Below, in pieces: positions 1 to 64,000 of a stretch of 64,000 bases of DNA (its first letter is position 1; every line of letters begins with the position of its first letter). The stretch spans positions 3,534,001 through 3,598,000 of the forward strand of contig NZ_WFKL01000001.1 of NCBI RefSeq assembly GCF_009208105.1. The letters are read 5' to 3'. The notes under the pieces are model-generated. The model worked only from the letters and a program-made list of their open reading frames with translations. It made no database searches and was not told the origin of the DNA. Origin of the DNA: Rouxiella sp. S1S-2 (GTDB taxonomy: Bacteria; Pseudomonadota; Gammaproteobacteria; Enterobacterales; Enterobacteriaceae). Both the position numbers and the translations under genes were made by a program.

Positions 1-13
1 AGGAAAATGATGA

Positions 14-916
14 ATGCTCGCTCAACAGAACATACTGGCACTATTGCATACGTTTGAAACGGCAGCACTGCATATGAGCTTTACTAAGGCGGCGACTACT
101 CTCAATCTGACGCAAGGGGCCGTTAGCCAACGCATTCGTTCTCTTGAATCCATGCTCGGATTCAGACTGTTTATTAGAATGACCAGAAAGCTTCAGTTGA
201 CCGATGAAGGGGAGCGTTTACTTGGCGTACTCGCGTTTTCACTTAAACGCATCAGTGATGAAATAGAAGATATTCGCGTGCAGGGGCTAAGAGGAACCTT
301 GTCTGTCGGCCTTCCACCTACCTTCGCTTTTCTCTGGCTGATGCCGCGCTTACCGGTATTTACCGAACGGTGGCCGGGGCTGAATATCAATTTCAGAGTG
401 AGAGCCGGTCTGGTAGATTTTAATCTCGAACGAGTAGATGTCGCTATCTACTACAGTAATCTGAAATACCCCGATCTCTACTGCGAACGGTTATCTGAAG
501 AGACGCTGGTTCCCGTCTGTATTCCATCTCTTGCAAAAAAAATCAGGCAAGCAAACCATTGGTTAGCTGAAGTCCCATTCATTCATACGTCTGAATCCGT
601 TGACTCCCAGAATGTTTTTTCCGAATGGCGAGAATGGTGCAGGGAGTCTGGCAAAAACCTGCCTGTTGAAGATAATTTTTTGAGCTTCAACAATTGTCAG
701 ATGTCTATTGAAGCGGCACTCAATGGCGGCGGTATCATCATGGGCAGAAAACGACTCATTCGACATTACCTCGATGAGGGCCGACTGATTGCCCCTTTTG
801 AAATAGAAATACCCGCCGGGCGAGGATATGACCTCATTATGCCACGAGAAAACCTTAACCGACCGGGCGTTCAGGCTTTGGCCGAATGGGTAAGAAATGT
901 GTTTAACGAGGAATAA
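14..916 (+). CDS. LysR-family transcriptional regulator
   Basis: A 300-residue DNA-binding regulator. The N-terminal 60 residues hold a winged helix-turn-helix of the LysR type (TKAATTLNLTQGAVSQRI followed by LESMLGFRLFIR). The remaining ~200 residues form the effector-binding domain of the LysR class. The overall pattern resembles the GcvA-like branch. The start at 14 is chosen because AGGA lies at 1-4 with suitable spacing; two other ATGs at 7 and 10 are too close to it. The gene is complete and converges on the minus-strand TetR/decarboxylase pair across a clear terminator hairpin. Its target is unknown: no divergently transcribed partner is visible because the window begins here, and LysR genes usually regulate the neighbour upstream. 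Family call is firm, function open. Confidence 0.9.
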   Translation: MLAQQNILALLHTFETAALHMSFTKAATTLNLTQGAVSQRIRSLESMLGFRLFIRMTRKLQLTDEGERLLGVLAFSLKRISDEIEDIRVQGLRGTLSVGLPPTFAFLWLMPRLPVFTERWPGLNINFRVRAGLVDFNLERVDVAIYYSNLKYPDLYCERLSEETLVPVCIPSLAKKIRQANHWLAEVPFIHTSESVDSQNVFSEWREWCRESGKNLPVEDNFLSFNNCQMSIEAALNGGGIIMGRKRLIRHYLDEGRLIAPFEIEIPAGRGYDLIMPRENLNRPGVQALAEWVRNVFNEE

Positions 917-1003
917 AGTCTGTTTTCGTTCTGATAAAGGGCAATGTAAGCCATATCAGACCTAATGCCAGAGAGCATGATGAAAATGTATGTCAGAAGT
1001 GAA

Positions 1004-1025
1004 AAAAGGGCAGTCATGCCCTTTT
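1004..1025. terminator. Bidirectional rho-independent terminator
   Basis: Perfect 9-bp stem AAAAGGGCA / TGCCCTTTT with a 4-nt loop, flanked by A-rich and T-rich tracts on the two sides, so it can serve both the upstream LysR gene and the convergent minus-strand gene ending at 1044. Confidence 0.85.
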
Positions 1026-1043
1026 ATATTTTCAACGCGATAA

Positions 1044-1385
1044 CTATTGCGCTTTCAGTTGCTTAATCGCATCCAGCGTACGTGCGGAATAGACAACGGC
1101 AGCGCCTGCATTCAGGTTGATTGCCACACCCAGGGCTTCAGCAATTTCTTCTTCTGTGGCGCCAGCTTTAACGGCAGCTTCGGCATGGACGGCGATGCAA
1201 CCATCACAGCGAGTCGTCACCGCACAAGCCAGTGCAATCAGTTCACGCACTTTCGCGCCCAGGAGGTTGGTCTTATTGCCGGCGTTGCCCAAAGCCATGA
1301 CGCCTTTTAGTGTTTCCGGGGTCAACTTACCCAGATCACCAACACGTTGCATCACTTCTGAGCGGTATTCATTCCAATCTAACAT
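1044..1385 (-). CDS. Carboxymuconolactone decarboxylase / AhpD-like protein
   Basis: A small (about 113-residue) all-helical protein of the CMD/AhpD-like family. The hallmark CxxC followed by His is present (CDGCIAVHAEAAVKAGATEE), the redox-active centre of alkylhydroperoxidase-type members, so a peroxide- or disulfide-reducing role is more likely than true carboxymuconolactone decarboxylation. The start is placed at 1385 (MLDWNEYRSEV); an upstream in-frame ATG at 1418 would overlap the preceding gene. It lies 16 nt after the TetR gene on the same strand, so the two probably share a transcript and respond to the same ligand. A downstream hairpin at 1004-1025 terminates the unit. Confidence 0.85.
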   Translation of the reverse strand: MLDWNEYRSEVMQRVGDLGKLTPETLKGVMALGNAGNKTNLLGAKVRELIALACAVTTRCDGCIAVHAEAAVKAGATEEEIAEALGVAINLNAGAAVVYSARTLDAIKQLKAQ

Positions 1386-1401
1386 GGGGTCATATCCAGA
1401 A

Positions 1402-1971
1402 TTATTTTCTTTTAACAATCATTAGGATCTGTTCAAGCGTATCGTTGAAAAGCTCAGGCTTATTAATCGCCCGGGAAACAACGCTAGCGCCCTCGCATAA
1501 ATTCAAAATAAGCAGAGCCATTTTTGATGGCAGCAGGTCAGCAGTCAGCTCCCCTGCATCAACACCACGGCTGACAATCTTGGTCAACCAGGCAATCTGC
1601 ATATCGAAATATTCGGTCGCCTGTACTCTGATATTCGGTGGCAGATTGGCCATTTCCGAAGACAAAGCACAGCACAGCGGCATACGCGACGTGCGATAGC
1701 TTTCGATGAAAAGCTCTACATAGGCGGTAAGCATCTGCGCAACCGTATTCTCCGTCGCTTCAATCTGTTCAAATCGGTTTTTGGTATCGGTATGGGCCTG
1801 AATCACCACTTGTTCGCCCAAAACGTCTTTGGTTGGGAAGTGGTGATGAATACTGGCCTTAGTGATACCAATGCTCTTTGACAAATCAGCATAGCTGAAT
1901 GCAGAGTAACCCCGTTCGCGCATCAGATGGTCCGCTTCATTCAGAAGCCTTTCTCGTGTCATGACTGACAT
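1402..1971 (-). CDS. TetR-family transcriptional repressor
   Basis: A one-domain TetR regulator of about 189 residues. The N-terminal helix-turn-helix is typical (GYSAFSYADLSKSIGITKAS then IHHHFPTKDVL), with a helical ligand-binding C-terminus. The start at 1971 follows GTGAGGA with good spacing. A longer reading frame from 2034 would run through the operator and has no ribosome-binding site. The palindrome at 1991-2006 is just 20 bp upstream of the start, which suggests autorepression. A nearly identical palindrome precedes the OsmC-like gene, so this protein likely controls both units. The inducer is unknown; the redox-type targets point to an electrophile or peroxide, as for NemR-like regulators, but this is inference. 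Confidence 0.9.
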   Translation of the reverse strand: MSVMTRERLLNEADHLMRERGYSAFSYADLSKSIGITKASIHHHFPTKDVLGEQVVIQAHTDTKNRFEQIEATENTVAQMLTAYVELFIESYRTSRMPLCCALSSEMANLPPNIRVQATEYFDMQIAWLTKIVSRGVDAGELTADLLPSKMALLILNLCEGASVVSRAINKPELFNDTLEQILMIVKRK

Positions 1972-1990
1972 ATAATCCTCACAATTATAA

Positions 1991-2006
1991 TCTACTAGTT
2001 GGTAGA
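1991..2006. promoter_or_regulatory. Probable TetR operator (autoregulatory site)
   Basis: Imperfect palindrome TCTACTAGTTGGTAGA with TCTAC/GTAGA half-sites, immediately upstream of the TetR start. It shares CTACTAG-N-TGGTAGAT with the site at 2772-2787, 780 bp away in front of the OsmC-like gene. Two matching palindromes at two promoters are strong in-sequence evidence for a shared operator. Confidence 0.75.
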
Positions 2007-2153
2007 TATTATCTGCGCCTGTTGTTCCCTGCAAGGGGACATTAGTTCACAACAGTAATTTAACCTTTCTGATAACGCGTTTTGGTCGGAGTTAATAGCC
2101 ATCAGGCAGTAGGGAAATGACAGTGTTCAGGCATTTCCCTCTCTGAGCTTTAC

Positions 2154-2711
2154 CTACACCAACCGAGTATCAATATTGACCGGGTTCGCCAACGTATCGT
2201 GGATCGGCGAGCTTTCTGGCAGTGCACGAACCATTTCTTCAAGCTGTTCACGGCTGGCGGTCGGACTGGAGAGCTTAACGCCAACACGGATCGCTTTCGC
2301 CCCGTTGCGAACTTTTTCGTCAAGACCCAGGAAACCGTTCAGATTAATGTCGAAGTTCAGGTCAAGTTCAATACCATCAAGCTCAATGCCCTTTTCTGCC
2401 GCCATCACAGTCAGAGTCGCGGTATAACAGCCGGCAAGTGCCTGCAAAATGTACTCAGCTGGGCCCATACCGCTATCAGTACCCGATAAATCAGCAGGTT
2501 CATCGCCAACATTAGCAAATTTTCCGGAGCGACTGGTATCAACCTGGCCGTTCTGGATAGTCGCATGAGTTTCCACACGGACGGATACCCCACCGTTGGA
2601 TTTACTCTTCATGTTAAAGGTGAGATTGCCCAGCTCTGGCTGCTGGCGAATAGCTTCTCGTGTACCGCGAATAACATTAGCGTCAGCAAAAGGTTTTTTT
2701 GAATTAGTCAT
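2154..2711 (-). CDS. OsmC-like redox protein
   Basis: A 185-residue member of the OsmC/Ohr superfamily, homodimeric cytoplasmic proteins that reduce organic hydroperoxides with cysteine thiols. The first conserved cysteine is visible in LQALAGCYTATLTVM (near residue 97). The segment that normally holds the second, resolving cysteine reads SSPIHDTLANPV, with Ser in place of Cys. Peroxidase activity of the classical type is therefore doubtful; many OsmC-like proteins of this form have no assigned reaction. Start at 2711 follows CAGGAG with normal spacing. It is transcribed alone, with a TetR-type operator about 60 bp upstream, and a single gap separates it from the TetR gene. Confidence 0.88.
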   Translation of the reverse strand: MTNSKKPFADANVIRGTREAIRQQPELGNLTFNMKSKSNGGVSVRVETHATIQNGQVDTSRSGKFANVGDEPADLSGTDSGMGPAEYILQALAGCYTATLTVMAAEKGIELDGIELDLNFDINLNGFLGLDEKVRNGAKAIRVGVKLSSPTASREQLEEMVRALPESSPIHDTLANPVNIDTRLV

Positions 2712-2771
2712 GACAACTCCTGAAGATGTAGTGTAATTTTAAATGTAGGGTATGTGCGACTCAGCACCAAC

Positions 2772-2787
2772 CTACTAGATGGTAGAT
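2772..2787. promoter_or_regulatory. Probable TetR operator upstream of OsmC-like gene
   Basis: CTACTAGATGGTAGAT, 61 bp upstream of the OsmC-like start and nearly identical to the palindrome in front of the TetR gene (1991-2006). The rest of the gap 2788-3077 holds no convincing gene; it is AT-rich and contains a small hairpin at 3001-3022 just before the next ribosome-binding site. Confidence 0.75.
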
Positions 2788-3077
2788 TACTCTTTGATAA
2801 GAAAATTGTCTACTACTATTGATATTCGCTTTGGAAGACATAACATGGAGACATCGTAAGCTCATGAATTATAAACAAAAATCATTAAGAAGAATCATTA
2901 TATTACTGATGAAGAAATTTTTAACATCGGATTGTGTAAATCAACAAAGGAACAGATCCCCTGCACTTCTGTCCCGCACTGAGGTATGCAGTGTGCAACT
3001 CAGCCCTATCGCTACTGGGCTGTAATAATCGAATCAGATAATTGCTTAAAGCACGAATAAGTAAGGAGTTATATAGT

Positions 3078-3965
3078 TTGGATAATAAACTACTGAAATC
3101 GTTCATTATACTGTCTCAAAGTCGGAGCTACAGAGAAGCTGCTGAGAAACTATTCATTACTCAACCTGCTCTGACAAAGCAGATAAACCTTCTTGAGCAA
3201 GAATTAGATTTATCTCTTTTTGAACGTGATAATCATGGTGCAAGACTGAGCGCGGAAGGGGAGATGCTTTACCGGAATGCCCTAGTGCTTGATGAACAAA
3301 TAAATCACTTTTTATGTGTCGCAAAAAAAATCCGCACAGGCAAAACTGGTAATCTTAATATTGGATATACCTCATCTTTTCTAAATATTATCCCCAATAT
3401 TATTAATGCATTCAATAACCAATATCCAAATATTAATATAAAACTTATTGAAATGCCTTCAGTACAACAAGAACAAGAGTTACTTAAAGGCCGGATTGAT
3501 TTAGGTTTTATGCGAAAAACAGAAGGTGATACTTTATCTTTCATGCCACTTGGTAACGATTACCTATGCGTTGTGACTCATCCTGATATAAAAAACAGAA
3601 AGAAAAGTATCGATGATTTAATCGACACGCACAATATTATTTTACTAAGTGAAATCAGTAATCCAGAACTCTATCACGTCATCAGTGATTATCTTAAACA
3701 TCGTCACCTCGACAAGAAACCTGTTCAATATCTGACAAATGTGTATAGCGTGCTGGCTCTAGTTGGATCACGTATGGGGGTCACGCTCCTTCCTCACAGT
3801 ATAATTTCATTTTTAAAATCCAACTTTTCGTGTGAAGCTTTAACAGACTTTCATAGTGAATGGGTGTTAGGTCTTGCATGGAATAAAAAAGTAGATATTC
3901 CTCTACGTACGGAGTTCATTAACAGTGTGGTTGAAAACAATCAAAGTGAAAACTCAAACTCTTAG
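3078..3965 (+). CDS. LysR-family regulator next to the AfsA-type operon
   Basis: A 295-residue LysR regulator. The N-terminal helix-turn-helix is clear (SYREAAEKLFITQPALTKQI then LEQELDLSLFERD). The rest is an effector-binding domain. A TTG start at 3078 is chosen because AAGGAG at 3063-3068 is correctly spaced; an upstream in-frame TTG at 3042 has no such site. The gene is AT-rich like the biosynthetic operon and differs from the flanking stress genes. It converges on that operon, ending 29 bp from its last gene. A pathway-specific activator or a receptor for the product is plausible, but being at the far end from the operon promoter is unusual for a LysR activator, so the link is by proximity only. 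Confidence 0.88.
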   Translation: MDNKLLKSFIILSQSRSYREAAEKLFITQPALTKQINLLEQELDLSLFERDNHGARLSAEGEMLYRNALVLDEQINHFLCVAKKIRTGKTGNLNIGYTSSFLNIIPNIINAFNNQYPNINIKLIEMPSVQQEQELLKGRIDLGFMRKTEGDTLSFMPLGNDYLCVVTHPDIKNRKKSIDDLIDTHNIILLSEISNPELYHVISDYLKHRHLDKKPVQYLTNVYSVLALVGSRMGVTLLPHSIISFLKSNFSCEALTDFHSEWVLGLAWNKKVDIPLRTEFINSVVENNQSENSNS

Positions 3966-3994
3966 ATTCAAAAAGGAAGTAACTATAGATATAA

Positions 3995-4702
3995 TTACTT
4001 CTTAATTTCAAGAAAAGACAATGTAATCATAAGAGATGAATTTAAGACTCTCTCTTCTGGAAACTGCTGTTCTTCCAGCAGTTTCAGCGCATGGTCAAAA
4101 TTCCCCATCTGAGAGCAGTAATGTGCATCCGAACCGACAGAAACATATCCTCCAGCGGACTTAACTTCTTCGATAATCTCACGGCAGTTTGCCGAACTCC
4201 CTTTGCGGGCAACAGCAGAACCACTATTTATTTCTAGTGCGACATTATTTCTGGCAGCCTCAGTGGCAATAGCCCGGTAATCAACAGGAAACTTCGGATT
4301 GCCAGGATGAACGATAATTTTCACAGATGGATGATTTATCACTTTCATAAGACAGTCTGTATTTTTTGTTACATCAGAACATGGGGGATACACTGCATCG
4401 TGAAATCCCGCCATGACAAAATCGAGTTTTTCAGACATCAGGTTATCGCAATCAATACTGCTGTCCTTATAAATATTGGCTTCAATTCCTTTTAAAATTC
4501 GGAGCCCGTCTACTAGTTCTGGGATAGCATTCATATTAAGAAAATGCCACTTGTGAGAGGAATCATCAAGAGCAGGTCCATGATCCGTTATTGCTATCGC
4601 CAGCATATTTTTACGCTTAGCCTCCATGATGTATTCAAACACTGAACTGTAGGCATGTGCACTTGCATGAGTATGCATATGCAAGTCGATCAACAGATTC
4701 AT
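3995..4702 (-). CDS. PHP-domain phosphoesterase (YcdX-like)
   Basis: A 235-residue polymerase-and-histidinol-phosphatase (PHP) domain protein, a trinuclear metal phosphoesterase resembling E. coli YcdX. Metal-binding motifs occur in the expected order: DLHMHTHAS near the N-terminus, ITDHGP, KGIEANI, IVHPGNP and VGSDAHY. It is the last gene of the seven-gene operon, 11 bp after the transporter. In context it could remove a phosphate from an intermediate carrying a phosphorylated glycerol- or dihydroxyacetone-type head group, giving the operon a second phosphatase beside the HAD protein. The substrate is not shown by the sequence. Length and motifs are normal for the family, so it should be active. 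Confidence 0.87.
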   Translation of the reverse strand: MNLLIDLHMHTHASAHAYSSVFEYIMEAKRKNMLAIAITDHGPALDDSSHKWHFLNMNAIPELVDGLRILKGIEANIYKDSSIDCDNLMSEKLDFVMAGFHDAVYPPCSDVTKNTDCLMKVINHPSVKIIVHPGNPKFPVDYRAIATEAARNNVALEINSGSAVARKGSSANCREIIEEVKSAGGYVSVGSDAHYCSQMGNFDHALKLLEEQQFPEERVLNSSLMITLSFLEIKK

Positions 4703-4713
4703 ATATTCCTCTT

Positions 4714-5901
4714 TTAGTTCAATATACGTAAAAATCCTTGAGCCTTACTTATCTTAACAATAAAAAGACAAAATATTAATAGTGCTGTTAACACCACAGG
4801 AAGGGATAAAATACCAAACTGATCCAGTAATAAACCGCCTGCAAGACCGCCACCAGCAATTGCCATATTCCAGATAGTTACCATAAGAGACTGCGCTATA
4901 TCAGCAGCATTACCAGCAGTGCGTGCAGATGCAGTCTGAAATAATGTTGCACCGCCACCAAAACCCAACCCCCATAAAAGTGCACCGCTCATAACGAAAT
5001 AAACGTTGTCATGAAATAAAGAAAATAACAAAGACGACATGATGAATAGAGACAATCCGCACAATGTAAGAAACTTAAGATGCTTGTCGATAAACACACC
5101 AGTAATTATAATACTGATAACTGCCATCACGCCAAAAACCAACAGAAATGTACTGATAAATTTACTATCCAGTGATGTAATTAAATACGGAGAAATATAT
5201 GTATACATCATGTTATGACCGAGTGAAAAAATAAAAGTCGCTAATAATATTGTTTTAATTCCTGGTATAGATACCGCTTTACCAACAGAAATACGCTCTG
5301 CATGACTTATTCCCGGTTGATCCGGTAAAGTGAATGCACCAGCAATAAAAAGCAAACCGGCCAGTACCGTCATAGTATAAAAAATAGTACGCCAGCCATA
5401 AATATTTCCCAAAAATGTTCCTGCAGGAACTCCCAGAGAAAGCGCCAGTGGAACGCCTAGCATGACAATTGTTATCGCCCTACCCTGATGAGCCGGAGCC
5501 ACCATTCTGCCAGCATAGCCCGCAGCCAGTGCCCATAAGAGACCCGCAAAGATTCCAGCCAAAAAGCGGGCGACAAGCGTAACAATAAACGAATCAACTG
5601 CAGCAGTGACAGCATTTGATAAAGCAAACCCTGCCAATGTAATTAATAATAGTTTTTTTCTTGACCAGTGCTGTGTTGCCAGTGTTAAAGGAATAGCCGA
5701 CAACAGTGAACCGATGGCATACAAAGTCACCCATTGACCCGCTTCGGAAGCGCTTACACTGAAAGTCAGCTCCAGTGAATGAAGAAATCCTGCAGGAAGC
5801 GCCTCAGTGAGAATTGAAAGGAAGAGAGCTGCGCCTATGATGCCGAGTTTAAATACGGGTAACCTCGATTTTTCATCTGTCAATTTAATTAATTCAGTCA
5901 T
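4714..5901 (-). CDS. MFS transporter, drug:H+ antiporter type
   Basis: A 395-residue inner-membrane protein with about 12 predicted hydrophobic spans, of the 12-helix DHA1 branch of the major facilitator superfamily (AraJ/NepI/YdhP-like). The loop between helices 2 and 3 has a degenerate family motif (TLATQHWSRKKLLLITL), and a run of ARFLAGIFAGLLWALAAGYA follows. It lies in the small-molecule operon, 12 bp after the aldo/keto reductase and 11 bp before the PHP gene. An exporter of the operon's product, or of a precursor, is the simplest role. Self-resistance or sugar efflux, as known for relatives, are alternatives. Confidence 0.87.
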   Translation of the reverse strand: MTELIKLTDEKSRLPVFKLGIIGAALFLSILTEALPAGFLHSLELTFSVSASEAGQWVTLYAIGSLLSAIPLTLATQHWSRKKLLLITLAGFALSNAVTAAVDSFIVTLVARFLAGIFAGLLWALAAGYAGRMVAPAHQGRAITIVMLGVPLALSLGVPAGTFLGNIYGWRTIFYTMTVLAGLLFIAGAFTLPDQPGISHAERISVGKAVSIPGIKTILLATFIFSLGHNMMYTYISPYLITSLDSKFISTFLLVFGVMAVISIIITGVFIDKHLKFLTLCGLSLFIMSSLLFSLFHDNVYFVMSGALLWGLGFGGGATLFQTASARTAGNAADIAQSLMVTIWNMAIAGGGLAGGLLLDQFGILSLPVVLTALLIFCLFIVKISKAQGFLRILN

Positions 5902-5913
5902 GCACTTGTCCGT

Positions 5914-6939
5914 TTATTTAATCATGCCGTAGGCTTTCATGAACTCTTCAGGATAACGTGTGCCTGCAGTTTCATGACTTGATATGATATCAGTGATAGT
6001 TGAAATCTGTTCTGGGGTTAACGTTATGTCAGCAGCCTGAATATTTTCATCTAGGAATTGAGGCGTCCGGGTTCCCGGGATTGGAATGATCTTGGGCTCG
6101 CTGTTCATTATCCAGGCCAGTGCAAGCTGAGCAGGAGTAATTCCATTGTTCTTGGCAAATGTCCTAAACTCATCAACGATGGCATTGTTTGCTTTAAGAT
6201 TACTTCCCATAAAACGCGGTAGGTAACGTCGGGAGTCGTTTTCTGAGAGGGTATTGAGATCCTGTAATTTCCCTCCAAGCAATCCCCGACTTACAGGACT
6301 GTATGCAACGACAGAAATTCCCAGATTATTACATGTCTCCAGGAGACCATTATTTTCAATATCACGGGACATCAATGAGTATTCTGTCTGAACTGCACTC
6401 AAACCAAATTCACCATCCGACAACTTCAGCAACAACTCATGCGCAAGCTTGATGGTTTCGGCGTTAACTTCTGACAGACCGATAGCACCAATTTTGCCAT
6501 CAGACCTTAATTGATACATTGTCGTCATGGCTTCTCTGAGTATATCCTGATCCTGAATAACCCGGTGCAGGTAATACAAATCAATCCTTCTTTCTAGCCT
6601 TTCAGAACTCCTCTCAAAGCAGCTTAAAATATAATCACTACTGTTATTTACTTCCCGGTAAAGAGGATTGTTAACATCCCTAACTATTCCGCATTTTGTC
6701 GCCAAAATAATCTCATCTTCAGGGTGTTTATTCAGAACCTTACCGAGAAGTTTTTCATTATGTCCATATCCATAGATATCTGCAGTATCGAGAAAGTTAA
6801 TTCCCTTCTCAATGACTCGCTCGAGCATTCTCTCTGCATCAATTTCTGACGTCAGACCGTAGAATTCGGACAATCCCATGCAGCCATAACCTTCGGCTGT
6901 AACATTCAAAGTAGAATGTCCAAGCTTTATTTTTTTCAT
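5914..6939 (-). CDS. Aldo/keto reductase
   Basis: A 341-residue NADPH-dependent oxidoreductase with a TIM-barrel fold, of the AKR group that includes aryl-alcohol dehydrogenase-like and YajO-like enzymes. The catalytic tetrad can be placed: Asp in NFLDTADIYG, Tyr five residues later, Lys in ILATKCG and His in DLYYLHRV. The C-terminal cofactor segment (IPIPGTRTPQFLDENI) is present. Length is normal. It follows the HAD phosphatase by 28 bp in the AfsA-type operon. In butanolide and furan pathways a reductase acts on a butenolide or 3-keto group, and this enzyme could fill that place even though Streptomyces uses unrelated reductases. General carbonyl reduction is the conservative call. Confidence 0.87.
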   Translation of the reverse strand: MKKIKLGHSTLNVTAEGYGCMGLSEFYGLTSEIDAERMLERVIEKGINFLDTADIYGYGHNEKLLGKVLNKHPEDEIILATKCGIVRDVNNPLYREVNNSSDYILSCFERSSERLERRIDLYYLHRVIQDQDILREAMTTMYQLRSDGKIGAIGLSEVNAETIKLAHELLLKLSDGEFGLSAVQTEYSLMSRDIENNGLLETCNNLGISVVAYSPVSRGLLGGKLQDLNTLSENDSRRYLPRFMGSNLKANNAIVDEFRTFAKNNGITPAQLALAWIMNSEPKIIPIPGTRTPQFLDENIQAADITLTPEQISTITDIISSHETAGTRYPEEFMKAYGMIK

Positions 6940-6967
6940 AATCGATTACACCTTAAATTATTTAATT

Positions 6968-7657
6968 TCATAACCAGTGTTTTTCTGTAACCAATTCCTG
7001 ATCGATTTGAATTAGCATATCCCTTGTAATATCGGCCACTGATGAAGCTATATACTTCACTCCTGTTTCCTGCATTTGTTCTTTTTGATAGTTTGTTACC
7101 GGAGTTCCGATAAAACCAGTTCTGTAGTATCTTGCGACCTCAGCCATTCTATTGATATCGTCAATAAATAAGACCTCATCAAAGTCTAAATGAAATATAT
7201 CTTTAGTGATCTCCATGACACCAGGCCTAATGGAGTTAGTATCGACATATGGCTTTTCTTTATCGAAATATTTTTTTAACGAAGGCATATGTTTGTCAAA
7301 AATATATTCCTTTGTCCGTCCGCCGTATGAGGTTACTCTGACATTAAACTCCTGTAAAAGACCAAGAAAACTTTCCGTACCCGGCACAACTTCTATTGGA
7401 TTTTCCTCAATATACTTCCCATGATGTTGAAAAAACGCTTCTATAGTTTTTTGTGCCGACCATGGCAGTTTGCATGCTAACGACATATTGTGCCCACCTG
7501 CAATATGAGGAGAGCCCCAGACCTGTCTTTCCAGCTCTGGTGTATAAACACCTCCGTGTTGTTCAACAAAAGATCTGATTGCTGGGCTGTAGGTATCAGT
7601 TAAAAGTACACCATCAACGTCAACAGCGACGAGTTTGATCTTATTGAAAATGCTCAT
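6968..7657 (-). CDS. HAD-superfamily hydrolase (probable phosphatase)
   Basis: A 229-residue haloacid-dehalogenase-like hydrolase. Motif I is the nucleophile stretch VDVDGVLLTD near residue 13. Motif II Ser/Thr is in RVTSYGGRT, a lysine follows in the LKKYFDKEKPY stretch, and the metal-binding acidic motif IV is VLFIDDINRMAEVA. This is the layout of a small-molecule phosphatase. It starts 8 bp after the ketosynthase stop. In the furan-hormone pathway of Streptomyces coelicolor a HAD phosphatase (MmfP) acts after the AfsA-like MmfL. This protein occupies the equivalent logical position, dephosphorylating the AfsA product. That parallel is an inference from operon content, not from sequence identity. 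Confidence 0.82.
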   Translation of the reverse strand: MSIFNKIKLVAVDVDGVLLTDTYSPAIRSFVEQHGGVYTPELERQVWGSPHIAGGHNMSLACKLPWSAQKTIEAFFQHHGKYIEENPIEVVPGTESFLGLLQEFNVRVTSYGGRTKEYIFDKHMPSLKKYFDKEKPYVDTNSIRPGVMEITKDIFHLDFDEVLFIDDINRMAEVARYYRTGFIGTPVTNYQKEQMQETGVKYIASSVADITRDMLIQIDQELVTEKHWL

Positions 7658-7665
7658 ATTCAGGC

Positions 7666-8895
7666 CTATTCGTTAGAAGAAATGATAAGTGCCCCATTAT
7701 GGCCACCAAATCCCATTGATAGTTTTAAGGCATGACGGATTTTGAGTTCGCGAGATTCTCCGTAAACAACATCAAGATTAATTTCGGGATCTACAGAACT
7801 GAGATTTACTGTAGGTGGAATGATCCCATGTTTAACAGAAAGAATAGTCATTACTGTTTCCACAGCTCCAGCTGCTGCTAATGTATGCCCGATTGCCCCC
7901 TTTAATGACGTTACAGAGACATGCCGTCCAATTTCTTTTTCAATGACTCGGCCCTCAGTGACATCATTCAAGCGAGTGGAAGTCCCATGAGCATTGACAT
8001 ACTGGATATCTTCACCTTGTAAGCCCGCGTTGTTCAATGCTTGCTTAATGGCTGCTGACAATCCCACCCCTTGAGGATGAGGTGTGGTTACATGGTAAGC
8101 ATCCGTTGTAAGACCCGTTCCACTTAAAAGAGCCAGTACCTCTTGCCCCCTCGCGATAGCATGTTTTTTGGACTCCAGAACCACAAAACCGGCTCCCTCA
8201 CCAATAACAAAACCATCGCGGTCTCGGTCAAAAGGTCTGCTTGCATGAGCGATGTCGGGATTTTTGGACAAAGCTCCTAGACGATTCATACCACTAACGA
8301 TTAAAGGAACGATTGGAGCTTCAGAAGCACCAGCAATTACCACATCGCAGAGTCCCTGTTTAATCCAATTACAGGCCGTATCAATAGCCGTGATACCAGA
8401 AGCACAAGCAGTGCTCACAAGTAAGCTGGGGCCAGTTGCATGGCAGTCAATGGCGATCTGCCCTGCAACCATATTCATCATTGCGCCAGGGATAGTAGAA
8501 GGTGACACCATCCGATCACCTTCTGACTGGAGAACCTGCTGTTCATGCAGTAATCGCTCAATCCCGGCAAGTGAGTTTCCTACCACCACTCCAACACGTG
8601 CGCCATTCCATGTTTTTGGATCAAGCCCTGCATCCGCTACTGCTTCGCGATATGCAACTAGCGCCAACTGAATAAATCTGTCAATACGCCTTGCCAGACT
8701 ACGTCCAAGAAATTTATCAGGATCAAAATCCGGAATGCAGCAGGCATGATCAATTTCAAGCCCTTCCAATTTCTCGCATTTTCGTGCCGCTGATTTACCA
8801 CTGAGGAAAAAATCCCAACTTGCAGCAACATTTATTCCAGCGGGGCACACTAAACCAGTCCCGGTAACAGCAATACGGGTGTTGTTATCCAACAT
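7666..8895 (-). CDS. Beta-ketoacyl-ACP synthase (FabF-type, stand-alone)
   Basis: A 409-residue condensing enzyme of the KAS-II/FabF type. All catalytic residues are present: Cys in VSTACASGI (about residue 163), His in NAHGTST (about 300), Lys and His in LKGAIGHTLAAAGAVE (about 330-336). A glycine-rich C-terminus (MGFGGHNGALI) closes the fold. The start at 8895 follows AAGGGGTG; the reading frame stays open further upstream but overlaps the ACP gene. It begins 4 bp after the ACP stop, a tight arrangement suggesting translational coupling. With the adjacent ACP it can make a beta-ketoacyl-ACP, the donor used by AfsA-family enzymes. A dedicated copy beside an AfsA homologue argues against housekeeping fatty acid synthesis. 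Confidence 0.92.
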   Translation of the reverse strand: MLDNNTRIAVTGTGLVCPAGINVAASWDFFLSGKSAARKCEKLEGLEIDHACCIPDFDPDKFLGRSLARRIDRFIQLALVAYREAVADAGLDPKTWNGARVGVVVGNSLAGIERLLHEQQVLQSEGDRMVSPSTIPGAMMNMVAGQIAIDCHATGPSLLVSTACASGITAIDTACNWIKQGLCDVVIAGASEAPIVPLIVSGMNRLGALSKNPDIAHASRPFDRDRDGFVIGEGAGFVVLESKKHAIARGQEVLALLSGTGLTTDAYHVTTPHPQGVGLSAAIKQALNNAGLQGEDIQYVNAHGTSTRLNDVTEGRVIEKEIGRHVSVTSLKGAIGHTLAAAGAVETVMTILSVKHGIIPPTVNLSSVDPEINLDVVYGESRELKIRHALKLSMGFGGHNGALIISSNE

Positions 8896-8899
8896 AATT

Positions 8900-9130
8900 T
8901 CACCCCTTATTTTTAATATAATCTGAAATATCTTTTGCTGTGAAATCAGGAAGAATATCCCCATCCGGAATTTTAATATCAAACGCTCGTTCCAAATCAA
9001 GCTGAATTTCAATCGTTATAATGGAATCGACACCAAGGCTTTCAAGGTCATTATTTTCCTTGACCTTTTCCTCATTAAGTCCAAAATTCCCTACAAGAAT
9101 CTCGACAACTTTATCTTTTACCGCATCCAT
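8900..9130 (-). CDS. Acyl carrier protein
   Basis: A 76-residue acidic four-helix acyl carrier protein. The phosphopantetheine attachment serine is Ser36 in LGVDSIITIEI, with the usual Asp before it. The sequence is not the housekeeping AcpP, which in enterobacteria reads LGADSLDTVE, so this is a dedicated carrier. It sits between the AfsA-like gene (15 bp upstream) and the ketosynthase (4 bp downstream). It should carry the growing acyl chain to the ketosynthase and then to the AfsA-like enzyme. No phosphopantetheinyl transferase is visible in the window, so activation must rely on a host enzyme such as AcpS. Confidence 0.92.
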   Translation of the reverse strand: MDAVKDKVVEILVGNFGLNEEKVKENNDLESLGVDSIITIEIQLDLERAFDIKIPDGDILPDFTAKDISDYIKNKG

Positions 9131-9145
9131 GTTATCACCTCTGCA

Positions 9146-10096
9146 CTAATCAATTACATTGAATGAATATTGCATCTCGGCAATATCCACTCCTCCCTGC
9201 CTCAAATGAACATTAAATACCATTATATTATTTGAAACACCTAAAGCTATTACTGAAATAATTTCAACATCTTTATCAAGTTCTGCATAATGAAAGAACT
9301 TACTTTTCATTTCAATTAGAACAGGAAATCTACCCACCTCAAATTCATATATCCAAAGTTGGCAGTTTTGTTTACCTGCCTCCATCAACACCATTGCTGG
9401 GTAATGGTCCTGAGCATGATCAAAATAAGCTGTATTATCCATATTTACAGCAAGCTTTGAAATTATTTGGTTTTCATTAAAAATAGGCATGTTCACGACA
9501 ACATTGTTTTCTCCCCTGCGAAACACTCTTTGAGGGATTATTCTCGTTGTTTTATCAAAATCTGTAATTGACTTTGATGAGTAAGCTTTGATTTTTTCTT
9601 TCCGCACAACACAATAGGCATTGTCTGTCATGTATTTGACTGACATATACACATCTGCTATATGTAGATGGTCTTGATAAACATCAATATTATATGATTG
9701 AGAAAGAAGCTTTTCTTTTACTCGCCGAGTATTACTTGTAACTATTTTCAAACTAACATAATGATTTAATAAGTCAGTGGTAGGAATAAAGTTCGCGGTA
9801 AAATTGCAAGCCCACTCAGTTAAAATAAATCGTGTATCTAGTGGTTGTTTTTCATATTTGTGAACAATATATGTTTCAGCCTGCCTAGCACATTCTAACA
9901 AATTCATAAGATCAGTCAGAGGTCTAGCATGGTCATTGTAATAATGATGTTCGTGTAACAAGGCATGAGCTAAGTATTCGGTGGAGTTAGACGAATTGCA
10001 AAAAGATAAAAAAATCTCATTTTGTTCATTCTTGTGAAGTAATCGCTGATCAAGTAACGGCTCTTCTTTTACTTCAACTTCAGTAACAGACTTCAT
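9146..10096 (-). CDS. AfsA-type tandem hotdog protein (gamma-butyrolactone/furan biosynthesis)
   Basis: A 316-residue protein with two copies of the A-factor biosynthesis hotdog motif. The first is YYNDHARPLTDLMNLLECAR followed by Gln (residues 52-72, with Asp55, His56, Glu68, Arg71, Gln72). The second is FDHAQDHYPAMVLMEAGKQ (about 224-242). Two halves and about 300 residues match AfsA, ScbA and MmfL of Streptomyces. These transfer a beta-ketoacyl chain from ACP to a phosphorylated three-carbon alcohol (dihydroxyacetone phosphate), the committed step to gamma-butyrolactone, butenolide and furan hormones. It heads the seven-gene operon, directly before an ACP and a ketosynthase that would supply its substrate. 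The gene is strongly AT-rich, a sign of transfer. A related acyl-transfer reaction with another acceptor cannot be excluded. Confidence 0.83.
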   Translation of the reverse strand: MKSVTEVEVKEEPLLDQRLLHKNEQNEIFLSFCNSSNSTEYLAHALLHEHHYYNDHARPLTDLMNLLECARQAETYIVHKYEKQPLDTRFILTEWACNFTANFIPTTDLLNHYVSLKIVTSNTRRVKEKLLSQSYNIDVYQDHLHIADVYMSVKYMTDNAYCVVRKEKIKAYSSKSITDFDKTTRIIPQRVFRRGENNVVVNMPIFNENQIISKLAVNMDNTAYFDHAQDHYPAMVLMEAGKQNCQLWIYEFEVGRFPVLIEMKSKFFHYAELDKDVEIISVIALGVSNNIMVFNVHLRQGGVDIAEMQYSFNVID

Positions 10097-10298
10097 GCTA
10101 TACAGGCCTCCACCTTAGAATGGTTGAATTTTATACGCACACCACTTCAGACGTATAATGAATAATTTCTATGGCGTAATAACAAAATGTCATCACACTA
10201 TTTAGTTTTTTCTTATATCTAAAAATCAATAAAGCCCATCAATCTCATAATACGGCCAATTTCACTGATTGGTTTTATTGTTCGGAAGGAGATGCTTT

Positions 10299-11219
10299 AT
10301 GCCAGAAAATGACTCTTACCTAAGTTTTATAAATAGGACTCCAAACTGGTTAACTATTCACGAAGCTGTTGATTTAATAAACGCAACAGCAGAATTTAGA
10401 ATCAATGATTTTGACATTTATCGCCAAGCATTATATGGGAACATCTATCTTTCCATATACTTCCAATCCCCTCTTGCATTAAGAAAAGTTCACGTGACGA
10501 ATCAAAAAATAAATCTTAGACCTACAAGTAATTCACTGATTGAAAGGCTATGCCTACTCGAAAAGCACTGTTTCATTAGCAGCCGAAATTTAACTATCAG
10601 TACCGAAGGTAAATACATTCACCCTCTGCAAATGATTATTGACACTCCCTTATTGGGATATGAATATGTCCTTGTGCAACGTCTACTTGCCTACTCACTG
10701 AACATCCCTCTCCCTATAAATGGAGTGAATAATATGAATTATGGCATTTCCGTTAGTATCAACGGGGAATTATTCCAAGTATTTGAACAAAACACATGGC
10801 ATGAAAGGATACAACAGCAAAAAATGAAACTACCAGAGGATGTCGCTCAGGAGATTGAAGTTTATATTTCATACGAAAATCGGTGTCAGCAAAAAGGGTA
10901 CTTCCCAATACATAACTTACCACAAGATGCGTGTTTTGTGATTCGGCATTCGGAACTTGATAAAATAATCAATATTTTCTTTAAGAAAAAAACACCCACA
11001 GCGACCTCAACACGTATATCGACACCACTATCTCGTATGTTCTGGCTTGCCTGTAAAAATAATCAGGCGATTAGTCCGTTAATCAAGCAACCGTATAAAC
11101 TATTATCCATTTTTGAACAATGGGCTTCGGAGGAGGGCATTACTGAACGATTCAGTGGCGACACACTGAAGACTGCCCTTGAACGCGGCTCGCCCCCGTC
11201 CATGAATACACAAAAGTAA
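10299..11219 (+). CDS. ICE backbone protein of unknown function
   Basis: A 306-residue soluble protein that I do not recognise. The start at 10299 is preceded by AAGGAGATGCTTT. No membrane segment or catalytic motif is visible. The N-terminus (WLTIHEAVDLINATAEFRI) could fold as a small helical DNA-binding-like module, and the C-terminus ends with a helical segment. It is divergent from the AfsA-type gene across a 200-bp AT-rich gap that must hold both promoters, and it is followed by AlpA and other ICE regulatory genes. Position suggests a regulatory or backbone role; nothing more can be supported. Confidence 0.7.
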   Translation: MPENDSYLSFINRTPNWLTIHEAVDLINATAEFRINDFDIYRQALYGNIYLSIYFQSPLALRKVHVTNQKINLRPTSNSLIERLCLLEKHCFISSRNLTISTEGKYIHPLQMIIDTPLLGYEYVLVQRLLAYSLNIPLPINGVNNMNYGISVSINGELFQVFEQNTWHERIQQQKMKLPEDVAQEIEVYISYENRCQQKGYFPIHNLPQDACFVIRHSELDKIINIFFKKKTPTATSTRISTPLSRMFWLACKNNQAISPLIKQPYKLLSIFEQWASEEGITERFSGDTLKTALERGSPPSMNTQK

Positions 11220-11358
11220 GATGATGTCCCTTTGCTATGACAGTCCGTATTAAGGGATCGAGTTGCCGTAATACGGGCTCATCAACTTTCTCCACACCAC
11301 TACTTTGTGTTGTCGTGTTATCTCCCGGCTAGCGCTATATCTGCCACAGGAGAATACC

Positions 11359-11553
11359 GTGACATCTCATCAGTTATTACGTCTGAAACAGGTTGAAGAA
11401 AAAACTGGCTTAAAGCGTTCTCAAATCTATCTGTATATGAAAGACGGTACCTTCCCCCGCTCAATCAAGATTGGCCCGGCCAGTGTCGCCTGGCTCGAAT
11501 CGGAAATTGACGAATGGATCAATATTAAATTAGTCCGCCGTTCAATAGGCTGA
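11359..11553 (+). CDS. alpA: AlpA-family DNA-binding regulator
   Basis: A 64-residue winged/MerR-like helix-turn-helix protein of the AlpA family. The pattern LRLKQVEEKTGLKRSQIYLY, then MKDGTFPRSIKIG and VAWLESEIDEWI, is characteristic. AlpA-type proteins act as transcriptional regulators or excision directionality factors in enterobacterial islands and prophages. A GTG start at 11359 is chosen because AGGAG lies at 11348-11352; the frame is open further upstream but without a start signal. It opens a short run of ICE regulatory genes with the next gene 14 bp downstream. Confidence 0.88.
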   Translation: MTSHQLLRLKQVEEKTGLKRSQIYLYMKDGTFPRSIKIGPASVAWLESEIDEWINIKLVRRSIG

Positions 11554-11567
11554 AGGGAGAAAACACC

Positions 11568-12155
11568 ATGATTATCCCGTCACTTAATTACGCCGTATTA
11601 ACCGATGCCCTACATGCATTGAAGGAGGGCAACATTCGTCACTGTGAATCGCTAGGATTCACTTTCGATGAAATGAATGCCCTCAACCAATTATCACTGG
11701 ACGAGCTGTTTATCATCAGTCGGGAGTCTGCGCAGTTTTTGGCTGTGACGGTTCATCACGACGCATTACACCTGCTTCTGGCTAAATCCCGTGAGGAGGT
11801 TCTGCAGCAACAACGTATCAATCATGCCATCCGGCTTGGGGGGTCAATTGCGCTACTCAACAAGTATTTTGGCCTCACCTCCAACGAAGTTTGCCTTCGC
11901 CGCCGGTTACTGGGCGTCCGAGTGCCTTATGGCCGGACGCCAGAGCCGGACGAAGATACGGATGCGGCCATCTGGCTGCAATGGCAACAATGCCGTGTGG
12001 CCAGTCTGGAATCAACCGATGCGCTGGACGCCATGATGCAGGTAACGCAAACCCTGCTGGCGAAAGTCGAAGGATTGTCACTGACCATCGTCTGGAAGCG
12101 TATCGCACTTTGCGAGCGGGAGGCGTCAGACCGGAGGGCCGCACATGCCGGATGA
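11568..12155 (+). CDS. DUF2857-like ICE protein
   Basis: A 195-residue protein resembling the DUF2857 family that is common downstream of AlpA genes in enterobacterial islands. It is soluble and mostly helical. The middle stretch (LNKYFGLTSNEVCLRRRLLG) looks like a DNA-binding helical module and resembles the N-terminal part of FlhC-type activators. It starts 14 bp after alpA behind AAGGGAG, and its end overlaps the next gene by 11 bp, so the genes are co-translated. A regulator of transfer genes is the likely role. The family assignment is from memory of the pattern and not verified by search. Confidence 0.65.
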   Translation: MIIPSLNYAVLTDALHALKEGNIRHCESLGFTFDEMNALNQLSLDELFIISRESAQFLAVTVHHDALHLLLAKSREEVLQQQRINHAIRLGGSIALLNKYFGLTSNEVCLRRRLLGVRVPYGRTPEPDEDTDAAIWLQWQQCRVASLESTDALDAMMQVTQTLLAKVEGLSLTIVWKRIALCEREASDRRAAHAG

Positions 12156-12354
12156 GATCGACCGCGATCAGGAATTTAATGAGCAACGACTGGAGGAGAT
12201 GATTGAACAGAGTCGTTTTAAGCCAGGGCCTACGCCATCATTATTCCATTGTCGTGTATGCGGTAAGCCCATTCCTGAAAAGCGACGGCTGGCACTGCCG
12301 GGCATAACCACCTGCACGGAATGTCAGGAAAAACTTGAACGCCGAAGACGTTAA
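12145..12354 (+). CDS. TraR/DksA-type zinc-finger protein
   Basis: A 69-residue protein with a C-terminal four-cysteine zinc finger: FHCRVCGKPIPEKR followed by TTCTECQEKL, spaced as in TraR and DksA. It lacks the long DksA coiled coil, so it belongs to the short TraR-like class carried by plasmids, phages and ICEs. TraR binds RNA polymerase in the secondary channel and mimics DksA with ppGpp. A similar role in setting transcription of the element or the host is plausible. The start overlaps the upstream gene by 11 bp and the gene is followed by a strong hairpin. Confidence 0.85.
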   Translation: MPDEIDRDQEFNEQRLEEMIEQSRFKPGPTPSLFHCRVCGKPIPEKRRLALPGITTCTECQEKLERRRR

Positions 12355-12364
12355 TAATGGTCAC

Positions 12365-12399
12365 AGAGACATGCAGGAATATTTTCCCTGCATGTCTCT
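12365..12399. terminator. Long hairpin, probable terminator after the regulatory genes
   Basis: 13-bp perfect stem AGAGACATGCAGG / CCTGCATGTCTCT with a 9-nt loop, starting 11 bp after the zinc-finger gene. It lacks a long T tract after the stem, so termination strength is uncertain. Confidence 0.65.
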
Positions 12400-12750
12400 A
12401 TCATTAACTATAAATCCACAGTTGTCTTTATTAGATATTTCACTTCCTTTTATTTACCCCAAAGCTTATCCCCCTCCACCGCTAATTTATCTCTCTCATT
12501 TTAACTTTGAATTTATCGTTCATATACCGCCCCGGATATCTGATCCTGAAAACCTCATTACATAATATTTACCCGTATTGACGTTAATTTGCTTGGATCG
12601 GGCATTGCTCTTTAAAAATAAGGTTCTGGCTGTCACGAAACCACAATTCAGGGTGCCGCTGAATGTTCTCGCTGACCCGTTAAAACCGGAATGCAGAATT
12701 GGGATGTGACATTTATTTAACTCATCGTTGTTTTTAGTAGAGGAGGTCTC
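12400..12750. other. Intergenic region before the transfer genes
   Basis: No gene seen. The first half is very AT-rich with runs of C (untranslated, no start signals). A small hairpin ATTCAG-7 nt-CTGAAT occurs near 12650. The end carries GAGGAGG directly before the ATG at 12751. The region most likely holds the promoter for the virB gene set, but no clean -35/-10 pair could be assigned. Confidence 0.5.
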
Positions 12751-12972
12751 ATGCGAAAACCCATTTATCACGTATTTGTCACCCAAGAAAGTCAACCCGA
12801 TGCACAGGGCGAAATAAACACGTATTGGACCAGGGTTGGCGTGGCGTTCGCTCATAACGGTAAGTCTGGCCTGAATATCATGCTGACACCCGGTATTGCT
12901 GTCTCCGGCAAGCTGGTGCTGCTTGAACCCAGAGAAGATAGCGGCATTTCGCAGGATACCGCCTCTGCTTAA
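12751..12972 (+). CDS. Small conserved mobile-element protein
   Basis: A 73-residue protein of a type often found beside conjugation or integrative-element genes, recognised by the pattern YWTRVGVAFAHNGKSGLNI followed by a proline-rich closing strand (GKLVLLEPREDSG). It has no catalytic residues, signal peptide or membrane span and looks like a small beta-rich domain. The strong GAGGAGG site precedes it. It is the first gene of the transfer region, 68 bp before virB1. Function is unknown. Confidence 0.75.
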   Translation: MRKPIYHVFVTQESQPDAQGEINTYWTRVGVAFAHNGKSGLNIMLTPGIAVSGKLVLLEPREDSGISQDTASA

Positions 12973-13040
12973 TCCGCTTTTGACCTTCCTCCGGCAGGGG
13001 CTTGGTACACACCCGCCGGGCTGACTGTTAAGAGGCCACC

Positions 13041-13688
13041 ATGCTATCCACCACAGCCTTTCTTACGCTGGCGATGCAGTGCGCCGCCAGCGTTCACCCT
13101 TCTACGGCACTTGATGTGGCACGGGTCGAATCCGGTTTGAATCCATATGCCATCGCCGAAATTATGCCCGGTGGTAAAGGCGTGACTTCACATTTCCCCG
13201 CCAGTAAGGATGAGGCGGTCAGCCTCACCGCACGTCTGGCGGCAAAGGGCCGACGCTATTCGGTCGGGCTGATGCAAATCACCAGCACCAATTTCCGTCA
13301 TTACCGCGTGAGTGCCCGTGACCTTCTTAACCCCTGTACCAACCTGTCCGTTTTTGAGCGCATCCTCACCGACTGCTACCGCCGCGGCGGTTCCCTCAAG
13401 CGTGCGCTCAGTTGCTACTACTCGGGAAATTTCACGACCGGCCAACAGCCGGAATCCGCGTTTAACCACACCAGCTACATCCAGCGCATCGGCTACGCCG
13501 TGCCGTCAACGCGGGAAGACCGGCGGCGACCTCCCGCCGAAATGCTCGCGCCGGAAATCCATTACCCCACCGCCGTCATGCGTGGCGAGCTTAACGATAA
13601 CGCCACGCCAGTTCTGATATCCCTGCGCTACCCCAATGCCGTGATACGCGGCACATTATCCATTCCCGGCCCCCAGGAGGAACAATGA
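13041..13688 (+). CDS. virB1: VirB1-type lytic transglycosylase
   Basis: A 215-residue periplasmic peptidoglycan-cleaving enzyme that opens the wall for the type IV secretion channel. The catalytic glutamate is in ARVESGLNPYAI (about residue 30), followed by SVGLMQITSTNF and ALSCYYSGNF, the three sequence blocks of the SLT domain. A hydrophobic N-terminus serves as export signal. The C-terminal ~50 residues are a linker with two similar strands (YPTAVMRGEL and YPNAVIRGTL), a small internal repeat. The gene overlaps virB2 by 4 bp (ATGA type), so translation is coupled. It heads the virB operon. Confidence 0.92.
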   Translation: MLSTTAFLTLAMQCAASVHPSTALDVARVESGLNPYAIAEIMPGGKGVTSHFPASKDEAVSLTARLAAKGRRYSVGLMQITSTNFRHYRVSARDLLNPCTNLSVFERILTDCYRRGGSLKRALSCYYSGNFTTGQQPESAFNHTSYIQRIGYAVPSTREDRRRPPAEMLAPEIHYPTAVMRGELNDNATPVLISLRYPNAVIRGTLSIPGPQEEQ

Positions 13689-13966
13689 TGAAACGAAAAC
13701 AGTATGACTGGCCCGTCCTCACTTGCCTGTTAATGGCAAGCCCGGTGCTGGCAGCAGACAGCGGATTTAATAAAGCCAATGAGACGCTGAGTAACACCTC
13801 CACCGGCCTGCTCGGACTGGCCGCCGTCACCATCACGCTGGCCACCATGTGGGTGGGATACAAAGTCTTATTTGACGGCAAGAGCCTGCATGACATGCGC
13901 AACGTCATCATTGGCGCCATCCTTATCGTCGGTGCGTCAGGTTTCGGTGCCTACTGGGCGTCATAA
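13685..13966 (+). CDS. virB2: VirB2-type pilin
   Basis: A 93-residue pilin precursor. A signal peptide ends at PVLAA (about residue 24), then two hydrophobic helices flank a short polar loop (KVLFDGKSLHDMRN), as in VirB2 and TraM of pKM101. AGGAGG is correctly placed before the tandem ATG ATG start. It forms the conjugative pilus after cleavage and is inserted in the inner membrane. Overlaps virB1 and is followed 11 bp later by the virB3-virB4 fusion. Confidence 0.9.
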   Translation: MMKRKQYDWPVLTCLLMASPVLAADSGFNKANETLSNTSTGLLGLAAVTITLATMWVGYKVLFDGKSLHDMRNVIIGAILIVGASGFGAYWAS

Positions 13967-13977
13967 GGGAGGTAACG

Positions 13978-16725
13978 ATGGCTACGCTGAACAAAGCGCT
14001 GACGCGGCCTGCCGCCATAGCCGGCATTCCTCTCGTGCCGTTCGTGATGGTCAGCGGGGCCATCGTCCTGCTGGCGGTCTATGTCAGCTATTACCTGATA
14101 TTACTGCTTATTCCCGCCTGGCTGGAGATGAAGGCAAAGGCCAGAACCGATATTCACTATTTCGGGCTGCTCTGGCTGGCCTTTAAAACCCGTGGCCGGT
14201 TTGGCACCAATAAACATTTTGGTGCCAATGCCCTGCTGGCAAACCGCTATGACGCTGTCGACGTCTCGGAGTTTATTGAAAAAATGAAGTTAAACGAGCG
14301 CGTTACGCTGGATAAATACATTCCGTATTCCTCCCATATTCACCCGCACGTCATCAGAAACCGCCAGGGTGATTTGGTTGCCACTTGGGAGCTGGAGGGC
14401 ACCGTTTTTGAATGCGAGGACGAACACCACCTGACGTTAATGGCGACGCATCTCAATAACGTTATTCGTGCGTATGAAGGTCTGCCGGTCACTTTCTATC
14501 TTCACCGTATCCGGGAGAAATACCACGATGGCTTTGACGCGAATTCAGGTATTCCCTTTTCTGATGAAGTGACCCGGCGGTATTACCAGCCGATCAACGA
14601 AAAGCCGTTCTGGCGGCACCGGCTGTTTTTCACCGTCTGCTATGTGCCCTTCTCTCCGCTTGAGAAACAGGCCATGAAGGCGCAGCCATCGGGTAAACGC
14701 AAAGCGGCGCTGGATGATGCCCTGAAAGTGATGCTGGAACACCGGGAGGCGCTGGATTCGGCGCTGTCCCGCTATACGGCGACGGCGCTGGGGATGTATG
14801 AAGACAACGGGCGGGTGTATTCCGCCCAGCTGTCCTTTTATCACCGCCTGCTCACCGGACAGTGGCAAAAGGTGGCGGTCACGCGTGCGCCGTTTTATGA
14901 AACGTTAAGCACGCCGGATCTCTTTTTTACCACCGACACTGCCGAGTGCCAGACAGTCGGCGGCTCCCGCTTTTTCCGCAGTCTGGAAATCAAAGATTAT
15001 TCGCCTGAAACCGCGACCGGCCTGCTGGACGCGCTGCTGTATGCCGAAAGCGAGTACGTGCTGACGCAGTCCTTCACCTGCATGGCCCGCGATGAGGCGC
15101 AGAAGCATATTCGTCTGGCGGAAAAGCGCCTGAATTCGGCGGATGACGACGCCATTTCACAGCGTGAAGAGCTGATTGTCCTGCGTGACCTGCTCCAGTC
15201 CGGGCATGTGTCCTGCGGGAAATACCACTTCTCCCTGCTGGTATCTTCAGACAGCCCAGAGCAGGTGGTGAAGGATACCAACGCGCTGGCGCAGCCTTTC
15301 GCCGACCTCGGCATCATGACAACGCTGTCCACGCTGTCGCTGCCCGCCGCGTACCTGGCGCAACTACCGGGGGTGTATACGCTGCGCCCCCGTCTGGTGG
15401 CCGTCAGCAGCCAGAACTTTGCCGACCTGGCGAGCCTGCACAATTTTCATCCTCACAAACGAAACGGCAATCCCTGGGGAGATGCCATCGCCATCCTCAA
15501 ATCCCCCGGCGGCGGCGGATATTACCTGAACCTGCACGACAGCCAGAGCGGACGGAATGACTTCAACGAAAAAACGCCGGGTAACACAGCGATTATCGGT
15601 AAAACCGGCTCAGGCAAAACGATGCTGATGACCATGATGCAGCAACTGATGCAGAAGTACCGCAATCCGGCGACGTTCTCCGCCTCAGCCACAATCCAGC
15701 GGTTCACAACGGTGTATTTCGACAAGGACCGGGCGGCGGAGATGGTAATACGCCAGATGAGCGGACGCTACTTCCGTATCCGTACCGGCACTCCCACCGG
15801 GTTTAACCCGTTTTCGCTTGCCCCAACCCGGCGGAATATCAGCTTTATCAAACGACTGGTACGTATGCTGTGCCGCCGCAACGGCAAGCCGCTCGATCCG
15901 CGCGATGAGGAGCGGATCAGTGCCGCCGTAGATACCATTATGCTCGACTACCCGCCTGAATACCGCAAGTTCGGTATCACCCGGCTGCTGGAAGTCCTGC
16001 CGGAGCCGCCAACCACCGACGCCCGCATCAACGGGCTACGTATTCGCCTTAAACAGTGGGCGCAGGGCGGCGAGTTCGGCTGGGTATTCGACAATGAGGA
16101 GGACACCTTCAACATCAGCGACATTGATAACGTGGGTATCGACGGTACGGAATTTCTCGATGATGACGATATTCGCGGCCCCGTCACGTTTTATCTGCTT
16201 TATCGCGTCACCAGCCTGCTGGACGGTCGCCGGCTGGTGATGTTTATGGACGAGTTCTGGAAATGGCTGGCCGATGTCGAATTCTCCCGCTTCTCACTCA
16301 ACATGCTGAAGGTGATCCGCAAACTGAACGGTATCTTCGTCCCCGCCACCCAGTCGCCTGATGAAATCGTCAAACACCCGATTGCCCCGGCAATTATTGA
16401 ACAATGCAGCACGCAGATTTTTCTCGCCAACCCGAAGGCCAGCCGGGCGGATTACGTGGAAAAGATGAAAGTGCCGGAAAGCGTGTACGACATCGTCAGA
16501 AACCTCGATCCGGGTGAGCGCTCTATGGTGGTCCTGAAAACGCCGTTACGCGCAGGTGAAACCCGGCCTTTTGTGGCGATGGCGAAAATGGATTTATCGG
16601 GCCTCGGGAAACTCACCAAAATGCTGAGCGGGAGCGAAGACAACCTGAAACTGTTCGACACCGTTTATCAGGAAGGAATGCAGCCTGAGGACTGGAAAGC
16701 CGCCTTCCTTGAAAAAGCCCTGTAA
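13978..16725 (+). CDS. virB4: VirB3-VirB4 fusion ATPase
   Basis: A 915-residue fused protein. The first ~90 residues are VirB3-like with a hydrophobic hairpin (VMVSGAIVLLAVYVSYYLIL). The remainder is the VirB4 ATPase that energises pilus assembly and substrate transfer. Walker A is IIGKTGSGKTMLM near residue 540 and Walker B is RLVMFMDEFWKWL near 755, followed by FVPATQSPDEIV. Separate VirB3 and VirB4 total about 900 residues, so the fusion is full length. GGGAGG precedes the start. The fusion is known in several pKM101-like and ICE systems and is expected to be membrane-bound at the cytoplasmic face. Confidence 0.95.
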   Translation: MATLNKALTRPAAIAGIPLVPFVMVSGAIVLLAVYVSYYLILLLIPAWLEMKAKARTDIHYFGLLWLAFKTRGRFGTNKHFGANALLANRYDAVDVSEFIEKMKLNERVTLDKYIPYSSHIHPHVIRNRQGDLVATWELEGTVFECEDEHHLTLMATHLNNVIRAYEGLPVTFYLHRIREKYHDGFDANSGIPFSDEVTRRYYQPINEKPFWRHRLFFTVCYVPFSPLEKQAMKAQPSGKRKAALDDALKVMLEHREALDSALSRYTATALGMYEDNGRVYSAQLSFYHRLLTGQWQKVAVTRAPFYETLSTPDLFFTTDTAECQTVGGSRFFRSLEIKDYSPETATGLLDALLYAESEYVLTQSFTCMARDEAQKHIRLAEKRLNSADDDAISQREELIVLRDLLQSGHVSCGKYHFSLLVSSDSPEQVVKDTNALAQPFADLGIMTTLSTLSLPAAYLAQLPGVYTLRPRLVAVSSQNFADLASLHNFHPHKRNGNPWGDAIAILKSPGGGGYYLNLHDSQSGRNDFNEKTPGNTAIIGKTGSGKTMLMTMMQQLMQKYRNPATFSASATIQRFTTVYFDKDRAAEMVIRQMSGRYFRIRTGTPTGFNPFSLAPTRRNISFIKRLVRMLCRRNGKPLDPRDEERISAAVDTIMLDYPPEYRKFGITRLLEVLPEPPTTDARINGLRIRLKQWAQGGEFGWVFDNEEDTFNISDIDNVGIDGTEFLDDDDIRGPVTFYLLYRVTSLLDGRRLVMFMDEFWKWLADVEFSRFSLNMLKVIRKLNGIFVPATQSPDEIVKHPIAPAIIEQCSTQIFLANPKASRADYVEKMKVPESVYDIVRNLDPGERSMVVLKTPLRAGETRPFVAMAKMDLSGLGKLTKMLSGSEDNLKLFDTVYQEGMQPEDWKAAFLEKAL

Positions 16726-16748
16726 TATTCATGACGGAGGTAATGAAA

Positions 16749-17468
16749 ATGCGGTTCAGAGATATCATACTGGTATTATCACTGTTGATTTCCACCCGGG
16801 CGACGAGTGCCGGAATACCGGTATTCGACGCCGTACAGAATACCGAATCCATGAATCAGTGGATCCAGAAACTCCAGCAGTGGCAGGAAACCGTCACCCA
16901 TTACAGAAGTGAACTGGATGCCTACAAGCAGCAATTAGCCACGGCAACGGGCGTGCGGGACGTTCAGGCATTTCTCCGCGAGGCAAAAAGCCTGAAAACC
17001 GATATCGATAATCTCCGTCAGAACGGCATTTCACTGGATGACCTGCTGAGCAACCAAAGCGGTTCTTATTCTTCTGAACTTAATAGCTTGTATAACAAAT
17101 ATAAATCGTTCGATACCTGTAACCCGTCCAGCTCTTCGCAGCGTTATCTGGACAGCTGCAAACAGATGATCCTGAATCAGGCCGTAGCGATAGAAAATAC
17201 GTCCGAGGTTGAAAACAAGATCACGGGCACGCTCGACGATATATCAGATTTATCAGACCGTATTGCTAATGCGCAGGATTCGAAAGAGTCACAGGACCTG
17301 GCTAACGCCATCGCGGCCAAAAGCGTACAATTAAACGCGCTGACCAGCCAGTGGGAGATGTCAGTCAAACAGACTGAACAGCGAACAGTGCTGCTGGAAC
17401 AGCAAAAACAGAAGGCCTTTCAGCAACAGCAGTTAACTGCGCCCGTTGCCGATCTGAACTCTCTATAG
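16749..17468 (+). CDS. virB5: VirB5-type minor pilus protein
   Basis: A 239-residue exported protein located at the pilus tip in VirB/pKM101 systems, where it aids recipient contact. A signal peptide (MRFRDIILVLSLLISTRATSA) ends near residue 21 and the body is strongly helical with long amphipathic stretches rich in Gln. The start at 16749 is preferred over in-frame ATGs at 16731 and 16743 because GGAGG at 16736-16740 is then 8 bp away. The C-terminal tail is a Gln-rich coiled coil. Between virB4 and the exclusion lipoprotein gene, the position expected in the virB order. Confidence 0.9.
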   Translation: MRFRDIILVLSLLISTRATSAGIPVFDAVQNTESMNQWIQKLQQWQETVTHYRSELDAYKQQLATATGVRDVQAFLREAKSLKTDIDNLRQNGISLDDLLSNQSGSYSSELNSLYNKYKSFDTCNPSSSSQRYLDSCKQMILNQAVAIENTSEVENKITGTLDDISDLSDRIANAQDSKESQDLANAIAAKSVQLNALTSQWEMSVKQTEQRTVLLEQQKQKAFQQQQLTAPVADLNSL

Positions 17469-17478
17469 GGAGGTTAAC

Positions 17479-17754
17479 ATGTTAAAACCCGTATTAACCT
17501 TGTGCGTCATGTCAGGCATGCTCGTCTTATCAGGTTGTAAAGAGACGAAATCAGAAGCCTGGTATAAAGAACATCCCGGTGAAACCTATAAGGTCTATAT
17601 GCAATGCCTCAGGGATGGTGAGGCAAGCGACAACTGCGAGTTTGCGCACCGGGCAGCATTAATGTTTGCCCAGACAGGGAAACCCGGCATCAGGGAAAAA
17701 TTCGAGACGCTGTTTCAGCAGGAAGCCCAAAAAAGAAAATCCGTCACTCAGTAA
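17479..17754 (+). CDS. eexN: EexN-like entry-exclusion lipoprotein
   Basis: A 91-residue lipoprotein. The signal peptide ends in the lipobox LVLSGC, giving a mature protein anchored by Cys20. The mature part (SEAWYKEHPGETYKVYMQC with a second CEFAH block) matches the EexN family, which prevents redundant conjugation into cells that already carry the element, as in pKM101. The gene lies between virB5 and virB6, the position of eexN in that plasmid. GGGAGG precedes the start. It is followed by a 73-bp gap with a possible hairpin (CAGGGATCCCTCCCTG). Confidence 0.88.
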   Translation: MLKPVLTLCVMSGMLVLSGCKETKSEAWYKEHPGETYKVYMQCLRDGEASDNCEFAHRAALMFAQTGKPGIREKFETLFQQEAQKRKSVTQ

Positions 17755-17827
17755 GGTCCCCGCCAACAAAAACAGGGATCCCTCCCTGTTTTTATCCCCT
17801 GTCTGTTCCTGACTAATGAGAGGCACC

Positions 17828-18859
17828 ATGTCCGGTGGTATTTTTGTTGGTATGGACAAAAACATCATGGATGGACTTAACGCCGTGTTAAGAGGTCAGT
17901 CTTCTACCTACGGCACCCTAATCAGTGTGATTATCGTCAGTTCCTTCACCCTATTTATTACGTATCGCGGGTATCAGACGCTTGGCGGCAAACTCCAGAC
18001 ACCGGTTGAAGATGTTGTCTGGGATGTGGGGCGCATGTTGCTGATCACCACCTTTGTTTTAAACCGCGATGGCTGGCTGAATGCCATCATTGCGGCCATT
18101 GAAGGGCTTAAGGACGGCATCAGTGGCGATGATAATGTCTGGGCACTGCTCGACACGGTGTGGGAAAAGGCACAAGCGCTGGGGCAAACGCTGTTTAATC
18201 TCGATACCTCCACCTACGTTAAAGTGAATGGCGGTTTTGCCGAGGTGCTGGTCTGGGGCGGTGCAATCTTTCTGTTACTGGCTGCAACCTTTGTCAACCT
18301 GCTCGCCGAAATCACCATTCTGTTAATGACCACCACCGCCCCACTCTTTATTTTCTGCCTGCTGTACGGTTTTCTTAAACCCATGTTTGATAACTGGCTG
18401 AAAACACTATTTACCGCAATCTTAACGATCATGTTCTCTGCCCTGTCTGTCCGGATCGCCATCAACTACCTGAATAAAATACTGGATGCCGCCACAGCAA
18501 CGTCTGCTGAAAGCAATATGGTGACCCTGGCGGCGCAATGTTTGCTGGCCGGGATTGCAGCAGGCGTAGTGGTGTATTTTTCAGCGAAAATAGCCACTGC
18601 GCTAAGCGGTGCAGCCGTGCAGGCCGTGTTACAGGGTGCAGCCATGAGCGGACTGAGCGGGCTGGTGAGCAAATCTGCCGACGTCGCCAGACCCGGCATA
18701 AAGGCCGGGGGCCGACTGACCGCCAAAGGTGGCCTGGCCGCAGCCGCGACAACCGGCAGGTTCATTGCCGCTGGTGCGGGCAAAGCCGGGAACGCCTGGC
18801 AGAAACGTGCCACCGCCATCGAAAGCATGAAACGCCAGAATCAGCAGCGTCACCGTTAA
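17828..18859 (+). CDS. virB6: VirB6-type inner-membrane channel protein
   Basis: A 343-residue polytopic inner-membrane protein with at least five hydrophobic spans between residues 30 and 270 and a basic, glycine/alanine-rich C-terminus (about 285-343). VirB6 helps guide DNA through the channel and is needed for pilus assembly. The start at 17828 (MSGGIFVGMDKNI) is chosen because GAGAGG precedes it; an in-frame ATG at 17816 is upstream of that site. Located after eexN, as expected. Confidence 0.92.
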   Translation: MSGGIFVGMDKNIMDGLNAVLRGQSSTYGTLISVIIVSSFTLFITYRGYQTLGGKLQTPVEDVVWDVGRMLLITTFVLNRDGWLNAIIAAIEGLKDGISGDDNVWALLDTVWEKAQALGQTLFNLDTSTYVKVNGGFAEVLVWGGAIFLLLAATFVNLLAEITILLMTTTAPLFIFCLLYGFLKPMFDNWLKTLFTAILTIMFSALSVRIAINYLNKILDAATATSAESNMVTLAAQCLLAGIAAGVVVYFSAKIATALSGAAVQAVLQGAAMSGLSGLVSKSADVARPGIKAGGRLTAKGGLAAAATTGRFIAAGAGKAGNAWQKRATAIESMKRQNQQRHR

Positions 18860-18948
18860 TCCTCCCGACCACTAATTTGTTTTCTCCGTCACGCCGTGGC
18901 CTCTGCCAGCGGTGCGGCCTTCCTGCATTTATCCGATAAGAGGCTTCC

Positions 18949-19089
18949 ATGAAATTCAGCATCTTGCTTCTGGTGCTGTGTGCGCTTACGGGCTGCGCGC
19001 AGCATCAGGGCGACCTCCCGCCGGTGTCCGGCGATCCCCAGCCGGTGAATTCCCCCGCCATGATCCAGGAGCTGACTCACCATGTCTGA
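18949..19089 (+). CDS. virB7: VirB7-type outer-membrane lipoprotein
   Basis: A 46-residue lipoprotein read directly from the sequence. The signal peptide MKFSILLLVLCALTGC ends in the lipobox LTGC. The mature part is only about 31 residues and is Pro-rich near its middle (DLPPVSGDPQPV). VirB7 lipoproteins anchor VirB9 and VirB10 at the outer membrane in the core complex. A weak AAGAGG at 18938-18943 precedes the start. The stop overlaps the virB8 start by 8 bp, giving translational coupling. Length and position match pKM101 TraN. Confidence 0.88.
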   Translation: MKFSILLLVLCALTGCAQHQGDLPPVSGDPQPVNSPAMIQELTHHV

Positions 19090-19765
19090 TATTCAGCGCA
19101 TCATCAATGTCTCGCGCTCTTTTGAATCCATCCTGCTGGAAAAGGAAGAGCGTTCCCGCAAAACTGCCTGGCGGGTGGCCGCTGCCGGGCTGATTCTGGC
19201 TGCACTGGCAATTACGGCCATGATTATTCTGCTGCCGCTGAAAACCACTGACATTGAATTGTGGTCGGTGGACAAACAGACCGGTCGTTATGAGTATATG
19301 ACCCGCATTAAAGAGCGGGATATTGCGTCTGAAAAAGCGCTGGCGCATTCACTGGCGGCACACTATGTCAGGCTCCGTGAGGGATATAATTATTTCTCCC
19401 TCCAGCGTGATTATGATGATGTACAGTTATTTAACAGCGACAGCGTGAACCGGGATTATCTGGACGGTTTTAATGGCGACCAGGCTCCGGACGTTATTTT
19501 TAATAAAGCCGAATATGTCGTCTATATCGACATTATTTCTAATGTCCATGCGCCTGCCACCGGGCCGGATAACCTGGCAACACTGCGTATTAAACGTACC
19601 CTCCGCCGTATTTCTGATAACTCAGTGAAAACGGACTTCTGGAATATCCGCCTCACTTATCGTTATGTCCCGCATCAGCAACTGACGGACAGTCAGCGTG
19701 AAGTGAACCCGCTGGGCTTTATCGTCACCAGCTACCAGCACGATAAAGAACTGAGGAGCGAATGA
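19082..19765 (+). CDS. virB8: VirB8-type assembly factor
   Basis: A 227-residue bitopic inner-membrane protein. The N-terminal ~40 residues are cytoplasmic, one transmembrane helix follows (AAAGLILAALAITAMIILLP, about residues 37-56), and the rest is the periplasmic nuclear-transport-factor-2-like domain. VirB8 nucleates the channel by contacting VirB6, VirB9 and VirB10. It overlaps virB7 upstream and virB9 downstream (ATGA), a fully coupled arrangement. Length is typical. Confidence 0.93.
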   Translation: MSDIQRIINVSRSFESILLEKEERSRKTAWRVAAAGLILAALAITAMIILLPLKTTDIELWSVDKQTGRYEYMTRIKERDIASEKALAHSLAAHYVRLREGYNYFSLQRDYDDVQLFNSDSVNRDYLDGFNGDQAPDVIFNKAEYVVYIDIISNVHAPATGPDNLATLRIKRTLRRISDNSVKTDFWNIRLTYRYVPHQQLTDSQREVNPLGFIVTSYQHDKELRSE

Positions 19766-20646
19766 TGCTGAAAAACATCCTGCTCCTGACAGGCTTACTC
19801 GCGTCATGCGCGACATGGAGCGCCGCCACCCCACGCGGCAGCGCCTATGACAGCCGGATGCAGAACGTATCGTATAACAGCCAGAACGCCACGGTCGTCA
19901 ATACCCGCCCTGGCTACGTCACCACGCTGCTGTTTGACGACGATGAGACCGTGACTGACGCGCAAGCGGGCTTTCCCAAAGGCTGGACGGTAACGAAAAG
20001 TGATAACCGGGTGGACGTCAGCCCGAACCCCATCACCCAGCCGGTGACGGACGCCAGCGGCAACAACGTCAGCCAGGTATTTTTGCCCACGGCAAAGGAC
20101 TGGAAGACCAACCTCTTCGTGGTGACATCAAAGCGTGATTACAGCCTGGAGCTGAACGTGCTGGACCACGATTCCCCCGCGCAGGCGTTCGTTATCCGTT
20201 ACCACTATCCGGCCGAGGTTCGCCAGCAATCCGCCAGCGCCGAGCATCAGACGCAGCAGCGTGAAAGACAGGAGAAGCAGCAGATAGCGGCAGCATTCGG
20301 ACAGGCCAGCATGCCACGCAACTGGCGCTACACCAAACGGGTAGCCGCCGGTTCGACCTCCATCGCACCGGATTTTGCCTGGGATGATGGTCATTTTGCA
20401 TATATCGGTTTTTCCCCCCTCAGAACCCTGCCTTCCGTTTTCCGGGTGGTTAACGGACGGGAGCAGGCAGTCACGCCCCGGACGGTTAAGCAGGGTAATT
20501 ACATCGTGATGGTGGTGCCGGCATCACCACAACTGGTGCTGCGTTACGGCACTTCGGTGGTGGGGATCGAAAACGACGGATTCGGGCGCATCCCGATAAC
20601 CCGCGACGACACTGTTTCACCGTCCGTTACGCTGGAGGCCAAATGA
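19762..20646 (+). CDS. virB9: VirB9-type outer-membrane core protein
   Basis: A 294-residue periplasmic/outer-membrane protein. The signal peptide ends at TWSAA (about residue 21). The N-terminal domain has a strand-rich pattern and the C-terminal domain (WRYTKRVAAGSTSIAPDFAW, FAYIGFSPLRTLPSVFRV) is the VirB9/CagX fold that forms the outer ring with VirB7 and VirB10. The Q/E-rich hinge near residues 155-180 is typical. Overlaps virB8 and virB10 by 4 bp each. Confidence 0.93.
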   Translation: MMLKNILLLTGLLASCATWSAATPRGSAYDSRMQNVSYNSQNATVVNTRPGYVTTLLFDDDETVTDAQAGFPKGWTVTKSDNRVDVSPNPITQPVTDASGNNVSQVFLPTAKDWKTNLFVVTSKRDYSLELNVLDHDSPAQAFVIRYHYPAEVRQQSASAEHQTQQRERQEKQQIAAAFGQASMPRNWRYTKRVAAGSTSIAPDFAWDDGHFAYIGFSPLRTLPSVFRVVNGREQAVTPRTVKQGNYIVMVVPASPQLVLRYGTSVVGIENDGFGRIPITRDDTVSPSVTLEAK

Positions 20647-21947
20647 CCGATAAACCTGTCCCGGACGAACCGGAAAAAACCACCGCAGAGCGGGAAGCGG
20701 AAGCCCGCGAACGCGCCCGTGCGGCAATGGCGTATCAGGAGCCGGAGCAAAGAACACCCCCCGGCCAGCCGGAAGTGACCCGTTTTCGTAAGGTATCCGG
20801 TCGCCGCACGCTGATCGTCAGCCTGCTGAGTCTGACTCTGGTGATCGTCCTGGCATCCGGCGGCGATCGTCTTTTCAGTGCATTGAAAGGGGGTAATGAG
20901 AAAGAAGCCGACACCGCGCCGCCGCCCTCCGCCGGGAAGACGTTTCATGAGCGTCAAAATCTGGGGATGGACAGTAATCCGTTTGGCCTGTTCGGGCCGC
21001 ACACACAGGACGGAACAGCCCCTGTCAGCCAGACCGTCTCCTCCGCACCCACCCTGCCACCAGCCCCACCCGACCTGAACAAGGCAGTTGCGCTGGCTGA
21101 CGGGTTGAACAACGCCCGAACAATGCCGGGCGATAATACACGCACGTCCCCGGGTGAAACGCGCAGCAACGCAGAAACGTCCGACAGTCCGTCATCATCC
21201 ACGACATACACATCCTGTCCGTCAGTACTGACCAGAGGTAAGGATGGCCGCCTGCGCTGCCCGGAGACTGCCGCGCCGGAAACGGGTAACAACGACAATC
21301 CAGACGTCGCCCGTGTCACCGGCGTCAGACGGTTGGGTCTCGATCCTGATCTCTATATCCCGGTGGACCGCTATATCCCGTGTTCGATGATGTGGCGCTT
21401 CGTGTCCGATGTCGGGGGGCATATTTCCTGTCTGATCAGTGAAGATGTTTACAGCGCCAGCAACCATGTGACGCTGATCCCGGCGGGAACGGTCGCCCGT
21501 GGCATCTACCGCACCGGGGCACTGCAACACGGACGCAGCCGGATGTTTGTGCTGTGGACGGAGCTGCGCACGCCTGAGCCCGGCAGCCTGCAAATCCCGC
21601 TCAACAATACGCAGGCCAGCGGCCCACTCGGCGAGGCGGGGATAGCCGGCTGGATCGACAATCACTTCTGGGAGCGCTTCGGCAATGCACTGATGCTCAG
21701 TACCGTGCAGGACGTGGCAGCGGCGGCGTCAGATGCTGCACCGGGGAAAGACCGCAATACCGACTACACCGAAAACACCCGCGCCGCCACGGCGGAAATG
21801 GCGAAAACGACGCTGGACAACAGCATCAATATCCCGCCCACCCTGTACCTGAATCAGGGTGATGTCATCGGCATCATGACCGGCACCGACATTGATTTCT
21901 CATCCGTCTGGCAGCTGCGACTGAAAAAGAGGTGGTATGAACGCTGA
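20643..21947 (+). CDS. virB10: VirB10-type channel scaffold
   Basis: A 434-residue protein that spans both membranes. A cytoplasmic acidic N-terminus precedes one transmembrane helix (TLIVSLLSLTLVIVLASGG, about residues 55-73), a long Pro/Ser-rich periplasmic linker follows, and the C-terminal TrbI/VirB10 beta-barrel domain runs from about residue 225 to the end. VirB10 senses ATP use by VirB4/VirB11 and gates the outer pore. Overlaps virB11 by 11 bp. Length is normal for the family. Confidence 0.94.
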   Translation: MTDKPVPDEPEKTTAEREAEARERARAAMAYQEPEQRTPPGQPEVTRFRKVSGRRTLIVSLLSLTLVIVLASGGDRLFSALKGGNEKEADTAPPPSAGKTFHERQNLGMDSNPFGLFGPHTQDGTAPVSQTVSSAPTLPPAPPDLNKAVALADGLNNARTMPGDNTRTSPGETRSNAETSDSPSSSTTYTSCPSVLTRGKDGRLRCPETAAPETGNNDNPDVARVTGVRRLGLDPDLYIPVDRYIPCSMMWRFVSDVGGHISCLISEDVYSASNHVTLIPAGTVARGIYRTGALQHGRSRMFVLWTELRTPEPGSLQIPLNNTQASGPLGEAGIAGWIDNHFWERFGNALMLSTVQDVAAAASDAAPGKDRNTDYTENTRAATAEMAKTTLDNSINIPPTLYLNQGDVIGIMTGTDIDFSSVWQLRLKKRWYER

Positions 21948-22965
21948 AAACCTGTCGCTGGATTTTATGAAAAACCAGCTGTTTGGTGATTTTATTGCGC
22001 AGGACGGCCTGACGGATATTGCCGTTAACCGGCCGGGTGAACTGCATACCAAAACCAGGGGGAAATGGCGAAGACATGAAGCCCCGATTACGCTGCGTCA
22101 GTGTTACGCCTTTGCCAGAGCGCTGGCGTCGTGGCAGGACGATAATATCGACGACACCTCGCCGATCCTTTCCGCCACGCTTGAGACAGGCGAGCGCATT
22201 CAGGCCATTATTCCCCCGGCCTGTGAGCGTAATACCGTGTCTATTACGCTACGCAAACCCTCATTCGGGCAGAAAACACATCAGTCATGGATTGATGCGG
22301 GATTTTATAACCGGGTAAGCGGTCAGGAGCGAACGGAAGGCAAAGATGTTGAACTGACCCGCTATTATCAAGGTGGGGATATTTCCCGCTTTATGGAAAA
22401 AGCGGTGGAATACGGCAAGACGATTTTTATCGTCGGTGAAACCGGCTCCGGTAAAACCACCTATATGAAAACGCTGCTGCACTATATTCCCCGGCACCTC
22501 AGGCTGACCACCATCGAGGACAACCCCGAAATCCGGTTCTATCACCACACCAATTATGTCCATCTCTTTTATCCGGCGGATGCCGGGGATAATGCCATTG
22601 TTACGCCTGGCAGACTGATACGCGCCAATTATCGAATGAACCCTGACCGGATATTACTGGCTGAAATTCGCGGACAAGAAGCCTGGGATGCGCTGAAAAT
22701 CGTCGGTTCCGGGCATGAGGGATTGATAACCTCCCTGCATGCGAGCAGCCCGGAAGAATGTATTGAAGGGTTAATTGACCGGTGCTATGAAAACCCTGAC
22801 TGCCGGAACATGCCTTTCGACGTGCTGTTACGCAAGGTGCTTAAGAGCATTGATGTGATAGTCAGCATTGATATTCACGGTGACATACGCCGCATGAGTG
22901 ATGTTTATTTTAAATCACTTCATCTCAATAACATGAGAGGTGTATTCAGCAAAGGACTCCAGTAA
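21937..22965 (+). CDS. virB11: VirB11-type traffic ATPase
   Basis: A 342-residue hexameric secretion ATPase at the cytoplasmic face of the channel. Walker A is FIVGETGSGKTTYM near residue 165. The Asp box and Walker B (PDRILLAEIRGQEAWDAL) and the His box (GHEGLITSLHASSPEE) follow. It switches the system between pilus assembly and DNA transfer. Its start lies inside the end of virB10. It is the last virB gene; a 49-bp gap separates it from the kikA-like gene. Confidence 0.94.
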   Translation: MNAENLSLDFMKNQLFGDFIAQDGLTDIAVNRPGELHTKTRGKWRRHEAPITLRQCYAFARALASWQDDNIDDTSPILSATLETGERIQAIIPPACERNTVSITLRKPSFGQKTHQSWIDAGFYNRVSGQERTEGKDVELTRYYQGGDISRFMEKAVEYGKTIFIVGETGSGKTTYMKTLLHYIPRHLRLTTIEDNPEIRFYHHTNYVHLFYPADAGDNAIVTPGRLIRANYRMNPDRILLAEIRGQEAWDALKIVGSGHEGLITSLHASSPEECIEGLIDRCYENPDCRNMPFDVLLRKVLKSIDVIVSIDIHGDIRRMSDVYFKSLHLNNMRGVFSKGLQ

Positions 22966-23014
22966 ATAACTTATCAAATTATGCAACCCTCGTTTAAATA
23001 TGAAGGTGACCGAA

Positions 23015-23317
23015 ATGAAAAAAGCAATATCCTCCGCATTATTGCTCTGCATTATGGCGTCATGTTCCACCTCCGTCATGCCCGCTGACGCCTGTGAAGT
23101 GGTGTTATGCATGTACGGTAAAGCCACCGGGAACGGCGGCGGCAATGAATGCCATTCGGCCGAACGTGCATTCTTTAATATCGTGAAAAAGAACAAGCAC
23201 GGTTTTCTGCAGGACCATACTGCCGATGCCAGAAAATCGTTCTTACTTGAGTGTGATTCGGCAGACCCGGCAATTATCAGCCAGATTATCAGTAAATTTG
23301 GCCGCATGCGTGGTTAA
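23015..23317 (+). CDS. TrbM/KikA-like periplasmic transfer protein
   Basis: A 100-residue exported protein. The signal peptide ends near VMPAD (about residue 26) and the mature part has four or five cysteines (DACEVVLCMYGKATG, NECHSAER, LLECDSADP), likely disulfide-bonded. The pattern fits the TrbM/KikA/MpfK family, whose KikA member accompanies the transfer genes of pKM101-type systems. The start at 23015 is chosen because AAGGTGA at 23003-23009 fits; an upstream ATG at 23000 lies before it. Its exact role in conjugation is unknown. Confidence 0.82.
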   Translation: MKKAISSALLLCIMASCSTSVMPADACEVVLCMYGKATGNGGGNECHSAERAFFNIVKKNKHGFLQDHTADARKSFLLECDSADPAIISQIISKFGRMRG

Positions 23318-23335
23318 TTAGCGGAGGTTATCTTT

Positions 23336-23641
23336 ATGACCAAACCGGGTTTTATTCAGCATCCCTGGACACGTCAGCGCGGGGATTCCATGCGCGCAGC
23401 CCGTGTTATTGAGCACATTGAAAATGAGGCAATGCACGGATGCGGCCTTTATTATGAAATTTATCACTATCGCGTTGTCTGCCGGTTATTGCAGTTGCTG
23501 CAAACGCTGAACGCCACCGACAGAATAACGCTGACAGAAGAAGCTAACCTACGTGGATTTACGCTGAATGAAACCAGCATTAAAGAAAGTCGTCAGTGTT
23601 ATTCCAACATCATGAGGGAAATCCGCGAGAGCCAATATTAA
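23336..23641 (+). CDS. Hypothetical ICE protein after the virB genes
   Basis: A 101-residue soluble, helical protein that I do not recognise. It has GGAGG before its ATG and 18 bp of spacing from the previous gene, so it is probably part of the transfer operon. There are no membrane spans or catalytic motifs. It could be an accessory DNA-processing protein because it borders the likely oriT region, but the sequence gives no direct support. Confidence 0.65.
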   Translation: MTKPGFIQHPWTRQRGDSMRAARVIEHIENEAMHGCGLYYEIYHYRVVCRLLQLLQTLNATDRITLTEEANLRGFTLNETSIKESRQCYSNIMREIRESQY

Positions 23642-23742
23642 CCCCCTGCCTTAATTTTATTCGCAGGTCTCCTATAGAGCCAAAATATTTCAGCCGAGTT
23701 CGGCTTGAGGCGTGGTGGTTTTCAGGTTTTTACGGCATAGCA

Positions 23743-23832
23743 CATTTTTCACGGATTAAGGAGTGAAGAAATGCGGGCCGTAAAAATGAGGCAGCGGACA
23801 GAATTATTTTCGCGGGTTAAGGAGCGAAAATA
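23743..23832. repeat. Twin hairpins sharing the loop GGnTTAAGGA
   Basis: Hairpin 1 at 23743-23773 (CATTTTTCAC / GTGAAGAAATG, one bulge) and hairpin 2 at 23805-23832 (TATTTTCGC / GCGAAAATA, perfect). Stems differ in sequence but both loops read GG(A/G)TTAAGGA. Compensated stems with a conserved loop suggest selection for structure, in RNA or in single-stranded DNA. Confidence 0.7.
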
Positions 23833-24016
23833 GTTCAGGCGCCGCGCCTCACCGGCAAACAGCCGCGCCCACGCGGATTTTGCCGGCCGGGGGGAGCCGA
23901 ATAAATTTCGCCGCCCCAGCGAGCGAAAAGCTGTCGCCCACGACAGCGGTTTATTTGGGGGGCATCGCCCCGCACACCGTCGCGGCTAAGTCTCCGGCCA
24001 AAAGCCGGTAGCGTGG

Positions 24017-24122
24017 CGCGACCACCCTCTTTAAAGGTCAGCTTCCCTTTTATTCCCGCTGCGAGGAACGAGCAAAGGGAAGAAAAAGGCGAAAGCGACC
24101 GTCTTAAAGGGGGTGGTCGCGC
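24017..24122. repeat. Nested inverted repeats in the oriT candidate
   Basis: Outer arms 24017-24035 and 24104-24122 pair at 18 of 19 bases (GCGCGACCACCCTCTTTAA and its near complement). Inside them lies a perfect 9-bp pair CTTCCCTTT (24043-24051) / AAAGGGAAG (24074-24082). Together they can form a cruciform or long stem-loop, typical of relaxosome assembly sites. Confidence 0.75.
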
Positions 24123-24390
24123 GTAGCGGGCGACGGTGTGCCGCCTGTGACCTCGGGGGTTTTGGCGAGGCGTTCAGCCGCGACATTACCCCCATGTGAC
24201 AGGCAATAAGGGCGTCCAGCCCGCATGTACTGGCGCACGCCGTTTCGTGCAGGGAAGCATGTTTACCTGCACATGGCCGCAACGCGGCCACCTTCTTCGT
24301 CCCTGACGGTCGCCCCACCTTTTCGCCCGACACCGTGGGGCGAATTGATGGGGCGATATCATGGGGCGAACTGCTGACGAAGGAAGCATC

Positions 24391-26265
24391 GTGATTTTGA
24401 ATAAGCTGGCCGTTTCACTGTCGCCGATAGTGAATGGCGCGCTGAGCTTCATGGCTTTTATGCTACAGCACCAGCTGATGCTGGCGCTGTTATCGGGGCT
24501 GACGATGCCGTTTTTCGTGTCGATGAAAAGCGATGAACGGCAAAAAGCCCCGTTGTGGCAAAAACTGATTATCGCATTTTCCCTGCTGTGTTTTCTTTCC
24601 GGTACCATGGGGCCGGTACTTATCTGGATTTTCCAGTGGCTTTATAAAGACAAAGTAGTCGCCAGTATTCCCGTTCTGGCATGGCCAGTGCTGATTACCT
24701 TTACGGTAGCGGGTTTTATTTTACATATTCTGCTGCGCAGGGTATTAACCCCTGAATTAGACAAAATAAAGAAACACCTCGTGAGGAAAACAACGCTTGA
24801 ACGGGAATTACGCACCGATGTCCGTACGGTGAAATCCCTGCTGCCGGAAACGCTGCATTATGACCCGCTGGATTATATTGATCTCAATAAAGGTATTTTC
24901 ATCGGTATGGACCGGAATAAATACCCGATGTACCTGCCCTTAAACGACTGGCAAAAACAACACGCGGATATCATCGGGACCACCGGAGCCGGTAAAGGCG
25001 TTGCCACCGGGATATTGCTTTATCAAAGCATTCTTGCCGGTGAAGGCGTATTTGTTATGGATCCCAAGGATGATGAATGGGCACCCCACCTTTACCGGAA
25101 AGCCTGCGAGGATGCAGGCAAACCTTTTGCCCTGATTGACCTGCGAAAACCCCAATACCAGTTTAACCTGATTGAAGAGATCACCGCCGATGAACTGGAA
25201 GAGCTTTTTGTTGCCGGTTTCAGTCTGGCAGAGAAAGGTCAGGAGTCAGACTTTTATCGCATTGACGACCGGAAAGCGGCCCGGATAGCCGCGCAGTTTG
25301 TCACCCGAAATACAGCCTCAACCATTCGGGATGTTTATAACGGAGACTACGTTCAGGGTATTGCAGATAAAATAAAAGCCTTTTTCGGGAAAATTGAAGA
25401 GCTGGCCTTGCTCAATGCCATTAATGCGCCGAGAGGATTTTCGCTTAATACGATATTTGAGGAAGGCGGTTGCTGCTACGTGATTGGCTCAATGCGCAAC
25501 AGCAAAATCATTACCACTCAACGCATGTTGCTGGTTCGCCTGTACCAGTTGGCAGAAAGGCGCGAGCGAGTGAAAGACGTGCCCCGCCCCATTGCTATTT
25601 ATCTTTCCGAACTGAAATACCATTTATCCAGGCCCGCGCTGGAAGGCTTAGGCGCGGCACGCGATAAAGGCGTGCATATTATTATGGACCACCAGTCGAT
25701 TGCCGATTTAAAAGACTGTCCGGCAGATTTGAAAGGCGACGCCGTTGTCGGCGCAGTCGTTGAGAACGCTAAATTCAAACTGGTTTATCGTGTCATGGAT
25801 CCTGACACCGCTGAATGGGTGGCCCGGATGTCAGGCACCATATTAGTCGATGATGAGGTCCGCAAAGCGAAAACCGATGCCGTGCTGACAGAGACTATCG
25901 ACGATGAACGCACCATCAGGCAGGCGGAGCGTTTCTTTACCGACAGTAATATGATCCTGAACTTACCCGATTTTGTCAGCTTCATCTTCACGACAAAAGC
26001 ACTCCCGTCTGCTTCTCTGATTTCGCCCATCAGGGTGAAAAAACGCGAACTGGAGATTTGTGCCGTGTCGCCCGCGATTGCCGCCACCGCCGCAACGGTA
26101 AATATCACCCTGGATTTTAACGAGGAGGAAACTTCCCCCGGACCCGCATCAAAGACGGATATCACCACAACGCGACCCGATCTTTTTTTTGATAATACGG
26201 ACGAAGAAGACACAACAACACCGAACGCCGATAAAGAGGAAAACCCATCATTGCTGGATTTTTAA
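24391..26265 (+). CDS. mobB: MobB-type coupling protein (T4CP, VirD4/TraG-like)
   Basis: A 624-residue inner-membrane ATPase that delivers the relaxase-DNA complex to the VirB channel. Several hydrophobic segments occupy residues 15-125. Walker A is IIGTTGAGKGVATG near residue 195, a first acidic strand follows (GVFVMDPKDDEW), and a later conserved block reads IAIYLSELKYHL with KGVHIIMDHQSIADLKDC. The C-terminal ~70 residues are acidic and disordered, a tail often used to contact cargo. A GTG start at 24391 is chosen because GAAGGA precedes it; an ATG at 24361 is in frame but lacks a ribosome site. Paired with a MobC-type relaxase as in CloDF13 and ICEKp-type elements, where MobB is the coupling protein. 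Confidence 0.88.
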   Translation: MILNKLAVSLSPIVNGALSFMAFMLQHQLMLALLSGLTMPFFVSMKSDERQKAPLWQKLIIAFSLLCFLSGTMGPVLIWIFQWLYKDKVVASIPVLAWPVLITFTVAGFILHILLRRVLTPELDKIKKHLVRKTTLERELRTDVRTVKSLLPETLHYDPLDYIDLNKGIFIGMDRNKYPMYLPLNDWQKQHADIIGTTGAGKGVATGILLYQSILAGEGVFVMDPKDDEWAPHLYRKACEDAGKPFALIDLRKPQYQFNLIEEITADELEELFVAGFSLAEKGQESDFYRIDDRKAARIAAQFVTRNTASTIRDVYNGDYVQGIADKIKAFFGKIEELALLNAINAPRGFSLNTIFEEGGCCYVIGSMRNSKIITTQRMLLVRLYQLAERRERVKDVPRPIAIYLSELKYHLSRPALEGLGAARDKGVHIIMDHQSIADLKDCPADLKGDAVVGAVVENAKFKLVYRVMDPDTAEWVARMSGTILVDDEVRKAKTDAVLTETIDDERTIRQAERFFTDSNMILNLPDFVSFIFTTKALPSASLISPIRVKKRELEICAVSPAIAATAATVNITLDFNEEETSPGPASKTDITTTRPDLFFDNTDEEDTTTPNADKEENPSLLDF

Positions 26266-26272
26266 AGGGGGA

Positions 26273-27022
26273 ATGATGCTGATCACCGCATACAGCGAAC
26301 GCCAGACGCGACACCGCGAAAAAATACAACGACTACTGAATTTCCTGAAAGAAGAAACGTACAGTGATTTTAAAACGCTGATGCTGCTGTTTGGCTTCAG
26401 GGATCATAAATCGCTGTATTCCCTGCTTTCAAAAGTCGAGGGCATGGGCTTAATACAAAAGCACGTCCTGGTATCGCGCACGATGAAAATTTCATTATGG
26501 GGCATAACCAGTGACGGACTGGCCGTCGTATTAACCCCCGACGATGCGTTTTTCCCGGCGCGCTTTGAGCCGTCAAAAATTACCGGCTGGACGCTGGAAC
26601 ATCACCTTGATAATCAGACCGCCCGTATCATCCTTGAGCAAAAAGGCGCATCCGGATGGATAAACGGCGATCGCACAACCTTCCTCAGCCGTTATCAGGT
26701 CAGTCACCGCCCTGACGGGCTGATTACCCTGCCCGGCGGCACCGTGATCGCCATTGAGACCGAGCGTCGCCTGAAAACCAGAGCCCGTTACCAGTCGATC
26801 ATCGCCAGCCATTTGCTGGCCCGGACCCGGAAGAACTGGATTTACGTTTTTTATATCGTGCCGGACCCGCAGAAAAAGCGCGGCCTTGAACGGCTCTTTG
26901 ACAGCATCAGGCACGTCATCGTTAACCACCAGCACATCCCGCTGGAAACCCGCCACCGGAATGTCTTCCGCATCTATACACTCGACGAGCTGCAACGGCT
27001 CGATGTAGACCACGGCATATAG
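26273..27022 (+). CDS. mobC: MobC-type (MOB-C family) relaxase
   Basis: A 249-residue protein matching the MOB-C relaxase class of plasmid CloDF13. It does not have the two- or three-His motif of common relaxases. It has a restriction-enzyme-like core: Asp in HRPDGLITLPGG (about residue 148) followed by IAIETERRLKTRARY (about 158-172). The N-terminal ~90 residues hold a winged-helix-like DNA-binding part (LMLLFGFRDHKSLYSLLSKV). Starts at tandem ATGs 8 bp after mobB behind AAAGGGGG. Length fits CloDF13 MobC (about 243 residues). It should nick oriT and lead the strand through MobB and the VirB channel. Confidence 0.82.
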   Translation: MMLITAYSERQTRHREKIQRLLNFLKEETYSDFKTLMLLFGFRDHKSLYSLLSKVEGMGLIQKHVLVSRTMKISLWGITSDGLAVVLTPDDAFFPARFEPSKITGWTLEHHLDNQTARIILEQKGASGWINGDRTTFLSRYQVSHRPDGLITLPGGTVIAIETERRLKTRARYQSIIASHLLARTRKNWIYVFYIVPDPQKKRGLERLFDSIRHVIVNHQHIPLETRHRNVFRIYTLDELQRLDVDHGI

Positions 27023-27129
27023 TTCTTCTCTATCACTTACAGTCCCAACCCACCCAACCAGCAGCGTAACGACCTGAAATAATACCCCTTGAAATACTCA
27101 CCCAAAATCAGAACAGACAGGACACCAGA

Positions 27130-27417
27130 ATGAACAGAGAAACTGACCGACTTTCGGACGTACTGACCGAAATGAGCGCAAAAGCGCTGGTGACATGGAT
27201 GACACATTCCGCATTGCACGACATACCGCGCGAAGCATTACTGGTTCGCGGCAACGATTTTGTGTATGCCCTACAAGCAAATTTTGTGCTGCTGCGTGAT
27301 GTTCTGTCAGAAACGCTGGAAGATATTGAGCAGCAGAGCCATGAACTCGAAGAAAGACTAGATAATCTGGAACAGCGGCTACTTGCGCTTCAGGCAGTTG
27401 CTGGTAACCGAGAATAG
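27130..27417 (+). CDS. Small coiled-coil protein after mobC
   Basis: A 95-residue soluble protein with a C-terminal heptad-rich coiled coil (SETLEDIEQQSHELEERL, then DNLEQRLLALQ). The N-terminal half is helical (LTEMSAKALVTWMTHSAL). It has no recognised domain. It follows mobC by about 107 bp on the same strand, so a relaxosome accessory or mobilisation role is conceivable. A convergent inverted repeat follows. The ribosome site is weak (ACAGGACACCAG). Confidence 0.6.
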   Translation: MNRETDRLSDVLTEMSAKALVTWMTHSALHDIPREALLVRGNDFVYALQANFVLLRDVLSETLEDIEQQSHELEERLDNLEQRLLALQAVAGNRE

Positions 27418-27456
27418 CTGTCCAATCAGCCCTGTCCGTGTGAATTTTTTATTCCA

Positions 27457-27519
27457 CTGTAGAGACATGACTGCTCGGTGCTCGCCTGGCTGCGCTCCGC
27501 CTCACTCGTGTCTCTACAG
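27457..27519. repeat. Inverted repeat between convergent genes
   Basis: Perfect 11-bp arms CTGTAGAGACA (27457-27467) and TGTCTCTACAG (27509-27519) around a GC-rich 41-nt loop. It sits between the plus-strand coiled-coil gene and the minus-strand ardC gene, so it may end both transcripts. The loop lacks a clear T tract. Confidence 0.6.
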
Positions 27520-27578
27520 CGTTACTGTTTTAAGCGGCCCTACACACAAAGCCGCATTCCGTTGCGACTCCTTCCTGC

Positions 27579-28523
27579 TCAGATTTTATCCATCAAATAA
27601 CGATGCGCTTTCGATGCCGCGCTGGCGGCCTTGAAAATATAGCGTTTGTCGTTCTTCAGTGCTTTCAGCCAGGAAGCAATATAACTTTCATGCTGAACCT
27701 CTCCGACAATCCCCAGGTCCGCCATCAGGAACGCGCTTCCCAGTTCGGCGATCAACTCCTCAAACGCATACCCCTCACTGCCAAACTTCCCTTTCATTTC
27801 TCGATTCAGCCGACTTTTGGCTCCACTCCAGTGAACCAGCTCATGCAGACCCGTAGCGTAGAAATTGGCAGCATCACTAAAAAGACGGCGTTCCGGTAAA
27901 TGGATTTCGTCGGTTGATGGTGCGAAATAGGCGTTCTGCCCCTTCTCAATGATGGTTGCACTACTGTTACGGAAAAGCGCTTCCGCCTGCGGTAACGGCT
28001 CAAAGGTCTCTGCCGGGAAAACGGCTTCATCACTCAGAGGCAAACCGTCAATTTGCTCAACATTAAACACGGTGAAAGTCTTAAGCATCGGAATATAGTC
28101 AGTTTCTCCTTCGTCATTTTCCCTTTCCAGCATGGTATAGAAAATGGCTGTTGTGCCGTGTTCTCCCTTACGTACCTGCCCGCCTTCCGCTTTTGCCTGT
28201 TTGTAGGTCATCCAGCGCGAATCATTGAATCCCTGTTCTGACGCACTGCACCACAACAACATGATATTCATTCCACTGTAACCCATACCAGTTGCGTAAT
28301 TGGACGGTAAACCAGACATACCGGGGGTACGCTGCCACGGACACGCCCAGGGTTTAACACCAGTTTCCAGTGCCGCAATGATGCTGTCAGTGACGGTCTG
28401 ATAAATATCAGTTTTGGTTTTGGAAAATTTCGTTTTTGAGGAGCCTGACGGGTCCAGCGGGGATACGCTGGTTGCCGATGCGGTGTTAGGGGCGCTAGTC
28501 TGAGTATGCAGGGAAATAGTCAT
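27579..28523 (-). CDS. ardC: ArdC-type antirestriction protein
   Basis: A 314-residue protein with two parts. The N-terminal part after a Ser/Thr-rich leader (about residues 35-160) is the single-strand-DNA-binding domain shared with TraC primases (TDSIIAALETGVKPWACPW, ATGMGYSGMNIMLLW). The C-terminal part is a zinc metallopeptidase-like domain with HELVHWSG (about 224) and the distal glutamate in FEELIAELG (about 255). ArdC proteins protect incoming DNA from host restriction during conjugation. Opposite strand to mobC, with GGAGA before the start. Its place at the end of the transfer region fits the leading-region role of antirestriction genes. Confidence 0.88.
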   Translation of the reverse strand: MTISLHTQTSAPNTASATSVSPLDPSGSSKTKFSKTKTDIYQTVTDSIIAALETGVKPWACPWQRTPGMSGLPSNYATGMGYSGMNIMLLWCSASEQGFNDSRWMTYKQAKAEGGQVRKGEHGTTAIFYTMLERENDEGETDYIPMLKTFTVFNVEQIDGLPLSDEAVFPAETFEPLPQAEALFRNSSATIIEKGQNAYFAPSTDEIHLPERRLFSDAANFYATGLHELVHWSGAKSRLNREMKGKFGSEGYAFEELIAELGSAFLMADLGIVGEVQHESYIASWLKALKNDKRYIFKAASAASKAHRYLMDKI

Positions 28524-28753
28524 GGTTTTTCTCCGTCAGTGGTGTGATTTTCGTCTTCGTATCGCCTGACGGTTCGCTTTCCCGGCATCGTTCCGGCCTG
28601 CAAGGGCGCAGAATGCGTGCAATTTACCCTTGCGGGACGGGTTGTGTTGGGAAACGATTAACCGGAAGCTGACGCGGGAACGGAAACCACACGGGAGAAA
28701 AAACTTATCCTGCATAGACGGGTATAGCGCCCCTTGCTTCGCAGTGGTGAAAT

Positions 28754-28969
28754 GGGTTTGGGTTTGGGTTTGGGTTTGGGTTTGGGTTTGGGTTTGAGTT
28801 TGAGTTTGAGTTTGAGTTTGAGTTTGAGTTTGAGTTTGAGTTTGAGTTTGAGTTTGAGTTTGAGTTTGAGTTTGAGTTTGAGTTTGAGTTTGAGTTTGAG
28901 TTTGAGTTTGAGTTTGAGTTTGAGTTTGAGTTTGAGTTTGAGTTTGAGTTTGAGTTTGAGTTTGAGTTT
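28754..28969. repeat. Telomere-like hexamer array, 7 x GGGTTT then 29 x GAGTTT
   Basis: 216 bp of perfect tandem hexamers. Units 1-7 are GGGTTT (28754-28795) and units 8-36 are GAGTTT (28796-28969). The switch is abrupt and no unit is mixed. The seven runs of three G with three T between them are ideal for a G-quadruplex on the plus strand. Reading frames through it yield only low-complexity dipeptide repeats and are not taken as genes. It lies 230 bp upstream of ardC on the other strand and before an IS110 remnant. Confidence 0.95.
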
Positions 28970-29050
28970 TGTAGTGATGTGATAGACGCCCTTCCCAACA
29001 TAGCCAGTGCCATACTTTCACTGACTGCGTTAACTCCGGAGTGACATCAC

Positions 29051-29218
29051 ATGAACAAGATCAGAGTAGTAGGTATCGATATTGCCAAAGCTATTTTTCA
29101 GGTATGTGTCTAGATGATTGATGGTTCGGTTGTCTGGAACAGAAAATATCGCGTCAGAAATTGCTGGATTCGCTTCGCCAGCTTGAGCCGGGTAACGCGT
29201 CCTGAGTGTCCAGATTAA
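29051..29218 (+). pseudogene. IS110-family transposase remnant
   Basis: The frame MNKIRVVGIDIAKAIFQV is the N-terminus of IS110-family transposases, including the first catalytic Asp of the DEDD domain. It is stopped by an in-frame TAG at codon 21 and then continues in the same frame (SVVWNRKYRVRN) to a second stop. The remaining ~270 residues are absent, so this is a dead fragment. It directly follows the hexamer array by about 80 bp. Confidence 0.82.
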
Positions 29219-29267
29219 TGAGAACTTTTCAGGAGTCTGACATCAAGAGCTCGATAGCCTTTTTTCA

Positions 29268-29298
29268 TTTATTATTTATTATTTATTATTTATTATTT
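29268..29298. repeat. Short 7-bp tandem repeat (TTTATTA)
   Basis: About 4.4 copies of TTTATTA in perfect tandem between two transposase remnants. Simple AT-rich slippage repeat. Confidence 0.85.
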
Positions 29299-29299
29299 C

Positions 29300-29525
29300 A
29301 AAAGCTTGTAACTTTTTCTTCAGCTGGCGTACTCCAGTTTATTCCGAGGTCATAGGAGGTTTTTTTGCGTTTTGCCCTGTAGCTCATTCCGAAACTGTTT
29401 TACCCATCGCGCCATTATGAAAAGGCCCCCCATAGCTCTGCTGCATCTGCAACGGTAGAATTTGGGTCAAGAACCAGTTGAGCGAATTCGCGTTTGAACT
29501 CTGCGCTGAAATTTCTGCTTTCCAA
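29300..29525 (-). pseudogene. IS3-family OrfA remnant, frameshifted
   Basis: On the minus strand the frame reads [20 protein letters not shown] then [11 protein letters not shown], the N-terminal helix-turn-helix of IS3-family OrfA. A frameshift follows, and a second frame continues MARWVKQFRNELQGKTQK, then PMTSE and RQLKKKLQ. All parts align in order with an OrfA but the frame is broken at least twice. OrfB is missing. The sequence TGATTTGGCCACCTGAATAG near 29565-29585 looks like an IS3-type end. Confidence 0.78.
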
Positions 29526-29590
29526 TGGGTACCTGTAATGTACTGAGGTGAGCATATCATTTCTATTCAGGTGGCCAAATCAGTGTGCCA

Positions 29591-32500
29591 CTACACATCT
29601 AACAGCGGTAGGGAGACAGGCCACGGCCTACCGGATGCGATGTCCGGATGGCGCGGCTCATCTTCTGGAATTCCGTATTCATCCCTGCTGCAGTCTATCT
29701 TACGCATCCAGTAGGCAGCTACGTCATCGGGGCCTCCGTCCGTCACCAATTCAAACAATTTCATCCGCAAACTGCCTGCCGGAACGGGTACAATTTCAAA
29801 CGTACCTTGCCACGTTTCTGACGGAATATCTTGGGTGATCATTTTATTTATTGTTCGCCAATCCATAAATCTACGATTCAAGCTCCTCTCAAAATTGAGC
29901 AGTAATAGTACTCCCTCTTCGTCTGGGCTCTGCGCAATAATACGGGTGAGCGCCTCAAGGCCCGGTGAGATTGGTCCATCTATCAACAAACCGTATATGT
30001 ACGCACGCAAACCAGAATGAATCTCAAGCTGGTTCCCAAGTATTGTCTCAAAATGCCAGTTATCACTGGATCGGCTTTCAAATACACCCTGAGCAGTTAA
30101 GTCGATGATACGGCGCACCGAAGATAGTGTTTCAAGACGTAAAGCGGTGGTTCTCCAGTGGTAGTTCGCATAGAGGCTTGTGTTTTCTTCGGCTAACTTG
30201 AAGAGGGCATCTTCTGCATACGGGGAAGGTGAATGGCAAAATCCTCTGACCATCTCTTCCAAAAAATAGGGATCCCGATATGAGGCAGGCAGACTACGAA
30301 TGACGCTCAAGGCTTCTTCAGGCTCCTTCATAAACGGTAAAAGCCGTAACCACGCTTTTAATTGATACCCTTGCCCCTCGCTTAATATCCACGGTTCAGC
30401 GATTGCTTCCTCTATAAGCTCAACGGTACTTTCAACAACGACCTTTGTATCTATACCATCTCCCGATAGCACAATGCTGGTAAGCAAATCTGCTCGTATT
30501 TGCCTCGGTGCAACTGCAATGAGAGTTTTGATAACATCATCACGCCGCCCATGAGGCAACTGCGATGCAATAATACCCAGTTCGACAGCAAGCTGTTTTT
30601 GTTCGCTCGTCGCGTCTTGCGTAATCAGTTGGTCAATTGCGTTGAATATAGCTTCTGCTTCAAGAGATGTTTCATCAGGGGAATGGGCTAGAACCATATG
30701 TTTCGCCTTCACATTTGAGAAATCAACACCACTTAAAAATCGTTTTCCCCTTGATGGAGCGTTTAACGTTCGCCATTGTTCGGCAAGGACTCGTGCCGCT
30801 AGCGCACCAAAATATTTGTCACACAGATACGTCTGCATAATTGCAGTTGTTTCTGGAGATTGAATTGCCTGAAAAGCGCTCTGATATTCGCTGAGCATCG
30901 GGGTTCTAGCCTCATTAACCGCTTCGCATGGTCTCCACCCGGCTGTCTCCGCTTCTTTTCGAAACTCTCTGTAACGCTGGAGGTTATCGTCCAGCAGTTG
31001 TTTCAAAAGAGGTAACTGTTTCACTGATGGGGCAAGACTCGCAAGCATTGCAACTCTTGCTTTTACCCTACGCTTTGCTTTTTCCGAAGCAAGCATACGA
31101 TTAGCCCACTCTTCAAATAACCGTTGTATCACCAGAACAGTGTCTGCATCGAAAGATCTGCTATAAGATTCCTCACCATTGGGATGGGATAAAAGCAGGT
31201 CAGTAAACAATTCAATTAGCCTGTCTTCGGCCGGTACAGCTCGCTTGAGAATAGCTTCAACAAGGCTTGAACCTTGGGTAGAGCCAATACGAGTTCTCAG
31301 CCCTTGATAGCGTTTCCATTTGGCCTCTTCGTATTTACCTTCGGCCTGATTACATAACTCAAGATCGGCCAATACATCAATAAGATGACCAACAGCCCCT
31401 GGCCCAAGTACTGAGGCCGCGGCGTTAGCACGAGCATCATAGTCTTCAGGGTTAACCAGCACCAGATTCACCAGCATTTCATCTTCTAAAGTAAATCTGG
31501 CTGATGCCAGAATACCGCCCACACTAGTACAAAGTGCTCGTCCAGCCCTTACACGCTCTAATAATCCTTCTGCAACAGTTTGAGGATAACTGCGGTGTAG
31601 CTTATCGATCAGCTGTTCTTCATTTGATTCAATCTCCATTGTGCTGATGATGCCAACTAATTCAGCGCAATCGTCCTCAGTATTCTCTGTAGCGATCAGC
31701 GCGCGAAGCCGATTAGAGGGTGATACGGCCTGCATTTCTTGCCGCTTATGTGCTGTCGCGAGTATTTCTCTAACGTTTTCATCCTGTATCTCATCGGCAA
31801 CGCCTTTGCTCACAATCAGATCTAAGATTGTGCTATTCACCTCTTGCAACATTTCAGCCACATGGAGATCTGCTCGCCGAAATACCAAAGCATCAATGAC
31901 GGAGACTTGGACCTGCGAATCAGGGTCATTCTTCGCAATGGAGACAGCAAGATCGAGGCCATCGATACCACTGCGAGATGCTATCTCGGATAAAAGCAAT
32001 GAACGCATTCTGGGAGACAGGGTATTGATTATTTCTCCTGCCGCCTGCCCGAAAATCGAAGTCCTGAATATTCTGCAATTGCGTAAAGCATGAAGGCTGA
32101 TCTGCTCATCTTCATCAGAGATCAACGGCCAGACATAATCAAGGAATTCAGGACGGCCGGATGTAATCATGAAACGGACAGCGCGATCCACCGTTCCTGG
32201 CGCATGCCAATGAGCCACGAGATTCTGAATAACAGTCGATATTTGCGACCATACATCTTCTGTTGATCGAAAAATCATCTCTGCCGCGAGAATTGGGTCG
32301 ACCTCAAATGCAGCGATTATCGCCTTGCTACAAATAACCTGCAGTTCCGCATCACCGTATGCCATACGCTCTATGGCAAAAAGTATGGCTTCTTCCCATC
32401 TGGGATAGTTAAATACCTCTGCTTTAAGTGCTTCTCGTGTTTCCCGGGCATTGATGTCCGCAATCAACCGGCGTTCAACCAAGTGAGAGGCGTACCATTC

Positions 32501-33931
32501 CTGAAATTGCTGATGCTGAAACGAATAACCAGGAGTATTCCCTGTACGCATCAGTACATGATTGCTGACGAGCACATCAAGTACAATTTCTGGTTGGGGT
32601 TTGATTGCTATCTGCCCGCTGTCCACCAGCAAAGTTGCCGTGTCGGATATCGATTTCCGTGCACTAAAGTCAACAATAGTTGAGTTAACTACCCGCGTGG
32701 CAACTTCAGCTAGCCCTTTCATGTAGTCTTGCTGAAATCCATAAGTACCGGAATACAACGCTTCGGCATGACTTGCTTCCTTTTCATGCGCCTCAACAAA
32801 ATGCCGAAGTATTTGTTCTTTTGTTGTCGGAACCGGGGCGTTTTCTGGAAGTGAGGTCAACGCCATCAGATAGAGAGGTATTGTTACAAGTTCACGTAGG
32901 CCAGCGGTACGCCAGGCTTGATCCAAGATCCTTTTGCCATAATTCCCGCGTAAGGCAACTGCGATCTGGATTTGCTGATCCTGATTAAGCGGTAAAAGTG
33001 TTACATGTGTTCCTTCAAAAGGAATGTCCCGAGATTGCTTACGCGTCGAGATGATAAAGCTAAGTTCAGGCAGCTCTGCTTTGAGTCTGGTGATTTGAGT
33101 TCGAGCACGGGTACGTGCGCTAGCATCCAATTCGTTCCAACCATCAAGTAGTAATACAACACCAGGGTGATTAGCGACCTTACGCAAGTCATCCTCTGAA
33201 ACATCTCGGAAAGCGGGTCGTTTAAGAATAGAGTCGAGGATCGTCGTATTTTCGGTAGCCCAATCCCCCAGCGACACGACAAGAGGCGTACCAAGGTTTG
33301 TAGCCAACATACTTTCCGCTATCTGGAAAAGCGTTGTGGTTTTACCCATTCCTGGCCCGGCGACAAGAATTAAATCATCCAGCCTTATAGCCATCCCTGC
33401 GATCGCACTGGTTATTACTGGCTCATCTAAACCTTGAATATCTAACATGAGAGCCACAGGCGAACCTGGCCATTTATGGGTTCGACGGAATACCTCGAGA
33501 TCATTTACGGCAGCAACCTGAGCCCGCATCACTACCTCTGTATCTGTACACCCTCCAGTACCACGAACCACATCGCTATGCAGTACCCTCTTCCATGCTT
33601 CTATTTCTGCCTCTCGTTTCCACTTGAGCAGTTTCTCTACGGTAAACTCTGGATCGCTTGAATCGATTGCTTTACCGTGATCGCGGCACATCCACATACC
33701 GTTCTTGGCAGAAGATCGCTCCTCCGGTGACATATTCCCGTCATAGCGAGGCCCACCCGGCGCAGCAGCACATATATGTGCTGCTGTACCGATGTTGATT
33801 TCACTTTCCCCATCTGACGTTGCGCCTACTGTCCACTTACGGCACATAGGGAATGAGCATAACCATCCAACACGCTTCGCGATCTGGAGTTTGGTTCGCT
33901 CAGAGAAATCATCTCGATTATTCTTGGCCAT
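29591..33931 (-). CDS. HNH-NACHT NLR-like putative antiphage protein
   Basis: A 1446-residue protein. Residues 1-110 form an HNH-like zinc nuclease module with Cys/His pairs (GWLCSFPMCRKW, AAHICAAAPGGPRYDG, MWMCRDHGKAID). A NACHT-type STAND ATPase follows with Walker A VAGPGMGKTTTLFQ (about 190-203) and Walker B VVLLLDGWNELDA (about 258-270), then FIISTRKQSRD. The C-terminal ~950 residues are helical repeats, likely HEAT-like sensors. Bacterial NACHT proteins with nuclease effectors act in phage defence: ligand binding by the repeats would trigger oligomerisation and DNA cleavage. Start follows GAGGGTGC. The gene lies next to a second STAND gene and mobile-element debris. Domain order is seen; defence is inferred. 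Confidence 0.82.
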   Translation of the reverse strand: MAKNNRDDFSERTKLQIAKRVGWLCSFPMCRKWTVGATSDGESEINIGTAAHICAAAPGGPRYDGNMSPEERSSAKNGMWMCRDHGKAIDSSDPEFTVEKLLKWKREAEIEAWKRVLHSDVVRGTGGCTDTEVVMRAQVAAVNDLEVFRRTHKWPGSPVALMLDIQGLDEPVITSAIAGMAIRLDDLILVAGPGMGKTTTLFQIAESMLATNLGTPLVVSLGDWATENTTILDSILKRPAFRDVSEDDLRKVANHPGVVLLLDGWNELDASARTRARTQITRLKAELPELSFIISTRKQSRDIPFEGTHVTLLPLNQDQQIQIAVALRGNYGKRILDQAWRTAGLRELVTIPLYLMALTSLPENAPVPTTKEQILRHFVEAHEKEASHAEALYSGTYGFQQDYMKGLAEVATRVVNSTIVDFSARKSISDTATLLVDSGQIAIKPQPEIVLDVLVSNHVLMRTGNTPGYSFQHQQFQEWYASHLVERRLIADINARETREALKAEVFNYPRWEEAILFAIERMAYGDAELQVICSKAIIAAFEVDPILAAEMIFRSTEDVWSQISTVIQNLVAHWHAPGTVDRAVRFMITSGRPEFLDYVWPLISDEDEQISLHALRNCRIFRTSIFGQAAGEIINTLSPRMRSLLLSEIASRSGIDGLDLAVSIAKNDPDSQVQVSVIDALVFRRADLHVAEMLQEVNSTILDLIVSKGVADEIQDENVREILATAHKRQEMQAVSPSNRLRALIATENTEDDCAELVGIISTMEIESNEEQLIDKLHRSYPQTVAEGLLERVRAGRALCTSVGGILASARFTLEDEMLVNLVLVNPEDYDARANAAASVLGPGAVGHLIDVLADLELCNQAEGKYEEAKWKRYQGLRTRIGSTQGSSLVEAILKRAVPAEDRLIELFTDLLLSHPNGEESYSRSFDADTVLVIQRLFEEWANRMLASEKAKRRVKARVAMLASLAPSVKQLPLLKQLLDDNLQRYREFRKEAETAGWRPCEAVNEARTPMLSEYQSAFQAIQSPETTAIMQTYLCDKYFGALAARVLAEQWRTLNAPSRGKRFLSGVDFSNVKAKHMVLAHSPDETSLEAEAIFNAIDQLITQDATSEQKQLAVELGIIASQLPHGRRDDVIKTLIAVAPRQIRADLLTSIVLSGDGIDTKVVVESTVELIEEAIAEPWILSEGQGYQLKAWLRLLPFMKEPEEALSVIRSLPASYRDPYFLEEMVRGFCHSPSPYAEDALFKLAEENTSLYANYHWRTTALRLETLSSVRRIIDLTAQGVFESRSSDNWHFETILGNQLEIHSGLRAYIYGLLIDGPISPGLEALTRIIAQSPDEEGVLLLLNFERSLNRRFMDWRTINKMITQDIPSETWQGTFEIVPVPAGSLRMKLFELVTDGGPDDVAAYWMRKIDCSRDEYGIPEDEPRHPDIASGRPWPVSLPLLDV

Positions 33932-34053
33932 GCACCCTCAGCAAACACTATGAATATTTACCAAGAAATATATCTGAATCCAAAGCTCATTGGGAAATTA
34001 TTCAGTCCGTTGATGTGATAAATAACCAATTAATTTTAATCAATTTCAATTAG

Positions 34054-35119
34054 ATAGATGACGAGAATTATGATTTCCAAAGAAGCAATCAGAAGCTGGT
34101 AGCGATTCGTTCAAGGAATTAATGTCAGACATTGGCAATACACACATTCATCTCCTCATATCATTGATAATTTTGGGTTTAACGGTATGTTCGACATCAA
34201 TAACCACACTTAATGAATGGCTATATAATTAGCATCATCTATAGCGGAGATACTCAATGAACGTAATCAGGTTTCTGGAACAGCGTACTAAATTTATCCA
34301 CTAACTGTACCCTGTTTCAGTAGTTCCCTTCATTGAGCGTATAGGGCTGATCGAGGCTGAAGAGACACCGTTTGAACCTCCCTATAGCGAAAATAGCGAG
34401 CCTGCGTTCCTGGAGGATTGGCAGGAGGCATAAAAATTTCCTTCTGTTTCTCGGTCAAACGTGTGTGTCAAGGCTAGCTGGTGCTTCGCACCTCTATAGT
34501 TACGTGGCAGCAGAAGGTTTAGATCAAACGCGAGCCAAGTGAAAAGAAAAAGATGTTTAAAAATCGGGGGTGGCTCCTGGGTTATCAGACAGTGTTTGCG
34601 GAAAAACTTGGGGGTACGTTTTGTAGACAGTGGTGTGAACATCGCTATGCTGAACAACTCGTTTTGGCGCAAAATCAGATGCAGCACTCTAAGACTTTAT
34701 TGCGTATCACACCAATATACGCACCGAGTGCTCTGGTTAAACATCTAAATCCTTTTTTCCTTAGCGACCATGAACGCGTACTACTCATTGATATTGAGAT
34801 CAAAGGCAGTAATATAGATAACATGTAGTTGCTGAGAAACACGCTGTATGTTAATAGCCAGAAGCTCGAAACAGTATTTTCAAAGGTCAGAAAATTCTCC
34901 ACCTGGTTCGATAGAGCGTACCCTTTGCGGTTGTCCCCCCGCAAAGGGCAAAAATAACAACCTGCTATAAATGCTTAAGATTAACAAAATCCCCCTGTCA
35001 ATTATCACCAATGGTGAGAATTTGATCCGTAAGCAAAACATTTTCAATGTGTCGATCCCGATAAATCACACAAAAATCCATGCATTAGGCATGGATAGGC
35101 TGCACTGCTTTGCTACATA
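34054..35119. other. Intergenic gap between two large STAND genes
   Basis: About 1.07 kb without an intact gene. It contains a broken small gene (34257-34433) and then a stretch with short open frames that lack recognisable domains or ribosome sites, of which the longest (34553-34828, plus strand) is unconvincing. Likely debris of earlier insertions. Confidence 0.6.
34257..34433 (+). pseudogene. Broken small defence-island-type gene (in-frame stop)
   Basis: AGCGGAGATACTCA precedes an ATG that reads MNVIRFLEQRTKFIH then a TAA stop, after which the same frame continues for 42 codons with SVVPFIERIGLIEAEETPF and PPYSENSEPAFLEDWQEA before a final TAA. The tail pattern (PPYSEDGEPPFL-type) is one I recall from small proteins of unknown function common in accessory islands, whose intact forms are longer. 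Truncated and interrupted here, so inactive. Confidence 0.6.
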
Positions 35120-38100
35120 TCAGAGCCACGGCCATTGAGTTTGCTTCATGGTTTTAGTCCAAAAAAGTGAATCTTTTAGCTTTGTTCGTCGCTTCTTGCT
35201 CGCTGAGTTAAGCAGATCCATATTCAGATCCCAGTATTTGCGTAAAGATAATTTAAGTACTTTCAAGCGGCATCGCTTTAGCCACAATCTCGCTCTTTTA
35301 TCCATAGTTGCCCCCAATAGCAAGTGTGCAGCGATTGCCTCACTATCGGTAGTCGCCTGGATATAACAGTTGAACCAGTGTCGGGCCCAGCGATTTCGCT
35401 CGAAATTTTGGCGGCTGGTTATGTATACGTCTTCCAGCCAACCACCACATGGTATTCGCTTTTCGACCTCCCCCCAAGCAAGCTCCACTCTTTGACTTTC
35501 GTTGGCAAAACCCAGTAGTGTAGCGGACATTGCCAGTGACTCTGTATCTCCAGAACTCACAAGCTCAAGTACCTTGTCTACCAACCATGCCGTTTGCCCA
35601 TGATCTTCAATCTGATTCAAAAGATCGGCAATATCCTGATCGTTAACAACATCCATAAGGGCTTTATTGCGAGCCACATCAGCTATATCGTTCAAAGCTA
35701 TAAACGGCAGGCAAGCCATGCCCGTTATTTTGAAAGAGTCATCTTTCATTGCCTTTTTGAAGTTGTCCCAAAGTATCAATCCCAATTCGGGGCGTCGGCT
35801 CATCAATGCTTCCGCCATCACAAGCAATGGAAACGCAGCCATTAAGTCGACGCTGGATACTCTAATCTCATTCTTAATCTTCTGCTCCAACCAACACCAG
35901 AAGTCCTCATCTACACGGTCAAGCAACGTGGCAACTGCAGGCTTATGATTAATCAGAGGGTCAATATTTATACTTCTTCCGGGTGAGTGAAGCCCGTCAA
36001 TTGCACCTCGGATATAATTCTCATAGCTTCGAATAGCATCTGGATTATCTGGCTCACGTTGCAACCAAAACGCCATAATTTCCTTATCGGCCCGCTCCAA
36101 CAGCTCAGGGCGCTTAAGAGCCATGCTTGCATTCAACAAGGCAACAGATCGATTGTAGCGTTGCTTTCTGTCGGTAACGTTGTTAGCCGTCCAATTGCTG
36201 TTTGCAATAATATTGTAGACAACGGGATTAGTGGAGTAAGCGGAAAGCCCAATAGCCAACTCTGCAATTTCCTCATCTACATGACAAAGCAATGCAGGGA
36301 GCTCCGACCACCCATCGATCGAGCTACTATCGGCAAACTCTTCGAACAACATGAGCCAACTCAGTACCGTCTCGCGGTTACTTTCAATCTCAAATCGCCC
36401 AAGGATCGACCTAATGTCATCTTGAGTAAAATTTAACAGATCAATATTGATGCTACCCATTAGCCTCCGATCGCACGCTTCCTTTAGTAAAAACTCCAGT
36501 TGCGCCAATCCATTACGGCTAGCAAGTTGCAGATCCAGACGTCTGGCGTGCCACCAGTTGAGCTCCTTATGTATTTCAGGAGAATTTTCCTTTAGGACAA
36601 AATCGATCCCTGCTTCAAGTACATTGCGTTCATCATCGTTCAATATTGTCAGGAAACCGCGCATTTGCCTCAAAAGCTGTCGAAGAGGTACAGCTGTCAT
36701 TCTTTCAGCGCCAGTAACCCTCTCACCAACAACCTCGCGTAGCCGGTTCGGATTGGTTCTCGCCAGAATCAGCAATTTGCGACTTGAGGTAACATCAACA
36801 TCAAAATCAGCAGGACGAATGTGCTCGGTGTCTTTGATCTTATCGGGATCAACATCAACCCTAGGGTTAAGAATGTCATCTTCTGGCATTATAGGGCGTC
36901 GACCCGACGTATTGCTAATGGGCCCTACTGATGTATTTAGTTGCCGGCGCTTGTTTTCAGATTGTGGATCGGCGAGAGCTTCAAGAAGCCAGCGCGCAGC
37001 GTCAAGCGCTAGCTGATGCCCGGTCTCGTGCAGTCTGTCGACAAGGTCTAACATCTTATTACGTGTTTCCACCGAATCCATACGATTAAGCCGCAACATC
37101 CAGGCCAGCTCATCAAAATGACTGTTACTGCCCATCACCGCCCGCGAAATACCCCAGGCAGCGATTGCTTCGATGAAGCGAGCCCGCGGCAATAATGAGA
37201 TGATGCCGAAGACACGATGACTGAGCCAACTCGGGTTACCGGGACCGCAAAGTTCTATCGCCGGAAAAGCTTCGCGCCCCTCAAATTGCTGCCATGCATC
37301 TAGGTTTGCGGCTGTCTTTTCTTGCCGTCGCAGCGAATTTGGCGACGTCTGATCAATACGTCCCAAGACGGTACCTTGTAGCGGGTCACTCCAGAGCAAA
37401 CCAAGCCAATATGTGATTTTAGCCTCGATCAACGGTGCGACAGCCTCGAACTGATAAGCGTTAGCCAGTCCCTTGATCATAATTTCATCTTTTACGATTG
37501 AACCAGAGCTCTCCCCGAGCCAAATCTCCTCTACGATTTGCAGGACTAGTTCAACATCAAGCCCGATGATTCGCCAAAAAGCTTCAAAATCGAGACTCGA
37601 GAAATTCTGCTCGGATATCCATCGGCTAAGCAGTGCCCGTCGAACCTGACGTGAGACAGTATTGTCGAGCAAGGCTGTAGTGACAGCTGCTCTGAGTATT
37701 TTCACGCCAAGGCTCTGCCCACTAAAGGGGTCGATATGTTCAGCGATAATATCGTTGGCTGTGGCATTCCCATCAGTTGGTTTCAGATGGTGGACCAAAG
37801 CCATCCCCAACGCGAATGGTATCAGTGTGGGATTGACTTGGAACCGGTTGGCTTGTCCAGTGGGAACAAGCCATTGTCCAGAAATCAGTTCAGCAACCGT
37901 TGATAGCAGATCTGCTCGATCTTTACCGCTGTCTCGCCCCAACTGTTCAATAACACTATGCCGGGTAAGGCTTGTATTATCGATTGAGCTACGCAACTGC
38001 ATGCCGAGTTCCGTAATAAACATTTGAAACTCGGCATCGCTTATCGCCAACTGTGCGCCACGCAACTCAATACGATGTTTCCAGTCTTCGAATGCAAGCC

Positions 38101-39448
38101 GTTCCGGCGTGATGTCACCACTCGCAATCAATTCCTGCTGTAGCTCAATCGCCAAAGCTGACAAGCGCGGAACCTTCATCAACGAAAGCATGGCGGTGCT
38201 AAAGTTCTCTCTGCTTAAATCATGTTCCTTGAGCAACGCATCAAGTTCACTGTCGTCAAAACGGTCTACCCGAATTTCGCTTGGTCTTGGGATCAAGGAC
38301 CCGAGTTTTTGCAAATCATTCCAGTGGTCGGGCCAACAACTCATCAGAATAGAGATGCGATGGTTCCACTTGTCATCGAAAGCAGGCTGAATGAGGTCTG
38401 CCCAATCTTTTTTTTGCCAGTACTGATTTAATCCATCAATCATCAGCAAGATCTGTGGCCCGTCCGTTCTAAGCTTTACCCATTGCGCTATTCGACGTTG
38501 CCAGAACTGAACGCTGCCATGGCTAAGACGCTTTTCAAGAAACTGTGCAATTAATTCACTGAGCGAACCCTGCCCAACCTCCTTTGCAGGTACAAAAAGA
38601 GTCAAGGGAAGATCAGCCGCGGCGTTGATCCGTGCGTGCCACCATGACAAAAATAGCCAAGTCTTGCCCAGCCCTTCATCCCCAAGCAGCACTGAGGGCC
38701 TACCTGATGTAACCCATTGATCAAGTTGCACTTCATATCTAGGACGAGGAATTCTAGCGCGACCTGGATCGAGTACATCATTGAACTTCCCCCCGAGTCT
38801 GCTGGCGGCATTACGGTCATTGCTCAGACCAGTAAGCATCCATTGCTTCATTGCCTCAGTCGCAGCTGCATAGCCGATATCAGGAGCAGTTAGCCGGCAC
38901 TGGAGGCGATCTGCTGCAGCAAGAAATTCTGGGTGGGATCGGATAGCCGCGGTTATTTCATTGATGTTATCAATACCGTTAAGGTGTCGGTTGAGCGCAG
39001 TTTTGGCCTGGATACACAGGACAGCAAGGTCGGGAAGTTGCCCCGGTTCGGCGGGCCAGTCGAGTATCAGTACGGTGATACCAAGCCCCTTCCCTACTAG
39101 CGTTAGCTCTTCGTTATCGGTAGCACTGATTGCTCTTGTTGCTGCAAGTATCCAAAGATCCGTTCCATTCTCGCTACGACTTGTTTCAAAAAGCTTGGCC
39201 TTTAGAGCATCCACTTTTAGGGTTGTGTTTTCTCCGTAACGTTTTGCTTCAAGAGCAACTTCGAAGAGGTTTAAACCAAGCGAGCGAACATCCGATCCGC
39301 CTTGCGGCCCAGACTTAGCAAGTCCAAAATTAAGTTTAGTCACTTCGACCAATATGTCGCGAAGCAATCCTTCAAAACCAAGCGAACCAGCAGGGTCTAA
39401 TGAACGCAAGGCCTTAGCCAATTGTGACTTGGCATCATTAAATTCCAT
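35120..39448 (-). CDS. PD-(D/E)XK nuclease-STAND ATPase, putative defence protein
   Basis: A 1442-residue protein. Residues 15-75 carry a restriction-enzyme-like core (GFEGLLRDILVEVTKLNFG, then GGSDVRSLGLNLFEVALEAK) with the Asp and E-x-K arrangement of Mrr-like nucleases. A STAND-type NTPase follows with Walker A VLLGDEGLGKTWLF (about 250-263) and Walker B ILLMIDGLNQYWQ (about 332-345), then ISILMSCWPDHW. About 1000 residues of helical repeats make up the rest. This is the layout of Avs4-type (Mrr-STAND) phage sensors, but I cannot confirm membership. The start at 39448 has GAGG seven bases upstream; the frame remains open to 39544 without support. Divergent from the 1226-residue gene, with which it may form one system. 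Confidence 0.8.
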   Translation of the reverse strand: MEFNDAKSQLAKALRSLDPAGSLGFEGLLRDILVEVTKLNFGLAKSGPQGGSDVRSLGLNLFEVALEAKRYGENTTLKVDALKAKLFETSRSENGTDLWILAATRAISATDNEELTLVGKGLGITVLILDWPAEPGQLPDLAVLCIQAKTALNRHLNGIDNINEITAAIRSHPEFLAAADRLQCRLTAPDIGYAAATEAMKQWMLTGLSNDRNAASRLGGKFNDVLDPGRARIPRPRYEVQLDQWVTSGRPSVLLGDEGLGKTWLFLSWWHARINAAADLPLTLFVPAKEVGQGSLSELIAQFLEKRLSHGSVQFWQRRIAQWVKLRTDGPQILLMIDGLNQYWQKKDWADLIQPAFDDKWNHRISILMSCWPDHWNDLQKLGSLIPRPSEIRVDRFDDSELDALLKEHDLSRENFSTAMLSLMKVPRLSALAIELQQELIASGDITPERLAFEDWKHRIELRGAQLAISDAEFQMFITELGMQLRSSIDNTSLTRHSVIEQLGRDSGKDRADLLSTVAELISGQWLVPTGQANRFQVNPTLIPFALGMALVHHLKPTDGNATANDIIAEHIDPFSGQSLGVKILRAAVTTALLDNTVSRQVRRALLSRWISEQNFSSLDFEAFWRIIGLDVELVLQIVEEIWLGESSGSIVKDEIMIKGLANAYQFEAVAPLIEAKITYWLGLLWSDPLQGTVLGRIDQTSPNSLRRQEKTAANLDAWQQFEGREAFPAIELCGPGNPSWLSHRVFGIISLLPRARFIEAIAAWGISRAVMGSNSHFDELAWMLRLNRMDSVETRNKMLDLVDRLHETGHQLALDAARWLLEALADPQSENKRRQLNTSVGPISNTSGRRPIMPEDDILNPRVDVDPDKIKDTEHIRPADFDVDVTSSRKLLILARTNPNRLREVVGERVTGAERMTAVPLRQLLRQMRGFLTILNDDERNVLEAGIDFVLKENSPEIHKELNWWHARRLDLQLASRNGLAQLEFLLKEACDRRLMGSINIDLLNFTQDDIRSILGRFEIESNRETVLSWLMLFEEFADSSSIDGWSELPALLCHVDEEIAELAIGLSAYSTNPVVYNIIANSNWTANNVTDRKQRYNRSVALLNASMALKRPELLERADKEIMAFWLQREPDNPDAIRSYENYIRGAIDGLHSPGRSINIDPLINHKPAVATLLDRVDEDFWCWLEQKIKNEIRVSSVDLMAAFPLLVMAEALMSRRPELGLILWDNFKKAMKDDSFKITGMACLPFIALNDIADVARNKALMDVVNDQDIADLLNQIEDHGQTAWLVDKVLELVSSGDTESLAMSATLLGFANESQRVELAWGEVEKRIPCGGWLEDVYITSRQNFERNRWARHWFNCYIQATTDSEAIAAHLLLGATMDKRARLWLKRCRLKVLKLSLRKYWDLNMDLLNSASKKRRTKLKDSLFWTKTMKQTQWPWL

Positions 39449-39768
39449 TCTTTGCCTCATGAAACGTTTTGAGTATCGCAGAACAATCAAGAATACAGCT
39501 ATAGAGATGAACGCCCGGCGTTGATAGCATCGATTTCCCATCATGAATGATGTTGCAGCACCAATCAGGATCCGTTCTCGATGTTCGCTTTAGCTTTGAG
39601 TTCAAATGATCAATGCAACACACTGGTTAAATCGCTATACGGGTGATTCATATTCTAGCGTTTTTCTCGGTCTCTCGGTGAGCTATGGGTCAACACTATA
39701 GAATCTTTGTTGGCAATGAATTGATAAGTCAGTTCCTTTTGGAAAATACTGTCTGAGTATCCACCATT
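39449..39768. promoter_or_regulatory. Divergent promoter region between the STAND and 1226-residue genes
   Basis: About 320 bp with no gene. It should hold the promoters of both large genes since they diverge from it. No clean -35/-10 pair or operator palindrome was identified by eye. Confidence 0.5.
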
Positions 39769-42700
39769 TTGCTGGATAACTTGACGCGTGAGTATGTGAG
39801 CCTTGTACTCAAGGATAAAATTGTGGAAGGATTTGAAGAAGTGCCCCCGTTAGACGGAATGTTTGCACCGTTAGATGTTCGCAGCGAGCTTAAACAGGCG
39901 TTCGTACGATGGCTGCCCAGACCCTACTACACCCGCGTCGCTCTTGGATCAGGAGAAAAGGTGAATGAGCTGGATCTGCTTAGCCTGTGCGAACATTGGC
40001 GCCTGGAGTATCCCGGAGAAGCGAAAGACCTGGCAAAAAGCTGGGACGAATCAGAAGAACGGAAGGCTGATGATGGTCCGTTTTTCAACGAACTCGTCCG
40101 CTTGGGCTGGGTTTTCTTTGATGGTGGCCGCTGGATCATGCAGGGAACCCCGCTGGGAACACTTTCTCTCATCAACTACCCGAGCCCGAGTACAAAAATC
40201 TTTCTTGAGGGTCTCAGCAAGCCCCGACTTATTGCAAAGACTGACCAGCAACCGACGGCAGTTCTTGCTCTCGCAAAGAAAATTCTGGCTGAGTTTTGGC
40301 TTGAGCAGTACGTTCCGATTGAAAATCCGGAGTGGTTCCTGAGTCGATTATGGGAGCGACTTTGCCCTGCCGAGCCTATTAATACTGAAAATAATGTGAC
40401 TTCATTGCAGGCGCCCGTGTCTGAAAATAGGGCTTCATTTAAAGCTGCCAATACTGACGCTGTAGACTGTGCTTTCCTCGAGTGGGCAGCTTGGTGCCAT
40501 GTCATTAGAGGTTATGGTAAATGGGAACGTCAATGGTCGCTCTCACAGCAGCGATTCTGTCGTGAGGCGGCGCACCGCGCCCTGGCTCGTCAAACGCTGT
40601 GGAACGGGTGGGACTGTGATCTTGCTCGTTATGTAAAGGTACTGCAGGAAACATATGCGATCCCTCTGAACCAACTGCGATTCGCAAGCAGTGCGGGAAA
40701 GGCGCCACCGCGTACCATAGTTGCAAGGGCCGGCTGGCTTGCAAGTCGCGAAGTCGAACACCTCATGATGGAGCGGCTCATGATGCAACGGCACGGTCCG
40801 AATACGGTCAACTTTGCGTTTGGTCTGCTATGTTCCGAACTTGAAAAGACCGATATTGGGCCAGGCATCATGGCTGCAGCTGAGGCAATTCTGTCTTACG
40901 CGGTGAATCATCCTATGGCTTTGTTGCAGCTCCGATTCCGTGTCGATTCCAATCCTGGGCTGCTGGTCGATATGCTTTTATACCGGCCAACTGCATGCCT
41001 AGCGGCCAAATGGACTATTGAGTGGCAGCCAAAATCGGGTCGCAACAATGATCTTAACAGAGGCCGTGAAGCTCAAACCAAAACATTTGCGGTGCAGGAT
41101 TCCCTGTCGGTCATTGCTTACCATTTAAACGCAAGTTCGATAAGTCTTGAGGAGTGCGCGTCTTTGATTACCTGGTGCTATACCAGTAGCACTGGCATGG
41201 GACGGGCCATTGCAGATCCCCGTCGGCCCGTTGGGCGCCAGCTTCTGGGGATATTCGCCAAGCAAAATGAACAAGTTCAATCTGAAGTGTTACGACACCT
41301 CGTGGACCAAGCTGCCTATGAGAACAATATACCCCGCGCGTGTTTTTCCGGTGTACTGGATGGGATGAATAGCCTCCCACTGGTGACGGAGGCTGCAATA
41401 AGGCCAGTTATTGCACTCTACTCAGTGTTTGCGCGCAAGCAGCGCCTAGATTGGACAGACGTTGCAGGGTTATCGTCAGACATGGCCGGGCGCCTCGTTG
41501 CAGCCGCGTTTGCGCAAGCCACTTCTGACCGTGATACATTTCTGATTCCATTTGACGGCATGGAGCTTATTCATGAGGCTTCGCGCGATGAGGAACCCAC
41601 TGTCCGCTCCTCTGTTGCCCGGACGATGAGAATACACATACGACTGCTCGCACGTGCTGTATCGGGCTGGCCTTACGAAACCTTACCTTCGGTGCTCTGC
41701 GAAGTCCTTAAAAAGCTTATTTCACGCAGTGTTATTGAGCATGATGAAAAAGGGAGAATTGGCGCCCTTACGGACAGGTATAGCCCCACACACTCTCAGA
41801 GTCGGGAAACGGGGTCACCTGCACAGGATCTTGCATCCGCGTGGAGTAAACTGGACAAAAGCAATCAGGGAGACTTGTTGCAGGTATTCGGACAATCTGA
41901 CGATCCCGTTTTTCTCGCCGAGCTTTGTCAGTTCCTGCCCACTACAGCAAAGCCCGGAATCAAAGCAAGATTGCGGCAACTCAAACCAGCTGAAGCATCG
42001 GTATTCTGGACCTGGCCCGAGCTACACCATCGTATTGAAACCTTATTGATTGCTGGGGAATATGAGCTTGCCCGGGAACATCTGGAGGATGTCAGGCAGG
42101 ACGTAGGTAAGGCACCCCAGCAGTACTGGCTTGCACTTTTTGCTCTGGAGTTACAACTGTTTTTAAAAGAGGAGAAATGGACTGCACTGGATAGCACGAC
42201 GATCCCCTCGAAGCTGGATGCGGCGACAGCACGGCAAGCCAATGATCAGCTTGACTTCTACAGAGCGACCTCGCAGCTTTTGCGCCCTGGTGGCGATCTT
42301 GCAAGTGCCCGGACTGAGCTGCAGCGTCTTTCATCACAACCGGGTGCAAGTTCGACATATAGAGATAACTATTTTGCTGTCGCTATTCAACAGATTATTG
42401 GACCCACTTCTCACCCGCTGAGTGGGGCGGACAAGTTGACCGGAGAACGTCTGCTTGGAGAAATTAACAACGCTGTTGCTGCTGATAACAAGCTTGCAAG
42501 TAATTCATTACTTGCCAATCGTGCATATCTCTTATTCGCCCTACAAAGGCCTGCAGCAGCCCTAGAAAGCGTAGCTAAACGTCGCAGTGAAGTGCGAAGC
42601 TCAGAGTTAGAAATGGTCGTCGTACTTGCAAAATACGAGATGGGGCATCAGGACGAGGCGATGGCAATTCTTGATACGGCCATTAAAGAATTCGAGACGG

Positions 42701-43449
42701 ACAAGCGTCTTGTCTTGTTGAAGGAGGACCTACAGGCGGGTACTCCTGCATCCAGTGTCACTTCTGCAACGGTTGCTGTCGACTCTGTTTCATCTATACG
42801 TGCCGCCTTGCAGCAGTTGTCTCAGCTCCCAATTTCCCTGGTCGGAGACGTTCTCGGTCCACCTGGGCTTGGTTTCCGTGGATATCTTATACGAGAAGTC
42901 TCCAAAGCCGTGGCATCACTTCAACGTATAGCAGGGATGCTCCGCGACAGGAAAAACTCAGCGGATGAAGCAAGGATCGAGAATGACCTTAACAGTGCAG
43001 TGCGAGAGATTCTAAGTGCCTCCCTCGCATTAGCTAAATGGGATGTTGCTGACCAGTCTCTCGGTGGAATAACGGCAAACGGAAATCCCGGCGAGAGAGA
43101 CGCGGTCATTCGGGTGTCGGGACAAGAAATATCTGTTTATGAAGCACTCGTTTGTAAAGGGTTAGACAGGACAAACATCAAGAAGCATTTCGACAAGCTG
43201 CTGGCATACGGAACTTGCGATATCTATTTTCACGTTATTTACTCGTATGCACAGGATGTAAAACCCCTCCTTGATTATGTCAGGAGAATGCTTGAGCATG
43301 AAATTTTACCATCGCTCTCATACCGTGGTTGCGAGGCATTGACGCCTCCTGATTTTGAGACAAGCGGCTATTTAGCGACCTATAACGTCGACCATCGGGA
43401 AATAGCTGTAGTGTTCCTGATTGCTGACCTTAAAATCCGAACCGCCTGA
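39769..43449 (+). CDS. Large protein of unknown family (1226 residues), possible partner of the STAND protein
   Basis: A soluble protein that I do not recognise. No Walker motif, signal peptide or membrane span is visible. The first ~950 residues are mostly helical and include TPR-like stretches (ELEMVVVLAKYEMGHQDEAM, AILDTAIKEFETDKRLVLLK). A low-complexity Ser/Thr/Ala/Val linker near residues 985-1005 leads to a separate C-terminal domain ending HREIAVVFLIADLKIRTA, a hydrophobic strand followed by Asp-Leu-Lys that could be a degenerate nuclease core. The TTG start at 39769 has no good ribosome site; a GTG at 39793 is an alternative. Divergent orientation with the PD-(D/E)XK-STAND gene and similar base composition suggest joint acquisition. 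Confidence 0.65.
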   Translation: MLDNLTREYVSLVLKDKIVEGFEEVPPLDGMFAPLDVRSELKQAFVRWLPRPYYTRVALGSGEKVNELDLLSLCEHWRLEYPGEAKDLAKSWDESEERKADDGPFFNELVRLGWVFFDGGRWIMQGTPLGTLSLINYPSPSTKIFLEGLSKPRLIAKTDQQPTAVLALAKKILAEFWLEQYVPIENPEWFLSRLWERLCPAEPINTENNVTSLQAPVSENRASFKAANTDAVDCAFLEWAAWCHVIRGYGKWERQWSLSQQRFCREAAHRALARQTLWNGWDCDLARYVKVLQETYAIPLNQLRFASSAGKAPPRTIVARAGWLASREVEHLMMERLMMQRHGPNTVNFAFGLLCSELEKTDIGPGIMAAAEAILSYAVNHPMALLQLRFRVDSNPGLLVDMLLYRPTACLAAKWTIEWQPKSGRNNDLNRGREAQTKTFAVQDSLSVIAYHLNASSISLEECASLITWCYTSSTGMGRAIADPRRPVGRQLLGIFAKQNEQVQSEVLRHLVDQAAYENNIPRACFSGVLDGMNSLPLVTEAAIRPVIALYSVFARKQRLDWTDVAGLSSDMAGRLVAAAFAQATSDRDTFLIPFDGMELIHEASRDEEPTVRSSVARTMRIHIRLLARAVSGWPYETLPSVLCEVLKKLISRSVIEHDEKGRIGALTDRYSPTHSQSRETGSPAQDLASAWSKLDKSNQGDLLQVFGQSDDPVFLAELCQFLPTTAKPGIKARLRQLKPAEASVFWTWPELHHRIETLLIAGEYELAREHLEDVRQDVGKAPQQYWLALFALELQLFLKEEKWTALDSTTIPSKLDAATARQANDQLDFYRATSQLLRPGGDLASARTELQRLSSQPGASSTYRDNYFAVAIQQIIGPTSHPLSGADKLTGERLLGEINNAVAADNKLASNSLLANRAYLLFALQRPAAALESVAKRRSEVRSSELEMVVVLAKYEMGHQDEAMAILDTAIKEFETDKRLVLLKEDLQAGTPASSVTSATVAVDSVSSIRAALQQLSQLPISLVGDVLGPPGLGFRGYLIREVSKAVASLQRIAGMLRDRKNSADEARIENDLNSAVREILSASLALAKWDVADQSLGGITANGNPGERDAVIRVSGQEISVYEALVCKGLDRTNIKKHFDKLLAYGTCDIYFHVIYSYAQDVKPLLDYVRRMLEHEILPSLSYRGCEALTPPDFETSGYLATYNVDHREIAVVFLIADLKIRTA

Positions 43450-43669
43450 GCTGGTGCTGAGGATTCAGACGGTCACTTAAACGCCCTATTGATATGCGAC
43501 TGATGGAGGAGTGGAATGGTAAGTGTGGTGAAATTATTGATCATAGATATACCTCTAAAGGCGGTAGCATTAAAATACTCACTGCTTCAACCTAACCGTC
43601 AGCCAAGTAATATTTCGCGCAGAATAACACCCCTCATTTTTGTGCTGGGTAAACCGCTGAATAATAGGT

Positions 43670-44956
43670 TCATTCTTTGTTTAAGCGCTCTTGCGGCGTT
43701 TTCCACTTCAGCAACCTTTCAATCGCCGAATCCTCTGACAAGAACTGGCGAGCCAGTTGCAGCCGTTCCATAACCTGCAACTTCTGCTGTACATCAAGCG
43801 TTGCCGTATCTGATTCTGCTTCGTGAAAAAACTGCTCCAGCCGTTTGTCTTCAGCCCACTGAACCATAATAGATTTCAGCTCGGTACGGCTGGCACGGTA
43901 AGCTTCCTCTTCCCGACCTATCCGCTCCTTTTCAAGATATATGGCGAATTCCCGATCACGCTGGACACACCACTCCTCAGCTTTGATTCTGGCCTCTTCT
44001 AGCAGCTTTGAAATTAGCGGAACAGCCTTCTGCATCGCAGAAATCATATTAGGGATCTGGCTAATCAACCCACACTGTTTTGTCTGCCGGAACTGAACCA
44101 GCCATTTTGCGGAAGAATAAGGCGAATAAAGTTGCAACAAAAATCGCCCGGTAGGTAGGGTATGTTTCGATACGTGTATCAAATACTCAATATTTTTCCC
44201 CCGTATCCACCGTCCCATCTGTTCGTCACGAACATAGCGATTTTTGACTTTTTTCGCCGGAACATACTCCGTCATTTCAGCAAGATTAAACCCAAAGTAC
44301 ATATCACCGACACAAATAATACTTGGCGTATAAGGCCGCCATAAATTGTCCCAGCGATATCCTCCCACTTTTAGATCTTCCTTAATATCAATATCCGTAC
44401 GATGTAGCCTTTCTCCCGGAGCACCCAGCGTTACCCGATAACCCTTTTTTCCCAGAGCTTCAATGAACCGACTCAGGAACTCAATTGCTTTATCAAATCC
44501 CGAATCAGAGACGTTGAGATCCAGTAATTTCTTTTTCGCAGGTTTATAATAGCCATCTTCAGTAACCGAGGAGACTGGCAGATACATTTTAAGATCATTT
44601 ATCAATCCATAGCCATTACTCGTAACAGAAGCTTGGTTTTGGACTACTGAAGATGCTGCTTTTGATGCCGTAATGGCAGAAGATTGCATTGATGGATTGT
44701 CATTCTCACCTACCTTTACCACCTTACCCTTTTTCAGAGCGGGAATTGCAGGCGCAGTCCCTTTCGCCAGCGCTTTCCAATAACCAGCAAGCGGCCTGGG
44801 TATGCGCATTTCGCTGCATCGTTTTGCCAGTAACTCAGCACTGATGCCATACAGCACAGTTATACGTTCCGCGGGCTCGCTCCAGACCAAGTGGTACAGC
44901 GTTTCCCGATCCTGGGGTAAAGTCGGTGCGGCATCGTGTGGATTAATCTCTGACAT
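43670..44956 (-). CDS. Hypothetical protein with a helix-turn-helix-like N-terminus
   Basis: A 428-residue protein. The N-terminal ~60 residues read LYHLVWSEPAERITVLYGIS then LLAKRCSEMRIPRPLAGYW, a pattern I recall from the start of many uncharacterised proteins of bacterial accessory islands and probably a DNA-binding fold. A Ser/Ala-rich linker follows (about 90-120) and then an alpha/beta domain (170-330) with a long basic and acidic helical tail. The start at 44956 follows AAGGAGGGG; the frame continues upstream to 45070 without support. Function unknown; defence or DNA-processing is plausible from context only. Confidence 0.68.
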   Translation of the reverse strand: MSEINPHDAAPTLPQDRETLYHLVWSEPAERITVLYGISAELLAKRCSEMRIPRPLAGYWKALAKGTAPAIPALKKGKVVKVGENDNPSMQSSAITASKAASSVVQNQASVTSNGYGLINDLKMYLPVSSVTEDGYYKPAKKKLLDLNVSDSGFDKAIEFLSRFIEALGKKGYRVTLGAPGERLHRTDIDIKEDLKVGGYRWDNLWRPYTPSIICVGDMYFGFNLAEMTEYVPAKKVKNRYVRDEQMGRWIRGKNIEYLIHVSKHTLPTGRFLLQLYSPYSSAKWLVQFRQTKQCGLISQIPNMISAMQKAVPLISKLLEEARIKAEEWCVQRDREFAIYLEKERIGREEEAYRASRTELKSIMVQWAEDKRLEQFFHEAESDTATLDVQQKLQVMERLQLARQFLSEDSAIERLLKWKTPQERLNKE

Positions 44957-45230
44957 TGCGTCTCCCCTCCTTTGGCCTACATTATCAGAAATCTTTGCCT
45001 GTGTTGGTGATTGAAAGAAATCTGACCTGCTTTCCCTTGATTGGCGCACCATGGTGTTAGAAATGTCCATTTCATGCTGACAGTAGGAAATCCCTTTGAA
45101 GCAGCTTTGAGCGATCAGCGGACGTTTACGCTTAGTTCTGTGCTGATAAAAACATCATTAAATAGTATAATTAATCAAAGGGTCATGTGATATCTTTCAT
45201 AAAGATTAATTCTTAACTTGTAGGATTATT

Positions 45231-46271
45231 ATGTCAGATTTAGAAAAATTCCTGCCAACCTTGAAACGTTTATCTAAATTAGATAAGCTCTCTGAGAATG
45301 AAATTTCAAATCAATTCATGAGGAATCATGGCGTAGAACCAGTGATTTCAAAAAGTGAACTTTGTTATGCTTCTTTCGCAGTTAAAATTGATGATTTAAA
45401 CTTCTTGCTTACCGAAAGGCCAATATCGTACTTAAATAGACATTGGGGACGATGTTCGAATATTCAGTCGCATGCAAATTCACTTGGTATAGCATTACCC
45501 CTATATATTGGAGAAGGTACTCTTTCTTCTGCAATCCATGAAATTAAAAGATGTGAAAATCCACTTGATAATTCAAATAAATGGTTGTTCGAAAACTTCT
45601 CATTAGAAATTGCAATTGCTTATTTCAACAAATATTTTATAAAGAGCGAATCACTAAAAAACTATAAAACAATTATTTTTGAAGCTATAGAGGCTTTTTA
45701 TTTGGGATATGATCATATATCTATAATGTCGCTCTTCCCTGTCTTTGAAGGTGGGTTGAGGAACTTACTTGTAAAATTTTGTGATGGTGATAACACAAAT
45801 ACAAGTGCAGACAGATTTGAAAAGGAAATAAGAAAACTCATTATTACATGGGGAAGACGGCAGCTCCCAAATTTTGACTGGCATCCCGGCAAAGGTTATG
45901 ACATTGAAACTGAGGTGGATTTTTTCACACATTTAAACCCCCAGTGTGATGTGATTAATTCAACCAGATCTTTTTTTAAAAACGTCATATATAAACCAAC
46001 TGGAGGTGTTAATGAAGGTAGTTTCAATAGACATTTGACACTACATTTGCTGAATCAGGATTTCAATGAGCCATCTAATTTCGTTAGGATTTTCTTGGCG
46101 TTAACACATTTAACCTTTGCAGAAAGTCTGATGAACAATAATGTCCCTTTCTTCTGGGAAGGTGTAGATGACAATGACCGACGCATTGCTTCATTCATTT
46201 CTAGAAGTGGTGATATTATTTTTGGAATGCGTAGAAAAGAAATTAGTAAGCTTGGGTTAAATTTATACTGA
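45231..46271 (+). CDS. AT-rich hypothetical protein with an NRHxxxH motif
   Basis: A 346-residue soluble protein, much more AT-rich than its neighbours, suggesting recent and separate arrival. The part around residues 165-290 resembles a helical domain seen in abortive-infection-type proteins: SLFPVFEGGLRNLLVKFC, then GSFNRHLTLHLLNQ. The NRHxxxH motif is similar to HEPN RNase active sites (R-x4-6-H), though spacing here is not canonical. AGGATTATT precedes the ATG. No partner gene with an antitoxin look is adjacent. An RNase-like toxin or defence protein is a hypothesis. Confidence 0.6.
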   Translation: MSDLEKFLPTLKRLSKLDKLSENEISNQFMRNHGVEPVISKSELCYASFAVKIDDLNFLLTERPISYLNRHWGRCSNIQSHANSLGIALPLYIGEGTLSSAIHEIKRCENPLDNSNKWLFENFSLEIAIAYFNKYFIKSESLKNYKTIIFEAIEAFYLGYDHISIMSLFPVFEGGLRNLLVKFCDGDNTNTSADRFEKEIRKLIITWGRRQLPNFDWHPGKGYDIETEVDFFTHLNPQCDVINSTRSFFKNVIYKPTGGVNEGSFNRHLTLHLLNQDFNEPSNFVRIFLALTHLTFAESLMNNNVPFFWEGVDDNDRRIASFISRSGDIIFGMRRKEISKLGLNLY

Positions 46272-46345
46272 TGTAAGCGTAATCTAAAATACAAATCAAG
46301 TATAGGTCGTATCCCTCTTTTTTCGATTGCCCTAAAGGAAATTTA

Positions 46346-46419
46346 TAACATCCGCTTTTGGCACGACGCGGATGCATTAACTGAGCGAAGGGGCCACTGT
46401 GAGTTAGAAGCGGATGTTA
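46346..46419. repeat. Inverted repeat with 12-bp perfect arms
   Basis: TAACATCCGCTT (46346-46357) and AAGCGGATGTTA (46408-46419) with 50 bp between. It follows the plus-strand 346-residue gene and faces the minus-strand gene ending at 46490. It could end transcription or be the remnant of a mobile-element end. No T tract is attached. Confidence 0.65.
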
Positions 46420-46489
46420 GGAATGGGTATCTGTCCTATAAGCGTAAGAAGTGGTGGGAGACTGTATTGAAATCCTCCCTCTTATGCAT

Positions 46490-46993
46490 TCAAAAAAATG
46501 GATCTAGTATTATAAAATCGTTACCCCGCTTCATTACATTTTTGGGGCAAACCAAATCAATATGTAGATTGTTATTCCTGGCATATACAAACAGTATGTC
46601 TATGTCATTAACCAAACCAAAAGGATCAGTTGCAGGTTTTTTCCCTTGTCTTATTTCATTTAAAGCTGTTAAAGCCCATGTTTGATAATTTTCACTTTCT
46701 TGCTGAGACATTGCAGTTAGTAGTTCGGTTTCTGTGATTGAATACTCTCCGTTAAAGTTTAAATCATTAACAATTCCTAATGGCTCACTATGAAGAAATA
46801 TTTTAACTACATTTTTTAGGCCAGAGCTAGTAGATAGAATAAGCCTGGCGAAGTGCGGATAACCAGGATCATCTCCAATACGAACAACGGTCGAACCTTT
46901 AACTAAAACATCTGTGTATATTCCCGATAAATTATTAGAAATTGCTGTATAACCTTTAGCTTTGTAAGAGTTAATAGATTGTTGTTTTGTCAT
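46490..46993 (-). CDS. Hypothetical protein, AT-rich
   Basis: A 167-residue soluble protein that I do not recognise. It has a mixed strand and helix pattern with conserved-looking charged segments (VRIGDDPGYPHFARLIL, TDPFGLVNDIDILFVYARN). No catalytic motif, signal peptide or membrane span is seen. Base composition matches the AT-rich gene at 45231 rather than the STAND genes. The short, acidic, stand-alone form is compatible with an immunity or anti-toxin-type protein, but there is no direct evidence. Confidence 0.55.
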   Translation of the reverse strand: MTKQQSINSYKAKGYTAISNNLSGIYTDVLVKGSTVVRIGDDPGYPHFARLILSTSSGLKNVVKIFLHSEPLGIVNDLNFNGEYSITETELLTAMSQQESENYQTWALTALNEIRQGKKPATDPFGLVNDIDILFVYARNNNLHIDLVCPKNVMKRGNDFIILDPFF

Positions 46994-47413
46994 TTACTTT
47001 ACCTTACGCCAGAAAGATATCTGCTCAGCACTCTATATTATCCGATATTTGGCTGAGTGGCTTTGACTTTATCAGTAGGTTATCCTGTAAGTATCCCTGC
47101 AAAACGAACCATCAATTTTTAGAGAGTCTTTGGCCCCCCAGCTTCCGCTCCTGGCACGAAACGGACAGGCAGGAAAGCCGTCAGGTCTGAATCGGACGAT
47201 ATGCCTGAAGCCAAGTGGACTGACACCCCTAAAGCTAGATTGTTCCTGATATGTAAATGAGATTTATGCATATACACTTCTGGTACAAAGTCGCCACCAA
47301 GAAAGAATCTAGGTTTGCTTCGTACCCGCTGTTGGTCCTGCTCCGGGTATGGTTTTTCTGAGGAGAGCAGTGAACCTAACTATAGGCTGTTTCGAAAAGT
47401 ATTTTGAGTGTGG
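46994..47413. other. Intergenic gap
   Basis: About 420 bp with no convincing gene on either strand and no RNA gene recognised. Short open frames have no ribosome sites. Confidence 0.55.
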
Positions 47414-48001
47414 TTACTCTTTCCAGGGAACCCGCCAGGTACTGCCATCTTTCTTGCCTCTGTACGGCTCACCGCCATTCTCACGTTCATCTGTCCGGAA
47501 ACATTTTTTACCTTCCTCGCAGAAGACCCATTTTAGACGGGAATTATGGATCTGCTCATTCAGAGATGACAGTTCCGCCCGACGTTGCTGAACCTCGTCC
47601 AGTGAAGGGATCAGATATAAAATGGATGCGATAAAAACCAGCATCAATATAAACTGTGTGCCGAGAATATAACACCAGCTCCTAAAATTGAGGTTTTTTG
47701 CCGCTTTCTGATACTGCTCTGTTGCTGTTTTGGCTGCATCATTTGCCTGTTGAAATTTGACACTCAGCAGCTCCGCCGCCCTGTTGGCGGTTGTTTCCGC
47801 TGAACTATTTATGTTGTGGCGAACACCATCTTCCAGCTTCTGTAGATTGACATTCATCTTGTTAACAAAAGAAGCCAAAGCCACTGTTGCTTCTCTAGCT
47901 TTCTCACCATCACGCTCTGCTGCCTCGCGCAGTTTTTCGGCTGCGTCAAAGAACAACTGAACATCACGGTCAGTTAGGCTTTTGTCCACGTTATCTCCCA
48001 T
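47414..48001 (-). CDS. Membrane-anchored coiled-coil protein
   Basis: A 195-residue protein. The N-terminal ~105 residues form a long Ala/Glu-rich coiled coil (FFDAAEKLREAAERDGEKAR, ANDAAKTATEQYQKAAKNL). One transmembrane helix follows (YILGTQFILMLVFIASILYL, about 118-137), then a short coiled segment and a Cys-containing tail (VFCEEGKKCFRTDERENG). The start at 48001 is chosen because the first in-frame start, at 48040, lies deep in the upstream gene. It overlaps that gene by 11 bp and is surely co-translated. Coiled coil plus one span is seen in membrane anchors or effectors of conflict systems. Also similar in plan to mobilisation-associated MobX-like proteins. Confidence 0.72.
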   Translation of the reverse strand: MGDNVDKSLTDRDVQLFFDAAEKLREAAERDGEKAREATVALASFVNKMNVNLQKLEDGVRHNINSSAETTANRAAELLSVKFQQANDAAKTATEQYQKAAKNLNFRSWCYILGTQFILMLVFIASILYLIPSLDEVQQRRAELSSLNEQIHNSRLKWVFCEEGKKCFRTDERENGGEPYRGKKDGSTWRVPWKE

Positions 48002-48707
48002 AGTTCCATCCTCGCTCCATTCGCAGCTCCTTTTTCTCAAGCTCCAGCTCCAGTGCTCTTTCCATTTTCAATTCCCTTTCTTGTCTGTACGTCATCCATT
48101 TTTGATGGGACATGTTCAGCGCCATCAGATCCTCCAGCGCAACAAATTCCATGCCGCCCCCAGAATCCACAACCACGATCAGTGCGCCAGAACCTGTTTC
48201 TCCCGTACCCTGGCACCAGCGCACAAGCTTCAGATAATCCTTCTCCTGTGTATCCCGTTCATCGTTTCTCGACGAAATAACGTCATCCGCCACGGATTCA
48301 ATGAACCTCTCCAAAGCAAATGGCTTTTTCGCAGGTTTTTGTGTGTCGAATGCATCAAGATAAGGAGAAAAGAATGCTTCAACCCCTTTCAAAGGAAATG
48401 GCGCCGTTTCCACGTACCAGTGGACTCTGCGAGAAATACTCAGCATTTCCTGCTGCTCTTGTATAGTCGGTAATAGTTTTCTGTACCGAGTGAGTTCCTT
48501 TTTAGAACGGTTCGCCTGTGCCTTGAACTCGATAAGACGCAATGTACCTGGAAAATCGAGCAGGACATCACCTAGCGCCTTATCTTCCGGAGTCTGCTGC
48601 AACAAACTGACAGCCCCCGGAAGATATCCGGATTTGAGCCGTCCTCCTATGGAAACGCCCAATCCATAAAGGAAATTACCAATCACCACGTTTTCATACA
48701 GTTTCAC
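47991..48707 (-). CDS. Hypothetical nuclease-like protein, upstream partner of the coiled-coil membrane protein
   Basis: A 238-residue soluble protein. The N-terminal ~85 residues have the look of a PD-(D/E)XK core: an Asp in KALGDVLLDF, a strand ending LRLIEFKAQANRS with Glu-x-Lys, and a following helix. The middle contains WYVETAPFPLKGVEAF and the end is a strongly charged helix (MERALELELEKKELRMERGW). A GTG start at 48707 is chosen because GGAAGGA precedes it. Its last 11 bases overlap the next gene. This pair may be a two-component nuclease and membrane module; I do not recognise it as a described system. Confidence 0.68.
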   Translation of the reverse strand: MKLYENVVIGNFLYGLGVSIGGRLKSGYLPGAVSLLQQTPEDKALGDVLLDFPGTLRLIEFKAQANRSKKELTRYRKLLPTIQEQQEMLSISRRVHWYVETAPFPLKGVEAFFSPYLDAFDTQKPAKKPFALERFIESVADDVISSRNDERDTQEKDYLKLVRWCQGTGETGSGALIVVVDSGGGMEFVALEDLMALNMSHQKWMTYRQERELKMERALELELEKKELRMERGWNYGR

Positions 48708-49315
48708 GATCGTCCTTCCGCTGCTCAATAACTACGTGATATTTTTTCTTTCACACATCTTTTCTGAGAACACCTTCAAGTATGAAGTTCTCTGCCTCAT
48801 GGTGCCATACATTATTTATTCTTATAAAAACATTATCGTATAGCTACATACTGGTCTGGTACCACCGGGCCAAGCCGGCACTGATGCCTGCGCTGAGTCA
48901 TCTAATCTGTCGCTACCGTTCTCGGCGTACTGCTGCCTAATCCAGTGTTGCGGGGTATGACAGTGAATCCGACTGTGGGGAGTTCTAAAAAAATATTTGT
49001 AAGCTATGCTGAATCCATACTTAATCTGACACATTCATTATGACCTGTTCCTCATCTTTGAACGTATTGTTAAGTCTGAAACTTCCGCTTCGGAATAAAC
49101 AGACTGTCAGCTGTTGCACTACAGGGAAAGCCCCTCGTTACTCGCTCCGACTGCGCTTCCTACAAGGAACCCCATTATAATGATCACCCCATGCAGTGGA
49201 ACTTCTCATACCAGATTTATGTAACCCAAAACTATTGGTGGTCATTCTGGTGGTCTTGACAACAAGTGAATTCAGGTTTAGCTTACTTATTAGCCACTTG
49301 CTGGCAAAGGCGATC
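48708..49315. other. Right-end region of the ICE, no gene seen
   Basis: About 600 bp between the last cargo gene and the attachment site. Short open frames on both strands lack ribosome sites and recognisable domains. This is typical of the non-coding end of an integrated island. Confidence 0.6.
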
Positions 49316-49332
49316 CCAGTCAGAGGAGCCAA
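49316..49332 (+). mobile_element. Attachment site (attR-type), 3' end of tRNA-Asn
   Basis: CCAGTCAGAGGAGCCAA, identical to the last bases of enterobacterial tRNA-Asn and to the 17-bp direct repeat known for the Yersinia high-pathogenicity island and ICEKp-type elements. Only this 3' fragment is present, with no tRNA body upstream, as expected for the end distal to the integrase. The tRNA-type terminator follows immediately. Confidence 0.88.
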
Positions 49333-49340
49333 ATTTAGAG

Positions 49341-49380
49341 AAGCCCGCACAAGGAAACTTGCGCGGGCTTTTTGCTTTTT
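49341..49380 (+). terminator. Rho-independent terminator left from the tRNA-Asn gene
   Basis: AAGCCCGC..CAAG-GAAA-CTTG..GCGGGCTT stem (one mismatch) followed by TTTTTGCTTTTT. Lies 8 bp after the attachment core, the normal position for the tRNA terminator, so the sequence from here rightward is ancestral chromosome relative to this ICE. Confidence 0.88.
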
Positions 49381-49499
49381 CAATTCCCCCTCTACATCGA
49401 GAAGGTTGGCTGGTCTGATTTGGGGGTCATTGAGGTCGATTATGGCGTAGTGATCCGATGTATCATAGCGACACCGCGACCGTCTTTCATCCGGCAATG

Positions 49500-50444
49500 C
49501 TACCGATGTAATGGCGGATTTTCTCTGAAATATTGCACTAAAAAATCAATGCATACCTTTAATCTGGCCGACCCGGAGGGACGCGTTGAATAGACTGCCG
49601 AAATATTCGCATTTTGATACCACTGCGGTAGGACATGAATTAACTCCCCGGATTCAAGATGTTTTTGCACATCCCAGAGAGAACGCAGTGCAATCCCGTG
49701 CCCTTTCAATGCCCAATTAAGCACCACGCCTCCGCTATTAGAGGACAGCTTGTTTTTCACGTGGACCTGCATAATATCGCTGCCGTTGGTTAATGACCAA
49801 AGCCCAAACGACGCGTTGCGTTCCTGGATAAAAAGACAGCGATGTTTTTGTAAATCACTTATCGTTTCCGGCATACCGTAGGTAGCGATATACGCAGGTG
49901 ACGCACATATTATTCTTTTGTTTTCAAATAACAGCTTAGCTATGTACAGATCCTTTATATCCTCTCCGATGCGAATTTCTATATCAACATCCTCTTCAAC
50001 CAGATCAACTTCACGATCTGACAGTGTCAGTTTAATATTTAATGCTGGATATATTTTTGATAATTCAGAAACTGCATCGGAAATATGAGACAACCCGAAA
50101 CCAAAAGAACAGCTTATATTTATTGACCCAATGATAGAATCACGCCATTCGGCTAAATCCGAGATAAACTTATCCATGCTCCCGATAACACTCATCGCAC
50201 CGGATAGCGCTTTTTCACCATCAGGCGTTAAACGCATCGTTCTATTATTTCTGAAAAAGAGCCGCGTATCTAAATGTTTCTCAAGTATGTTGATTCTTTT
50301 ACTGATATAAGAAGGCGAAAGCCCGAGTTCAGATGCCGCGCGAGAAAAACTCTTATTTCTGGCGATAGTTAAAAAAACGTGCAGATCTTCAATTAACGGC
50401 CAGTGGGTTACCTTATTTTCTTGCGCGCTCATAGTGTTACTCAT
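49500..50444 (-). CDS. LysR-family regulator of the adjacent catabolic genes
   Basis: A 314-residue LysR regulator. The helix-turn-helix is at residues 30-50 (SFSRAASELGLSPSYISKRI). The substrate domain matches the DmlR/YafC-type branch, as in EVDLVEEDVDIEIRIGE. It is the first gene after the attachment site and is separated by only 55 bp from the hydrolase gene on the same strand, so it may be transcribed with the catabolic genes or from its own promoter. It most likely controls the catabolic set upstream and perhaps the divergent MFS gene. Confidence 0.88.
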   Translation of the reverse strand: MSNTMSAQENKVTHWPLIEDLHVFLTIARNKSFSRAASELGLSPSYISKRINILEKHLDTRLFFRNNRTMRLTPDGEKALSGAMSVIGSMDKFISDLAEWRDSIIGSINISCSFGFGLSHISDAVSELSKIYPALNIKLTLSDREVDLVEEDVDIEIRIGEDIKDLYIAKLLFENKRIICASPAYIATYGMPETISDLQKHRCLFIQERNASFGLWSLTNGSDIMQVHVKNKLSSNSGGVVLNWALKGHGIALRSLWDVQKHLESGELIHVLPQWYQNANISAVYSTRPSGSARLKVCIDFLVQYFRENPPLHR

Positions 50445-50499
50445 CTTATATCAAACCATGCTCTATCGATTTCAACAGGAAAACGATGATGAATGGACG

Positions 50500-51459
50500 T
50501 CAGGCGTTCAGAAACGGCAGCAGTGCGTCTAACATTTTATCAGGTATTTCTTCATGCGGCGAATGTCCACAGGGCAAAGCCATTCCCTGGACGTTGTCAG
50601 CTTTGTCTTGCCAGGTATGTATTACGTCATACAGCTGACCTACCGTTCCTTTTTCGCCCCATAACAGCTGCAACGGACATGAGATCCTCAGTTCACTGTC
50701 ATTCGCGTCATCTTCCAGATCGATGGTTGCGGCTGCGCGATAATCTTCACATACCGCATGCAACATTGCCGGGTTGCTATAGCATCGTAAATACTCAGCC
50801 CTGATAGCGGGTTCAGTGGCACCCGGCGTCTTTAGTTGGCCATCAAGATGCTTATAAAGGAAGAGCTTTGGGTCAAATCCGATCATCGTTTCAGGCAGTG
50901 GCGCAGGTTGTATCAAAAAAAACCACCAAAAATATTGGGTCGCAAAGGTCTTTTCTGTCATGGCGTACATTGTAGCCGTCGGCGCGATATCAATAAACAC
51001 GCAACGATTGACCCGTTCAGGATAGTCCAGAGCCAAACGATGACCCACGCGCCCACCGCGATCGTGGCCTACGAATGCAAACTTCTCAAACCCTAATACA
51101 TCCATCAACAAAGCAATATCTTGGGCCATGACTTTCTTCGAGTAATTACGATGAATCTCATCACCCGCCGGTTTATCACTGTCGCCATAGCCCCGCAGAT
51201 CGGGAAGTATTACGGTAAAGTTTTTCGCCAGCGTCGGGGCTATTTTTCGCCAGGTCACATGATTTTGAGGATGACCATGCAGCAAAACTAACGGCGCGCC
51301 TTTTCCGCCCACCGCAACGCGTAGTACGATACCATTAGGTAATGTCACGTCTTGCAAAACAAAACCTGCAATAAAGGGGGAATTATCGACGACGACGATA
51401 TTTTCTGATTTATCCATAAGAATATTAATACCCTGTTTATCTCTTTGATGATAACTCAT
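50500..51459 (-). CDS. Alpha/beta hydrolase (haloacetate dehalogenase/epoxide hydrolase-like)
   Basis: A 319-residue alpha/beta-fold hydrolase. The oxyanion motif is LLHGHPQNHVTW, followed by LPDLRGYGDSDKP. The nucleophile elbow is FVGHDRGGRVG with Asp, not Ser, as nucleophile, which places it with dehalogenases and epoxide hydrolases; the C-terminal His is in LPCGHSPHEE. The start codon overlaps the stop of the FAH-family gene (ATGA), so the genes are coupled. An in-frame ATG at 51417 is a possible alternative start. In the operon it may open an ester, lactone or haloacid ring. Confidence 0.87.
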   Translation of the reverse strand: MSYHQRDKQGINILMDKSENIVVVDNSPFIAGFVLQDVTLPNGIVLRVAVGGKGAPLVLLHGHPQNHVTWRKIAPTLAKNFTVILPDLRGYGDSDKPAGDEIHRNYSKKVMAQDIALLMDVLGFEKFAFVGHDRGGRVGHRLALDYPERVNRCVFIDIAPTATMYAMTEKTFATQYFWWFFLIQPAPLPETMIGFDPKLFLYKHLDGQLKTPGATEPAIRAEYLRCYSNPAMLHAVCEDYRAAATIDLEDDANDSELRISCPLQLLWGEKGTVGQLYDVIHTWQDKADNVQGMALPCGHSPHEEIPDKMLDALLPFLNA

Positions 51460-52325
51460 CAGGCGACCGTTTTTACTTCATCCACCAGCCAGACTTCACT
51501 GACCGTATTGGTTAATTTACCAATGCACTCAATTTCAACCTCAATAACGTCACCCGGCTGGAGAAATAATGGCGGTATTTGTTTTTTACCTACACCACCG
51601 GGAGAACCAGTAAGAATTACGTCTCCGGCAGAAAGTGGGGTGAAGGTACTGATGTAAGCAATTAAATCCGCCACCCGATGGATCATGTTTGCCGTATTAT
51701 CACTCTGCACAATACGCCCGTTCAGTAAGGTACGTAAATTGAGTCTTTGCGGGTTTGGAATTTCATCACAGGTCGTCAGATTGGGGCCAAAAGCCCCCGT
51801 CGAAGGCCAGTTTTTTCCTGCGGTATACCACGAATGCTGCCAGTCGCGTACCGAGCCGTCCATATAACAACTATATCCCGCGACATAATTTAGCGCATCG
51901 GTGGCATTTACATGAAAACAGTGTTGACCGATAATAACGGCCAGTTCCCCTTCATAATCGAACTCCGAAGAATTAAAGGGCTTTAAGACAGGGTTATTAT
52001 GCCCCGTCTGACTATCAGCAAACCTCACAAAAAGGGTTGGCGCAGGATTTGATTCATTAAACTCAATGCGCTTATCTGCATAATTCATTCCCGCGCAGAT
52101 AATTTTCGTTGGATTATTAATAACAGGAAGATAAATAATGTCATCAAAAGAAATGTCAGTGGCGTTGTATTGATATTCTCGGGCAACTGATAAAGCATTT
52201 CCCTTCAACAATGACAATAAAGTCGGGTATTTATCACCTATCAACTTTTTAAGATCAATAACGCCAGTGGGTTTTAAAACCCCATACTTTTCACTGTTAT
52301 TATGGAGAAAGTTAATCAGTTTCAT
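51459..52325 (-). CDS. Fumarylacetoacetate hydrolase-family protein
   Basis: A 288-residue FAH-superfamily enzyme. Metal-binding acidic residues are in FDYEGELAVIIG (about residues 122-133) and the Asp in YMDGSVRDWQ (about 156). The glycine motif ILTGSPGGVG precedes the C-terminus. Such enzymes hydrolyse or isomerise 2-oxo-acids with a C-C bond split or decarboxylation, for example 2-hydroxyhepta-2,4-diene-1,7-dioate isomerase. Located between the hydro-lyase genes and the alpha/beta hydrolase gene in one operon. Confidence 0.87.
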   Translation of the reverse strand: MKLINFLHNNSEKYGVLKPTGVIDLKKLIGDKYPTLLSLLKGNALSVAREYQYNATDISFDDIIYLPVINNPTKIICAGMNYADKRIEFNESNPAPTLFVRFADSQTGHNNPVLKPFNSSEFDYEGELAVIIGQHCFHVNATDALNYVAGYSCYMDGSVRDWQHSWYTAGKNWPSTGAFGPNLTTCDEIPNPQRLNLRTLLNGRIVQSDNTANMIHRVADLIAYISTFTPLSAGDVILTGSPGGVGKKQIPPLFLQPGDVIEVEIECIGKLTNTVSEVWLVDEVKTVA

Positions 52326-52353
52326 ATCTTAACCTTAATCAGAGCATGAACAG

Positions 52354-52962
52354 TCAGCAAACTAGCCAAGGATTGGCAGACAGATGTTTTTGTTCAAACC
52401 CACGAATATCATTTTGATACTGCAACGTGTAATCGATAAAATCCAGGCCTTCTAAGAGCATTTTCCTTTTCAATTCATCTATATTGAACTGAATTACACT
52501 TTCGACGCTAATTATACGCTGCTGTTCCAGGTCTATTGTCAGATGGTTATTTTGTGGACTGACGGCAATCGCTTCAAGTTGACTGATAGAAGATGCATCA
52601 AGTTCGATAGTGAGCACGCCGTTTCTTTGGCAGTTATCGTTGAAAATACCGGCAAAGCTACTGCCGATTAATGCACGGACTCCCAACTGCTTCAGCCCCC
52701 ACACCGCGTGTTCACGACTGGAGCCACAGCCAAAATTAGGCCCGACCAAGAGAAATGAGGCATTTTTCCATCCCAATTTGTTCAGAATAAAATTGTTATC
52801 GGGTTCACCGTCGGCTTTAAAACGCAGGTCGAAGAACACGCCTCTGTCCAGACCCTGCCTGTCGATGCCTTTCAGAAATTGCTTGGGCATGATGACATCG
52901 GTATCGATATTTGAGGACATCATCGGGGCAACCAGCCCTTTGACAATTTTAAACGGTTCCAT
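52354..52962 (-). CDS. LeuD-type hydro-lyase small subunit (paralogue)
   Basis: A 202-residue aconitase-family small subunit. It has DTDVIMPKQFLKGIDR and the substrate-binding block NFGCGSSREHAVWGL. It pairs with the LeuC-type subunit directly upstream (2-bp gap). True leuCD sit in a leucine operon with leuA and leuB, absent here, so this pair probably serves another 2- or 3-hydroxy diacid such as citramalate, dimethylmaleate or methylmalate. The substrate cannot be named from sequence. Confidence 0.87.
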   Translation of the reverse strand: MEPFKIVKGLVAPMMSSNIDTDVIMPKQFLKGIDRQGLDRGVFFDLRFKADGEPDNNFILNKLGWKNASFLLVGPNFGCGSSREHAVWGLKQLGVRALIGSSFAGIFNDNCQRNGVLTIELDASSISQLEAIAVSPQNNHLTIDLEQQRIISVESVIQFNIDELKRKMLLEGLDFIDYTLQYQNDIRGFEQKHLSANPWLVC

Positions 52963-52964
52963 AA

Positions 52965-54386
52965 TTAAAAACCCTCTTTAACAAGCTGGCGAACATCGGC
53001 AAGGTGGCCGGTTATAGCCGCTGCGGCTACCATTGCAGGACTCATCAGGTGCGTTCTGGCTCCAGCGCCCTGCCGCCCGGCAAAGTTGCGGTTGGTGCTG
53101 GATGCACAGCGATCGCCCAGGCTTAATACATCCTCATTCATAGCCAGACACATTGAACAACCAGACTGCCGCCATTCAAATCCTGCCTCAATAAAGATTT
53201 TCGCTAATCCTTCCTGCTCGGCTCTTTCCCGCACCTGAGTTGAACCAGGCACAATAATTCCCTGCACGTGTTCAGAAATTTTCTTATTCTTTAGCACCTT
53301 AGCCACTTCGCGGAGATCTTCAATGCGGCCATTGGTACAAGAGCCAATAAAGGCATGAGTGATGGGAATTTGGGTAAATGGCGTACCGGGTTTTAGATCC
53401 ATGTAGCGTAAGGCTATTTCCATATCACGCTTTTTAGACAGGTTCTTTTCATCTGCCGGGTTGGGCACACGGTCTGTAATACTTCCCGCCTGGTCTGGAC
53501 TAATTCCCCACGTCACCTTCGGCGCCATGTCGGCGCAGTCCAGCGTAATTTCTTTATCAAATACCGCGTCGTCATCACTGCGTAGCTGCCGCCAGTGATC
53601 CACTGCCTGTTCCCATAGCGCGCCTTTTGGCACACGCGGCGCATCCTGAATATAGCTAAATACTTTCTCGTCTGGCGCCATAAACGCCCCTCTGGCACCG
53701 GCCTCCACCGCCATGTTGCATATCGTCATGCGTCCTTCAACGCTAAGATCGGCGATAGTCTGGCCGGAAAACTCAATAGCGTAACCCGTGGCGCCATCGG
53801 CTCCTATCTGTTCAATCAACAACATAATGATATCTTTTGCTACGGTCGCGGCAGGCAATTTTCCCTGAACCAACACGCGCATCGCTTTAAGCTTTTTATA
53901 TACCAATGTCTGTGTGGCCAGCATGTGCTCAATTTCAGACGTCCCGATGCCGAAGCCCAGAGCGCCAAAAGCGCCGTAGGTTGTCGTATGACTATCTCCT
54001 GCGGCGATCACCATGCCCGGCATCACCAGTCCCTGTTCATGAGCAACAACATGTTCAATTCCCTGGCGTTTATCCATAACATCGAAGAGTTCCATCTCAA
54101 AATCACGACTGTTTTCTTCAAAATATCTCACCTGAAGCTCCCCGCCGGGATCGGTCATTTCAGGCGTTCTTTCAGGCCGTGTGGGATTGACGTGATCAAC
54201 GTTCAAAAGCGTAGCCGAAGGTTTCCATACCTTTCTGTTGGCTTCACGGAGTCCGCTAAAAGCCTGCGGACTGGTATATTCATTGAGGATCGAACGGTCG
54301 ATATAAAGGAGAACACTCCCTTCATCATCCAACTGACGAACAATATGAGAATCGACAATTTTATCGTAGAGCGTTTTAGCAGACAT
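52965..54386 (-). CDS. LeuC-type hydro-lyase large subunit (paralogue)
   Basis: A 473-residue aconitase-family large subunit with a [4Fe-4S] cluster. Cluster cysteines are in FIGSCTNGRIEDL and WRQSGCSMCLAMNED, and the loop AGDSHTTTYGAFGALGFGIG is present. Length equals LeuC. It is the first gene of the operon and runs opposite to the MFS gene across a 456-bp gap. Full catalytic sites suggest activity. Together with FAH and the hydrolase it points to breakdown of a dicarboxylate. Confidence 0.9.
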   Translation of the reverse strand: MSAKTLYDKIVDSHIVRQLDDEGSVLLYIDRSILNEYTSPQAFSGLREANRKVWKPSATLLNVDHVNPTRPERTPEMTDPGGELQVRYFEENSRDFEMELFDVMDKRQGIEHVVAHEQGLVMPGMVIAAGDSHTTTYGAFGALGFGIGTSEIEHMLATQTLVYKKLKAMRVLVQGKLPAATVAKDIIMLLIEQIGADGATGYAIEFSGQTIADLSVEGRMTICNMAVEAGARGAFMAPDEKVFSYIQDAPRVPKGALWEQAVDHWRQLRSDDDAVFDKEITLDCADMAPKVTWGISPDQAGSITDRVPNPADEKNLSKKRDMEIALRYMDLKPGTPFTQIPITHAFIGSCTNGRIEDLREVAKVLKNKKISEHVQGIIVPGSTQVRERAEQEGLAKIFIEAGFEWRQSGCSMCLAMNEDVLSLGDRCASSTNRNFAGRQGAGARTHLMSPAMVAAAAITGHLADVRQLVKEGF

Positions 54387-54842
54387 TGAGATTCACCCTG
54401 GTACCTGTTTAAAGAGGAAGCGCCTTGGCAAGGTGCTTTATTTTGATAATACCCCTGTTTTTAACAAAGTGAATATAAACCGTGATGTACATATGTAGTT
54501 ATAACAAACACGAATCGTGCACACTCTATCCCTATAGATAATAGGACTTTTATTTGTCATGTTCTCTTTCCAACATCTTGCATCGATAAATGTGACCAAG
54601 ACCTCTTGTATTAATTATAATGACTTCCGCATTGATTAATGCGGTCTCTATTATGGCGAGAATTATCAAAAATTAACTGCACGGATCGTAATTCATTTAA
54701 ACACGGATTAAATACAGACATAAAAAAATATGTGATGAATATCAATAATAAAAAGGTGGTTTTTAAATAGGATTTGATGATGTCATGTTGAGCGGCCGGT
54801 TATTAATTTTATAATTAACCCTGAAACACTCGGGAGAAACAA
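54387..54842. promoter_or_regulatory. Divergent control region, catabolic operon / MFS gene
   Basis: About 456 bp, AT-rich, no gene. It must hold the promoters of the LeuC-type operon and the plus-strand MFS gene and is the expected binding region for the LysR protein. No single clear box was assigned. A GGGAG site precedes the ATG at 54843. Confidence 0.5.
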
Positions 54843-56069
54843 ATGAACAAGCACTTAGCTAAAAATAGCCTTTGGCGCTATATTCCATTATTACTGATTT
54901 TGCCATTGTCAGGCCTTGCAGAACTTGCCTCACTCTACTCTGTTCAGGCCTTATTACCCAAGCTGAGCGAAGTGTATAATATCCCACTAAATCAGGTAGG
55001 GTTAATCTTATCGGCTGAGGTTGGATTTCTGGCCTTCGCTATGCTGTTCAGCGGGAGTTTGTCAGACCGCTTTGGACGGAAAAAGATTATTGTTTATTCA
55101 CTGCTGGCGGGAGGTATTCTAACGCTGCTTTGCGCGACGACGTCATCATGGCACGTGTTAGTTTTTTATCGTGCTTTGCTTGGAATTGCCGTTAGTGGTA
55201 TTACTGCTGCCGTCACGGTTTACATTACAGAAGAAGTTTCGCCCGCGTTAGCGGGGATCATTACCGGCTATTTTATATTTGGTAATTCACTGGGAAGCAT
55301 GTCTGGGCGTGTATTGGCAACGCTGATGATGGAGCATATTTCAGTTGAAAGTATTTTCTGCTTTTTCAGCACTGTTTTGCTTCTGATGGCATTGCTGGTA
55401 TTTATCTTTCTGCCGGCATCAAAAAATTTTTCCGCCGCTCCCTCCCTTAATCTGACAAAGATGTTAAAAGGCGGAAAGGAACACTTTACGAATAGTAAAA
55501 TATCCGCGTGCTTTATGATTGGATTTATTATTTTCGGTTCTTTCACCTCTGCATTCAACTTCCTGGCTTTCCATCTTCATGGTGAACCCTACCACTTGCC
55601 TTATTCACTGATCGCTCTTATTCCGATCAGTTTCTCACTCACTTTTTTTGCAGCTCCCTTCTCAGCAAAAATGGCCATGCGTTATGGCTCAATGAACACA
55701 TTAAGCCTGCTGTTGATAATGATGCTATGCGGCGCGTTGATTACGTTTATTTCGCCCAGCCTGCCAATATTTATTTTGGGCATTATCTGCTTCTCTGTGG
55801 CCTTTTTCTCATCGCATTCCACGTTACTGACCTGGGTAAGTTCTCATGCTCCGCATGCTAAAGGCCAAGCTACTGCGCTTTATCTGCTGTGTTACTACGC
55901 CGGTGGCGCGATTATCGGTTATCTAAATGGCTTCGTATTTGCTGCAATGGGCTGGAACGCCGTGGCGATTTCTATTATGAGTCTGTTGGCGATAGGCCTG
56001 TTACTCAGTCGTTACCTGCATATCACCGAAAGGAAGGCGAGTGAAATAGGCATCATGAATATGTCATGA
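54843..56069 (+). CDS. MFS transporter (YnfM-like)
   Basis: A 408-residue inner-membrane transporter with 12 expected spans. The MFS signature between helices 2 and 3 reads GSLSDRFGRKKIIVYSLLAG and is well conserved. It resembles the YnfM branch of DHA1 transporters. Divergent from the LeuC-type operon, so uptake or efflux of the same substrate is likely. It is followed by a hairpin at 56144-56170. Confidence 0.87.
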   Translation: MNKHLAKNSLWRYIPLLLILPLSGLAELASLYSVQALLPKLSEVYNIPLNQVGLILSAEVGFLAFAMLFSGSLSDRFGRKKIIVYSLLAGGILTLLCATTSSWHVLVFYRALLGIAVSGITAAVTVYITEEVSPALAGIITGYFIFGNSLGSMSGRVLATLMMEHISVESIFCFFSTVLLLMALLVFIFLPASKNFSAAPSLNLTKMLKGGKEHFTNSKISACFMIGFIIFGSFTSAFNFLAFHLHGEPYHLPYSLIALIPISFSLTFFAAPFSAKMAMRYGSMNTLSLLLIMMLCGALITFISPSLPIFILGIICFSVAFFSSHSTLLTWVSSHAPHAKGQATALYLLCYYAGGAIIGYLNGFVFAAMGWNAVAISIMSLLAIGLLLSRYLHITERKASEIGIMNMS

Positions 56070-56143
56070 TGGCTTGTATTCTCCTTCGTCGTTATAAACA
56101 GCTTAGGCAGCGCAGAGCGTCCCTTTTCGAGTGACCTTCCGTT

Positions 56144-56175
56144 AGCCGCGCAAGAAAAAGTGCGCGGGCTTTCTA
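56144..56175. terminator. Terminator-like hairpin after the MFS gene
   Basis: AGCC-GCGCA / TGCGC-GGGCT stem with a purine loop and a T-rich tail (TTCTACTTTCT). It resembles the tRNA-Asn terminator at 49341-49380 in stem sequence and tail, which may reflect chance or a duplicated tRNA downstream region. Confidence 0.6.
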
Positions 56176-56192
56176 CTTTCTACCGGTCTGAT

Positions 56193-57881
56193 TCAATCGG
56201 CGCTCACGATCACTTCGATAAGATTCGGCCTTCCACTGGCAATGGCTGCCTCGATAGCCGGTGCGATATCAGCAGCGTGTCGGATCTGCTGCGCCGGCAA
56301 CCCCATTGACTGCGCCAATGCCAAATAATTAATGCACGGATTAACGATATCCATCGCGATGAAAGTATTGGTCTGCGCCGAGGAGTAATGCGCCTGATTA
56401 CGCATGAAATTTTTCAGAATATTGTATTCCTGATTATTCATGACCACGTAGGTTATCGGCAGGTTCTCATGTGCCGCTGTCCACATTGCCTGCGGAGAAT
56501 ACAGAGCCGCACCGTCGCCCACCAGGCATACAACAGGCTGCTTGCCGAGCCCTAAAGAATAACCAATGGCGGCAGGCATGCCCCAGCCCAAAGCTCCACC
56601 ACGCATGAACGCATACTGCCCCGAGTTGTGGCTGGTTAAAAATTTTCGTACCCATGGTGAAACACACAGCGCTTCATCAACAATCGCCACATCGGGCCCA
56701 ATCGCCCTCACCACTTCATGCGCGGCAACAATCGGTGCAATGGTCGGCAAAGAGAATTTTTCAGCCACGCTGATTTCCAACTGCTCACGCGCAAATTTAC
56801 GCTCATCCGCTGCCTGGCTGATTAAGGCGCGATACCGTTGACGATGGGCGTCAGTCACCTCTTTTAATGCTGGTAAAAAAGCGGTCAGCGACGCCTTTAT
56901 ATCGCCAACGATGGAAAGCTTGGTGGCATACGATCGCCCTAAATCGTTCACATCGGCAGAAAGCTGGTAAACGCTGCAACCCTCCGGAACTGCAGGGCCT
57001 TCGCTATACAAAATCGTGATCAATGACTTGCCACCCAGCGCAAAAATTGCCTCGTAGTTCATGAGGATCTCGGCTATTCCGGCCGCCGTGGTCGGCATAT
57101 TGCCGCGCCAAAGCGCATGTGATGTGGGATAGGGAATGCGTGAGGGCCAGGATGACCCATAAACGTGGGCACCCAGCAGCTCGGCAACTTCGATAGTTTC
57201 AGCCGTCGCGTGGCTGGTGTGAATTTCATCTCCGGCGATAATCGCCAGCTTGCCGGGCGTACACTGCGCTAAAATCTGGGCCAGACGAGGTAGAGAACCG
57301 CCGATCGCTCGCCGGTCAATGTCAGAACCTTCACCGATGCCGACGTCAGTCAGTTGATCCATGATATCCATCGGTAACGAAAGAAATACCGGACCACTCG
57401 GTGCCGCGTTGGCATCGTGAAAAGCGCGGCGTAACAGCACTGGCAGTTGTGAGGCGTTTGAAACATCCTGCGCCCATTTGACAGCCGGTGAAGCGATGCT
57501 GATCAGGTCGTCATACAGCAGCGGGTCACTGATTGAATGCCGCGTGTCCTGCTGCCCCGCCGTGACCACCAGCGGCGTTTGCGACACTTTTGCATTAAGC
57601 AAATTACCCATACCGTGCCCCAGGCCACCTGCGGTATGCAGATTCAAAAAGCCCGGTTTTCCCGAGGCTTGCGCGTAGCCATCCGCCATGGCAACGGCGC
57701 TTGCCTCCTGCAGTGCCAGAATATATTTCAGCGCTGGATTGCGTAAAAGCGCATCCATCAACGGCAGTTCCGTCGTGCCGGGATTGCCGAAAATGTACTC
57801 TACGCCCTCGCTGTGCAGCGTTTCTAAAAGTACGTCCGCACCCCGTCGATTATTCACGTTTGATGATTTATTCACTATCAC
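56193..57881 (-). CDS. mdlC: Thiamine-diphosphate enzyme, benzoylformate decarboxylase-like
   Basis: A 562-residue ThDP-dependent enzyme. The N-terminal domain has GNPGTTELPLMDAL and the glutamate in LQEASAVAMADGYAQASG, and the active-site His in NLHTAGGLGHGMGN. The C-terminal ThDP/Mg motif is VCLVGDGAALYSPQAMWTAA with NN about 25 residues later (VVMNNQEYN). This set matches benzoylformate decarboxylase more than pyruvate oxidase or acetolactate synthase. 2-oxo-acid decarboxylation to an aldehyde is the expected reaction. Transcribed alone; no mandelate genes are visible, so the real substrate may be different. Confidence 0.82.
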   Translation of the reverse strand: MIVNKSSNVNNRRGADVLLETLHSEGVEYIFGNPGTTELPLMDALLRNPALKYILALQEASAVAMADGYAQASGKPGFLNLHTAGGLGHGMGNLLNAKVSQTPLVVTAGQQDTRHSISDPLLYDDLISIASPAVKWAQDVSNASQLPVLLRRAFHDANAAPSGPVFLSLPMDIMDQLTDVGIGEGSDIDRRAIGGSLPRLAQILAQCTPGKLAIIAGDEIHTSHATAETIEVAELLGAHVYGSSWPSRIPYPTSHALWRGNMPTTAAGIAEILMNYEAIFALGGKSLITILYSEGPAVPEGCSVYQLSADVNDLGRSYATKLSIVGDIKASLTAFLPALKEVTDAHRQRYRALISQAADERKFAREQLEISVAEKFSLPTIAPIVAAHEVVRAIGPDVAIVDEALCVSPWVRKFLTSHNSGQYAFMRGGALGWGMPAAIGYSLGLGKQPVVCLVGDGAALYSPQAMWTAAHENLPITYVVMNNQEYNILKNFMRNQAHYSSAQTNTFIAMDIVNPCINYLALAQSMGLPAQQIRHAADIAPAIEAAIASGRPNLIEVIVSAD

Positions 57882-58296
57882 GGTAAGTAGACTCCAATCA
57901 AGTGTTCTGCACTCATTTTGCAGCCGATGGTGCCTGCTTTAGACGCGGACAATGGAAAATACGCCGACATCGACTACACTTAAATCTCAGGGTATTCACA
58001 TTCAGGTTGTTGTTTTTATTTTAAAAAAATAAGTCGTTAGCGTGCTATTAACAGATTTATCTGACAGATATTTAATTAAAAGCCGCTGTATATTTTTAAC
58101 CTATTTTTGCGGTGATTGCCGTCAGAATTTATTATTTCTTTGCTATTGGCTGTGGCGATGGTGAACGAGCCCCCCGTGATATTTCTTTCAGCAACCTGAC
58201 TTGACGCGCCCTGAATGCTACTGCGGCCAACGCTCGCAGAAATTACTCGCGTAACACGATTCGTTTTGCGTAAACCATGCAGGCAGGAGAACTATT
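57882..58296. promoter_or_regulatory. Divergent promoter region, decarboxylase / otsBA
   Basis: About 415 bp without a gene, AT-rich in 58001-58140. It holds promoters for the minus-strand decarboxylase gene and for otsBA. Trehalose genes are usually under RpoS control in enterobacteria; no site could be assigned with confidence. Confidence 0.5.
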
Positions 58297-59121
58297 TTGA
58301 CCACTGTTACACAGGATAATACGGCAGAAACACCGCCCCTTCCCGCGTTAGAAGGTGGCCGATATGCCTTCTTTTTTGATGTCGATGGCACTCTGGCAGA
58401 GTTGATACCGGAGCCTGACGATGTGACCATTCCTTCTCACGTACTTGATAACATGCAGACACTGTCCACAGCCTGTGAGGGTGCGGTGGCGCTGGTTTCT
58501 GGGCGTTCGATCGAACAGCTGGACCAGTTGGCTTCGCCGCTGTCACTGCCAATGGCAGGCGTTCACGGCGCCGAGATGCGCGATGCTCAAGGCCATCTTC
58601 AACGCACCACGCTGCCGGATGAAATTGCTACACCGCTGCTGGCCATGTTGGAAAAAGAGATGACAGCAATGCCCGGCACGCTGCTGGAGGCAAAAGGTAT
58701 GGCCTTTGCCTTGCACTATCGCCAGGCAATGACCTATCAGCCCCAGGTGTTAGCACTGGCAGAATCTGCCATTGCACAGTTTCCTCAACTTACCCTCCAG
58801 CCCGGAAAATGTGTGGTTGAGATAAAACCGCTGGGGGCGGACAAAGGTGCGGCGATCAAGACATTTATGCAACAGCCGCCCTTCATTGGCCGTACGCCCG
58901 TGTTTATCGGTGACGATCTCACGGATGAGAAAGGCTTTCAGGCCGTAAATGCGATGAAAGGAATTTCAGTGAAGGTTGGCGCAGGCAAGAGCCATGCCCG
59001 TTATCGTCTCAAACAGGTTGCGGATGTTTACGCGTGGCTGGATGAAATGTTGTTGCTACTTACACAAAACATTGAACAAAGTACTAAGAAAAATACCGTG
59101 GGTAAGGGGTCAAGGTTATGA
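58297..59121 (+). CDS. otsB: Trehalose-6-phosphate phosphatase
   Basis: A 274-residue HAD-family phosphatase. The nucleophile motif is FFDVDGTLAELIPEPDDV near residue 28. The substrate region GVHGAEMRD and the acidic motif FIGDDLTDEKGF are present. It converts trehalose-6-phosphate to trehalose in osmotic and stationary-phase protection. The TTG start at 58297 follows AGGAG at 58285-58289. It overlaps otsA by 4 bp, the normal E. coli order. Confidence 0.95.
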   Translation: MTTVTQDNTAETPPLPALEGGRYAFFFDVDGTLAELIPEPDDVTIPSHVLDNMQTLSTACEGAVALVSGRSIEQLDQLASPLSLPMAGVHGAEMRDAQGHLQRTTLPDEIATPLLAMLEKEMTAMPGTLLEAKGMAFALHYRQAMTYQPQVLALAESAIAQFPQLTLQPGKCVVEIKPLGADKGAAIKTFMQQPPFIGRTPVFIGDDLTDEKGFQAVNAMKGISVKVGAGKSHARYRLKQVADVYAWLDEMLLLLTQNIEQSTKKNTVGKGSRL

Positions 59122-60539
59122 GTCGTTTAGTTGTAGTGTCTAACCGTATTGCCATTCCAAACAAGTCCAAAGCCAGCGCGGGCGGGCTTGCGGTAGGGAT
59201 TCTGGATGCATTGAAAAATACGTCTGGCGTGTGGTTTGGCTGGAGCGGAGAAATAAGCGAAATCTCCGGTGAGGAAGAGGACGAACTGAGTCTGGTCGAA
59301 AGTGAAGGCATTACCTATGCCACCGTTCCCCTTAATCAGAACGATTACGACCTTTATTATCTTCAGTTTTCCAACGCCGTTATCTGGCCCGCTTTCCATT
59401 ATCGAATTGACCTTGTGCAGTTTCAGCGTGAGGCGTGGGACGGTTATTGCAGGGTCAACGATCTGTTTGCCAAACAGCTGCAGGCGCTAATTAAGCCTGA
59501 CGATATTCTGTGGATCCACGACTATCATTTGCTGCCGTTTGCGGCGGCGTTGCGTAAACTGGGCGTGACCAATCGTATCGGTTTCTTCCTGCATATTCCT
59601 TTTCCCACGCCAGAGATTTTCACCGCGCTGCCTACGCACGAAGAGCTGTTAAAAATGATGTGCGAATATGATTTGCTCGGTTTCCAAACGGAAAGCGATC
59701 GCAGTGCGTTTCTTGAAAACGTCAGCCAGCTCAGTGAAGTTCCGCAAGCCGCAGGGGAAGTTCATCAGGCTTTTGGCAATACCTTCAGGACCGAAGTTTA
59801 TCCAATAGGCATCGCGCCCGACAGTATTAAAGAGATGGCCGAAGGACCACTGCCGCCTAAAATGGCCGAAATGAAGCGCGAACTGGGTGACGTACAAAAT
59901 ATTATCTCCTGTGAGCGACTCGATTACACCAAGGGATTGCCTGAGCGTTTTCTGGCCTTCGAGGCCCTGCTCGAGAATTTTCCACAGCATCGCGGCAAAG
60001 TTCGCTATTCACAAATCGCGCCGACCTCGCGCGGTGATGTGCTGGCCTATCAGGACCTGCGCCATCAGCTCGAAATGGAAGTTGGGCGCATTAACGGCAA
60101 ATATGGCTCACTGAACAGCACGCCGTTGTTCTATCTCAATCAGCATTTCGACCGCCGTCTGTTAATGAAACTGTTCCGCTTGACCGATGTTGGGCTAGTC
60201 ACCCCGCTGCGCGATGGCATGAACCTGGTGGCTAAGGAGTACGTTGCAGCTCAGGATCCCGCCGATCCGGGCGTGCTGGTACTGTCTCGCTTTGCCGGTG
60301 CAGCCAATGAGTTATCCGCCGCGCTTATCGTCAACCCGTATGACAGGGACGAAGTGGCAGCGGCGCTTGACCAGGCGCTGACCATGCCGCTCGAGGAACG
60401 CATTTCGCGCTACAACGAAATGATGGCCCTGCTGCGTGAAAATGACATTGAGCAATGGGGTAAAAATTATGTCGACGACCTGCAGGCGATCCCGTTAAAC
60501 AGTCAAGGCCATGACGCCGTGGCACACGAAGCATCCTGA
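59118..60539 (+). CDS. otsA: Trehalose-6-phosphate synthase
   Basis: A 473-residue GT20 glycosyltransferase that makes trehalose-6-phosphate from UDP-glucose and glucose-6-phosphate. It has [20 protein letters not shown] near the start, [25 protein letters not shown], and [17 protein letters not shown] near residue 360. Length is the same as E. coli OtsA. Coupled to otsB, with a hairpin at 60558 for termination. Confidence 0.97.
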
Positions 60540-60557
60540 TAAAATTGTCCCCCTTAA

Positions 60558-60581
60558 AATAGCCCGTTAACCCGGGCTATT
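60558..60581 (+). terminator. Hairpin after otsA
   Basis: Perfect 9-bp stem AATAGCCCG / CGGGCTATT with a 6-nt loop, 19 bp after the otsA stop. The downstream side is only moderately T-rich. The following 240 bp to treF hold no gene. Confidence 0.75.
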
Positions 60582-60754
60582 AATAACTCGTTGCAAACCA
60601 AACGGATTTAAATAGACAGCGTCGAGTGGGTAAATAAGTCCGTTTTCCCCACTATAAAGAGTCAGTTACCGAAGTTCAGAATTAAGCGCCGATGTAAACT
60701 CCTGTAAAAAGCGTGACGAAGAGCACACTTTCGGCGTAATTGACGGCGCGATTG

Positions 60755-60770
60755 TCTACAATTAAAGGAT
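60755..60770 (+). promoter_or_regulatory. Possible sigma-S-type -10 element for treF
   Basis: TCTACAATTAAAGG resembles the RpoS-preferred -10 (C at -13, TAnnnT then A-rich). It lies about 60 bp before the treF start. A TTGACG at 60740 is too close to act as -35. Weak call. Confidence 0.3.
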
Positions 60771-60825
60771 ATAAGCACGGAATTCACTCCGTAAATTTAG
60801 GACACAATAAAGAGGTTTGTCGCTT

Positions 60826-62481
60826 ATGCACAACTCTAAATTACTTGTTATTGAACCAGTGGAATTTGAAATAGACCCAAACAGCCATGTCGATTTAGAG
60901 CCGCTGGAGCTGATTTTAGAAAGAATGATGGACGCAGAGCCAGAGCCGGAAATGATCGGAGGCCTGCCCAATTCGGATGCGCTGACCCCCGCAGACCGTT
61001 ATCTCGAACTTTTCGAGGACGTGCAGTCCGCACACATTTTTGAAGACAGCAAAACCTTTCCCGACTGCGCGCCCAAAATGGACCCGCTCGACATTCTTAT
61101 TCGCTATCGTAAGGTTAAAAAGCATCCCGGCTTTAGTCTGAAAAACTTCGTGGCGCAGCACTTTTGGCTGACCGCGCACCGCAGCAGCGATTACGTCTCA
61201 AATCCGGGAGACACGCTTAAGGAACACATCGATAATCTGTGGCCCGTGCTGACGCGAGAACCGGAAGATCATATTCCTTGGTCTTCCCTGCTTACGCTAC
61301 CGCAGGCCTACGTCGTGCCCGGCGGGCGGTTTGGTGAAACGTATTATTGGGATTCCTACTTCACCATGCTCGGTCTGGCCGAGAGCGGCAGACACGATCT
61401 GCTACGTACCATGGCCGATAATTTCGCATGGATGATCGAAATTTATGGCCACATCCCCAACGGCAACCGCACCTACTACCTAAGCCGATCCCAGCCGCCG
61501 GTGTTTGCCCTGATGGTCGAGCTTTTTGAGGAAGACGGCGTTCGCGGTGCGCGTCGGTATTACGATCATCTGATTAAAGAATACGCATTCTGGATGGATG
61601 GCTCTGAATCGTTGGCGCCCAATCAGGCCTATCGTCACGTTGTAAGAATGCCCGATGGGGCGTTTTTGAATCGTTACTGGGACGACAGGGATACGCCGCG
61701 CGACGAATCCTGGCGTGAAGATGTTGAAACAGCGAAACACTCAAGTCGCCCGGCAAATCAGGTCTACCGCGACCTGCGCGCAGGGGCAGCGTCTGGATGG
61801 GACTATTCGTCTCGCTGGCTGCGTGACGCGGGACGTCTTGCGAGTATTCGCACGACTAACTTTATACCGGTTGACCTCAACGCCTTCCTTTATAAGCTTG
61901 AAAGCACCATTGCCAACATCGCGTCCCTGAAAGCCGAAAAGGACACCGAGGCGCTATTCCTCCAGCGGGCCGAGGCGAGAAGAACTGCAATGAACCGCTT
62001 TCTTTGGGATGAGGATCAGGGCTGTTTTCGCGACTACGACTGGTATCGCCAGCAGATGGCGCTGTTTTCAGCGGCCAGCGTGGTGCCACTTTACGTCGGC
62101 CTCGCCACCCACCACCAGGCTGAAAGATTGGCCGAAGCGGTGCGTACCCGCCTGCTCACGCCGGGTGGTGTGATGGCCACAGAATATGAAACCGGTGAAC
62201 AGTGGGATAAACCTAACGGCTGGGCGCCTTTGCAGTGGATGGCGATTCAGGGCTTTAAAATGTATGGCAATGACGCACTGGGTGACCAGATTGCCCGCAG
62301 TTGGTTAAAAACGGTCAATCATTTTTACCAAGAGCATCATAAGCTTATTGAAAAGTACCACATTTCCGGCGACGACTCTCGCGCCGGGGGCGGGGGTGAA
62401 TACCCGCTTCAGGACGGCTTTGGCTGGACCAACGGCGTTGTGCGAAGACTCATAGGGCTGTACGGTGAGAATTTCGACTGA
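60826..62481 (+). CDS. treF: Cytoplasmic trehalase
   Basis: A 551-residue GH37 trehalase that splits trehalose into two glucoses in the cytoplasm. No signal peptide, so TreF not TreA. The N-terminal acidic stretch ([20 protein letters not shown]) is typical of TreF. Signature 1 is [15 protein letters not shown] and signature 2 is [14 protein letters not shown]. The start at 60826 (ATG) is chosen because AAAGAGG precedes it; an in-frame TTG at 60817 is less likely. Together with otsBA it sets trehalose turnover. Confidence 0.96.
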
Positions 62482-62491
62482 TGTTGTAGAT

Positions 62492-62524
62492 GAGGGGGAG
62501 CGGAATCCCCCTCGTGGTTTTTTT
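62492..62524. terminator. Terminator between treF and the convergent molybdoenzyme gene
   Basis: GAGGGGG / CCCCCTC stem with an 8-nt loop, followed by GTGGTTTTTTTAAA. Clear T tract on the treF side; it also overlaps the stop codon region of the minus-strand gene. Confidence 0.85.
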
Positions 62525-64000
62525 AAATCTCACCGGTCACAAACTGCGGTGGCTGGAAGGCGGTTACCTCCGGCAGTGCCTCGTTCCACGCAGCAATATC
62601 GACCCAACAGCTTTGTGCGCTGCACCCCTGCCCCAATCGCGAACTGCCGCAGTCTTCAGTCAGTACATTCGGATTACCATGCTTGTCGAGGGATCCGGTT
62701 TTTTGCGGATCCTGAGGATCGTACCAGGCACCGGTCGCCATCTGCACCACGCCCGGCCTGATGTCTTCACTGAGGTGAACGCCCGCCAGAATAGCGCCAC
62801 GGTGGTTAAACACCTTCACTACGCTACCCTCGATGATGCCACGCGCCGCGGCGTCGTGCGGATGTAGCCACAGCGGCTCGCGCTCCTGCACTTTACTGTT
62901 GCGACTCACGCTGCCATGATCGTACTGGCTGTGCAAGCGGGTTCGCGGCTGGCTTGAAAGAAGATGCAAAGGCCAGCGGGCGGAGATTTCGCGCTGCTCT
63001 GTTTCCTCTTTCTCATACCAAAACGGATGTCCCGGACACTCTTCATAACCAAAATCGGCCACCGTTTGCGAGAAGATTTCAATTTTGCCGGACGGTGTCG
63101 TCAGCGGCGAGGCCACAGGATTCTCGCGAAACGCCTGTAGGAAAATCTGCGGCTCTTCCGGCAAGGCGTATTCGAGTTTGCCACGCTGCCAGAACTCGTC
63201 AAACGGCGGCAGCTCAATACCGTCGGCCTGTGCACGTGGCATTGAACCTTCATACAGATGGCGTATCCAGGCGGCAGCGTCGCGCCCTTCGGTAAAGCTT
63301 TCGCCAAATCCAAGCCGCTCGGCCAGCGCGCTAAAAATGGCGTAGTCATCACGAGATTCCCCCTGCGGCGCAATGTGCTGGCGCATTGCTATCATGAAAC
63401 CATCGTTACTGGCGCTGCCAATGTCTTCACGCTCAAGCGAGGTGGTCGCAGGAAATACGATATCGGCAAACTTCGCCTGCGAGGTCCAATACTGCTCATG
63501 AACAATGACCGTGTCGGGCTGACGCCACGCCTCAACCAGGCGATTTAAATCCTGATGATGATGAAAAGCATTGCCGCCTGCCCAATAAACCACGCGAATG
63601 TCAGGATAGCGGCAATCCTGTCCATCAAACTGGTAGGCTCCGCCGGGGTTGAGCAGCATGTCGGAGAGCCGTGCGACCGGGATTTTATCACTTATCGCAT
63701 TGTGTCCTGCGGGAAAACGCGGACCGGAGAAAGTGCGTCGTTGAGCCCCTGCCAAATTGGTTGAGGCATAGGCAAAACCCAGGCCGCCGCCGGGCGTGCC
63801 AATCTGGCCAATCAGCGCCGCTAGCGCAACCGTCGCCCAAAATGTCTGTTCACCCTGCCTTGCGCGCTGCAGCGACCAGGCGATATTGATCATCGTGCGT
63901 TTGGACGTCATTTCACGCGCCAGTTGGCGAATAGTGTCTTCCTCAACGCCGGTCAACGCCGCCGCCCACGCTGGCGTTTTGGCCACGCCGTCTTTTTGAC
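62523..64000 (-). CDS. Molybdopterin oxidoreductase, BisC/TorA-type (partial)
   Basis: The C-terminal ~490 residues of a Mo-bis-MGD enzyme of the DMSO/TMAO/biotin sulfoxide reductase type. The frame is open to the end of the window, so the N-terminus with the Ser-type Mo ligand lies beyond 64000. Visible blocks are QRARQGEQTFWATVALAALI, IRVVYWAGGNAFHHHQDLN, SLEREDIGSAS, and the C-terminal cofactor domain (LHSQYDHGSVSRNSK). BisC, TorA/TorZ and similar S- or N-oxide reductases share this order; the exact member cannot be set without the N-terminus. Confidence 0.85.
   Translation of the reverse strand, partial: QKDGVAKTPAWAAALTGVEEDTIRQLAREMTSKRTMINIAWSLQRARQGEQTFWATVALAALIGQIGTPGGGLGFAYASTNLAGAQRRTFSGPRFPAGHNAISDKIPVARLSDMLLNPGGAYQFDGQDCRYPDIRVVYWAGGNAFHHHQDLNRLVEAWRQPDTVIVHEQYWTSQAKFADIVFPATTSLEREDIGSASNDGFMIAMRQHIAPQGESRDDYAIFSALAERLGFGESFTEGRDAAAWIRHLYEGSMPRAQADGIELPPFDEFWQRGKLEYALPEEPQIFLQAFRENPVASPLTTPSGKIEIFSQTVADFGYEECPGHPFWYEKEETEQREISARWPLHLLSSQPRTRLHSQYDHGSVSRNSKVQEREPLWLHPHDAAARGIIEGSVVKVFNHRGAILAGVHLSEDIRPGVVQMATGAWYDPQDPQKTGSLDKHGNPNVLTEDCGSSRLGQGCSAQSCWVDIAAWNEALPEVTAFQPPQFVTGEI

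Follow-up and report, generated by a model that had tools for sequence, protein, structure and literature searches.

A mobile AfsA-type operon on a tRNA-Asn ICE of Rouxiella sp. S1S-2, predicted to make an exported small molecule from dihydroxyacetone phosphate

The window analyzed here, a 64,000-nucleotide stretch of the Rouxiella sp. S1S-2 genome, carries a seven-gene operon on its minus strand (3995-10096). The first-pass annotation had described seven tightly packed genes; all seven open reading frames were present at the coordinates it gave, and the intergenic gaps (15, 4, 8, 28, 12, and 11 bp, in order along the operon) agreed with its range of 4 to 28 bp. The leading gene (9146..10096) encodes a 316-aa AfsA-family tandem-hotdog protein (PF03756), a predicted phosphorylated-butenolide synthase. 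It is followed by genes for a dedicated 76-aa acyl carrier protein (ACP; 8900..9130; PF00550, 1.3e-10) with phosphopantetheine serine S36 and for a 409-aa FabF-type beta-ketoacyl-ACP synthase (KS; PF00109/PF02801) with Cys164/His303/His337; the KS open reading frame as listed (7666-9012) runs into the ACP gene, and the likely KS gene is 7666..8895. Downstream lie genes for a predicted HAD phosphatase of 229 aa (6968..7657), an aldo/keto reductase of 341 aa (5914..6939; PF00248, 2.4e-68), a predicted MFS exporter of 395 aa (4714..5901; PF07690, 9.8e-44), and a 235-aa PHP-domain protein (3995..4702; PF02811, 1e-9) that is a candidate second phosphatase. Convergent with the operon, on the plus strand, is the gene for a LysR-type protein (3042..3965; PF03466/PF00126), a candidate regulator of the cluster. 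All seven operon genes are open, with catalytic motifs kept in the ACP, KS, HAD, and reductase. The family assigned earlier to each protein was recovered by Pfam for all but the HAD, which scored 20.6 bits, a weak match below the cut-off of 26.4, and had no NCBIfam match; its AF2 model (pLDDT, 95.5) backs the assignment with an HAD phosphatase fold, and the DxD motif residues D13/D15 are retained.

Membership of the 316-residue protein in the AfsA family, as first proposed, was borne out by an HMM search: PF03756 was matched well over the cut-off (4.3e-27; 95.2 bits versus 24) in two stretches corresponding to the two repeats of a genuine tandem hotdog. Against the NCBI curated equivalog for ScbA/BarX gamma-butyrolactone (GBL) synthases (NF041195), it scored 121.7 bits, below the cut-off of 200. 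The AF2 model (pLDDT, 90.2) is a tandem hotdog that, among solved folds, most closely resembles acyl-ACP thioesterases and dehydratases, and no solved structure was related to the protein by sequence at E <= 0.01. An alignment of 51 rows contained 29 invariant columns, including polar residues in both halves (E68, R71, Q72, E74, and T75; D226, H227, Q229, D230, H231, E239, and Q243), and invariant residues in both halves are common to actinobacterial ScbA/BarX-type proteins. The AfsA and ACP genes are in one frame, separated by one TAG and five codons in the window and likewise by a lone TAG in Erwinia persicina. AfsA-ACP fusion proteins occur in four protein clusters (P0003, P0004, P0009, and P0010), which suggests that the window AfsA protein uses the adjoining ACP; in the Salmonella protein P0027, AfsA runs into KS.

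The window HAD shares 38.5% identity with its counterpart in an srr-type locus on Streptomyces griseofuscus plasmid pSGRIFU1 (L040). Homologs of the window HAD were found at 19 Streptomyces loci, and in all three plasmid loci opened they lay a few genes from ScbA and ScbR genes; one of these, on pSGRIFU1, has the srr gene order. The window operon reproduces, with a homologous protein, a feature of Streptomyces butenolide systems, namely an SrrP-type HAD next to the synthase; such HADs are known for the srr type and are absent from some GBL systems. At the nucleophile position, occupied by Asp13 in the window HAD, the HADs of the three Streptomyces plasmids carry Asn, so homology alone is no proof of a phosphatase. 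For the aldo/keto reductase, the nearest solved structure was perakine reductase (6.3e-58), and Asp/Tyr/Lys/His residues present by motif are what we take to be a candidate catalytic tetrad. The MFS protein matched PRK03545 (sugar transporter) and Cmx/CmrA drug-efflux models, each below cut-off. The PHP-domain protein, of the YcdX type, had PRK09248 as its best NCBIfam match (2.7e-88; 295.6 bits, cut-off 264).

The operon lies inside a 78.8-kb ICE at tRNA-Asn, both ends of which were located: one copy of a 22-bp perfect direct repeat is at the tRNA-Asn 3' end, 29.5 kb beyond the left edge of the window, and the other at 49316..49337 (plus strand), the attR at the right end of the element. The integrase gene adjoins tRNA-Asn, and its product is 75% identical to the integrase of an E. 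coli ICE. To the right of the operon, all on the plus strand, follow a conserved backbone gene that bounds the cargo slot on the right (10269..11219; 52% identical and in the same place in the ICE of E. coli BCE049), a gene for an AlpA/xis-type regulator (11305..11553; PF05930, 2.1e-26; 85% identity to the E. coli ICE counterpart), VirB-type conjugation genes (13041..22965; VirB1, 3/4, 5, 6, 8, 9, 10, and 11 from Pfam matches, VirB2 only from a BLAST match with the E. coli element), and the gene for the type IV coupling protein (24361..26265; PF10412/PF02534). The earlier placement on a conjugative element is thereby confirmed. The features of the ICEKp/ICEEc1 kind (tRNA-Asn integration, direct repeats, integrase, xis, VirB, and coupling protein) were all found, as a likeness by feature list rather than by sequence comparison with ICEKp1/ICEEc1. 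For relaxase (mob) genes, 26189-27022 was scanned with Pfam models and gave no match.

All seven genes and the LysR gene recur in the same order in E. persicina, where the LysR protein (79% identical) adjoins the operon and the KS is 97% identical at the amino acid level. The E. persicina locus retains the first ~267 bp of the backbone gene at 10269..11219 and looks like an ICE relic. A search of 5426 complete E. coli genomes with KS and HAD DNA (6968-8895; E limit, 1) turned up a sister cluster in 13, at 4e-9 in 11 of them and at 1e-2 and 1e-3 in the others. Each of the seven E. coli loci opened had the order AfsA-ACP-KS-HAD-MFS-TK-TK, where TK-TK is a two-part transketolase, together with a LuxR-type gene; six occupied the same ICE slot, adjoining AlpA/DUF2857, and the LuxR-type proteins scanned (3/3) matched Autoind_bind over cut-off. 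The E. coli cluster (BCE049, A38, SCU-101, and others) resembles that of the window in its AfsA (25 to 27% identical), ACP (34 to 45%), KS (46%), and HAD (52 to 54%), in the same order, but has the two-part transketolase and LuxR instead of the aldo/keto reductase, PHP, and LysR proteins, and its MFS protein had no BLAST match to that of the window. The expectation that the seven genes are kept together thus held for E. persicina, whereas E. coli keeps only AfsA-ACP-KS-HAD by sequence and the rest change. The gene order is not a product of chance, as it recurs in E. persicina and, from AfsA through HAD, in E. coli. AfsA-ACP-KS-HAD is a putative core cassette with exchangeable tailoring genes and regulators: reductase, PHP, and LysR here, transketolase and LuxR in E. 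coli. Among the matches listed in a literature search, we found no published description of the E. coli cluster.

The distribution of the cluster is rare and patchy. Carriers also include members of Klebsiella, Yersinia, Serratia, Pantoea, and Citrobacter (P0005, P0008, P0020, P0241, and P0256). Among 392 genomes of the family, an AfsA copy of >31% identity was found in the strain's own genome only, and the HAD likewise matched only that genome among 394 genomes of the order and the 392 of the family (overlapping draws). Beyond its own genome, the HAD was absent from 331 genomes of the class and from 8 of another genus, both weak as negatives because the sets hold no other known carrier. Megablast of the operon DNA against 72,556 plasmid records and the 5426 E. 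coli genomes gave no match, nor did blastn of 7300-10100 against the E. coli genomes; tblastn of AfsA on plasmids returned five records, all from Streptomyces. The E. coli cluster was not found on plasmids, nor its AfsA in phages, and an IMG/VR scan with the HAD alignment was negative. Of the 22 AfsA clusters whose identity was 40% or higher, 11 shared their longest-contig size with a close aldo/keto reductase cluster and 6 with an HAD cluster, equal size being only a proxy for a shared contig (one match, P0049/P0138 at 2275 bases, looks coincidental).

Several known systems resemble the operon in part. The locus for the SRB butenolide on Streptomyces rochei pSLA2-L, ordered srrX-srrO-srrP-srrA-srrG, has, like the window, an AfsA-family synthase, and the protein at its srrP position is homologous to the window HAD (PMC7564063). 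The Streptomyces system has a short-chain dehydrogenase/reductase (SDR), a P450, and ScbR receptors, whereas the window operon has an aldo/keto reductase in place of the SDR, and the srr-type locus of pSGRIFU1 has no dedicated ACP or KS beside the synthase in the 18.7-kb stretch seen. A search of the Rouxiella genome for an ArpA/ScbR-type receptor gave 31 matches, of which even the best (74.8 bits) fell below the cut-off of 150; 13 of 14 control genomes gave weak, sub-threshold matches as well. The second-best score in the genome (66.4 bits) belonged to a TetR gene at 1402-2034, which was rejected as the receptor and is probably no part of the cluster, since homology with E. persicina begins only at 3078. 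In Burkholderia gladioli, the AfsA-like half of the gladiostatin ACP-PBS di-domain condenses an ACP-bound beta-keto thioester with DHAP; its ACP is physically linked to AfsA, as in the fused homologs of the window system, but it sits at the end of a large trans-AT PKS, whereas the window has a stand-alone AfsA, one ACP, and one KS (PMC7756379).

The first-pass annotation knew of no characterised enterobacterial example. Among the matches listed in our literature search, we likewise found no characterised enterobacterial product of the AfsA type, but AfsA genes in these bacteria are already in print. A cluster on ICEPan IR-4A of Pantoea ananatis, described in 2015, carries an AfsA homolog and an ACP as ICE cargo, like the window, but differs in its PEP mutase, TPP decarboxylase, and amidotransferase genes, with no KS, HAD, or aldo/keto reductase named (PMC4458695). 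An antiSMASH "butyrolactone" cluster has been noted in a Klebsiella (PMC9453069), and with these two precedents the window operon is not the first of its kind. One locus that we met (L026) is similar in content to ICEPan IR-4A, with an AfsA only ~20% identical to that of the window. In Pseudomonas Ps664, an "A-factor-like" cluster comprises AfsA, hydrolase, P450, and MFS genes (PMC8719888); we recognized this type from Pfam matches at L021 and from gene sizes at three other loci (L019, L023, and L025). It has AfsA, an HAD hydrolase, and an MFS protein in common with the window but a P450 in place of ACP, KS, and reductase, its AfsA is 23 to 27% identical, and its HAD has no BLAST match to the window HAD. 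Pantoea PNP-1 and cluster 675 were rejected as the same cluster, as their gene content differs (PMC4010436, PMC7744662).

Taken together, we consider it likely that the operon encodes a mobile and self-contained route to a small molecule that is exported and whose building blocks are DHAP and an acyl chain of short or medium length; the product would be a butenolide, a gamma-butyrolactone, or a close relative. AfsA, MmfL, and the gladiostatin PBS domain are known to form a phosphorylated butenolide by condensation with DHAP. From the families and catalytic residues, the KS would use malonyl to lengthen an acyl group supplied by the host, yielding a beta-ketoacyl chain on the dedicated ACP, and AfsA, judging by its invariant residues, fold, and fusions to ACP, would join the beta-ketoacyl thioester to dihydroxyacetone phosphate, with release of a phosphorylated butenolide. 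The HAD, whose homolog sits at the srr phosphatase position, would remove the phosphate, perhaps with help from the PHP protein; the aldo/keto reductase, standing in for the Streptomyces short-chain dehydrogenase, may reduce a ketone or the ring double bond; and the MFS protein would export a product made under LysR control. The earlier biosynthetic scheme, from ACP and KS through AfsA to phosphatase, reductase, and export, is supported, and it gains strength from the AfsA-ACP fusions and from the kinship of the HAD with the one beside AfsA in a Streptomyces locus of srr gene order.

Alternatives to this chemistry appear weaker. The AfsA-like protein might have another hotdog activity (thioesterase or dehydratase), with no part for DHAP and a modified fatty acid as the cluster product; its fold neighbors, the lack of a solved AfsA relative by sequence, and the missed synthase cut-off are consistent with this, but the residues shared with ScbA/BarX-type proteins in both halves and the HAD homologs near ScbA in Streptomyces make it quite improbable. 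An AHFCA-type (methylenomycin-furan-like) furan or other non-lactone DHAP product is somewhat less improbable, though still unlikely. The furan pathway uses a phosphatase, MmfP. It likewise begins with an AfsA homolog, MmfL, and a phosphorylated butenolide (PMC7756379); no furan-specific enzyme was recognized in the operon, and the reductase type is indecisive. That the operon is a decaying passenger without present function we regard as very improbable: genes are shortened or split in some carriers (in E. coli SCU-101, AfsA is 732 nt versus 903 nt in BCE049, and LuxR is affected too; AfsA runs into KS in Salmonella P0027), but the window genes are intact, and between the window and E. persicina protein identity exceeds fourfold-site identity for each of the seven.

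An antimicrobial or plant-active product, with the MFS protein serving export and self-protection and LysR tuning expression, is a sub-case of the favored DHAP pathway for chemistry and a rival only for role, one to which we give perhaps a third of the weight. It draws on the sub-threshold drug-efflux matches of the MFS protein, on the antibiosis proposed by the ICEPan authors for their own AfsA cluster (PMC4458695), and on the use of AfsA chemistry for the antibiotic gladiostatin (PMC7756379). Against it, no resistance gene besides the exporter was recognized in the operon, unless the KS is a spare target, and the E. coli sister cluster includes an autoinducer-binding LuxR-type protein. We regard a signalling function as plausible and slightly more probable than an antibiotic one. 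More speculatively, and rather doubtfully, enterobacterial tRNA-Asn ICEs may hold an exchangeable A-factor-type signalling module between integrase and xis/transfer genes, with the AfsA-ACP-KS-HAD core joined by exporter, tailoring genes, and a cognate sensor (LuxR in E. coli, LysR in the window); carriers would advertise their presence with a DHAP-derived butenolide and might couple transfer or the expression of cargo genes to this signal.

A-factor-type hormones are regarded as actinobacterial. If the pathway is as proposed, whether ICEs bring their own chemical language becomes directly testable, and a mobile synthesis set in Enterobacterales, with an E. coli sister set beside a LuxR-type protein, would make ligands of orphan LuxR-type proteins testable as well. 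Small ACP-AfsA systems would also be simpler models for phosphorylated-butenolide synthases than the Burkholderia PKS. As a separate observation, the sister cluster of E. coli SCU-101 adjoins the colibactin genes.

The operon is real, conserved, and mobile; its genes, their order, families, motifs, and conservation, the ICE ends, and the gene fusions were all observed. Seven minus-strand open reading frames were found in place, encoding AfsA (9146-10096), an ACP (8900-9130), a ketosynthase (KS; 7666-8895), a HAD protein (6968-7657), an aldo/keto reductase (AKR; 5914-6939), an MFS protein (4714-5901), and a PHP protein (3995-4702). The intergenic gaps in that order are 15, 4, 8, 28, 12, and 11 bp, bearing out the first-pass annotation of seven tightly packed genes with gaps of 4 to 28 bp. 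A LysR gene (3042-3965, plus strand) is convergent with the operon. Pfam confirmed every family except HAD, which fell under the cut-off and carries DVDG and DD motifs; the ACP carries its serine, the KS retains Cys164, His303, and His337 in an alignment with a FabF protein of solved structure, and candidate catalytic residues of the AKR are present by motif. Operon GC content is 40.6%, versus 55.2% for the VirB genes of the same ICE.

The AfsA assignment proposed for the 9146-10096 product was upheld by a Pfam profile match (95.2 bits; cut-off, 24). The NCBI gamma-butyrolactone synthase model scored 121.7 bits (3.4e-35), under its curated cut-off of 200. An alignment of 51 AfsA rows, Enterobacterales and actinobacteria included, has 29 invariant columns spread over both protein halves; a 24-row set with two distant E. 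coli proteins has 25. The AlphaFold2 model is a tandem hotdog (pLDDT, 90.2) with acyl-ACP thioesterases and dehydratases as its closest solved folds (TM about 0.5), and no solved protein similar by sequence was found at E values up to 0.01. The ACP gene is in frame with AfsA, parted from it by one TAG and five codons in both the window and Erwinia persicina, and the two are fused in a single protein in four database clusters (P0003 from E. coli, P0004, P0009, and P0010; the P0003 and P0010 sequences, as listed, start within AfsA). Such natural fusions suggest that AfsA acts on the operon ACP. The gladiostatin ACP-PBS di-domain is described as acting in this way, condensing beta-keto thioesters with DHAP and so freeing them from the ACP (PMC7756379). 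The proposed chemistry of the operon is likely; we infer every reaction step as well as export, regulation, product class, and possible role.

The first-pass annotation had treated the seven genes as one unit, and they are indeed conserved together elsewhere: E. persicina NBRC 102418 has the full set plus the LysR gene, order unchanged, at 79 to 97% identity. Its DNA homology to window positions 1-13000 is a single block (3078-10535; 89%) that takes in the initial ~267 bp of ICE gene 10269-11219. The operon and this ICE-gene piece (9564-17922 of locus L001) stand next to a tRNA-Asn gene at a distance of 0.7 kb. No integrase or transfer gene was recognized among the ORFs read there, and the locus is likely the remnant of a lost ICE. 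Protein identity between the window and E. persicina exceeds fourfold-site identity in all seven genes (KS, 0.97 versus 0.85; AfsA, 0.83 versus 0.73). With equal longest-contig size of two protein clusters as a proxy for the same contig, 11 of 22 AfsA clusters of at least 40% identity matched a close AKR cluster (among them Pantoea, P. brenneri, Klebsiella oxytoca, and an Acinetobacter MAG), and 6 of these 11, and no others, matched a HAD cluster. By the same proxy, 7 of 32 more distant AfsA rows matched a HAD row, 3 of them Micromonospora or Streptomyces; one extra match among the 32 looks like chance. Locus tag numbering fits AfsA-ACP-KS-HAD in K. oxytoca (006047 for AfsA, 006044 for HAD) and Gilliamella (12745, 12730). 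Any AfsA match was found in 14 of 392 family genomes, exceeding 31% identity only in the strain's own genome, and in 3 of 37 genomes of the genus nearest E. persicina, one at 83%. A Salmonella protein (P0027) joins the AfsA N-terminal half to the KS C-terminal half and looks like the product of an internal deletion.

KS and HAD DNA matched 13 of 5,426 complete E. coli genomes (strain 8178 counted three times, SCU-101 twice), 12 of which carry a BCE049-type cluster at identity of at least 96.9%. All seven loci inspected among the 13 have an integrase, AfsA, ACP, KS, HAD, MFS, two transketolase halves (one in SCU-101, annotated as hypothetical, is covered by the 96.9% match), and a LuxR-type gene. 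In six, tRNA-Asn precedes the integrase and the ICE genes hyp, AlpA, and DUF2857 follow the cluster; the exception, A38, has extra cargo ahead of AlpA and no tRNA in the stretch inspected. VirB2-VirB5-type genes are visible in five of the seven. The SCU-101 locus (L041) is truncated, joins colibactin genes, and has a shortened AfsA and a split LuxR. Scans of the LuxR-type proteins from BCE049 and A38 and of the SCU-101 fragment gave an Autoind_bind match in all three. Window proteins share 25 to 27% (AfsA), 34 to 45% (ACP), 46% (KS), and 52 to 54% (HAD) identity with both E. coli types, and 52% (VirB4), 85% (AlpA), and 75% (integrase) with the BCE049 ICE. Related ICEs therefore pair one core with two alternative sets of tailoring genes and regulators. 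A pks-island study describes 25 kb between integrase and clbS in three E. coli strains, 14 kb of it ICE-like and 11 kb without predictable role (PMC8209727); the 11-kb section fits the E. coli AfsA cluster in place and size.

The model of the HAD protein (229 residues; pLDDT, 95.5) is a HAD phosphatase, with pseudouridine-5'-phosphatase as the top TM match and beta-phosphoglucomutases and YniC also matched. In a midpoint-rooted tree of 39 HADs, 22 rows, covering every row named as proteobacterial, group together (100/98) and split into window-type (14 rows; 100/99) and E. coli-type (8 rows; 100/99). Many homologues at 50 to 55% identity, among 120 of 146 listed, are from Streptomyces, Micromonospora, or Kitasatospora, and others at 31 to 39% lie on 19 Streptomyces plasmids. 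ScbA and ScbR occur within a few genes of HAD in all three plasmid loci inspected of the 19 (the two best matches and one also matched by the AfsA query). The S. griseofuscus order (synthase, P450, HAD, receptor, SDR) equals that reported for S. rochei srrX, srrO, srrP, srrA, and srrG (PMC7564063). The nucleophile position is Asp in the window HAD and in 42 of 42 aligned rows (A4) and Asn in the three plasmid proteins (L038-L040), a substitution by which the phosphatase role of these HADs near ScbA may need checking.

The operon is a novel variant of an already known kind of pathway. ICEPan of Pantoea is reported to hold an AfsA homologue within a different cluster (PMC4458695), with similar content at locus L026; an antiSMASH "butyrolactone" call is given for a Klebsiella medfly symbiont (PMC9453069); and a Pseudomonas "A-factor-like" cluster is described as AfsA-hydrolase-P450-MFS (PMC8719888), a type also present in family genomes. 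No characterized enterobacterial AfsA product appeared in searches of open-licence literature, several of which covered the best-ranked matches. At least four further AfsA cluster types occur within the same family (L018-L028): AfsA-HAD-P450-MFS; PEP mutase-TPP-AfsA-ACP-AsnB; AfsA with ICMT, PPDK, and UbiA; and AfsA with TrpA-like, PRAI-like, and amine oxidase genes.

Two copies of a 22-bp repeat of the tRNA-Asn end, one at genome position 3504518 and the other at window positions 49316-49337, delimit a 78,820-bp ICE, and a 435-aa integrase adjoins the tRNA. Genes in the right arm (27579-48728) encode an ArdC-type antirestriction protein (27579-28523) and two giant NACHT proteins, one (29591-33931) with NCAB2 and an N-terminus resembling PADLOC PDC-M68A and endonuclease effectors, the other (35120-39544) with a NACHT match under cut-off; these three genes are probable anti-phage cargo. 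A 1226-aa protein (39769-43449) matched neither Pfam nor PADLOC. TetR, carboxymuconolactone-decarboxylase-like, and OsmC genes (1044-2711) belong to the ICE cargo and are perhaps an electrophile-stress unit, and this TetR is the genome's second-best ScbR match, far under cut-off.
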